From an uncultured Clostridia bacterium (lineage in GTDB: Bacteria > Bacillota > Clostridia > Christensenellales > Borkfalkiaceae): DNA of 33,723 nt. This document shows positions 1 to 33,723 of the stretch, piece after piece. The notes beneath the pieces were generated by a model. That model ran no database searches and was not told the origin of the DNA. It saw nothing but the letters and a program-made list of their open reading frames with translations. The position numbers and the translations under genes were made by a program. Each line of letters begins with the position of its first letter. The first letter of the stretch is position 1. The DNA lies in contig CANQUY010000002.1 in the NCBI GenBank assembly GCA_947627125.1, positions 1 through 33,723 on the forward strand, in the 5' to 3' direction.

Positions 1-293
1 CGGGCGTAGATATCTACGGCATCGTAGGTGCCCTCCTCGTCTGAGATCGCGGCGTCGTTTTCGTCCCTCTCCTTGAGCGGAACATAGGCGGCGGGATCGA
101 ATCTCTCCCCCGGTTGCACCTCGATCAGGGCTGAGCCGTAATCCTCGGCGACGTCATTCCTCTGCTGGGGACGCAAAAAGGCGATGCAGGCCCATGTGCC
201 GACCGCTGCGACCAATGCCGCGGAAACGATCATAATGCTTGTTTTGACGGGGCCGAACCTCTTTTTCTTCTCGGATTTTACTTTTTCAGACAT
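1..293 (-). CDS. Membrane-anchored hypothetical protein (5' part, runs off left edge)
   Basis: The first 97 codons of a gene that continues beyond position 1. The ATG at 293-291 follows a GAGAGG ribosome site and a strong promoter about 80 nt upstream. The protein starts with a Lys-rich cytoplasmic stretch (residues 1-16), then one hydrophobic helix (about residues 18-40), then a polar, acidic extracytoplasmic part. This is the topology of a type II membrane protein or an uncleaved signal anchor. No catalytic motif is visible in the part present and I do not recognise the family. The promoter carries three repeated octamers, so expression is probably controlled by a repressor or activator. 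Confidence 0.75.
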   Translation of the reverse strand, partial: MSEKVKSEKKKRFGPVKTSIMIVSAALVAAVGTWACIAFLRPQQRNDVAEDYGSALIEVQPGERFDPAAYVPLKERDENDAAISDEEGTYDAVDIYA

Positions 294-332
294 AATATCC
301 TCTCTTTCAGCTTTGTGGGAGTACCTTCGCTG

Positions 333-392
333 TATGACAAACCTACGGCCTGTCATGGAAAGTTATGACAATATCATACCACGATATGACAA
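333..392 (-). promoter_or_regulatory. Candidate operator: three TTGTCATA direct repeats
   Basis: Three exact copies of TTGTCATA (minus strand) lie at 392-385 (between -35 and -10), 371-364 (around the start site) and 340-333 (about +26 to +33). They are 21 and 31 bp apart, i.e. about two and three helical turns, so all face the same side of the DNA. Inverted partners (ATGACA at 356-351, TGACA overlapping the -35 box) are also present. The position over the core promoter suggests repression. The regulator is unknown. Confidence 0.55.
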
Positions 393-401
393 GTCTGTCA
401 A
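373..401 (-). promoter_or_regulatory. Sigma-A promoter of the 293 gene
   Basis: On the minus strand the -35 box TTGACA (401-396) is separated by 17 nt from the -10 box TATGAT (378-373), with an extended -10 TGG. The predicted start is near 366, giving a leader of about 70 nt before the ATG at 293. Confidence 0.85.
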
Positions 402-445
402 CGGTTTTGTCTGAAAAAAACAAGATTTTCTCGCGACCATATTAT

Positions 446-470
446 AAAAAAATCCCCCTTTCGGGGGGGG
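446..470 (-). terminator. Rho-independent terminator
   Basis: On the minus strand CCCCC-GAAA-GGGGG is followed by ATTTTTTT. It lies beyond the repeats downstream of the beta-helix transferase (862-1464) and would end that transcript before the next promoter at 401. Confidence 0.75.
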
Positions 471-487
471 GCGGGAACGGGCTGATA

Positions 488-634
488 GCGGCGTCGTGCT
501 GAGAACGGGAGCACAACGCAGTCTACGAAAGTGGTACCGAAGCATCTCGCCGCATGACTTAAGAACTTCCGCCGCGAGATTCTTCGGGTTAGGTCCCGTC
601 CTCTCATCCTGCTCCGTTTCTCAGAATAACGCGG
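488..634 (+). repeat. Type A palindromic repeat, full copy
   Basis: Full-length copy of the ~150-bp type A element. Its left end reads GCGGCGTCGTGCTGAGAAC and its right end TTTCTCAGAATAACGCGG. The whole unit is an imperfect inverted repeat with a ~20-nt centre. One left-arm base differs (GTGCT against AGCAT) but can still pair in RNA as G-U. Confidence 0.9.
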
Positions 635-681
635 CTGGGCGGGGCAGGATGAGCGGGCGGGAGAAAGAACGGGAGCGTATA

Positions 682-830
682 GCGGCGTCATGCTGAGAAC
701 GTGAGTACAACGCAGTCTACGAAAGTGGTACCGAAGCATCTCGCCGTATGCTCTACGGAATTCGCCGCGAGATTCTTCGGGTTAAGTCCGTATGACTTCG
801 TCCCTGCTCCGTTTCTCAGAATGACGCGGC
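682..830 (+). repeat. Type A palindromic repeat, full copy
   Basis: Second full copy in the same orientation, separated from the first by a ~47-bp GC-rich spacer that recurs after this copy (GGGCGGGGCAGGATGAGCGG). It ends about 30 bp from the stop codon of the next gene. Confidence 0.9.
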
Positions 831-861
831 TGGGCGGGGCAGGATGAGCGGGCGGGGGCGA

Positions 862-1464
862 TCAGCGGGAGCGGACAAACGTGAGCGGCAGGATCTTCTC
901 CCCGCGCGCAATGACGGCCCCGGGCGCGAGAACGCTGTTGCACCCGACCTCTGCAAAGTCCCCGACAAACGCGCCGACCTTCTTTCTGCCCGTCGGAATG
1001 TCCTCCCCGCGGATGACGACTTCTTTTTTGTCGAGCCGCACATTTGCGCAGATGACCCCCGCGCCGAAATGGGCGCGATGCCCCAAAATGCTGTCGCCTA
1101 CATAGTTGAAGTGCGGGACCTGTACGCCGTCGAAGAGAATGCAGTTCTTGAGCTCGGTGGAATTCCCCACGACGCAGTTTCCCCCGACGAGGACGTTCCC
1201 CCGTATGAATGCACAGTGGCGCACTTCCGCATTTGCGCAGATGATACACGGTGCATGGATCTCCGCCGTCCGAGCGATTTTAGCGGTACCATGTACGAAA
1301 ACCCCCTCGCACATTTCAACATATTCATCGCCGAGCGAGGGGGCGATCTCCATGAGAAACCGCCCGATCCCCCCGAGCGTTTCCCACGGATAGACGAATT
1401 GTTTCAAATACTCCTTTGCAAGCGTATGACTAAGATCGAAGAGTGCGGAAATTTTTTTGTCCAT
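862..1464 (-). CDS. Left-handed beta-helix transferase (GlmU C-terminal-like)
   Basis: A 200-residue protein whose residues ~60-195 form hexapeptide repeats of a left-handed beta-helix (I/V-x-x-G/A-A/N pattern). The stretch FNYVGDSILG, then FGAGVICAN, closely resembles the acetyltransferase domain of GlmU (YVGDAEVG...NFGAGTITAN). Residues 1-55 are helical. There is no N-terminal nucleotidyltransferase domain, so it is not complete GlmU. Stand-alone proteins of this kind are common in Clostridia and usually annotated as UDP-GlcNAc pyrophosphorylase-related. By family it should be a trimeric acyl- or nucleotidyl-sugar transferase; the substrate cannot be told. A TACAAT box lies 5 nt before the ATG with no Shine-Dalgarno site, so it may be read from a leaderless mRNA. 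Confidence 0.75.
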   Translation of the reverse strand: MDKKISALFDLSHTLAKEYLKQFVYPWETLGGIGRFLMEIAPSLGDEYVEMCEGVFVHGTAKIARTAEIHAPCIICANAEVRHCAFIRGNVLVGGNCVVGNSTELKNCILFDGVQVPHFNYVGDSILGHRAHFGAGVICANVRLDKKEVVIRGEDIPTGRKKVGAFVGDFAEVGCNSVLAPGAVIARGEKILPLTFVRSR

Positions 1465-1488
1465 GGTCTATTGTATGACGGAGAAAGG

Positions 1489-1511
1489 AAAAAACGCTCA
1501 CATATGAGCGT
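1489..1511 (-). terminator. Rho-independent terminator after the CotF cluster
   Basis: On the minus strand ACGCTCA-TATG-TGAGCGT is followed by six T. It begins 4 nt after the stop codon of the 33-residue ORF, so it marks the end of the 2130-1516 transcript. The stem is flanked by ATTTT on the other side and may work weakly in both directions. Confidence 0.8.
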
Positions 1512-1515
1512 ATTT

Positions 1516-1617
1516 TCAGCTTTGGCCCGTGGGCACGATGTCATCGTCGTCCGACTTTGCGTCGGGGCGGATCATGCAGTAATGCGGGTTGTGTGCATAC
1601 TTCTTTTTCTTTGCCAT
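1516..1617 (-). CDS. Small 33-residue protein at end of coat-protein cluster
   Basis: ATG at 1617-1615. The product begins with a basic run (MAKKKKY), has a His/Tyr/Cys-containing middle (HNPHYC) and an acidic Asp run near the C-terminus. It lies 28 nt after the CotF-like gene in the same direction, and its stop codon is followed directly by a good terminator, which supports a real last gene of the operon. The ribosome site is weak (GCGGAT). No known family is recognised; a small spore or coat-associated peptide is only a guess from position. Confidence 0.5.
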   Translation of the reverse strand: MAKKKKYAHNPHYCMIRPDAKSDDDDIVPTGQS

Positions 1618-1645
1618 ATCCGCAGTTTGCGGCAGAGCGGAAAAA

Positions 1646-1939
1646 TTATACGGCAGAGATCTGTTTCTGCACCTTGGAAAACTTTTCCGCATTCTGGTCG
1701 ATGAGCATCTTTGCGGCGGGCTGGACCTCGTAATACCCGCGCGAGAGCATCTGCTCAAACACCTGAAACTGCGTGTCGGCGTTCTGCGTGTAATTCTTTA
1801 AGATCTCCTTGCGGAAGGGCTTGCAGCTGCCCTCGAGAAGGGCATCGGCGTAGTAGCTCATGAGGAGCTTTTCGCAGTCGAGAATGTCCTGCAGGGCGTC
1901 TTTTTCGGAGAGTGTGGTGTCCTGTTTGCTGTTTTTCAT
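1646..1939 (-). CDS. CotF-like spore coat protein
   Basis: A 97-residue, mostly helical protein of the CotF/ferritin-like coat family: a polar N-terminus, then helix SEKDALQDILDCEKLLMSYY, a second helix with PFRKEILKNYT and the tail motif SRGYYEVQPA, which is typical of this family (Y..YP/QPA). The ATG at 1939 overlaps the TGA of the preceding gene as ATGA, so the two are translationally coupled. A longer in-frame extension upstream is rejected because it runs back through the preceding gene. The role is presumably structural, in the spore coat of the forespore. Confidence 0.8.
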   Translation of the reverse strand: MKNSKQDTTLSEKDALQDILDCEKLLMSYYADALLEGSCKPFRKEILKNYTQNADTQFQVFEQMLSRGYYEVQPAAKMLIDQNAEKFSKVQKQISAV

Positions 1940-2130
1940 TGTTTGCCTCCCAAAATCGCATAGAGCGCCGAAAATCTCTGCGCATGGGCGGAAGCGATCT
2001 CTCCCATCGTCTGCGCAAGCGCCGTGTCCGTCAGCGTGTTGGCGTAGATCTTCGCCTTTTTGCACGCCATTTCTTCTCCCGTGAGAATCTGTGTCAGAAC
2101 ATCTAAGTCCTTGGCCGTGAGATTGGTCAT
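1936..2130 (-). CDS. Small CotF-type ferritin-like protein
   Basis: A 64-residue helical protein, first gene of the cluster, with an excellent AGGAGG site 6-7 nt before its ATG. It looks like the short partner often found with CotF-like proteins in Clostridia (LTAKDLDVLTQIL, then EEMACKKAKIYA). It overlaps the next gene by 4 nt (ATGA). The pair likely forms helical coat subunits. No consensus sigma-A promoter is visible upstream, only TATAAAAT without a matching -35, so a sporulation sigma factor may be used (inference). Confidence 0.7.
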   Translation of the reverse strand: MTNLTAKDLDVLTQILTGEEMACKKAKIYANTLTDTALAQTMGEIASAHAQRFSALYAILGGKQ

Positions 2131-2204
2131 AAAAAACCTCCTTGCGCCCGTTATGGACGAAGGAGGGGGATTTTATACCGATGCGGCAGGCAAGAGCCGT
2201 CATT

Positions 2205-2250
2205 CTTAAATTAAAAATTAAAAATTTCAAAATTAAAAATTGAGGTGGGG
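2205..2250. repeat. AT-rich low-complexity tract (AAAATTAAAAATT type)
   Basis: Three to four tandem-like copies of ATTAAAAATT in an otherwise GC-rich region, between nth and the coat cluster. A similar tract is at 11466-11503 next to the repeats after aspS. The rest of 2131-2277 holds the leader of the coat genes and no other clear gene. Confidence 0.6.
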
Positions 2251-2277
2251 AGATTTGTAAGAATGGCGGAGAGAAAG

Positions 2278-2895
2278 TCAATTCTTGTGTTTGTAAAATT
2301 CACACCAAGAATTGAGAGTGCAGTGGGAGCAGTCGGGCTTTTGGGAGTGGCAGACCTGCCGCCCGTGAAAAATCAGCCAATGGTGGGCCTTTGACCAATT
2401 CTCCTTGGGAATGACCCGCATGAGCCCCTCTTCGACCTCGGTTGGCGTCTTTCCGACGGCGAGCCCCGTGCGGTTGGCGACGCGGAACACATGCGTATCG
2501 ACGGCGATGGCGTCCCCGCCGAAGGCCACCGAGTAGACGACGTTGGCCGTCTTTCGCCCCACGCCCGCAAGCGATTGCAGGTCCTCAAGCGTATCGGGAA
2601 CGTTTCCGCCGAACTTCTCCAAGATGTCGCGGGAGGCGGAGAGAATGTGCGCCGCCTTGTTGCGGTAGAAGCCGCAGGAGTAGATATATTTTTCGAGCTC
2701 CTCCTGCCTCAGTTCCACCATTTTTTGAGGGTTATTGTAGATTTTAAAGAGTTCTGCCGTCACTTGGTTGACCCGCTCGTCCGTGCACTGCGCCGAGAGA
2801 ATGACGGCGACGAGGAGTTCGTAAGGGGTATGAAAGTGCAGCGCTGGACGGGCGTCGGGATAGAGCCGCGCAAGCTCTGTGAGGATCTCATTCAT
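2278..2895 (-). CDS. nth: Endonuclease III (DNA glycosylase/AP lyase)
   Basis: A 205-residue base-excision repair enzyme that removes oxidised pyrimidines and cleaves the abasic site. All landmarks are present: the helix-hairpin-helix LAGVGRKTANVV with catalytic Lys115, catalytic Asp133 in VDTHVFR, and the C-terminal [4Fe-4S] ligands Cys182-x6-Cys189-x2-Cys192-x5-Cys198. Length matches the family. The start at 2895 (MNEIL) aligns with known Nth N-termini; an alternative ATG at 2934 would lie upstream of the promoter's predicted start. A promoter ends only 6 nt before this ATG and there is no Shine-Dalgarno site, so the mRNA is probably leaderless. Confidence 0.95.
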   Translation of the reverse strand: MNEILTELARLYPDARPALHFHTPYELLVAVILSAQCTDERVNQVTAELFKIYNNPQKMVELRQEELEKYIYSCGFYRNKAAHILSASRDILEKFGGNVPDTLEDLQSLAGVGRKTANVVYSVAFGGDAIAVDTHVFRVANRTGLAVGKTPTEVEEGLMRVIPKENWSKAHHWLIFHGRQVCHSQKPDCSHCTLNSWCEFYKHKN

Positions 2896-2901
2896 GAGTT
2901 C

Positions 2902-2930
2902 ATTGTAACATAACCCGACATTTTTTGCAA
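2902..2930 (-). promoter_or_regulatory. Sigma-A promoter of nth (predicted leaderless)
   Basis: Minus strand -35 TTGCAA (2930-2925), 17-nt spacer, extended -10 TGT-TACAAT (2907-2902). Six nt separate the -10 box from the ATG at 2895, so transcription should start at the A of the start codon. Confidence 0.7.
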
Positions 2931-2956
2931 GCATTTGGGGGAATGTTGTAAAACAC

Positions 2957-2998
2957 GCTCATTCTGAGCAACGCGAAGAATCCCATAAAACGTGCAGC
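2957..2998 (+). repeat. Type C repeat, single half
   Basis: Reads TCATTCTGAG...CGAAGAATCCC then ATAAAACGTGC. The arms ATTCT (2961-2965) and AGAAT (2977-2981) pair across an 11-nt loop. It abuts a type A element. Confidence 0.8.
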
Positions 2999-3006
2999 GG
3001 CCCATA

Positions 3007-3152
3007 GCGGCGTCATGCTGAGAACGGGAGTACAACGCAGTCTGCGGGAGCCATACCGAAGCATCTCGCCGCATGGTGTAAAGATGCCCCGCGAGATTCT
3101 TCGGGTTAAGTCCTCTGACTGCGTTCTTTCTCTCCTTCTCAGAATGACGCGG
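3007..3152 (+). repeat. Type A palindromic repeat, full copy
   Basis: Full copy with the usual ends (GCGGCGTCATGCTGAGAAC and CTTCTCAGAATGACGCGG). The central part is slightly diverged (ATGGTGTAAAGATGCC). Confidence 0.9.
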
Positions 3153-3173
3153 GGCTGGATTTCTGACCCGCCG

Positions 3174-3263
3174 TTCTGATTACGTCACCCTGAGCAACGT
3201 CGAAGGGTCACCGCGTTATAATAATGTGATGGTTCGACTGCGCTCACCATGACGTAATTAGAA
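3174..3263 (+). repeat. Type B palindromic repeat (copy 1)
   Basis: A 90-bp imperfect palindrome bounded by TTCTGATTACGTCA and TGACGTAATTAGAA. It holds two hairpins: ACCCT (3187-3191)/AGGGT (3204-3208) and ATGGT (3229-3233)/ACCAT (3246-3250), each with a 12-nt loop, joined by an AT-rich centre. It is the same orientation as copy 3 and opposite to copy 2. Confidence 0.85.
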
Positions 3264-3281
3264 CGCCTCCGTTGGTTTCAT

Positions 3282-3430
3282 GGGATGCTTCGCTACGCTC
3301 AGCATGAGCGCACGGGCAGGACATGGACTTCGTTGAGGGGATTCTTCGCTACGCTCAGCATGAGCGCACGGGCGGGACATGGACTTCGTTAAGGGGATTC
3401 TTCGCTACGCTCAGAATGACGCGGGGCGGG
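3282..3430 (+). repeat. 56-bp tandem repeat of type C halves
   Basis: Units begin at 3282, 3338 and 3394 (period exactly 56 bp; the last is partial). Each starts GGGATTCTTCGCTACGCTCA and continues AGCATGAGCGCACGGGC, then GACATGGACTTCGTT. The first unit has GGGATGCTTCG, which pairs with its own CAGCATGA; the second has GATTCT facing AGCATG, an uncompensated mismatch. Confidence 0.85.
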
Positions 3431-3455
3431 GCGACATGACTGCGTTCACCACCCC

Positions 3456-3698
3456 CTACAAAAATAAATACGAGTCGCCGACTTTTTTCATGTAGCCCGC
3501 AAAGGAGGAATACCCCTTCCGCGAAATGACACGGCGGGCGCGGGGCAGAAAGTTCTCCTCAAACCGCGCCGAAATGCCGCATCCGACCCTCGCCTCATGC
3601 GGATTGGAGATAGTCTGCGCGGGGATCCCCTCCCCTCTCAGCGCGGAAATGCAGTCGAGCGCCTGTGCGCGGGACTTAAAAACTGCAACGATCGTCAT
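3456..3698 (-). CDS. DUF3343 putative Se/S carrier-like protein
   Basis: An 80-residue protein of the DUF3343 family, described as a putative selenium/sulfur carrier. The family pattern is visible: an N-terminal beta-alpha unit (MTIVAVFKSRAQAL), then GIPAQTISNP and the conserved Cys40 in VGCGISARF. The start at 3698 is chosen over a longer reading frame because that extension would overlap the divergent gene at 3753. It is divergent from, and 54 nt away from, a cysteine-desulfurase-family gene, a partnership often seen for this family. It may receive sulfur or selenium from that enzyme; this is inferred from context. Confidence 0.8.
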   Translation of the reverse strand: MTIVAVFKSRAQALDCISALRGEGIPAQTISNPHEARVGCGISARFEENFLPRARRVISRKGYSSFAGYMKKVGDSYLFL

Positions 3699-3717
3699 GA
3701 TTTCTGACCTGCCTTCG

Positions 3718-3723
3718 TATAAT
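3718..3723 (+). promoter_or_regulatory. Possible -10 box for the desulfurase gene
   Basis: A perfect TATAAT 29 nt before the ATG at 3753, followed by a GGGGAG ribosome site. No convincing -35 box is seen at 16-18 nt, so the promoter is uncertain. Confidence 0.4.
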
Positions 3724-3752
3724 AAGGTATCTTTTTTTGGGGAGATATTGTC

Positions 3753-4856
3753 ATGATCTATCTCGATAACGCCGCAACGGGGGGATTCAAGCCATACGCC
3801 GTCCGCAGCGCAGTGAGCGCCGCCATGAAGGTTTGCGCCAACCCCGGACGGAGCGGCCACCGCCTCTCCCTCGCCGCGGCCGAGCATGTTCTAAATTGCA
3901 GAAACCTTCTCTCGGACGTCTTTGGCGGCTACGGGTTCGAGCGTTGCGTGTTCACGAAGAGCTGTACCGAGGCCCTCAACATTGCCATTTTGGGGGTACT
4001 TGAGGAGGGCGACCACGTCGTTGCGACGGCGCTCGAGCACAATTCCGTCCTCCGTCCCCTGCAATATTTGGCGGAAAAAGGGGTCATCACCTACGATATT
4101 GCCCCGCTCAAGGACGGCGCTTTGGAGCCCGAAACGATCGCCGCATGCGTGAAGCACAAGACGAGGCTCGTCTGCGTGACCGCGGCATCCAACGTCACGG
4201 GGACCTCCTGCGATGTAAAGCGGCTGAAAAAACTGCTCCCCGAGCACGTTCTGCTCCTCGTTGACGGGGCGCAGGGGGCGGGGCATATTCCCATCTCCAT
4301 GCGGGATATGGGGATCGACATGCTTGCGCTCGCGGGGCACAAGGGACTGCACGCCATCCAGATCGGGGCTCTGCTCTTTTCACAGCGGGTGGATCCCCGT
4401 CCGCTCCTCTTCGGGGGAACGGGCAGCGAGAGCATGAACCTTTCCCAGCCCTCCTTCTATCCCGACCGCCTCGAGAGCGGCACTCTCTCCTACCCTGCCG
4501 TCTGTTCCCTCTTCGAGGGGCTCCTCATCGTGAAGTCAACCAAAAAAACGGAAACTTATGCGCTGATAAAGGCCCTTTCGGAGGCGGTGAAGGGGCTCCC
4601 GTCCTATGAAATTTTTTCGCCGCCGAACGCCTGCGGAGTTTTCTCCTTCCGCCATAAGTCAATGCCCTCCGAGGAGGTCGCCGCCGCCCTCTCGGAGAAG
4701 TTCGACATTGCCGTGCGGGGCGGCCTGCACTGTGCGCCGCTCGCGCATGAGGCCCTCGGCACCGCTCCCGACGGGCTGGTGCGGGCGTCCTTCTCCGTCT
4801 TTCAGGGCATGCGGGAGGCAAACGCGCTCTATCATGCCCTCCACGCCCTCTCCTGA
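3753..4856 (+). CDS. Cysteine desulfurase family protein (class V aminotransferase)
   Basis: A 367-residue PLP enzyme of the SufS/NifS-like group (the EF2568-type subfamily). Visible features: N-terminal YLDNAAT, His96 in ALEHNS, the PLP-binding Asp171 and Gln174 in DGAQ, Schiff-base Lys197 in AGHKGLHA, and the putative persulfide Cys327 in RGGLHCAPLAH. It should remove sulfur from cysteine to give alanine and an enzyme-bound persulfide, although members of this subgroup can act on other substrates. The ATG has a GGGGAG ribosome site. The divergent DUF3343 gene is a likely acceptor partner. No suf or isc scaffold gene is nearby. Confidence 0.85.
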   Translation: MIYLDNAATGGFKPYAVRSAVSAAMKVCANPGRSGHRLSLAAAEHVLNCRNLLSDVFGGYGFERCVFTKSCTEALNIAILGVLEEGDHVVATALEHNSVLRPLQYLAEKGVITYDIAPLKDGALEPETIAACVKHKTRLVCVTAASNVTGTSCDVKRLKKLLPEHVLLLVDGAQGAGHIPISMRDMGIDMLALAGHKGLHAIQIGALLFSQRVDPRPLLFGGTGSESMNLSQPSFYPDRLESGTLSYPAVCSLFEGLLIVKSTKKTETYALIKALSEAVKGLPSYEIFSPPNACGVFSFRHKSMPSEEVAAALSEKFDIAVRGGLHCAPLAHEALGTAPDGLVRASFSVFQGMREANALYHALHALS

Positions 4857-4859
4857 GCG

Positions 4860-5108
4860 CTATTCAATGGCCTTGAGCTTTTCCACCAACTTTTTAAGCC
4901 TCTTTCGCTGGGCGGAATTGAGCATCTGCGAAAAGCGGGCATAAAAGGCGTCGATTTGCTCGTTGGTCAGCGTGCCCGCCCTCTTTCCCGCCTCCGCCTT
5001 TGCGTAGATCTCGCGGATGATGTCATTTTCGCTCTTGCCCTGCACGGAGCCGACTGCCCTTTCCGCCTCCTTCATGAGTTCGTCGTCATAGCTTGCAAAA
5101 TCCTTCAT
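4860..5108 (-). CDS. Small helical hypothetical protein
   Basis: An 82-residue charged, helical protein that converges on the desulfurase gene with a 3-nt gap. The ATG at 5108 is preferred over the GTG six bases upstream because GAGAGG then sits at the right distance. The C-terminal half (TNEQIDAFYARFSQMLNS, then RKRLKKLVEKL) has heptad-like leucines and could form a short coiled coil. There is no signal peptide and no Cys. Family not recognised. Confidence 0.65.
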   Translation of the reverse strand: MKDFASYDDELMKEAERAVGSVQGKSENDIIREIYAKAEAGKRAGTLTNEQIDAFYARFSQMLNSAQRKRLKKLVEKLKAIE

Positions 5109-5171
5109 AGTCACCTCTCCCTTATCCTATGCCCCCTCACCTTTCCCTTGTGCACTGCATACAATGCCGAT

Positions 5172-5435
5172 ATGGAAACCATGCTCCTCCTCGTCTTGCT
5201 GATGATGAACTCGGATGAGAATTCCAAGGAAACGTTGCAGAGCCTTCTCCGCTTTTACCGTGAGAACAAGGACGTCATCGCCTCCCTACTGAATGCGCAA
5301 AAGGGCGGAGAAATGAGGGAAAATTCCGAAGATATCGCGCAGGATCCGCCCAAAGAGGCAGAAAAAAGCCGACCCCGCGAAGAGGTCGGCGATACGCGTA
5401 TCATCGAAGAATATTTAAAGCGTTTTTCAGTTTAA
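5172..5435 (+). CDS. Small acidic hypothetical protein
   Basis: An 87-residue protein with a hydrophobic N-terminus (METMLLLVLLMM), a helical segment with LLRFYRENKDVI and a charged, probably disordered C-terminal half. The downstream end overlaps the convergent protease gene by 9 nt. No Shine-Dalgarno site precedes the ATG, but TACAAT lies 6 nt before it, the same spacing as in the predicted leaderless genes here. The -35 region is poor. Similar short proteins occur in Clostridia, but I know no function. Confidence 0.5.
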   Translation: METMLLLVLLMMNSDENSKETLQSLLRFYRENKDVIASLLNAQKGGEMRENSEDIAQDPPKEAEKSRPREEVGDTRIIEEYLKRFSV

Positions 5436-6779
5436 TGCGCCGAGAAATTCCTCCGCCGTGGCGAAGAGTTCCGCCTTGACGGCATGCTCTTCATCCGCAC
5501 GGATGCCGACGTCGTGGATGCACGTTTCGCCGTCGGGCCAGAAGATCTGCGCAACCGTGAGGCGGAGCGCCCTGCCGTCGGGAGCAACAAAGGTGCTCTG
5601 CATGACGCCCTTGCCGTACGTCCTCGCGAGGCCGTCAACGTCGTTGACGCGGAGGTAGATATCCTCCTCGGAGATCGTGCCGTAGCAGATCATTGCCCCC
5701 ATGAGGGCCTCGGAAGCGGAGGCGGTGTTCTCGTCGGCGATCACGCGGATGCGGGAAGTTTCGCTGAAGTAGCTGCCGTAATCGTTCCCGTAGGCGTTGA
5801 ATACCTCCTCGTTCCCCCTGCGGTAGCGCGCCGTTGCGACGAGCGGGGCATTTCCCTCGGCATTCTTCAAGAGATGCGAGGCAATGTCGCAGAGAATGGA
5901 GAGATACCCGCCGCCGTCGAGGCGGAGATCGATCACGAGGTCCGTCCTGCCGCGCTCCTTCATCTTGTCAAGACAGGCTTTGAACTCGCGGGCGGCGTTG
6001 CCCTCGAACTGCGCAAGGCGGATATAGGCGGTTTTCCCGTCGAGCGCGGACATGCCCTCCCCCACATTCTCGAGCGAAAGGGCCTTTTCGCCGCGGAAGC
6101 GGAAGGTATTATCGCTGTCGCTGTATTCGCAGTAGGCCGCGGTATAGGCCGCGCGGGAAATGGTGTAGAGCTTCCTTTCTCCCCCCTTGAAGCCCGCCTC
6201 GAGAGTGGCGGAAGCCATGGAGGAGAGGTCGGTGATGAAGTTCGCGCTCGTCGCCTCCGTGAGATTCCCGCCGTCGGGGCCGAAACGGTAGATATACATG
6301 CCCGCCGTAAGTCCCGCCCGTTCCGCGGGAGAATTGTACACCGTGCGGTAGATCTGTACGGCGTTCCCGTCATAGGTCACGCTGACGCCGTAGCCCTCGT
6401 TGTTCCCTTCGCTCTCGCTGACGACGCGGTCGTACTCGTCCACATTGTAGTAGGAGCAGAACTTGTCGAGCTCGAGGGCGGAGAACACGCGGTCGTACAG
6501 CGTTTCGTCGTCCACTTCTCTGTAATAGTTATCGGCGACGCGCTCCAAGAGCCACGCGAGATTCCGCGCCCGCTCGTCTACAGAGCTCACGCCGATAAAC
6601 CAGCCCGCCATGATCCCCGCGAGGAGAAAGATGAGCGCAAACAAGATCGCGCTGACGCAGCGGACGGTTTTTTCGCGCTTGTCCGCAGACGCGGGCCGCC
6701 CGTTTTCTGCCGCAGGGACGCGCTCTCCCTCCGAAGAGGCCTCGGACATGGTATCGTCATTTTCTTGTAATTCAGACAT
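5427..6779 (-). CDS. Membrane-anchored S41 (C-terminal processing) peptidase with PDZ domain
   Basis: A 450-residue protein: acidic cytoplasmic N-terminus (1-36), one transmembrane helix (41-63), a helical region, a PDZ-like domain (about 128-205) and an S41 peptidase domain (about 245-430). Landmarks are the substrate-site loop DLRLDGGG (284-291; DLRNNPGG is usual), the serine motif ENTASASEA (Ser354 or Ser356), the general-base Lys390 in TYGKG, and the late DVGI motif. It should cut extracytoplasmic protein tails, as CtpA/CtpB do. It lies 12 nt after the PucR-type regulator with its own AAGGAG site, so it belongs to that operon. The longer than usual Ser-to-Lys spacing (about 35 residues) and altered DLR loop are odd for the family. 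Confidence 0.85.
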   Translation of the reverse strand: MSELQENDDTMSEASSEGERVPAAENGRPASADKREKTVRCVSAILFALIFLLAGIMAGWFIGVSSVDERARNLAWLLERVADNYYREVDDETLYDRVFSALELDKFCSYYNVDEYDRVVSESEGNNEGYGVSVTYDGNAVQIYRTVYNSPAERAGLTAGMYIYRFGPDGGNLTEATSANFITDLSSMASATLEAGFKGGERKLYTISRAAYTAAYCEYSDSDNTFRFRGEKALSLENVGEGMSALDGKTAYIRLAQFEGNAAREFKACLDKMKERGRTDLVIDLRLDGGGYLSILCDIASHLLKNAEGNAPLVATARYRRGNEEVFNAYGNDYGSYFSETSRIRVIADENTASASEALMGAMICYGTISEEDIYLRVNDVDGLARTYGKGVMQSTFVAPDGRALRLTVAQIFWPDGETCIHDVGIRADEEHAVKAELFATAEEFLGALN

Positions 6780-6791
6780 GGTATCTCCTTT

Positions 6792-7739
6792 TTACTCCTT
6801 TACAAGTTGCAACAGGACGGTGATGACGCGGAAGGTGACCGCATCCGAAAACTTCCTGATATCCAGCCCCGTCAGACGTTCGATCTTGTCAAGACGGTAG
6901 GAGAGGGTGTTGCGGTGGATGAAGAGGGCGCGGCTCGTTTCGGAGAGGTTGAGGTCGTTCTCGAGAAATCTCTCCGCCGTAAGACAGAGCTCCTCGTCAC
7001 CGAACACTTCCTCCGTCCCGCCGATGCGGAATTCCCTGAGGCTTAAGCGGATGCTCTCCCTCGACAGGCTTGAGAGGACGCCCACGAGGAGATATTCGCG
7101 GTAGGAGTGCACCTCGCCGCCGTCGCCGAGCATATCGGACATGCGGAGGGCGGAAACGGCCTGCGCGTAGGAGAGGGAGATCTCCGCAAAGGTCGGGACC
7201 TCGCAGCCGACGCCGACCCTCCCGTGAATGCCCGCCTCCTCGTAGAGGGATTGGTTCAGAAACAGCCCGAATTCGTAGGGCGACTGTCCGTCCCCCGCAA
7301 ATTTCACGACGCCGATGGCATTCCCCTCCGTAAAGACGGCGGCGTCCGCCCCCTCAAGACACCGTTCGATATGTTCCAGCGCATCCTCACCGCGCCTGTC
7401 GGGAAGGACTTCCGCCGCATAGCAGGGGCCGTCCTTCTGGCCGTGCTCCGCGAGATAGCGGAGAGCCCGCACTCTGCCCCCCTCGCCGAGGAGAACTGAG
7501 TTCAGCTTCACCTTTCCGCTCCGCGCCGCGGCGGGGGCGGAATTTGCGAGAAGATAGCCGATGAGCTTTGCCTCCCGCTCGGCCCCGCGCCCCGTGAGGT
7601 AGATCGTCACCGTATCGCCGTCCCACGGGACGGAAAAGGCTTTCTCCTCCCCGCCCTGCGGCGAAAGGCGGGCATGCACCCCCGTCTGTTCGCCGATATC
7701 TGCAAGAATTTTTTCAAGACCGTCCGAACGTTCTTCCAT
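6792..7739 (-). CDS. PucR/CdaR-type transcriptional regulator
   Basis: A 315-residue protein with a C-terminal PucR-type helix-turn-helix (about 255-312: NLSETSRALFIHRNTLSYRL, then KIERLTGLDI), as in CdaR and PucR regulators of sugar-acid and purine use. The N-terminal ~240 residues look like a GAF-like/CdaR sensor region but no ligand pocket can be read. The ATG at 7739 has an AGGGGA site; a TTG 27 nt upstream is rejected because it lies at the predicted transcription start. It is transcribed together with the S41 protease downstream, which may be its target or partner. The ligand is unknown. Confidence 0.8.
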   Translation of the reverse strand: MEERSDGLEKILADIGEQTGVHARLSPQGGEEKAFSVPWDGDTVTIYLTGRGAEREAKLIGYLLANSAPAAARSGKVKLNSVLLGEGGRVRALRYLAEHGQKDGPCYAAEVLPDRRGEDALEHIERCLEGADAAVFTEGNAIGVVKFAGDGQSPYEFGLFLNQSLYEEAGIHGRVGVGCEVPTFAEISLSYAQAVSALRMSDMLGDGGEVHSYREYLLVGVLSSLSRESIRLSLREFRIGGTEEVFGDEELCLTAERFLENDLNLSETSRALFIHRNTLSYRLDKIERLTGLDIRKFSDAVTFRVITVLLQLVKE

Positions 7740-7768
7740 CTTTTCCCCTTTTCGTATCGTTTGCAAGC

Positions 7769-7797
7769 ATTATATCACAGAAAAATGAAAAACGCAA
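7769..7797 (-). promoter_or_regulatory. Sigma-A promoter of the PucR-protease operon
   Basis: Minus strand -35 TTGCGT (7797-7792), 17-nt spacer, extended -10 TGA-TATAAT (7774-7769). The leader to the ATG at 7739 is about 25 nt. Confidence 0.8.
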
Positions 7798-7873
7798 GCC
7801 GTTTGCCCGTTATGAAAAGGTACGGCGGGGGGCAAACTATTGGCGGATTTGCGCGAAAGGGCAAACTTTGTAG

Positions 7874-7902
7874 TTGACAGCCGCACGATTCCGTGTTATA
7901 AT
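7874..7902 (+). promoter_or_regulatory. Sigma-A promoter of the 8-TM protein gene
   Basis: Consensus -35 TTGACA (7874-7879), 17-nt spacer, extended -10 TGT-TATAAT (7897-7902). It is divergent from the PucR promoter with about 75 bp between the two -35 boxes. Confidence 0.9.
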
Positions 7903-7933
7903 GGTACGCGACAAGGAAAAAAGGAGTACTTGT

Positions 7934-9592
7934 ATGGTCAATAAAGACATTGAAGATATGGACATAGATGAGGCCGACGTTTCCCCTGCATCCGCGGATA
8001 CGGAGGAGGAAAGTGCGACCGAATCGGAAACATACTATGACGCGGAGCCCGAAGAGGACCGCAGTCATGCGGAGCCGCCCGTTAAGGCGGGGAAATACCG
8101 CGCTTTTTCGATCATATTCTTCCTGCTCACGGCGGGCGGACTCTTTTTGGGGCTGCTCGGGAAGTTCATCCCGTGGCTGTCCCCCACCTATTACAGCGGA
8201 AACACAGGGCTCAACGATTCCCTGCTCGGCTTCTTCCTCACGCGCATGAAGGACATTGCCTCCGCCTCCTTCACCGCTTTGGACGCCATTGCCGTGGTTG
8301 CGGCCTTGGTACTCCTCGCTACCGTGCTCATCTCGGTCATTACGCTGTTCATCTCCCTCTTTTCCGCACGGCGGGCAAGGCGCGCCGCCGCCCTCTCGGG
8401 AACGGTTTCTCTCCTTTCGTACACCCTCGCATTCTTGTGGGCGATCTGCGTCAACAGCTTGACGATGCCTGCGTTCAGCGCGGAGGCCGTCGATGTGCCC
8501 GTCGCCCTTATCACCCTTCTGCTCTTTGTCTTCATGACGGTGTTTTCCATCATCGAAAACGGGAAAGCGGGGCTCTTCAGCGCGGGGATCTACCTCTTCT
8601 CCGTCATTTCCTGCTTTGCGATCTTCTTCCCCGGTTCCTTCACGGAATCCCACTTCATCCTTCTCAAGACGTTCACCCAAAACCCCATCTATAATTCCTT
8701 CGTCCTCGCGGCGCTCGCCGTCATTCTTGCGACGCTCGTCATCTCCGTGATCGCGTTCCTGCACAAGCGGAGGGGGATCCTGTTTATCGTGCTCTCCTCC
8801 CTTCAGCTCGCCGTCGTGCTCCTGCTCTGCATCGCGGGCTGCGGCCTCGGCAAGAACTGGAGCCTGCAATTCTTCCAGAACGGCTCGCTGATCCCCTCGC
8901 TCGTTTTGATCTTCGCCTCCCTCGGCGCGGTGCTCTTCGCGGGCCTCACGCTTGCGGTCCAGCAGAAACAGAGGCAGCTTGCCGCAGAAGAAGATGAGGA
9001 TGAGGACTACACCGAGGCTGAATTCTACGACACCGACGACAAGGACGATACCTACGACGACGCCGACGACGAGGAAACGGAAACCGTGCCGCACGAGTAT
9101 GCAACGGAGGCGGAAGAGGATGTGACCGACGAGGACTACCGCTATTCGGACGGAGAGGGCTACGAAGAGCCTGCAGAACCCGAACCTTTCCACGAAGAGG
9201 AGATGAGCGCATTCGAGCGCGAAATGTTCTCCCTCGCGGAAAAGGGTGCGGAGGAAACGCCCGCGGAGGAGGAAAGCATTCCCCCCGCCCCGCAGTATGC
9301 GCCGCCGGCCCCCGCGTTCCGCCCCGTCAACGTCTACACCGACCCCACGATGCAATACGTCTACGACCCCTTCATCAACGAGCTCACGCCCGAGGAGAAG
9401 GACGAGTTCGGCGACCTCTTCATTGCCTGCAAGTCGGGCAAATTCGGCGACCTTCCCGTCTACCATATCGGCGGAGATAACAGGGAATTTTTCGACAAGG
9501 TGTGGATCCGCTACGGCCTCTACGACATGTCCCCGAACCTCCGCGACAAGATCTTCAACTACCTCAGAAGATACAGAAGCAAACAGCAGTAA
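7934..9592 (+). CDS. Polytopic membrane protein with acidic linker and conserved C-terminal domain
   Basis: A 552-residue protein. The ATG at 7934 has an AAGGAG site 8 nt before it and lies 25 nt after the promoter; the longer frame starting at 7874 would begin inside the -35 box. Layout: acidic N-terminus (1-55), about eight transmembrane helices (about 58-350), a very acidic, Asp/Glu/Tyr-rich linker (about 355-465), and a C-terminal ~85-residue soluble domain starting near YVYDPFINELTPEEKDEF and ending in a basic tail. The C-terminal domain resembles one I associate with hypothetical Firmicute proteins (DPF-x3-LT-x2-E...GGDN-x-EFF). No transport or enzyme motif is seen. It has its own promoter and terminator, so it is a single-gene unit. 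Confidence 0.8.
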   Translation: MVNKDIEDMDIDEADVSPASADTEEESATESETYYDAEPEEDRSHAEPPVKAGKYRAFSIIFFLLTAGGLFLGLLGKFIPWLSPTYYSGNTGLNDSLLGFFLTRMKDIASASFTALDAIAVVAALVLLATVLISVITLFISLFSARRARRAAALSGTVSLLSYTLAFLWAICVNSLTMPAFSAEAVDVPVALITLLLFVFMTVFSIIENGKAGLFSAGIYLFSVISCFAIFFPGSFTESHFILLKTFTQNPIYNSFVLAALAVILATLVISVIAFLHKRRGILFIVLSSLQLAVVLLLCIAGCGLGKNWSLQFFQNGSLIPSLVLIFASLGAVLFAGLTLAVQQKQRQLAAEEDEDEDYTEAEFYDTDDKDDTYDDADDEETETVPHEYATEAEEDVTDEDYRYSDGEGYEEPAEPEPFHEEEMSAFEREMFSLAEKGAEETPAEEESIPPAPQYAPPAPAFRPVNVYTDPTMQYVYDPFINELTPEEKDEFGDLFIACKSGKFGDLPVYHIGGDNREFFDKVWIRYGLYDMSPNLRDKIFNYLRRYRSKQQ

Positions 9593-9602
9593 ACTTAATA
9601 CA

Positions 9603-9636
9603 GCGGCCCGCCGAAGGATCGGCGGGCCGCTTTTTT
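9603..9636 (+). terminator. Strong rho-independent terminator
   Basis: A perfect 12-bp stem GCGGCCCGCCGA/TCGGCGGGCCGC with an AGGA loop and six T, 10 nt after the stop of the 8-TM protein gene. The convergent aspS gene ends 12 nt further on. Confidence 0.95.
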
Positions 9637-9648
9637 GCGCTATAAGTG

Positions 9649-11397
9649 TTATTTTTTGGGTTTGATCGCAATGTTGGCCTCGTCGAGCTGTTTCTGTTCG
9701 ACGGGCGAGGGAGCGTTCATCATGAGGTCGCGGGCCTTGGCGTTCATCGGGAAGGCGATGACCTCGCGGATGTTCGTCGTATCGGCGATGAGCATGACCA
9801 TTCTGTCCACCCCGGGAGCGACGCCCGCGTGCGGCGGTGCGCCGTATTCAAAGGCGTTGTAGAGGGCGGGGAACTTCTTGACGACCTCTTCCTTGCCGAT
9901 CCCGACGAGGGAGAACGCCTTTAACATGATCTCGGGGTCGTGGTTTCTGACTGCGCCCGAAGAAAGTTCCACGCCGTTGCAGACGATATCGTATTGGTAG
10001 GCCAAGATCTTTAAGGGATCCTGTTCAAACGCCTTCATTCCGCCCTGCGGCATGGAGAAGGGATTGTGGCAGAACTCGAGCTCGCCGCTCTCCTCGCCGA
10101 TCTCGTACATGGGGAAATCGACGATCCAGCAGAATCTGTAGACGTTCTTTTCGAGGAGATCGAGCCCCGTTCCCAGCATGGTGCGGAGGATCCCCGCTCT
10201 CTTCTGCACGTCCTGCAATTTGTCCTCGGCGGTGAGGGCAATGAAGCAATCCCTTTCAACGCCGAGCAGTTTCTTCCACGCGTCCACATTTTCGGCAACG
10301 AACTTTGCAATGCCGCCCGCGGGTGCGCCGTTCTCGTCCAGCTTGAACCAGAACATTTTGCCGCCCTCCGTCCGCACGGTGAAGTCCTCGGCCGTCTTGT
10401 CGATCCACTTCCTCGGCACGTTCACGCCGCTGACAGCAATGGCCTTGACATGCTTGAGCATGAGAGGGTCGAATCCGCAGTTCACGGTGAGCTCCGTCAC
10501 ATCTTTGATGAGGAGAGGGTTGCGAAGATCGGGCTTGTCGGTGCCGTAGTCCTCGAGGGCGGTGAGGTAGGGAATGCGGCGGAACGGGGGCCGATCGGCC
10601 TCCCAGCCGCTGTACTTCGCAAACACGGGCGGCAGGACCTTTTCGAGCACGGCGAACACGTCCTCCTGCTCCGCAAAGGCCATCTCGATATCGAGCTGGT
10701 AGAATTCCCCGGGGGAACGGTCCGCCCTCGCGTCCTCATCGCGGAAACAGGGCGCGATCTGGAAATATTTATCGAACCCCGAGCACATGAGGAGCTGTTT
10801 ATACTGCTGGGGCGCCTGCGGGAGCGCATAGAATTCCCCGGGATAGAGGCGGCTCGGCACAATGTAGTCGCGTGCGCCCTCGGGCGAGGAGCTCGTCAGA
10901 ATGGGCGTGGAGATCTCTGTGAAGCCCTGCTCGGTCATGAGCTTTCTGAGGTCCTCGATGATATGGGAGCGGAGCACGATCTTGTCGCGCACGGCGGGGT
11001 TTCTGAGGTCGAGGAAGCGATAGCGAAGGCGCGCATCCTCCCCCGCCTCGGTGGAATGGGAAACCTCGAAGGGAAGCGCGGGCATAAGACGCCGCCCAAG
11101 CACTTCCACCTTCTCGGGAACGATCTCAATGAGGCCCGTGGGGAGTTTTTCGTTGGGGGAAGAGCGAAGGACCACGGTGCCCTCGACGGAAACGGTGGAC
11201 TCGGTGGGAATGTCACGGAGCCGGGAGAGGCAGGGTTCTTCTTCCGCCACCACCTGCGTCGTGCCGTAGAAGTCGCGGATGACCGCAAAGAGGAGGCCGC
11301 CCTTGTCGCGCTTGGAATCGAGCCAACCGGCGATTTTGACCTTTTTCCCCGCATCGGACGCGCGGAGTTCGTTACAGTTGTGAGTTCTGAATGCCAT
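9649..11397 (-). CDS. aspS: Aspartate--tRNA ligase
   Basis: A 582-residue class II synthetase that charges tRNA-Asp. Domain order: N-terminal OB-fold anticodon-binding domain (about 1-110; GWLDSKRDKGGLLFAVIRD), catalytic core from about 120 with motif 2 FRDEDARADRSPGEF (near residue 217), an inserted GAD domain (about 290-400) that marks the bacterial type, and motif 3 GVAPGVDRMVML (near 525). The ATG at 11397 (MAFRTHNCNELRAS) matches the family start and has a GAAGGG site. Its promoter is consensus. Whether it also makes Asp-tRNA-Asn cannot be read from the sequence. Confidence 0.97.
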   Translation of the reverse strand: MAFRTHNCNELRASDAGKKVKIAGWLDSKRDKGGLLFAVIRDFYGTTQVVAEEEPCLSRLRDIPTESTVSVEGTVVLRSSPNEKLPTGLIEIVPEKVEVLGRRLMPALPFEVSHSTEAGEDARLRYRFLDLRNPAVRDKIVLRSHIIEDLRKLMTEQGFTEISTPILTSSSPEGARDYIVPSRLYPGEFYALPQAPQQYKQLLMCSGFDKYFQIAPCFRDEDARADRSPGEFYQLDIEMAFAEQEDVFAVLEKVLPPVFAKYSGWEADRPPFRRIPYLTALEDYGTDKPDLRNPLLIKDVTELTVNCGFDPLMLKHVKAIAVSGVNVPRKWIDKTAEDFTVRTEGGKMFWFKLDENGAPAGGIAKFVAENVDAWKKLLGVERDCFIALTAEDKLQDVQKRAGILRTMLGTGLDLLEKNVYRFCWIVDFPMYEIGEESGELEFCHNPFSMPQGGMKAFEQDPLKILAYQYDIVCNGVELSSGAVRNHDPEIMLKAFSLVGIGKEEVVKKFPALYNAFEYGAPPHAGVAPGVDRMVMLIADTTNIREVIAFPMNAKARDLMMNAPSPVEQKQLDEANIAIKPKK

Positions 11398-11428
11398 AAA
11401 ATTACCCTTCAGTGAGATTTTTTCTTTT

Positions 11429-11457
11429 ATTGTATGCCTAACGAAGAGAAAAGTCAA
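11429..11457 (-). promoter_or_regulatory. Sigma-A promoter of aspS
   Basis: Minus strand -35 TTGACT (11457-11452), 17-nt spacer, -10 TACAAT (11434-11429). The leader is about 25 nt; no T-box fits in it. Confidence 0.8.
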
Positions 11458-11540
11458 GTTGAAGGAATGAAAATTAAAAATTTAAAATGAAAAATTAAAA
11501 AATACACTCATGTCCCCGCGGCTGCGCCTTGGGATGAGGG

Positions 11541-11590
11541 CGGCGTCATGCTGAGCGTACGCGAAGCATCCCGTTAAACGCACGGGGCCC
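11541..11590 (+). repeat. Type C repeat, single half
   Basis: TCATGCTGAGCG...GCGAAGCATCCCGTTAAACGCACGG. The arms are ATGCT and AGCAT, a compensated change from ATTCT/AGAAT. It directly precedes type A units. Confidence 0.75.
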
Positions 11591-11594
11591 GTTG

Positions 11595-11832
11595 GCGGCG
11601 TCATGCTGAGAACGGGTGTACAACGCAGTCTACGGAAGTCGGACCGAAGCATCTCGCCGCATGCTTTATGGACTTTCGCCGTAGCGGCGTCATGCTGAGA
11701 ACGAGAGTGCAACGCAGTCTACGGAAGTCGGACCGAAGCATCTCGCCGCCCACATTACGGACATTCGCCGCGAGATTCTTCGGGTCAAGTCCTTTGACTT
11801 CGTTCCTGCTCCGTTTCTCAGAATGACGCGGC
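11595..11832 (+). repeat. Type A repeats: one left half plus one full copy
   Basis: Left-half-only unit at 11595-11683, then a full copy at 11684-11832. The period between the two left ends is 89 bp. The junction reads TTCGCCGTAGCGGCG where the full unit reads TTCGCCGCGAGATTC, so the first unit lacks its right half. Confidence 0.9.
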
Positions 11833-11835
11833 GGG

Positions 11836-11915
11836 GCCGACGCGGCGGCACGGAAACGCGGTGCAGAAAACGCCGCCCGCGGACAGGCGTCCGCGGGCGG
11901 CGATCGTTTATTTCA
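11836..11915 (+). repeat. 80-bp direct repeat, copy 1 (contains XRE terminator)
   Basis: GCCGACGCGGCG...GTTTATTTCA. It is nearly identical (about five mismatches) to 12998-13077. It holds the XRE terminator and the last codons of the XRE gene. The two copies bracket the XRE islet. Confidence 0.85.
11867..11902 (-). terminator. Terminator of the XRE gene
   Basis: A perfect 14-bp GC-rich stem (11871-11884 with 11889-11902, 4-nt loop) followed on the minus strand by TTTTCTG, five nt after the XRE stop codon. Confidence 0.8.
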
Positions 11916-12114
11916 ATCCAAGAAGCTCATCGATCGATATCTCAAAAAATTTGGCGATCTTGATCAGCGAATCGTAATCGGGTTCATGCCTGCCCGACTC
12001 CCAAAAACTCACAGTTTGATTACAGAAGCCGAGCGCTTCGCCAAGCGCTTTCTGCGTCATTCCCCTCGCTTGCCGCAGCTCTTTCAACTGTCTGCCAAAG
12101 TAATTGTCTTTCAT
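11908..12114 (-). CDS. XRE-family helix-turn-helix regulator
   Basis: A 68-residue stand-alone HTH_3 domain: LKELRQARGMTQKALGEALG, then NQTVSFWESGRHEPDYDSL, and a C-terminal helix FFEISIDELLGLK. It should bind DNA as a dimer, as Cro/CI-like repressors do. The gene is divergent from a 58-residue ORF, and two copies of TTCCTACAAATCGT lie between them, one inside the other gene's promoter, so it likely represses both. No Shine-Dalgarno site is present; the extended -10 box ends 6 nt before the ATG, so translation is probably from a leaderless mRNA. The arrangement resembles a phage switch or the antitoxin side of a two-gene module. Confidence 0.9.
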   Translation of the reverse strand: MKDNYFGRQLKELRQARGMTQKALGEALGFCNQTVSFWESGRHEPDYDSLIKIAKFFEISIDELLGLK

Positions 12115-12120
12115 AAAAAA

Positions 12121-12129
12121 ATGATATCA
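12121..12129 (-). promoter_or_regulatory. Extended -10 promoter of the XRE gene (predicted leaderless)
   Basis: Minus strand TGA-TATCAT (12129-12121), followed by six T and then the ATG at 12114. The -35 region is weak and overlaps the upstream operator copy. Confidence 0.55.
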
Positions 12130-12134
12130 AAATT

Positions 12135-12170
12135 TTCCTACAAATCGTTGACTTCCTACAAATCGTAGGA
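12135..12170. promoter_or_regulatory. Operator: two TTCCTACAAATCGT repeats
   Basis: Direct copies at 12135-12148 and 12153-12166, 18 bp apart. The second extends into a perfect inverted repeat TCCTAC-AAATC-GTAGGA (12154-12170) that fills the spacer of the plus-strand promoter. They are the likely binding sites of the XRE protein. Confidence 0.7.
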
Positions 12171-12177
12171 TTATAAT
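12148..12177 (+). promoter_or_regulatory. Sigma-A promoter of the 58-residue ORF
   Basis: -35 TTGACT (12148-12153), 18-nt spacer containing the operator palindrome, -10 TATAAT (12172-12177). The start site is near 12184, about 11 nt before the ATG. Confidence 0.8.
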
Positions 12178-12194
12178 AGGCATGAGGAAATGCT

Positions 12195-12371
12195 ATGACA
12201 TATGAAAACATTGAAATTATGGTAAAAGAACTGCGCGCGGCTTATTTAGCACTCGTCCATGCATGCATGAATTGCAATATGTCCGACGCAAATGAAAGAA
12301 AGACCGTGTTTCGATTGAAAGAAGAAGTTTTTGGGCTGTACATAAAAAATACACGCTGTTTCACAAGATAA
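12195..12371 (+). CDS. Small protein divergent from XRE (58 residues)
   Basis: ATG at 12195 with a GAGGAA site, placed just after a consensus promoter. The 58-residue product is helical, with MTYENIEIMVKELRAAYLAL, a Cys/Met-rich middle (HACMNCNM) and a basic C-terminus ending KNTRCFTR. The family is not recognised. Promoter, ribosome site and an operator shared with the XRE gene make it a real gene. It could be a toxin, an anti-repressor or another regulator; nothing in the sequence decides this. Confidence 0.7.
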   Translation: MTYENIEIMVKELRAAYLALVHACMNCNMSDANERKTVFRLKEEVFGLYIKNTRCFTR

Positions 12372-12410
12372 AAAAATGACCCTCCAAACTGCGGGTAAAG
12401 CGGCGGGCCG

Positions 12411-12440
12411 CTCATGCTGAATCCTGTTAAACACACGGGG
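12411..12440 (+). repeat. Type C repeat lacking its hairpin loop
   Basis: Reads CTCATGCTGAATCCTGTTAAACACACGG: the type C flanks without the hairpin middle (GAGCG...CGAAGC). The same internal deletion is seen at 28409-28435. Confidence 0.6.
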
Positions 12441-12448
12441 GCCTGTGG

Positions 12449-12941
12449 GCGGCGTCATGCTGAGAATGGGAGTTGTACGCAGTCTACGGAAGCCAAACCG
12501 AAGCATCTCGCCGCACGCTTTACGGACATTCGCCGTAGCGGCGTCATGCTGAGAATGGGAGTTGTACGCAGTCTACGGAAGCCAAATCGAAGCATCTCGC
12601 CGCATGCTTTATGAACTTTCGCCGTAGCGGCGTCATGCTGAGAACGGGAGTGCAACGCAGTCTACGGAAGTCGGACCGAAGCATCTCGCCGCACACATTG
12701 CGGACATTCGCCGCGAGATTCTTCGGGTCAAGTCCTTTGACTTCGTTCCTGCTCCCCTTCTCAGAGTGACGCGGCGGCCCTGCTCCCGTTGGCGGCGTCA
12801 TGCTGAGAACGAGAGTACAACGCAGTCTACGAGGGTTCTACCGAAGCATCTCGCCGCATGCTTTACGGATCTCCGCCGCGAGATTCTTCGGGTTAGTTTC
12901 CGTCCTCTCCTCCCTCTCCGTTTCTCAGAATGACGCGGCGG
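12449..12941 (+). repeat. Type A array: two left halves plus two full copies
   Basis: Left halves at 12449 and 12538 (period 89 bp), full copies at 12627-12776 and 12792-12941 (period 165 bp). One right end has CAGAGTGAC in place of CAGAATGAC. The 12372-13227 stretch otherwise holds no gene. Confidence 0.9.
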
Positions 12942-12958
12942 CACTGCTCCGTCGGTTT

Positions 12959-12992
12959 TATGGGATTCTTCGCTGCGCTCAGAATGAGCGCG
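12959..12992 (+). repeat. Type C repeat, reverse half
   Basis: TGGGATTCTTCGCTGCGCTCAGAATGAGCG; arms ATTCT and AGAAT. It follows the type A array. Confidence 0.75.
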
Positions 12993-12997
12993 GCGGA

Positions 12998-13077
12998 GCC
13001 GACGCGGCGACACGGGGGCGCGGTGCAGAAAACGCCGCCCGCGGACATGCGTCCGCGGGCGGCGATCGTTTATTTCA
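12998..13077 (+). repeat. 80-bp direct repeat, copy 2 (duplicated terminator)
   Basis: Second copy of 11836-11915, including the terminator hairpin (13033-13046 with 13051-13064) and the bases that encode the XRE stop in copy 1, but with no XRE reading frame beyond it. The sequence after it (AGATAAAA...AAAAATGACC...CCAAAC, 13085-13115) resembles that after the 58-residue ORF (12367-12395). Confidence 0.85.
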
Positions 13078-13160
13078 TCCCACTAGATAAAACAAAAAAA
13101 TGACCTGCCAAACCGGTGGTTTTGCTTTTGGTGGAAGAAATGGGAGTCCGTTGATATACG

Positions 13161-13193
13161 GGAAATACCTGCGGACATGCCGCAGGTATTTCC
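13161..13193 (-). terminator. Hairpin after the GH3 operon
   Basis: A perfect 14-bp stem GGAAATACCTGCGG/CCGCAGGTATTTCC with an ACATG loop, 35 nt after the last stop codon of the operon. The T-tract is poor on the minus strand, so it may be a terminator that relies on the stem or an mRNA-stabilising hairpin. Confidence 0.55.
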
Positions 13194-13227
13194 TTTCTAA
13201 GGAGGAAAGATAATATCTTAAGTATGA

Positions 13228-13899
13228 TCAGAAGATACTGCCGCCGCGGGAGGACGGATTGTCCGTCTTAGGCTCCCATGTGACCTCCGCCACCGTTTCG
13301 AGCTTGACGCAATCCACGGTGGGTCCGCCCGTACTTCCGTTTTTAAACGTATTGGGAAGTACGATGAGCGACAGGGTATTCATCCCCTCTTTCAGCTTGA
13401 TATTGGTCGAAACCGTCTTATCGTAGAACTTCATTTCGTCCATGGAAGAATTTTCGACATATATCGTCTGATAGGAGATATCTGCGTCATTCAATTTTAC
13501 GGCAAAGGACGTGGGATCGAGAGAAAGAGCGCCGAGTTCGGAGCCAAGTCGAAGCACGATGGCGGCGGAAGCTTCCTTGTCTGCATTGAATACGAAATCC
13601 AGCCTGAGGTTCGCGCTATAGGTATACCCGACGTAATAGCCGTTGCTCCAACCTTTCGCCTTTTCCGCTTCGGTCCCTTGCCCATAGATCATCTCAACGC
13701 CGCCCTGGTCGGAAGAGATCCCCGCGCCCTGTACGTTGTCGAGGTCGATATACTCCGCCTCGAGAACATAGGATCTTACGCCCGCCTGTCCCGAGCCGCC
13801 GCCGTTTTCTCCGCCGTTGTCCGTTGAAGTGCAACCCGCCATGAGTGCACATGCAGCCAGTGTCGCAAGCGCGAGCGCGGCAAAATTTTTAACTTTCAT
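13228..13899 (-). CDS. Lipoprotein with carbohydrate-binding (CBM6/35-like) domain
   Basis: A 223-residue protein with a lipoprotein signal peptide (lipobox LMAGC, Cys23), a Gly/Asn-rich linker (about 26-42) and one beta-sandwich domain (about 43-205). The pattern YVLEAEYIDLDN near the start, a middle NGYYVGYTYSANLRLDF and the closing TVDCVKLE strand is typical of CBM6/CBM35-like galactose-binding-fold modules. It should sit on the outer face of the membrane and hold sugar chains near the enzymes. It is the last gene of the GH3 operon and overlaps the preceding gene by 11 nt. The ligand cannot be read. Confidence 0.75.
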   Translation of the reverse strand: MKVKNFAALALATLAACALMAGCTSTDNGGENGGGSGQAGVRSYVLEAEYIDLDNVQGAGISSDQGGVEMIYGQGTEAEKAKGWSNGYYVGYTYSANLRLDFVFNADKEASAAIVLRLGSELGALSLDPTSFAVKLNDADISYQTIYVENSSMDEMKFYDKTVSTNIKLKEGMNTLSLIVLPNTFKNGSTGGPTVDCVKLETVAEVTWEPKTDNPSSRGGSIF

Positions 13900-16834
13900 C
13901 TTGTTTTTGCTCCTTTTTATGTTTTTTGACGATTTTTACAACAGTCACCGCCGAGAGAGCCGCAGCCGCCGCAAAGATAATGCAGTCGGCGACGATGATC
14001 CATACGACCCACACGGGCGTGGTATATCCCCAAACGACGTCGGCGCCGTAACCGTTCATCGCGCACGAATTTGCGACCGTATAGAGGATATTCTTTGCCG
14101 CACGGCGGATACAGGAAATATCTGTGGGGGTCGTGACGGAAGTGGGGCTCTTACCCGCCGAGAGATTTAAATCTCCTCCCGCACGGATCATCTGGTCGGC
14201 GTCCATATAGCTTTTGAGGTTAAAATCGGTGATCACCGTGCCCTCAAAGCCCCATTCGTTGCGCAGAAGTTCTGTGAGAAGCGCATAGCTGCCGCCCGTC
14301 CATGTGGTGCCGATACGGTTGAAAGAGGACATCACGCCCGTTGTGCCGCCGACTTTTACGCTGTGTTCGAACGGGACAAAGTAGATCTCGCGCATCGCCT
14401 GTTCGTTTGTCCAAGTGATGAGCCCCGTCTTGTCGCGCTTGGTTTCCTGTTCGTTGAGCGCAAAATGTTTTACGAACGTATACACACCCTTGGAGCGCGC
14501 GCCCTTGATCACGTTTTCCGCCAGAATACCTGAAAGCAGTCCGTCCTCGCTGTAATATTCAAAGTTCCTGCCGCCGAATTGGGAGCGATGCAGATTGACA
14601 GCGGGCGCATACCAGCCGGAGTACGGCCTCCCGTCGCCGTCCTCGTTGCCTACAAGGCCCTCGTTGCCGATCATTCTGCCCATCTCCTCGGCAAGTTCTC
14701 TGTTCCATGAAGAGCCGAGCACGGTTTCACTCGCATAGTAGCATGTGTCATATACGGCGCTGTCGCCCATAAACAGGGCGTAACCCATGGGACCGTCGGC
14801 GTCCGTTGTGAGCGGCTTGTCGATCCCGTCGAGCGCGAGCGTCCTGAAGTTGCCCGTTGAAATGAGCGTCACCATCTGCCCGACCGTAAGCTGGTCCATG
14901 AGCTGCTCCCAGAGCGGGTCGGAAAGATCTTTTCCGATCAGATCGGCGAGCTTGACCTGCGTATCGTCGCGGCGCAATTCTTTTTGGCTCTGCGTGGGAG
15001 CTTCCGACGCATACCACGGGTCGCTCTCCTTGTCATTCAGTTTGTAATTGACCCCGTTCACGATCGCTTCGGAAGCCTCGCGGCCGTCCGACGCACCGTA
15101 GAGCACATTGTAATTTTCAAAGTTATTCTTTCTCGAGAGATATTCCGCAATTTGCCCGCTCACATCGTCGAAAAGGTTTTCGATCTTCGTCCCGGTTGCG
15201 GCATCTGTTTCGTATCGGACGTCTTCACCGAGCGAAAAAGTGAAAGATATGACGTCGCTTTCCGCCCAACAGTGAGAGCCGTTGCCGATGTAAACGGTAT
15301 ATTCTCCCGCCTCGAGTTCGTATCCACGAAAACCGTTTCCGTTGGCGTCCGCATAATCGTAGGAAGCCATGGAGCGGACGTCGAGGGTAAGCGTTACGGT
15401 ATCTTCTCCCCCCGACGGAATGAGCGCGGTTTTGCGGAAATCACCCAAAACGATATGAGGTTTTTCGATCCCGCCGTCGTAAGGAGCGGAATACCACAGC
15501 TGTACAACGTCCTTTCCCGCCATGCCGCCCGTGTTTTTGACGGTCACGTCAAAGGAGAGTGTTCCGTCGGAGGACAGAGCGGGCGCGTTGCCGTTTTCCG
15601 CTTCCCGCACAAAGGACGTATAGCTCAGCCCGTAGCCGAAAGGATAGACGACGTTTTCTTCATACCAATCTCCGCCCGCCTCCTTGGCTCTCGTTTCATA
15701 GTAACGGTATCCGAAGTAGATCCCCTCGCGGTATTCCACAAAATAGGCGTCGCTCGTCTTACCCTTATAGGTATAGCGGTTGCCGTTTTCGGAGAGATAG
15801 TTGCCGAAATTCTGAAACGTAGGATCGTCTTTGAAATTCCTCGCATACGTATCTACTGTCCTGCCCGAGGGGTTCGTCTTTCCGACGAGCACCCTTCCGA
15901 GCGCCATCACGCCCAAATTCCCGGGATCGCCGATCCAGACTGCTGCCTTGATGTTCTCATGATAGGCATAATGGGACGGGTCGTCGAGAAAGCCGAGCTC
16001 GATCGGCGAAGCGCTGTTGATGACGACAACTACTTTTTTGAAGTTTGAACACGCCTCTTCGAGCATATCGGTTTCGTTGCGGTCGAGCTGGAGATAGTGA
16101 TCGTCTGCACTGCGCGCCCCGGGGATGGGCGTCGAGCTGTTCCAATCCGTATAGGAGGAACCGTTCCAGAACATGGTACGCGGCAGGTCATACCCCTCTC
16201 CGCCGATGCGGGAGAGTACGACAAGGGCGGCGTCGGAATATTCCGCATAGCTGCTGCGCACGTTCTGCGGGTACGGCAGGGGGGCTTCCGCAATGGGGAA
16301 GCCCGTAACGACGTCGCCCATGGCGGGAACGTCAGGCCTGCCGCTGCCCGATTGGCCGCTCTCGTAGTAGGCTTTCAGGGTGGGGTTGCACTGTAAACCT
16401 ACCGCCTCAAGGCTGCCGTACAGATCCGCTACCTCATCGGAACTTGCGCCCGCGTTTGAGCCCGAGCCGCCGAGAACGAGATCGACGGAATTCTTCCCGA
16501 AAACCGAGATCTTGCCGCTTGAAAGGGGGAGTGCGGCGTCATCGTTCTTGAGGAGAACAAATCCTTCTTCGCAGATCCGTTCGTTGAGCCCGTTTGCCGC
16601 AGCGAGGACTTCATCTTTGCTCCCGTAATCGGAAGTATAGTATTGATACGCAGAGGGATCTCCGCTCTTGAGATATGTTTCACTGCCGCCGAGCATGGAA
16701 CAGACGGTGTAATACAGAAATGAATTTTGTGTGATCACGATGGAAATGATGAGCAAGAGCACGAAAAGCACCGTGAAGATGCCCGACCACACGATGAGAG
16801 GCTTTGTCAGATCATTTTTCTTCATTGTCAACAC
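13889..16834 (-). CDS. Membrane-anchored GH3 glycosidase, permuted domain order
   Basis: A 981-residue family 3 glycoside hydrolase in which the alpha/beta sandwich domain comes first (about 75-400, starting CEEGFVLLKNDDAALPL), then a fibronectin-III-like domain (about 420-540), then the TIM barrel (about 620-920) with KHFALNEQ and the nucleophile Asp870 in VITDFN. Reversed order of this kind is known in GH3 beta-glucosidases of Butyrivibrio and Ruminococcus. A transmembrane helix lies at each end (about 14-36 and 939-966), so the enzyme would be tethered twice with the catalytic part outside. The GTG at 16834 is chosen because AGGAGG lies 9 nt upstream; it overlaps the previous gene by 23 nt. 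The cleaved sugar is unknown. Confidence 0.85.
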   Translation of the reverse strand: MLTMKKNDLTKPLIVWSGIFTVLFVLLLIISIVITQNSFLYYTVCSMLGGSETYLKSGDPSAYQYYTSDYGSKDEVLAAANGLNERICEEGFVLLKNDDAALPLSSGKISVFGKNSVDLVLGGSGSNAGASSDEVADLYGSLEAVGLQCNPTLKAYYESGQSGSGRPDVPAMGDVVTGFPIAEAPLPYPQNVRSSYAEYSDAALVVLSRIGGEGYDLPRTMFWNGSSYTDWNSSTPIPGARSADDHYLQLDRNETDMLEEACSNFKKVVVVINSASPIELGFLDDPSHYAYHENIKAAVWIGDPGNLGVMALGRVLVGKTNPSGRTVDTYARNFKDDPTFQNFGNYLSENGNRYTYKGKTSDAYFVEYREGIYFGYRYYETRAKEAGGDWYEENVVYPFGYGLSYTSFVREAENGNAPALSSDGTLSFDVTVKNTGGMAGKDVVQLWYSAPYDGGIEKPHIVLGDFRKTALIPSGGEDTVTLTLDVRSMASYDYADANGNGFRGYELEAGEYTVYIGNGSHCWAESDVISFTFSLGEDVRYETDAATGTKIENLFDDVSGQIAEYLSRKNNFENYNVLYGASDGREASEAIVNGVNYKLNDKESDPWYASEAPTQSQKELRRDDTQVKLADLIGKDLSDPLWEQLMDQLTVGQMVTLISTGNFRTLALDGIDKPLTTDADGPMGYALFMGDSAVYDTCYYASETVLGSSWNRELAEEMGRMIGNEGLVGNEDGDGRPYSGWYAPAVNLHRSQFGGRNFEYYSEDGLLSGILAENVIKGARSKGVYTFVKHFALNEQETKRDKTGLITWTNEQAMREIYFVPFEHSVKVGGTTGVMSSFNRIGTTWTGGSYALLTELLRNEWGFEGTVITDFNLKSYMDADQMIRAGGDLNLSAGKSPTSVTTPTDISCIRRAAKNILYTVANSCAMNGYGADVVWGYTTPVWVVWIIVADCIIFAAAAALSAVTVVKIVKKHKKEQKQDES

Positions 16835-19800
16835 GCGAGGTATCCTCCTTTTTGCGTTTGCCGCGCATCAGAAGGACGCCGCCGAGAACGCAAACGGTAG
16901 CCAGGAACACTCCCGCGCCGCCGAGGCCGATGACGCCGCCGCAGCCGCCCGAATTACCGCCCGCCTGTCCCTCGTCGATGTGAAGGGTCAGCGTGATCTC
17001 ATCGCCCACTTTCCCCTCTGCGGAAGCGACGACCGTAAAGGTGTAATCGCCCGCCTTGGAGGGAGTACCTGAGATGACGCCGTTTTCGGAGAGCGTAAGT
17101 CCCTCGGGCAGAGCACTGCCCGCTTTCAACGTGTAAGAGATCTCACCCGCTCCCTGCGCCGTATCGACGCGGGCCGAGTAGCTCTCTCCCGTCCTTCCGT
17201 TCTGAAGCGTCGTTTCATTGAATGAGAGTCCGATCGTCAGGGTAAACTGTGCTTCAACGGGTTCGGTGAAGGGGGATGTCGCAATGACGGTAAAGGTATA
17301 ATCGGTCACTGCCTCGCGGGGTGTCCCCGTGATATAGCCGCCCGAAGTGAGCGTGAGGCCGTTGGGAAGTTTGCTCTCCTCGGAGAGCGCGTAAGTCACT
17401 TTGCCCTGCGTTTCGGCAGCGGGAAGTTTTTGCATATACGAAACGCCGAGTTTTCCGCCCGCAAGCGCACCGCCCGTAAAAGTCATTTCGTAGAAAACGT
17501 TGAGCTTGAACGGGAGCGTGACGCTTGGATATCCGCTTGCGCTCGCCGTGACGGAGAAAGCATAGTTCTCACAAACGGATGTCGGTGTTCCCGTGATCGT
17601 GCCGTCGGCATTCAGCGTCAATCCTGCGGGGAGCTTGCTTCCGCTCGCAAGCGCATAGGTGCAGGTGGGAAGCGCGCCGGTTGCGTTGGGGTTCACTACT
17701 TTTGCGCCTGCGACAGTGAGATTCGCAGCCTTGTTTACATAGATCGTGCCTAAATTTTCTTCCGCCTCATAGACGATGGCGCCGTTATAGCCGACGACAC
17801 TGATCGTAAACTCTGCTGTTCTTGAATAATCGTCGTATGTTGCCTTTACCTTGAAACGGAAGCTGTTGATCTCTTCTGTCGGGATACCGGAGATCTCACC
17901 CTGTTCGGAGAGCGTGAGCCCTTCGGGAAGTCTGCTCCCCTCCGCAATGGTATATTTGATCTCGGAATCGTCAATGTCGGGATAAAAGACGTCCGACAGC
18001 TTTGCATTTGCAACATTTGCCGTATAGGGCATTCCTGTGACAGCTCTCTCGAGAAGTCCGCCCGTGAAGGTCTGGATGGGTGTATGCTCGCCCTGCGGCA
18101 TGCTGTTGAGTGCGTTGGAATGCGCCTGCGCATAGAGCAAGTTATGCACTGCGTTGCGCAGACAGGTGATCGTCGTTGCGCTATCCTTATTGTAGTTGAG
18201 ATTTGCCCAACCGAGCGCAAGGGTGCCGCCCGCGCGGATCATTTGGTCCGCATTGGAGAGGTTGGAAGTGTCGCCGAGGTAGCTGTCCGTGACAACGGTG
18301 CCCTTAAAGCCCCATTCGTTGCGGAGAACTTCGGTAAGGAGTTCATAGCTACCGCCTGCCCACGTCGTGCCGATACGGTTGAGCGAGGACATAATGCCAA
18401 GCGCACCGCCCTCCTTCACACACACCTCAAACGACTTGAAGTAGAGTTCGCGCATCGACTGCTCATTTGCCCATGTGATGAGGCCGCAGCGGTTATTCTC
18501 GGAGTTGTTGAGCGCAAAGTGCTTGCAATAGACGAGAAGGCCTTTCTCTTGCGTACCCTTGACGGTATTTGCAGAGATCATGCCTGCGAGGAAGCCGTCC
18601 TCGGAATAGTACTGCGCATTCCGTCCGCCGAACTGCGAGCGGTGAAGGTTGACAGCGGGTGCATACCATGCGCCGATCTGATCGTTCCAGCCCCAAAGAG
18701 CATCTTCGCCGATCATCTTACCGTAGCGGTAAGCGAGATCGGTATTCCATGTCGAGGCAAGGAGCGCGGGGGTACCAAAGTGATAGTGGGTATCCTGTGC
18801 GCCGCCTTGCGGGACGAAATGGTTGACGTCGTCACAGTTCGTCATCGCCTTTACGCCGTATTCGGGGAAATCCTTGCCCGAGACATAGCTCCCTTTCGTG
18901 ACAAGTTCGATGAGCTGGTTGACGGAGAACTGATCGAGATATTGATCCCACTTGGGATCGTCAAAGTCAAGCCCGCGGAGATCCTCAAGTTTAATGCCGT
19001 TTCTGGCATTCGTCGTGGGCATCTCTTCCGTATAGTAAGGTTCACTCTTGTCCGCTTCAGGGTCGCGGGTCTGCTGCCCGTCCGTGACGAGCCATTCTTT
19101 CAGGCCGTTGATCACGTCCTCGGAAGCGGTGAGTTTGTAGTTGAATTTCGGCCAAGTCCCCTCCCAATCGCTACGGGAGAGATACTTCTGTCCGAGGTCG
19201 TCCGTGATATAATCGCTGACGTCATCAAAACGGTTCTCGACCTTGTTTCCCGTCGCCTCGTCTGTCTCATACTGAATGCCATTATCGAGCACATATGTGA
19301 CGGTTTCGATGGTTTCATGGGCATTCTTCATGAGCTTTACGACATAGTCGCCCGCATCGAGTTCATAGCCCTTGAAGCCGTTTTGGTTGGCGTCCGAATA
19401 GTCGTAAGAGGCCATGCTCTGCACGCTGAAGGAGAGCGTGAGTGTCTCCTCTTCGGCGGGTTCGAGCAGCTTTGTCTTTGCGAAAGCCGCGAGGACGACA
19501 TGTGCCTTTTCGACCTGACCGTTCTTGTATGGAGCGGTGTAGTAGACCTGTACGACGTCCTTGCCCGCGACGGAACCCGTGTTCTTGACTTTCACCTTGA
19601 GGGTGATCGTCCCGTCCTTTGTCAGAGTGCTGTTGCCGACGGGTTCCGCCGAAACGAGCGTCTGTTCAAAGGTCGTGTAACTCAGGCCGTACCCGAGCGG
19701 ATAGACGACGTGTGCGTCGTACCAACTATCCCAATTTGTTGTCGTCGTGCCGTGAATGTAGTCTTTGGACTTCCCCGCACTGCCGCCGCTTCCGTTCGGA

Positions 19801-20963
19801 AGAGCTTCATAGCTCGAGGCATCGAGATATTGTGCCTTTTCGGCCTCCGTCGCACTCGTATAAGAGGAATTCCCTTCAGTAAGTCCCCTCGTCTCCCAAT
19901 AACGGTAACCGACATAGATACCTTCATTATAGGTGACATAGTTGTTGACATATCCGCCGCCGCCAAGTCCCTCAGAACTCGGAAGATTTGCGTATTGGTT
20001 CCCCTTTTGGGAAGGGTTGACCTCCATAAGGTAGTTGCCAAAGTTCTGCCATGTGGGATCGAGTTTGAAGTCTCTTGCCCACGTATCCGTCGTGCGGCCG
20101 CTCGGGCTGATCTCCCCTTTCAGGATCTGGGCAACAGGTGAAGTGTTGTAGGGATCAGATATAAAGAATGCTGCCTTGATATTTTTTTGATAGGCATAGT
20201 GGCCGGGGTCATCCAAAAAGCCTGTTTCCATTGAGGACGGCGTGTGCAGAAGGACGATGACTTTTTCAAAGTTCTCTGCGCACATCTTTAAAAGATCTGT
20301 CTCGTTCTGGTCAAGCTGAAGATAGTGGTCATCTTTTGCCCTTGCGCCCGGAACAAGCTGGTCGGATTTATCCGTCCACTTTCCGTAACTCTCGCCGTCC
20401 CACATCATGGTGCGGGGATTGTCCCAACCTTCACGGCCCGCTCTGTAGAACACGACGATCGCGGCATCGTTGTAGTCCTTGAAAGAATCCTTGATATTCT
20501 GCGTATAGTTTTCGATCGGCGTTTCGCCCGTATTGAGACCTGCCGAAATCGCGTTGCCATAGCTCTGGGAATCTGCCCCTTTGCCGGAAAGATTACTGTC
20601 CGAATAAAAATTCGAAAGTATGTTGTTGACCTTGAATCCTGCTGCGCCGAACTCACCGGCATAGCTGTATCTTGCCGATGCCTTTCCGAAAATACTGACC
20701 TTGGAGCCCTCCGCAAGGGGCAGAGCGTTGTCCTCATTCTTGAGAAGGACCGCCCCTTCCGCCGTGATCTCCTTATCGAGATCCGTGGCGGCCGCGCTCA
20801 ACTCCTTTCTCGTGTCATATTCCGAAACATAGACATTTGGCTTGAGCGTTGCCGCCGCCGAGGCGGATACCCGTGAAGTCACGGGTATCACGATGCTGAG
20901 CGCCATTGCGCCCATCAGCGCAAAGGCCATCAATGGTTTTGTTTTAAAATTCTTGTTCGCCAA
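16812..20963 (-). CDS. Large secreted GH3 glycosidase with Ig-like repeats and C-terminal anchor
   Basis: A 1383-residue protein. Start is TTG at 20963, six nt after AGGAGG; upstream ATGs lie inside the preceding gene. Order: signal peptide (about 1-38), permuted GH3 with the alpha/beta domain (about 60-460; AEGAVLLKNEDNALPL), fibronectin-III-like domain, TIM barrel (about 680-950) with KHFALNNSE and nucleophile Asp893 in VVTDSY. Then come four Ig-like (He_PIG-type) modules of about 85 residues, each with LPxGLTLxxxGxIxGTP, a Gly-rich linker, a transmembrane helix and a basic tail. It is a cell-surface enzyme held by its C-terminus; no LPXTG motif is seen. The stop of the previous gene is 1 nt before the TTG. 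Confidence 0.87.
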   Translation of the reverse strand: MANKNFKTKPLMAFALMGAMALSIVIPVTSRVSASAAATLKPNVYVSEYDTRKELSAAATDLDKEITAEGAVLLKNEDNALPLAEGSKVSIFGKASARYSYAGEFGAAGFKVNNILSNFYSDSNLSGKGADSQSYGNAISAGLNTGETPIENYTQNIKDSFKDYNDAAIVVFYRAGREGWDNPRTMMWDGESYGKWTDKSDQLVPGARAKDDHYLQLDQNETDLLKMCAENFEKVIVLLHTPSSMETGFLDDPGHYAYQKNIKAAFFISDPYNTSPVAQILKGEISPSGRTTDTWARDFKLDPTWQNFGNYLMEVNPSQKGNQYANLPSSEGLGGGGYVNNYVTYNEGIYVGYRYWETRGLTEGNSSYTSATEAEKAQYLDASSYEALPNGSGGSAGKSKDYIHGTTTTNWDSWYDAHVVYPLGYGLSYTTFEQTLVSAEPVGNSTLTKDGTITLKVKVKNTGSVAGKDVVQVYYTAPYKNGQVEKAHVVLAAFAKTKLLEPAEEETLTLSFSVQSMASYDYSDANQNGFKGYELDAGDYVVKLMKNAHETIETVTYVLDNGIQYETDEATGNKVENRFDDVSDYITDDLGQKYLSRSDWEGTWPKFNYKLTASEDVINGLKEWLVTDGQQTRDPEADKSEPYYTEEMPTTNARNGIKLEDLRGLDFDDPKWDQYLDQFSVNQLIELVTKGSYVSGKDFPEYGVKAMTNCDDVNHFVPQGGAQDTHYHFGTPALLASTWNTDLAYRYGKMIGEDALWGWNDQIGAWYAPAVNLHRSQFGGRNAQYYSEDGFLAGMISANTVKGTQEKGLLVYCKHFALNNSENNRCGLITWANEQSMRELYFKSFEVCVKEGGALGIMSSLNRIGTTWAGGSYELLTEVLRNEWGFKGTVVTDSYLGDTSNLSNADQMIRAGGTLALGWANLNYNKDSATTITCLRNAVHNLLYAQAHSNALNSMPQGEHTPIQTFTGGLLERAVTGMPYTANVANAKLSDVFYPDIDDSEIKYTIAEGSRLPEGLTLSEQGEISGIPTEEINSFRFKVKATYDDYSRTAEFTISVVGYNGAIVYEAEENLGTIYVNKAANLTVAGAKVVNPNATGALPTCTYALASGSKLPAGLTLNADGTITGTPTSVCENYAFSVTASASGYPSVTLPFKLNVFYEMTFTGGALAGGKLGVSYMQKLPAAETQGKVTYALSEESKLPNGLTLTSGGYITGTPREAVTDYTFTVIATSPFTEPVEAQFTLTIGLSFNETTLQNGRTGESYSARVDTAQGAGEISYTLKAGSALPEGLTLSENGVISGTPSKAGDYTFTVVASAEGKVGDEITLTLHIDEGQAGGNSGGCGGVIGLGGAGVFLATVCVLGGVLLMRGKRKKEDTSRVDNEEK

Positions 20964-20964
20964 A

Positions 20965-22911
20965 TCACACCTCCTCATAACCGAAAGCATTGGTGTATGC
21001 AAACTGCAAGATAACACCGATCGCATGTGAGCTGTCCTTGGCATCGAACTGGGCCACTCTCACAAAGATATAATAGTACTCATTCTCTTCTCTTTCGAAT
21101 GTCAGAACGAAAGGAATGACCTCGCCGATCTCTTTGATATTGAGTTCTGCCTTTGCAACCTGTCCTGCAGTGGGATCCTCGGGATCCGTCGAAATGATGA
21201 CCTCAAGATACTGCTTGGGTTCCTCGTATGCATTGACGCGGTTGATGCAGTTGCCGTAAATGGTGAGCGTAGGATTTTCCGCATCGTAGTCGGGAAGATT
21301 GTTGATGTTGAGGACCATGTGTCTGGCGGAAGGATCGTCGCTCCATTTCGTCGCATAGCTTCCGAAAATGAACACGCCCTGATCGCCGAGCACGGTATAC
21401 TCGGGGCCGTATGACTCGGAAGGATTCTGCCACGTTGCACCGGTCGCACGGTAGCTGATGTCCACGGGTTCAGAGCCCTCTGCCGCCATGACCTGAGGAT
21501 CTCCGTTCGGATAGAGCTCAGACGCAACACCGAATACCATGTCGATCTTGACCTCTTCGGAGCCGTTATTCTCACGGAGAGCCCAACCCATCCAAGGGCT
21601 GCTGAGACCGATATTGACAGGGAAGTATTTTACGACGACCGAATTGGGAGCGACCTCGATCACGCCCGACGTGGACGCCATGAGGCAATAGGAAGCAAAG
21701 ACCTCGAGCTTCAAGGTCTGGGTATCGCTGTGATTCTTGAAAATGACCTTGCCCATGGCGCGGCTGTTAGGTGTCTTGAGATTGGATCCCTGAATGTTTT
21801 CTTCGCCATAGCCCTGCCAAGCGCTCTGGGAAGCAGGGATCGTTACGGTATATCCGGAAAGTCCCTGAAGGTCGGCGTCGCCGTTTCCGTCGGTGATTTT
21901 TGTCGTTGTGCAGCCTTTGCTGTTTGCATTATCTGCCGTCCAGACTGACGTGGAGAAGGATGAGTACACTGCGGTGTAGCTCGTTTCCTCTTCATCGCCC
22001 ATGGTGAAGGTGTATTCGTCGATTCCCATTTCACCAACTCTGTTGTTGAGATAACGATAATCCCAACCGACGAACGCTCTGCCCGATTCGGGAGTCGCCT
22101 TGATCGTGATCTGCGTACCGAATTTGAAATTATAGTTGGTGATCTTCGTCTCGTTGTTTTCAAATTCATCGGAAGCATAACCGCCTGCGGTCCCCTGCGG
22201 ATCGGAAACTTCACCCGCCTTCGTCACCGTCGCGCCGACGAGGGTAAGAGGATACAGCGTATCGGTGAAATTCGCCGTCGCCGTCACGTTGCTCGCGGGC
22301 ATCGTAAAGGTATAGCCATTGAGCGCAACGTCATCGTTGTCGAACGTCCATTCCGTGAGCGTCTTATGCGCGGGGGCGGTCGCCTCGAGGGTGACTTGCG
22401 TGCCCGCTTCCGCCTTTGTGATCGTTTCGCCGTCCGCATTCTTCGCAACGCCGTCCACGACCGTGATGGTATACTGCGTTTTGGGTCTGTCGTCCTCGAC
22501 GGATAGGATAAATTCCGCCGACTTCTTCCCCGTATCCGCCTTGATCACCGTTTCGCCCGCGCCATTGAGGGTCACGGTGGCCTTTGTCTTGTCGCCCTCT
22601 ACCGTGGCAACGTCGTGCTCGGTGCTTGTCCATGTGAGCGTGTATGAGGCGCCCTCGTCCGCCGTAACGACGGGGACGATCTCGAACGTGCCCTTGGTAA
22701 GGTTCATCGAAAGAAGCCCCTCAACGGCAGCATTGTTGTAGTTGAGTGCGACCGATTTTACCTCGGGTGTGACCGTACTCTGGTTCCCCGACCCGCCATC
22801 GTCAGGCTTCCCGCCGTCGTCTTGCTTTCCGCCGCAGCCCGCCACCGCGCATACGCCCAGCGCCATGACCGCGCTCAGGATAAGCGCCAAAAATTTGTTT
22901 CTTCCTGTCAT
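20965..22911 (-). CDS. Surface lipoprotein with Ig-like and InlB-type repeats
   Basis: A 648-residue lipoprotein (lipobox VAGC, Cys26) and first gene of the GH3 operon, with GGAGGG 6 nt before the ATG. After a Gly/Asp linker it has a BIG2-like domain (about 50-140; TLTWTSTEHDVATVEGD), two InlB B-repeat-like modules (about 145-240 and 245-345; EWTFDN..GYTFTMPASNVTATA and GWDYRYLNN..YTFTMGDEEE) and a C-terminal ~300-residue beta-rich region I do not recognise. It is probably an adhesion or polysaccharide-binding partner for the GH3 enzymes, exposed on the cell surface. No catalytic residues are visible. Confidence 0.8.
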   Translation of the reverse strand: MTGRNKFLALILSAVMALGVCAVAGCGGKQDDGGKPDDGGSGNQSTVTPEVKSVALNYNNAAVEGLLSMNLTKGTFEIVPVVTADEGASYTLTWTSTEHDVATVEGDKTKATVTLNGAGETVIKADTGKKSAEFILSVEDDRPKTQYTITVVDGVAKNADGETITKAEAGTQVTLEATAPAHKTLTEWTFDNDDVALNGYTFTMPASNVTATANFTDTLYPLTLVGATVTKAGEVSDPQGTAGGYASDEFENNETKITNYNFKFGTQITIKATPESGRAFVGWDYRYLNNRVGEMGIDEYTFTMGDEEETSYTAVYSSFSTSVWTADNANSKGCTTTKITDGNGDADLQGLSGYTVTIPASQSAWQGYGEENIQGSNLKTPNSRAMGKVIFKNHSDTQTLKLEVFASYCLMASTSGVIEVAPNSVVVKYFPVNIGLSSPWMGWALRENNGSEEVKIDMVFGVASELYPNGDPQVMAAEGSEPVDISYRATGATWQNPSESYGPEYTVLGDQGVFIFGSYATKWSDDPSARHMVLNINNLPDYDAENPTLTIYGNCINRVNAYEEPKQYLEVIISTDPEDPTAGQVAKAELNIKEIGEVIPFVLTFEREENEYYYIFVRVAQFDAKDSSHAIGVILQFAYTNAFGYEEV

Positions 22912-22967
22912 AAATTTCCCTCCGTTTTGTTGATTTTGACAGAATTCAGGAAAATTCTATCATCTGC

Positions 22968-22996
22968 CTTATACCATACCTGAAAATAGATTTCAA
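22968..22996 (-). promoter_or_regulatory. Sigma-A promoter of the GH3 operon
   Basis: Minus strand -35 TTGAAA (22996-22991), 17-nt spacer, -10 TATAAG (22973-22968). The leader is about 50 nt. The weak -10 and -35 fit an activated promoter. Confidence 0.7.
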
Positions 22997-23003
22997 CAAA
23001 AAT

Positions 23004-23030
23004 GGCTCAATCTTGCAAAAAAGCGGCTCA
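23004..23030. promoter_or_regulatory. Candidate LytTR operator: GGCTCA repeats 21 bp apart
   Basis: Plus-strand GGCTCAATCTT (from 23004) and GGCTCAAACTT (from 23025), exactly 21 bp apart and 7 nt upstream of the -35 box. LytTR regulators are known to bind two short direct repeats about two helical turns apart just upstream of a promoter. A third copy (GGCTCAGATTT, from 25233) touches the -35 box of the two-component operon. Confidence 0.6.
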
Positions 23031-23081
23031 AACTTATAAAATTCAATCTTTTTAGCGGGAAAGATGAAATTTTCTTGCAAC

Positions 23082-23103
23082 AAAAAAAGCGGCTGCCGCC
23101 GCT
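23082..23103 (-). terminator. Terminator of the two-component operon
   Basis: Minus strand AGCGGC-GGCA-GCCGCT followed by T7, 13 nt after the kinase stop codon. It separates the kinase transcript from the GH3 operon promoter. Confidence 0.8.
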
Positions 23104-23116
23104 ATGCTTCGATCTG

Positions 23117-24442
23117 TCATTTTCTTTTCGGAAAGAGAATGATCTGCAGACGGAAAACATTGTCCTCCGTTTCGATCTGCATCGAGCCGTCGTACTGCTC
23201 GCAGATATACTGGATACTTTTGAGCCCAAATCCGTGGTTGATGCGGTCGGACTTGGTCGTCTGCGGCAAGCCCTTTTCTCCGCGCACGAGGGCGTCGGAA
23301 AAATAATTGCTCTCACGGATCGAAAGCATCTCCCCCACCGGCTTCACATGCAGATCGATGATCCTCTGCGGCGGAGGGAGTTTTAAAACGGCTTCGATCG
23401 CATTGTCTACAATGTTGCCGAAGAGCGCGTAGATATCTTCGTCACGGATATATTTCAGGCTCTCGCCGTCAACGATGTAGTTGAAATTGATCTGCTGTTT
23501 ATTGCAGAGCAAACTTTTTTCGATGAGGATCACGTCGAGCGACTCGTTTCCCGTCTTGACCACCGCGTCGTAGATGGAGATCCTGTCCTCGAGTTCACGC
23601 AAAATCTTCGGATCGACCGTCCCGTCCTTCCCGAGGCTGCGGATCTGGTGCTTGATATCGTGGCACTTCATATTGATGATCTCGATATTTTCTTTGGAGA
23701 TCTCGTACTGCGATCTTGTCTTTTCCCACATCTGTTGCATAAAGTCAAACGTCGTTTCGATTTTCCGTCTTATCGCAACCTCAAACTGCAGATAGAGGGA
23801 AATAATACAGCAAAGAACGCAGTACAGCCCTATGATGATGACATAAAGTTTCCCGTCTTGAAGAGGATTGAGCACGATAATGGAGTTCAACAGAATGTCG
23901 ACAATGAGGATAAAGATCGAAAAGATGAAAATGAACGTCTTTTTTACGTCGATACTCTCTTTCGGGGCGAGCTTGGTGGAAAAGAACATGTAACAGAGAA
24001 AGTAGGAAACGACGTAGACGATCATGTATACGGCAAAGACGAAGAGATTGGGAAAGGTCTGCAAAAAGTCTGTCTGGCCGTAAAAGCCCGCCGAATCCGT
24101 TGCGTTCATCAGCGTGAGCAAAATGTTATAGATCTCATAGCTCATATGTTGCGTCGTATAACCCGCAAAACAACAAAAGATCACGGTGAACCAGCTCTCG
24201 CGGAAGAGGAATTTTGCGACGAGCACGGTAAAGAGAAAGATCAGGAGGAACGTGAGCGCAAAGAGAAAAGGATTGTCGGGAAGAACGGGAAAGAGCCACG
24301 CGAATAAAAAACAGGCAGAGAGCCCCACGATCAATCTGAGCAGAAAAAGCGACCGCCTCCTGAATCTGTAGATATACATACTCTCCGCCGCAAGCAGTTC
24401 GAAAACGAAGAGAAATGATTTGTAAAATTCAAATTGAGTCAT
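23117..24442 (-). CDS. AgrC/NatK-like sensor histidine kinase
   Basis: A 441-residue kinase: about six transmembrane helices (about 1-220), a coiled-coil linker (about 222-258), phospho-acceptor His261 in MKCHDIKHQIRSL, and a GHKL ATPase domain of the HATPase_c_5 type with N box GNIVDNAIEAV (Asn346) and G box HGFGLKSIQYICEQYDG. This class senses peptides or membrane signals and pairs with LytTR regulators. The start codon lies 1 nt after the stop of the regulator gene, so the two are co-translated. No AgrB or AgrD gene is nearby, so the signal is not evident. Confidence 0.9.
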   Translation of the reverse strand: MTQFEFYKSFLFVFELLAAESMYIYRFRRRSLFLLRLIVGLSACFLFAWLFPVLPDNPFLFALTFLLIFLFTVLVAKFLFRESWFTVIFCCFAGYTTQHMSYEIYNILLTLMNATDSAGFYGQTDFLQTFPNLFVFAVYMIVYVVSYFLCYMFFSTKLAPKESIDVKKTFIFIFSIFILIVDILLNSIIVLNPLQDGKLYVIIIGLYCVLCCIISLYLQFEVAIRRKIETTFDFMQQMWEKTRSQYEISKENIEIINMKCHDIKHQIRSLGKDGTVDPKILRELEDRISIYDAVVKTGNESLDVILIEKSLLCNKQQINFNYIVDGESLKYIRDEDIYALFGNIVDNAIEAVLKLPPPQRIIDLHVKPVGEMLSIRESNYFSDALVRGEKGLPQTTKSDRINHGFGLKSIQYICEQYDGSMQIETEDNVFRLQIILFPKRK

Positions 24443-24443
24443 A

Positions 24444-25172
24444 TCAGAGGTTCAGGCCGAGATATCGGTTGAGTTCGATGACAAACTCTTTCTTGCGGGG
24501 GTGGGAAATGGCGACCTCGTCCGTCTTGTCGGAATTTCTTCCATAGGAAACAAAGACAGAGAACCCGTTTATCCCCACGACGTAGCGCAAGTTTACAAGG
24601 CAGTAATTATTGCACTTTGAAAAGTGGTTTTTGATCAGAAGCGGCTCGAGTTTTTTCAGCGTGCCCCTCACCTCGAAGTCGCGCTCCGTCGTGTGATAGA
24701 TGAGTCTGTGCTTGAGGACTTCTACATAGCGGATCGTCTTGACGGCGATAAACTTGACGACGCCGTCGTCCTTTACCGATACCACGTCGCGATCCTGCCG
24801 CAGATCCTTTTTCCGTACGCGGTCGAGCTTGATCGCGAGATCGAAGTAAGATACGGGCTTTACCATAAAGTCGTCCGCATTGACCTCGTAACCGTTGATG
24901 GCATACTGCCGCATGTTCGTCACAAAGATGAGAGAAACGGTATCGTCCACCTCACGGAGTTTTCTCGCGGCGTCCATCCCGTTCATTCCCGGCATGTCGA
25001 TATCCAATAAAACAAGATCGTAACGGTTGGTATACTGCGTCAAAAACTGCACGGGATCGCCGAACCAATCGGCGTTTATTTCAATTCCGCGTTCTTTGGC
25101 ATAGCTGGCAAGGAGTAGCTTCAGCGCTTCTGCGATGCTTTTTTCATCGTCAACAATAGCAATATTCAGCAT
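24444..25172 (-). CDS. LytTR-family response regulator
   Basis: A 242-residue regulator with a receiver domain (1-122; acidic Asp8-Asp9, phospho-acceptor Asp57 in LLDIDMPGMNG, Thr85, Lys105) and a LytTR DNA-binding domain (about 135-240; FIAVKTIRYVEVLKHRLIYH, then HFSKCNNYCLVNLRYV). The ATG at 25172 has a GAGGAA site; an earlier in-frame start at 25232 lies inside the -35 box and is rejected. It likely activates the GH3 operon through the 21-bp repeats at 23004-23030 and may regulate itself. Confidence 0.92.
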   Translation of the reverse strand: MLNIAIVDDEKSIAEALKLLLASYAKERGIEINADWFGDPVQFLTQYTNRYDLVLLDIDMPGMNGMDAARKLREVDDTVSLIFVTNMRQYAINGYEVNADDFMVKPVSYFDLAIKLDRVRKKDLRQDRDVVSVKDDGVVKFIAVKTIRYVEVLKHRLIYHTTERDFEVRGTLKKLEPLLIKNHFSKCNNYCLVNLRYVVGINGFSVFVSYGRNSDKTDEVAISHPRKKEFVIELNRYLGLNL

Positions 25173-25185
25173 GATTTCCTCGCTT

Positions 25186-25258
25186 TTTTGAAAAATCTTT
25201 TTCATTGTACAACAAAGAATTTTCTTTGTCAAGGCTCAGATTTTGAAAAATTCTTTCA
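25186..25258. promoter_or_regulatory. Direct repeats flanking the two-component promoter
   Basis: TTTTGAAAAATCTTTTTCA (25186-25204) and TTTTGAAAAATTCTTTCA (25241-25258) lie on either side of the promoter, 55 bp apart. A further palindrome TGTGCACA in AT-rich flanks is at 25284-25291. These could be regulator sites; no known consensus is matched. Confidence 0.4.
25204..25232 (-). promoter_or_regulatory. Sigma-A promoter of the two-component operon
   Basis: Minus strand -35 TTGACA (25232-25227), 17-nt spacer, -10 TACAAT (25209-25204). The spacer forms a palindrome CAAAGAA-AA-TTCTTTG. GGCTCA adjoins the -35 box (25233-25238). Confidence 0.8.
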
Positions 25259-25419
25259 CTATTTTTGGATTTTATGAAAAAATTGTGCACATTTTCAATT
25301 TTTATTCCCTATTATAAGGGCTCTGCGCAGTACGGAGAAAAAAATATTTTTCTATGATGACACGGCACTCGGTCCACCAAAAAAAGGACGGCAAAACTGC
25401 GTGTAAAGCGGCGGGTCCC

Positions 25420-25465
25420 TCATTCCGAGCCCCGCAAGGGGCGAAAGAATCCCGCTATAAAGACG
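25420..25465 (+). repeat. Type C repeat variant with long GC loop
   Basis: TCATTCCGAGCCCCGCAAGGGGCGAAAGAATCCC: the stem ATTC/GAAT carries an extra internal GCCCC/GGGGC hairpin. The preceding bases (25375-25418, GGACGGCAAAACTGCGTGTAAAGC) resemble 12380-12402. Confidence 0.65.
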
Positions 25466-25476
25466 GAAGTCCATCG

Positions 25477-26540
25477 GCGGCGTCATGCTGAGAACGAGAG
25501 TGCTACACAGTCTACGGAAACCAAACCGAAGCATCTCGCCGCATGCTTTATGAACTTTCGCCGTAGCGGCGTCATGCTGAGATTGGGAGTGCAACGCAGT
25601 CTACGGAAGCCAAACCGAAGCATCTCGCCGCATGCTTTACGAATCTCCGCCGCGAGATTCTTCGGGTCAAGTCCTTTGACTTCGTTCCTGCTCCGTTTCT
25701 CAGAATGACGCGGCGGCCTTGCTCCCGTCGGCGGCGTCATGCTGAGAACGGGAGTACAACGCAGTCCAGAGAAGTTATACCGAAGCATCTCGCCGCATGC
25801 TTTACGAATCTCCGCCGCGAGATTCTTCGGGTCAAGTCCTTTGACTTCGTTCCTGCTCCGTTTCTCAGAATGACGCGGCGGCACTGCTCAATTGGCGGCG
25901 TCATGCTGAGAACGAGAGCACAACGCAGTTTACGGAAGCCAAACCGAAGCATCTCGCCGCACACATTACGGACATTCGCCGCGAGATTCTTCGGGTTAGA
26001 TTATCGGACTTCGTTCCTGCTCCCCTTCTCAGAATGACGCGGCGGCTCTGCTCCGTTGGCGGCGTCATGCTGAGAACGGGAGTGCAACGCAGTCTACAGA
26101 AACCAAACCGAAGCATCTCGCCGCACACATTACGGACCTTCGCCGCGAGATTCTTCGGGTCAAGTCCTTTGACTTCGTTCCTGCTCCCCTTCTCAGAATG
26201 ACGCGGCGGCACTGCTCCCGTTGGCGGCGTCATGCTGAGAACGGGAGTACAACGCAGTCTACGGAAGCCAAACCGAAGCATCTCGCCGCATGCAAACACG
26301 GACAATCGCCGCGAGATTCTTCGGGTTAAGTCGTCGGACTTCGTTCCTGCTCCGTTTCTCAGAATGACGCGGCAGCCCTGCTCCATTGGCGGCGTCATGC
26401 TGAGAACGGAAGTTGTACGCAGTCTACAGAAACCAAACCGAAGCATCTCGCCGCACACATTACGGACATTCGCCGCGAGATTCTTCGGGTCAAGTCCTTT
26501 GACTTCGTTCCCGCTCCCCTTCTCAGAATGACGCGGCGGC
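25477..26540 (+). repeat. Large tandem array of type A repeats
   Basis: One left half at 25477 followed 89 bp later by six full copies starting at 25566, 25731, 25895, 26059, 26224 and 26389. Their periods are 165, 164, 164, 165 and 165 bp, with a ~15-bp linker (CACTGCTCCCGTTG type) between units. All have the same orientation. Units differ by scattered point changes, mostly in the centre (ATGCTTTACGAATCTCC against ACACATTACGGACATTC). No promoter or coding signal is seen inside; reading frames through it are by-products of the repeat. Confidence 0.95.
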
Positions 26541-26604
26541 ACGGAGGCCTGTGGGCGGAGTGGGCCGCTCATGCTGCCCAACAACAATTTTTAACTTTAT
26601 AATA

Positions 26605-26634
26605 TTGACTTTCCGTGGAATTCTGTGATAAAAT
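26605..26634 (+). promoter_or_regulatory. Sigma-A promoter of the 26641 lipoprotein (predicted leaderless)
   Basis: -35 TTGACT (26605-26610), 18-nt spacer, extended -10 TGA-TAAAAT (26629-26634), then six nt and the ATG at 26641. Confidence 0.75.
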
Positions 26635-26640
26635 GTAAAT

Positions 26641-28347
26641 ATGAAACATATCATGAAAAAAATCACAACAATTTTACTGACTGCGGCGCTCTGTGCCGGC
26701 GTGTGCGGCGCGTTCGCGGGCTGCGACGGGAACGATACACTCCTCGACGAACTGACCGCAAACGCCCAATCCGTCGATCCCCAATTCATGGAACTCGGCG
26801 CGGAACTGCACGTCGAGGAGGTCGGCGCGGCAAAGGGCACGGTCGGGCTTCAGATGACGGTCGATATGACGGGCAGCTCGCCCGCGGCGGATCTCCTTGC
26901 CGATCTCAGTTTCGGCGGGCAGGACGGCTACCTCATCGGTTTCGTCCGCGCTACAACGGTCTACACGGGCAATGGCGAATGGCCCTCCTCGGGGGCGCAC
27001 GACCTCTCCTCGATCGCCGCCCTCTACAGGGAAGCGGACGGGCCCGTTCTTGAAACGTCACGCGTCAGCGACATCGGCGGGAGCATCATGGCGCCCGAAG
27101 TTTCCGAAGAGCTCACAACTCTCCCCTTTGCTACCAAGGTGGCGAACAACCTGCCGCGGCTTCTCGGGGCGGCCGCCCAAGAAAAAGAGGACGGTTATGT
27201 CATCGAATACGACCTCGTCAAGGGGCTGGAGAGCGTGATAAACGGCGTCGCGGGCGTGCTCGAAAAGATCACTGTAAACTCCACGCTCAACGACATTGTG
27301 CTGAAGGGGTATATCGACGAAGTGTTGAGAACGCTCTTCAGGGGCGTCAAGGCGAGCGAATTCTTTGAAGCCATGGACTTTACGACGGCCATGCCTCCCG
27401 ATTCCCTTCCCGAGGCGGGCAATCAGGACATGTATGACTATATCAAGGAACTCTTCTCCTCCAAAGATTTTTACAATAGCCTGTACGAAAGCTCCAATGG
27501 GGCTCTTCCCAAGGGAAAGACGTTCGGGAAACTCACCGTCGGCGAGATCGGCGAGGCGAACGGAAGCAGCGAAGAGGAGATCACGGAAGCTCTCGACAGC
27601 ATCAAGGCTCCCTTTGCACAGCTGAAGGAGAACGTCATCGGCGGGCTTCTTGCCCTTATGACGAACGGAAGCGCGAGCGGAAAGCTCGACAAGGCAAAGA
27701 TCTCCCTCTCCTTCGATCAGAACAAGACGCTCAAGGGCATGGACGTTGAAGTGAGCGGACTTGAGATCACAATGGCCCAGCCCATGGCATCCTTCCCCCA
27801 AGCCATGACGGTGAAGGCGGACGGAACGGTGAGCATGACCCTCCCCGCCGAAGTTTCTCTCAGCTCGCTCAGCGGCATGCGGTATTATTCCGATGAATAT
27901 CAAAAAGGGGTATTTGAATTGGGCACGACGGAGCCCGCGGAGTACGAATGGTACATGGACCTCGGCAGAGATGGCAACTATGAGGATCATCAATTCTATA
28001 TGACCATAGAAACGGCCGTTACCGTCGAGAGCGACAGCGTGACATATTACCTGCACGGTGAAGAGGACGGGATCGATCTGGAATTTACGATCCCCATGGA
28101 GGAAATCGAGATCCAGCTTCAGGATCGCGACTACATCATATCGACACAGCTGTGGGCTACTCACGAGGGGCAAGAATATTCGATGACGCTGTGGTTCCAA
28201 TTTTCAGAGTGCGGAGAGGAATATATGCTTTCCATCATCTATCAAGCACGGTTCGACAATGCGCCTATGGACGGCTCTTCCTATGGGTCGGACACCTTGC
28301 CGGAAGTATTTCTCCCCTACGCCCGTGCCGTGAAAACCATCGCATAA
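26641..28347 (+). CDS. Large lipoprotein of unknown function
   Basis: A 568-residue lipoprotein: signal peptide with MKKITTILLTAALCAGVCGAF and lipobox AFAGC (Cys28). The mature part alternates beta strands and helices and is acidic; it contains pairs of related segments such as LQMTVDMTG and ISLSFDQNKTL, suggesting a two-domain scaffold-like fold. No catalytic motif is recognised. There is no Shine-Dalgarno site; the -10 box ends 6 nt before the first ATG. A second ATG at 26653 is possible but also lacks a ribosome site. The gene is single, with its own terminator, and lies between two repeat arrays. Confidence 0.8.
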   Translation: MKHIMKKITTILLTAALCAGVCGAFAGCDGNDTLLDELTANAQSVDPQFMELGAELHVEEVGAAKGTVGLQMTVDMTGSSPAADLLADLSFGGQDGYLIGFVRATTVYTGNGEWPSSGAHDLSSIAALYREADGPVLETSRVSDIGGSIMAPEVSEELTTLPFATKVANNLPRLLGAAAQEKEDGYVIEYDLVKGLESVINGVAGVLEKITVNSTLNDIVLKGYIDEVLRTLFRGVKASEFFEAMDFTTAMPPDSLPEAGNQDMYDYIKELFSSKDFYNSLYESSNGALPKGKTFGKLTVGEIGEANGSSEEEITEALDSIKAPFAQLKENVIGGLLALMTNGSASGKLDKAKISLSFDQNKTLKGMDVEVSGLEITMAQPMASFPQAMTVKADGTVSMTLPAEVSLSSLSGMRYYSDEYQKGVFELGTTEPAEYEWYMDLGRDGNYEDHQFYMTIETAVTVESDSVTYYLHGEEDGIDLEFTIPMEEIEIQLQDRDYIISTQLWATHEGQEYSMTLWFQFSECGEEYMLSIIYQARFDNAPMDGSSYGSDTLPEVFLPYARAVKTIA

Positions 28348-28361
28348 GTTGCAAAAAATTC

Positions 28362-28392
28362 AGTCCGACGGAATCCCGTCGGACTTTTTTTT
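28362..28392 (+). terminator. Terminator of the 26641 lipoprotein
   Basis: A perfect 10-bp stem AGTCCGACGG/CCGTCGGACT with an AATC loop and eight T, 14 nt after the stop codon. Confidence 0.95.
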
Positions 28393-28408
28393 ACGGTTTT
28401 CCCCGCGC

Positions 28409-28435
28409 TCATGCCGAATCCCGTTGAACGCACGG
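28409..28435 (+). repeat. Type C repeat lacking its hairpin loop
   Basis: TCATGCCGAATCCCGTTGAACGCACGG: the flanks without the hairpin, like 12411-12440. Confidence 0.6.
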
Positions 28436-28445
28436 CGGTCCGTGG

Positions 28446-28762
28446 GCGGCGTCATGCTGAGAACGGGAGCACAACGCAGTCTACGGAAGACGTACCGAAG
28501 CATCTCGCCGCATGCAAACACGGACATTCGCCGCGAGATTCTTCGGATTAGTTTCCGTCCTCTCCTCCCTCTCCGTTTCTCAGAATGACGCGGCCGCGGT
28601 GAGGTCCGTGGGCGGCGTCATGCTGAGAACGGGAGCACAACGCAGTCTACGGAAGACGTACCGAAGCATCTCGCCACATGCAAACACGGACATTCGCCGC
28701 GAGATTCTTCGGGTTAGTTTCCGTCCTCTCCTCCCTCTCCGTTTCTCAGAATGACGCGGCGG
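28446..28762 (+). repeat. Two type A repeats in tandem
   Basis: Full copies at 28446-28595 and 28612-28762 (period 166 bp), nearly identical to each other, including the less common right half CCGTCCTCTCCTCCCTCTCC. The remaining 28763-28834 is GC-rich spacer with a partial right end (CTTCTCAGAATGCCGCGG). Confidence 0.9.
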
Positions 28763-28834
28763 GGCGGGTCGCTCTTGCTGAGCGGTTGGTGCGGTATTCC
28801 GCGCCCCTTCTCAGAATGCCGCGGCGGGGCAAGG

Positions 28835-30100
28835 CTACCTTATGATCACCAAATTCTTCTTTGCGCGGGTGATGGCGGTGTACAGCCATTCGCGGCCGTC
28901 CGAGAAAAGACGGCTCTCGTCGAGCACGACCACCGTGTCGTACTCCGAGCCCTGCGACTTGTGGCAGGTGACGGCGTAGGCGAATTCAAACCGCGCGATC
29001 GTATCCTCCCGCCGCACCTTCGTGCTTCTCAGCGCCCCGAAGTTGTTCTCATGCACCAGCCGCCCGTCCGCGAGCAGGCAGGCCTTTGCGCCGTAATTGT
29101 GAAAGTACCTTCCCTCGTAAAAAATGCCCGCGTCGAAGGGAAGATTTCCCACGGCGGAATCGAGAAAGTCGGCCTGAAAGTCGAGCATGCCCAGTCCGTC
29201 CTCCCCCTCCCGCACGTCAAAGCAGTTTCCGATGATGCCGTTGACAAGGTGGAAATTCCCCTCTTCGTCCAAGGGCTTGGACCAATCGTTGAGAGTGCAG
29301 ATGAGTTTTTCCCCCTCAATGGGCAGGGCATTTTCGGCAGAAATGCCCATATATGTGCGAAATTCGCGGTTGATGATGCTCCGCGTCCTGTTCGTGCCGA
29401 CGATGATTTGGTCGGCCTTTAAAAAAAGCTCCTGCCGCTGCTCCGCCGTGAGGGCATTCTTGGGAATGACGGCGGCGTTTTCGCCATAGCGGCCGTAGGG
29501 CAGAAATTTCCCCGCGCGGACGGCCTCGGACATGCGAACAATGGGGTTGTCCCGCTCCTGCCGCACGATCTCTTTGAGGGTGATGACGGGCATTTTCATG
29601 AGGGAATTGGTGCCGTACACGGGCGGGAGCTGGGCGGGGTCGCCGCAGAAAAGACACTTGATGCCGAAGGAGAGCAAATCGCGCAATAAGTCGTCGGAAA
29701 CCATGCTCGTTTCGTCCACGACAATGAGCTGAATTTCCTTGGGGAGGCCGCTCTTGAGAACAAAGCGGAGGAACTGTTCGGAGATGATCTCGCCGTCCTC
29801 GTTGATTTCGACGTCCTCCTCCCGCGTATAGATGAGGCTGTGAATGGTGGAAGCGGGCGTCCCGCCGCGGATGAGCACGGAGGCGGCTTTCCCCGTGGGC
29901 GCGACAAAGACGGCGCTTTCCCCGGGAACGAGCCCCATCTTTCGCACGATATAATCCACGAGAAAGGTCTTGCCCGTGCCCGCGTAGCCGCAGAGGACAA
30001 AGATCTGTGTATTCAGATGAAAATACCATTCCTCAATGAGCGCGGCGGCCTCGCTCTGGTCGGCCGTGAGGGTGGGAATGGGAGCGACTTCTCTCTTCAT
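28835..30100 (-). CDS. Dda/RecD-like SF1B DNA helicase
   Basis: A 421-residue superfamily 1B helicase. Motifs: Walker A GYAGTGKT (38-45), motif Ia VAPTGKAA, motif II VVDETS (Asp129-Glu130), motif III GDPAQLPP (153-160), motif V TCHKSQGSEYD and motif VI YTAITRAKKNLVII near the C-terminus. The size and lack of N-terminal RecD domains make it like phage T4 Dda or the stand-alone RecD-like helicases of Firmicutes rather than RecD of RecBCD. It should unwind DNA 5' to 3' using ATP; its pathway here is unknown. The -10 box ends 6 nt before the ATG, so the mRNA is likely leaderless. Confidence 0.88.
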   Translation of the reverse strand: MKREVAPIPTLTADQSEAAALIEEWYFHLNTQIFVLCGYAGTGKTFLVDYIVRKMGLVPGESAVFVAPTGKAASVLIRGGTPASTIHSLIYTREEDVEINEDGEIISEQFLRFVLKSGLPKEIQLIVVDETSMVSDDLLRDLLSFGIKCLFCGDPAQLPPVYGTNSLMKMPVITLKEIVRQERDNPIVRMSEAVRAGKFLPYGRYGENAAVIPKNALTAEQRQELFLKADQIIVGTNRTRSIINREFRTYMGISAENALPIEGEKLICTLNDWSKPLDEEGNFHLVNGIIGNCFDVREGEDGLGMLDFQADFLDSAVGNLPFDAGIFYEGRYFHNYGAKACLLADGRLVHENNFGALRSTKVRREDTIARFEFAYAVTCHKSQGSEYDTVVVLDESRLFSDGREWLYTAITRAKKNLVIIR

Positions 30101-30106
30101 GCCTCT

Positions 30107-30135
30107 ATTATATCACGCCTCTTGAAAAAAGGCAA
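30107..30135 (-). promoter_or_regulatory. Sigma-A promoter of the helicase gene (predicted leaderless)
   Basis: Minus strand -35 TTGCCT (30135-30130), 17-nt spacer, extended -10 TGA-TATAAT (30112-30107), six nt (AGAGGC), then the ATG at 30100. Confidence 0.8.
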
Positions 30136-30203
30136 ACGTCTGTTCTGTAGTTTATGAAAAAATCCGCCGCCCAAGCGACGGAGTAAGATGAACGCGCCGA
30201 CCG

Positions 30204-30287
30204 TTCATTCAGAGCGTAGCGATGAATCCCGTTAGACCAACGGACCCCCGTGCGTTTTATGGGATCCTTCGCTGCGCTCAGGATGAG
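30204..30287 (+). repeat. Type C palindromic repeat, complete (two halves)
   Basis: Left half ATTCA (30207-30211)/TGAAT (30223-30227), right half ATCCT (30264-30268)/AGGAT (30280-30284), both with 11-nt loops, facing each other across a ~36-bp centre. ATTCA/TGAAT is a unique compensated pair. The rest of 30136-30553 holds the type B copy 2 and GC-rich spacer, with no gene. Confidence 0.8.
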
Positions 30288-30365
30288 CGGAGCGGCAGGA
30301 TGAACGCGGGGGGCGAGTACACCGACGGCGGCGTTCTGTATGCGTCATGGCGCCCCGCACAGGCA

Positions 30366-30456
30366 TTCTAATCACGTCATGGTGAGCAACGTCGAACCAT
30401 CACCTTATTTATAATGCGGTGATCCTTCGACTACGCTCAGGATGACGTGATTGGGA
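30366..30456 (-). repeat. Type B palindromic repeat (copy 2, inverted)
   Basis: TTCTAATCACGTCA...TGACGTGATTGGGA. Relative to copies 1 and 3 it is inverted. Hairpins are ATGGT/ACCAT and ATCCT/AGGAT. The flank GCGCCCCGCACAGGCA is the reverse complement of the flank of copy 3. Confidence 0.85.
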
Positions 30457-30553
30457 ACAGCGGGGCGGCAGGATGAACGCGCGGGTAGCAAGACGCCGCC
30501 GTCGCACGGGACATGACGCGGCGCATTTTTCGCAACTTATGCTGCAATTTTCG

Positions 30554-33007
30554 CTATTCGTTGTAGAATATGAGCTTGCCGTCCTGCTCGTCGACTGTCA
30601 CGTTGCCGCTGTGGAGATTCCCCTTCAACAGCTCCTCCGAGAGGCCGTCCTCCACCAGCTTCTGCACCGTCCGCTTGAGGGGGCGGGCGCCGTATTCGTC
30701 CGAATATCCCCGTTCGACGATGAGATCCTTGGCCGCCGCCGTCACGGTGAGGCGGATCTTCTGCCCCTCCAGCCGCTTGTTGAGCCCCGCAAGGAGCTTG
30801 TCGCAGATGACGGCCGCGTTCTCCCTGCTCAGCTTGTGGAAGATAATGACGTCGTCGAGCCGATTCAAAAACTCGGGACGGAACTGCTTTTTGAGGGCCT
30901 CGTCAATGTTCCTTCTCATGTCCTCATACTCGCTCGCCTCGTCCGCCGCCCCGAAGCCCAAGGAGAGCTCCTTCACGGCATGCGCGCCGACGTTCGACGT
31001 CAGAATAATGACGGTATTTTTGAAATTGACGGTCCGTCCCCTGCTGTCGGTCAGCCGCCCGTCGTCAAGGATCTGAAGCAGGAGGTTGAAGATATCGGGG
31101 TGGGCCTTTTCGACCTCATCGAAGAGGACGACGGAGTAGGGCTTCTTCCGCACCTTGCCCGTGAGATATCCCTCGCCGTCGTCGTAGCCCACATACCCCG
31201 GGGCCGCGCCGATGAGCTTGGAAACCGAGCTCTTATCCATATATTCGGACATGTCGAGGCGGATCATCATTGATTCGTCGCCGAACATGCTCTCCGCGAG
31301 GGCCTTACAAAGATCCGTCTTGCCCACGCCCGTGGGACCCACAAAGATGAAGGAGCCGATGGGACGGTTGGGGTCCTTGAGGCCCGCTCTCGCCCTGCGG
31401 ATGGCCTTTGCGACGGCGGAAACGGCCTCGTCCTGCCCGACAATGCGGCGGTGGAGTTCCTCTTCGAGGTGCAAAAGACGCTCGCTCTCCTTCTCGTTCA
31501 GCTTTGCAAGGGGAACGCCCGAGCGGTCGGAAACGATCTCCGCAATGTCCTCCGCGCCGATGCTGATATGGGCGCGGCTCTTCTTCATCCGCCAATCGCG
31601 GCGCATGGCATTGACCTTTTCGGTGAGCTCTCTCACCTCTCTTGCGAGCGTCGCCTCGTTCTCGTCCCCCCACTTTCTCGCCTTCTCCCAATCGGACGTA
31701 AGACGGACGAGCCGATCTTCCGCCTCGTGCAGTTCCGCGGGGCCGTTGTAGGCGTTGAGGCGGGCGCGGGAGGCCGCTTCGTCCACGAGATCGATGGCCT
31801 TGTCGGGCAAAAATCTGTCACTTATGTAACGATCTGAGAGTTTCGCCGCCGCCTCGATGGCCTCCTCGGTGATGACGACGTTGTGGTGCGCCTCATACTT
31901 GTCGCGCACGCCGCGGAGAATGATGATCGTGTCCTCAACGGAGGGCTGGTCCACCATGACGGGCGTGAAACGGCGTTCGAGGGCGGGGTCCTTCTCGATA
32001 AAACGATATTCCTCAACGGTCGTTGCGCCGACCGTCTGGAGCTCCCCCCGCGCGAGCATGGGCTTCAGAATATTGGAGGCGTCCAACGCTCCGTCGGAGG
32101 AACTGCCCGCCCCCACAATGGTGTGGATCTCGTCGATAAAGAGAATGATATTCTTGTCCGCCATGACGGTATCGACGATATTTTTGAGCCGTTCCTCGAA
32201 GTCGCCGCGGTAGCGCGTCCCCGCGAGAAGCCCCGTTAAATTTAATGAAAATACGATTTTATCGCTCAATAAGTCGGGCACTTCGCCGTTTGCAATGGCC
32301 TGCGCGAGGCCCTCGACGACTGCGCTCTTCCCGACGCCCGGCTCCCCGATGAGAACGGGGTTATTCTTCGTCCTCCGCGACAGGATCTGAATGACTTTTT
32401 CGATTTCCTTGCGGCGGCCGATGACGGGGTCGAGCTTTCCCTCCCTCGCCTTTTTGGTGAGGTCCACGCCATAGGGCAGGAGCCTGTCGTCCACGGTGGG
32501 AATGGGGCGGTAGTCGGTGCGCCTGATTTCGCGCTCCGTGCCGCCGAGGGGCTCCGCCTTGGGCTCATAGGCCGCGCCGCCGATAAAGGACTCCGTGCGT
32601 TCGATGAGCAGGGGCAGGTCGATATGCATGCCCGCGAGGATGGCGTATGCGACGCTCTCCTCCTCGTTGAGAACGGCGAGAAGAAGGTGTTCGGTGCCCG
32701 TAAGCGCGCCGAAATTTCCGTCCCTGCGGGCATACTCCTCGGCAAGGGTGAACATGTTCTTGGTGCGTGGGGTGAAGTCGAACTTGATCGTCGCCTCGTG
32801 AGAGATGGCGCGGCGGAAGAGGTCGCGGTAGACGGTGTATTCGACGCCCGACGCCGTCAGAAGCCGCCCCGCCGTGCTCTCGGGGACCTCGAGCATGGCA
32901 AGGATCACATGTTCGCTGCCGATATAGTTGGTCTTATAGTAGCGCGCGCTCTTTTCCGCCTGCTGTATGACCTGCCTTAAATGATCCGAATAAAATTTAT
33001 TGTCCAA
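30554..33007 (-). CDS. clpC: ATP-dependent Clp protease ATP-binding subunit ClpC
   Basis: An 817-residue HSP100 unfoldase that feeds proteins to ClpP. Two Clp N-repeats (about 1-145), AAA domain 1 with Walker A GEPGVGKS (221-228) and Walker [10 protein letters not shown], a short middle domain (about 395-460), AAA domain 2 with Walker A GPTGVGKT (near 556) and LFDEVEKA, and a C-terminal D2-small domain. Start is TTG at 33007 with AAGGAG 6 nt upstream; the longer frame to 33058 has no ribosome site. It follows mcsB in the same direction, as in ctsR-mcsA-mcsB-clpC operons, but a 260-bp gap with repeats separates them. Confidence 0.95.
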
Positions 33008-33061
33008 GGGATACTCCTTTTGAAGTTGTCGTTTGGGACGCCCCGCCCCCCTACCCAACCG

Positions 33062-33152
33062 TTCTAATCACGTCACCCTGAGCAACGTCGAAGGGTCACC
33101 GCATTATAAATAAGGTGATGGTTCGACTACGCTCACCATGACGTGATTGGAA
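33062..33152 (+). repeat. Type B palindromic repeat (copy 3) between mcsB and clpC
   Basis: TTCTAATCACGTCA...TGACGTGATTGGAA with hairpins ACCCT/AGGGT and ATGGT/ACCAT and an AT-rich centre (GCATTATAAATAAGG). It lies inside an operon that is usually compact. Confidence 0.85.
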
Positions 33153-33220
33153 TGCCTGCGCGGGGCGCTATGACGTGATTGGAATGCCTGCGCGGGGTGC
33201 TATGACGTGATTGGAATGCC
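33151..33220 (+). repeat. 32-bp tandem repeat beside type B copy 3
   Basis: Units at 33151-33182 and 33183-33214 plus a partial third: AATGCCTGCGCGGGG(C/T)GC then TATGACGTGATTGG. Each unit repeats the right end of type B with its flank. Confidence 0.85.
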
Positions 33221-33267
33221 TCCGTAGTGGCATAGGCGTAGATTTCACACTACCCAACCGTTCATTC

Positions 33268-33723
33268 TCACACCACGATCTCCATTCTGCGCATGACTTT
33301 GTTTGTCTGCTCGGCGCGGTAGACGGAACGCTCCGTTTCCGTGAGGACGCGGCCGTTGAGGTGGTCGATATTCGCGGGGCGCATGGCGACGATGTGATCG
33401 TCAAGCTCCGCCAAGATCTCCTCTTCCGTCCTGTCCGTGCCGAGATATCCGAACAGAATGCCGAGCTTGAAGTCGGCCGTGAATTCCATGAACTCCTTGA
33501 TACCGAGCAGACAGCAGTTCGAGAGGACGCCGTAAGCGCGCAGAACGCGGTCGCGAAGGGAAAGTCCCCCCTCCGTCTTCATGTTCTCCCGCTCGCGCAG
33601 TTCAAACTGCACAATGAGCTTCACCGCCTTCTCGACGGTGGACAGGATCTCCGTTTCCGAAAAGCCGAGCGTCACCTCGTTGGAGATCTGAAAGAGATCC
33701 CCTTCCGCCCCGCTTCCCTCCCC
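33268..33723 (-). CDS. mcsB: Protein arginine kinase McsB (C-terminal part, runs off right edge)
   Basis: The last 151 residues of McsB, which phosphorylates protein arginines and marks them for ClpCP. The reading frame is open to the window edge. The segment DLFQISNEVTLGFSETEIL is the hallmark of bacterial McsB (FQISNQVTLGQSE), followed by the helical C-terminal domain of the phosphagen-kinase fold. The start lies outside the window. It is upstream of clpC in the same direction; ctsR and mcsA would be expected further right. Confidence 0.93.
   Translation of the reverse strand, partial: GEGSGAEGDLFQISNEVTLGFSETEILSTVEKAVKLIVQFELRERENMKTEGGLSLRDRVLRAYGVLSNCCLLGIKEFMEFTADFKLGILFGYLGTDRTEEEILAELDDHIVAMRPANIDHLNGRVLTETERSVYRAEQTNKVMRRMEIVV

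Follow-up and report, generated by a model that had tools for sequence, protein, structure and literature searches.

Genes of the cassette and their products

The stretch of DNA analysed (the window, 33,723 nucleotides) contains a six-gene cassette at 13112..25360. Four of these genes had been claimed in a previous sequence-only reading to form a surface operon, and all four open reading frames were found on the minus strand, in the transcription order P0004, P0003, P0002 and P0001. P0004 (20965..22911, minus strand) encodes a lipoprotein with a lipobox and two InlB-like repeats (Pfam Flg_new_2, twice), which bears out the InlB-like modules proposed for it. The beta-rich C-terminal half of P0004 had no match in any library used, and a structure model of this protein was discarded as too poor for use (pLDDT 49). 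P0003 (16812..20963, minus strand, 1383 aa) is a permuted GH3 enzyme in which a signal peptide and a C-terminal membrane anchor (helix at residue 1374) are accompanied by four He_PIG Ig modules. P0002 (13889..16834, minus strand, 981 aa) is a second permuted GH3 and carries membrane helices at both termini (residues 17 and 941); both architectures are those originally described. The last gene, P0001 (13228..13899, minus strand), encodes a further lipoprotein with a lipobox, for which a CBM-like domain had been suggested and structure prediction recommended. An AlphaFold model built with 13 homologues gave a confident beta-sandwich core, matched by Foldseek to CBM35 (2w47, E 9.6e-6) and also to CBM6 modules; a PDB sequence search with the P0001 profile yielded no convincing match.

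The genes had been described as overlapping or nearly touching, and this holds for P0003/P0002 (∼23 nt) and P0002/P0001 (∼11 nt). The 80 nt overlap between P0004 and P0003 was rejected as an artefact of a false, overlong start; a TTG at 20963 lies directly after the P0004 stop, is served by a GAGGAGG ribosome site and is the likely start of P0003. Orthologues of P0003 measure 1372–1377 aa, against 1383 aa from this start. The operon had also been said to lack a transporter or cytoplasmic enzyme, and none is present in the cassette. These data support a compact surface machine whose genes are transcribed together and whose two GH3 enzymes look active.

In both GH3 enzymes the alpha/beta domain precedes the barrel, as first noted: Pfam places PF01915 at 93–376 and PF00933 at 702–879 in P0002, and at 99–380 and 758–923, respectively, in P0003. 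The permuted order, with the alpha/beta sandwich N-terminal to the barrel and FnIII between them, was found in all but three of 66 GH3 sequences, and a hydropathy scan located a helix at both ends of most permuted relatives. Loss of the active sites had been named beforehand as an outcome that would count against the surface-enzyme proposal; the catalytic residues are intact in both enzymes. The nucleophile D870, the acid/base E213, K789 and H790 (P0002 numbering) are the same in all 62 enzymes of the alignment; the remaining equivalents of GlyA1 subsite −1 are mostly kept (D680 in 59 of 63, R800 in 60). GH3 enzymes are usually exo-acting. No endo-enzyme was recognized by Pfam among the cassette genes, the enzymes being the two GH3.

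The permuted GH3 type is itself already known, as are LytTR promoters. GlyA1 (PMC5104943; PDB 5K6L) and the related 5WUG share with P0002 and P0003 the order of alpha/beta sandwich, FnIII-like domain and barrel, the nucleophile Asp, the acid/base Glu and the Lys-His pair. Unlike GlyA1, the two enzymes of the cassette are membrane-anchored, either Ig-tailed or pinned at both ends, are genetically tied to a LytTR pair and are distant in sequence. Subsite −1 of GlyA1 comprises Asp532, Lys630, His631 and Arg641, with W710 after the nucleophile stacking the sugar (PMC5104943). This stacking Trp, a specificity feature which does not define the GH3 fold, is replaced by Phe in P0002 and Ser in P0003, and mostly by Ala, Phe or Tyr across the family, so the specificity of P0002 and P0003 is likely to differ from that of GlyA1 and their substrate may not be a glucoside. 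Matches to NCBIfam equivalog models (arabinopyranosidase, glucosidase, xylosidase) all fell far below the cut-off and assigned no substrate.

Two further genes (23117–25232), situated just upstream of the four-gene operon and omitted from the sequence-only reading, belong to the same unit. The first encodes a LytTR response regulator (24444..25232, minus strand; Pfam Response_reg 2.8e-19, LytTR 4.1e-11; the true ATG is likely to be at 25172) and the second a GHKL sensor histidine kinase (23117..24442, minus strand; Pfam HATPase_c_5 2.5e-22) with ∼5 membrane helices, in which Pfam recognized no extracellular sensor domain. The pair is preceded by a consensus promoter, TTGACA-N17-TACAAT (25204..25232, minus strand), which is largely conserved in three other genomes of the genus (G033, G069 and G026), where orthologues of the regulator occupy the same place. 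The kinase gene is followed by a terminator (23088..23103, minus strand; GCGGC-loop-GCCGC and then a T tract), represented in the orthologues by different yet equivalent hairpins. With a strong promoter and a terminator of its own, the regulator pair looks like a transcript separate from that of the operon. No gene for an AgrD peptide or AgrB protease was recognized in the 13.1–26.6 kb region, a search in which a short peptide gene could be overlooked.

Control region and mobility

The gap of 205 nt between the kinase gene and P0004 holds both a predicted LytTR operator and the operon promoter. The operator, TAAGTTTGA-N12-CAAGATTGA (23007..23036, minus strand), was recognized by its geometry of two 9 bp direct repeats with a 21 bp period, and the −35 of the promoter TTGAAA-N17-TATAAG (22968..22996, minus strand) lies exactly 10 bp after it. 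This corresponds to the rule for LytTR-activated promoters, 9 bp direct repeats lying 12 bp apart and 10 bp before the −35 (PMC6193735). LytTR-controlled promoters, among them those of LytTR regulatory systems, share this arrangement with the cassette; their targets are bacteriocin or competence genes with a membrane inhibitor, whereas the target here is a glycan-enzyme operon beside the kinase/regulator pair.

The 9-12-9-10 geometry was found in all four genomes that contain the cassette; the repeat pair, the −35 and their mutual spacing are kept while the letters of the repeats drift. When eight genomes were scanned, the exact repeat pair was confined to this operon in the window's genome (G000) and to the corresponding orthologous promoter of G026, other matches being about as frequent as those of a reversed control pattern. 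The copy in G069 carries two mismatches, and that in G033 has drifted beyond the limit of the scan. Since the exact operator is found nowhere else in G000, the regulator most likely serves the four-gene operon alone. Pairs matching a LytTR consensus from the literature were present with a 21 bp period upstream of 13 of 63 cassette operons, compared with 6 of 194 controls (p 3e-5), and at other periods in about 3–6%. A stricter scan of all cassettes for operator plus promoter was discarded, as offset controls scored equally well. A secure operator can be claimed only for the present orthologue group and for some other cassettes.

The orthologues had been envisaged as possibly always occurring apart; a search of other genomes showed that they do not, the same six-gene order recurring in G033, G069 and G026, which brings the cassette to four genomes of the genus. 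The whole cassette has 96% DNA identity with that of the sister species G033, in which it lies at a different chromosomal place, and this identity ends at the cassette edges, with differing flanks. Nucleotide similarity to G069 (13194–25236) and G026 (13228–25255) was found in pieces, the flanks being without a match. In the window the cassette lies between a class II (D/K/N) tRNA synthetase gene on the left (9649–11457) and a helicase gene on the right (28835–30100). These two genes are near neighbours, with no cassette separating them, in G033, G069, G002 and G025, representing an empty site, and in G033 ∼270 bp stand in place of window positions 12407–26578. The six genes thus behave as one movable, accessory block, as judged from these comparisons.

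The cassette is bordered by dispersed repeat arrays (11595–12941 and 25477–26539) that have the same orientation on both sides, which suggests movement by recombination between the repeats. The repeat family shows 89 bp and 164 bp tandem spacing and a unit of about 240 nt, and is also present at 28446–28762, 486–830 and 3002–3152. Small open reading frames at 25483–26587, within the right array, are probably not genes. A second repeat stretch (30174–30475) is matched dozens of times in G033 and G026, and a small putative gene for an XRE-like helix-turn-helix protein was seen by eye between the repeat arrays near the insertion site (11911–12114, minus strand).

Linkage of LytTR regulators to GH3 genes

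The association between LytTR and GH3 genes was assessed within the genus in eight genomes, using 43 LytTR and 82 GH3 matches and a distance of 10 kb. A GH3 gene lay within this distance of 39 of the 43 LytTR genes, where 4.1 would be expected after correction for density. One exception (G033:C48) is cut off by a contig edge at the point where the orthologue in the window's genome carries the GH3; two others (G000:C47 and G033:C30) adjoin giant Big_2 surface proteins instead. Exceptions of this kind, in which a kinase/LytTR pair adjoins a Big_2 protein (2003 and 1275 aa, respectively) and no GH3 lies nearby, were observed at L135:2499-10889 and L137:4229-10403.

Loci outside the genus were chosen because they encode a relative of P0003, and came from Lachnospiraceae, Oscillospiraceae, Erysipelotrichaceae, other Firmicutes and one Bifidobacterium. 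Among the 15 of these loci for which LytTR content was counted, a kinase or regulator lay beside the GH3 in 13, with 1.27 expected (P 3e-13, which overstates the significance, as a few of the loci are closely related). A phylum-wide search with P0002 was left out of the rates; it gave few matches, and two candidates per genome were scored.

Anchored permuted enzymes are not the only ones linked in this way. Canonical GH3 genes (∼820 aa) likewise had a LytTR gene less than 10 kb away in four of the eight genomes (L014:4924-7377, G033:C32, G069:C4 and G065:C1), and the one examined has no membrane helix. Several neighbourhoods had further features. A lipoprotein and a four-helix protein of 212–222 aa, without a Pfam family, adjoin the double-helix GH3 at L096:6998-9004, L097, L100, L103, L105 and L120, a combination seen in Clostridia of the rumen, in Erysipelotrichaceae and in a single genome from the window's own genus. 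A hybrid kinase of 1091 aa (SBP_bac_3, HisKA, HATPase and two receivers) lies beside a LytTR pair and a GH3 at L124:12206-15481, giving two kinds of sensor at one place, and in G002 a kinase/LytTR pair adjoins a GH3 of 1984 aa, much larger than its relatives (L118:5907-11861).

In a tree of 62 rows, the double-helix GH3 enzymes of paired cassettes grouped in a single clade of 14 rows (SH-aLRT 96), adjacent to the Ig-tailed enzymes; the deeper forks were weakly supported. Distances among the long and the short GH3 members are correlated (rho 0.66, p 0.0005, n 17), as are those of kinase and regulator (rho 0.84). The tree topology points to an origin of the GH3 pair in one old tandem duplication, followed by radiation as a unit. 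Strict co-evolution of kinase and GH3 was rejected; by Mantel permutation the correlation was weak overall (rho 0.27), and within the genus GH3 and kinase/regulator showed no significant co-divergence (rho 0.13, p 0.07), which implies that the regulators are not strictly matched to one enzyme lineage. The linkage to a regulator is constant, yet regulators appear to have been shuffled among enzyme lineages. The commonest partner of the regulators is the double-helix GH3, present in most of 55 cassettes, with the Ig-tailed GH3 in a minority.

An association of this kind has been remarked upon before. In Butyrivibrio proteoclasticus B316, three LytTR regulators each lie near a secreted GH3 bearing a C-terminal helix, and the authors (2010) proposed a common function (PMC2914790). 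The remark, in the part of that report dealing with these genes, is one sentence on one genome; operator, pair structure, mobility, phylogeny and statistics are absent from that part. The present data extend it to many Firmicutes and add an operator, paired enzymes, a mobile unit and numbers. No further description of the association was found in the literature searched, a scope that excluded most subscription journals.

Proposed function and alternative explanations

The reading we consider probable is that the locus is a mobile six-gene surface cassette for glycan degradation, controlled by a two-component switch of its own. In this reading the GHKL kinase would sense an extracellular cue, probably a glycan fragment, and phosphorylate the LytTR regulator, which would then bind the repeats at 23007–23036 and recruit RNA polymerase to the adjacent promoter, as their geometry suggests. 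The two lipoproteins may hold the glycan at the membrane face, with P0003 predicted to sit on a long Ig stalk tethered by one C-terminal helix, and P0002 to be pinned by helices at both ends. From their intact catalytic residues and topology, both permuted GH3 enzymes would act as exo-glycosidases and trim the glycan to monosaccharides near the membrane. No transport system was found among the six genes or their annotated neighbours, and uptake would presumably be left to transporters encoded elsewhere.

Indications of the substrate come from the neighbours of related cassettes, or of their kinase/regulator pairs, and not from those of this cassette; they include GH81, GH16, an esterase, CBM4_9 and an M60 peptidase. 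The best hint found is a GH81-like lipoprotein of 1628 aa that carries four F5/F8-type C domains (L070:1835-6721), encoded directly upstream of the regulator in G026 only. With low confidence, the most likely target is a dietary beta-linked glycan, and beta-glucan is weakly favoured.

The cassette resembles the Gram-positive polysaccharide utilisation locus (gpPUL) in combining clustered glycan enzymes with a transcriptional regulator, here the kinase/LytTR pair, and the gpPUL Ros-7 has a LytTR regulator (PMC5320581). The minimum gpPUL consists of a polysaccharide-degrading enzyme, a transport system and a transcriptional regulator (PMC5320581), and the cassette is not a gpPUL under this definition because it has no transporter.

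An alternative, which we regard as unlikely, is that the double-helix GH3 is part of the sensor and forms one membrane sensing unit with the GHKL kinase, acting as a co-receptor whose bound state or released sugar the kinase detects. The frequency with which this enzyme accompanies the regulators fits such an arrangement, as does a kinase lacking a recognized extracellular sensor domain, and two helices around an exo-enzyme exceed the needs of simple anchoring, yet most permuted relatives have them. However, within the genus the tree of the GH3 enzymes and that of the kinases fail to co-diverge, and the canonical GH3 examined adjoins a LytTR pair although it has no membrane helix. If true, the arrangement would be a general enzyme-coupled glycan sensor for Gram-positive gut bacteria, held in many private copies.

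The sequence-only reading had left open whether the surface machine served one glycan or the remodelling of the cell's own envelope polymers. The surface machine stands, but the second use is quite improbable, and less likely than surface glycan degradation. The operon would in that case remodel an envelope or capsule polymer while the kinase sensed cell density or envelope state, like AgrC or LytS. GHKL/LytTR pairs elsewhere control envelope and quorum functions; all products of the operon stay at the surface, without a transporter, and a GT2 gene lies near one related cassette. Against this, the cassette is accessory, mobile and apparently regulated, the neighbours of related cassettes are of the glucanase, esterase, CBM and M60 peptidase types, and no agr-like peptide or processing gene was recognized beside the kinase/LytTR pair in the 13.1–26.6 kb region, where a short peptide gene may escape notice. 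The 5–15 divergent GH3 genes per genome are, in addition, more than one envelope polymer would need.

That the linkage is a by-product of LytTR genes being common, at 2–24 per genome in Firmicutes outside the genus, is refuted by the counts both inside and outside the genus (39 of 43 and 13 of 15), and the operator test was specific to the 21 bp period.

How gut Clostridia without SusC/D systems sense and digest glycans is poorly known. The genus seems to use many private sensor-plus-enzyme switches for complex sugars; the LytTR class, whose best-known roles are in quorum sensing and bacteriocins, is here almost entirely assigned to GH3 genus-wide. The mobile paired cassette suggests a route by which a small (1.8 Mb) genome may change its diet. 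The operator is readable in at least part of the cassettes, making regulons of uncultured species predictable from sequence, and the many LytTR/GH3 cassettes constitute a family of testable sensor–enzyme pairs.
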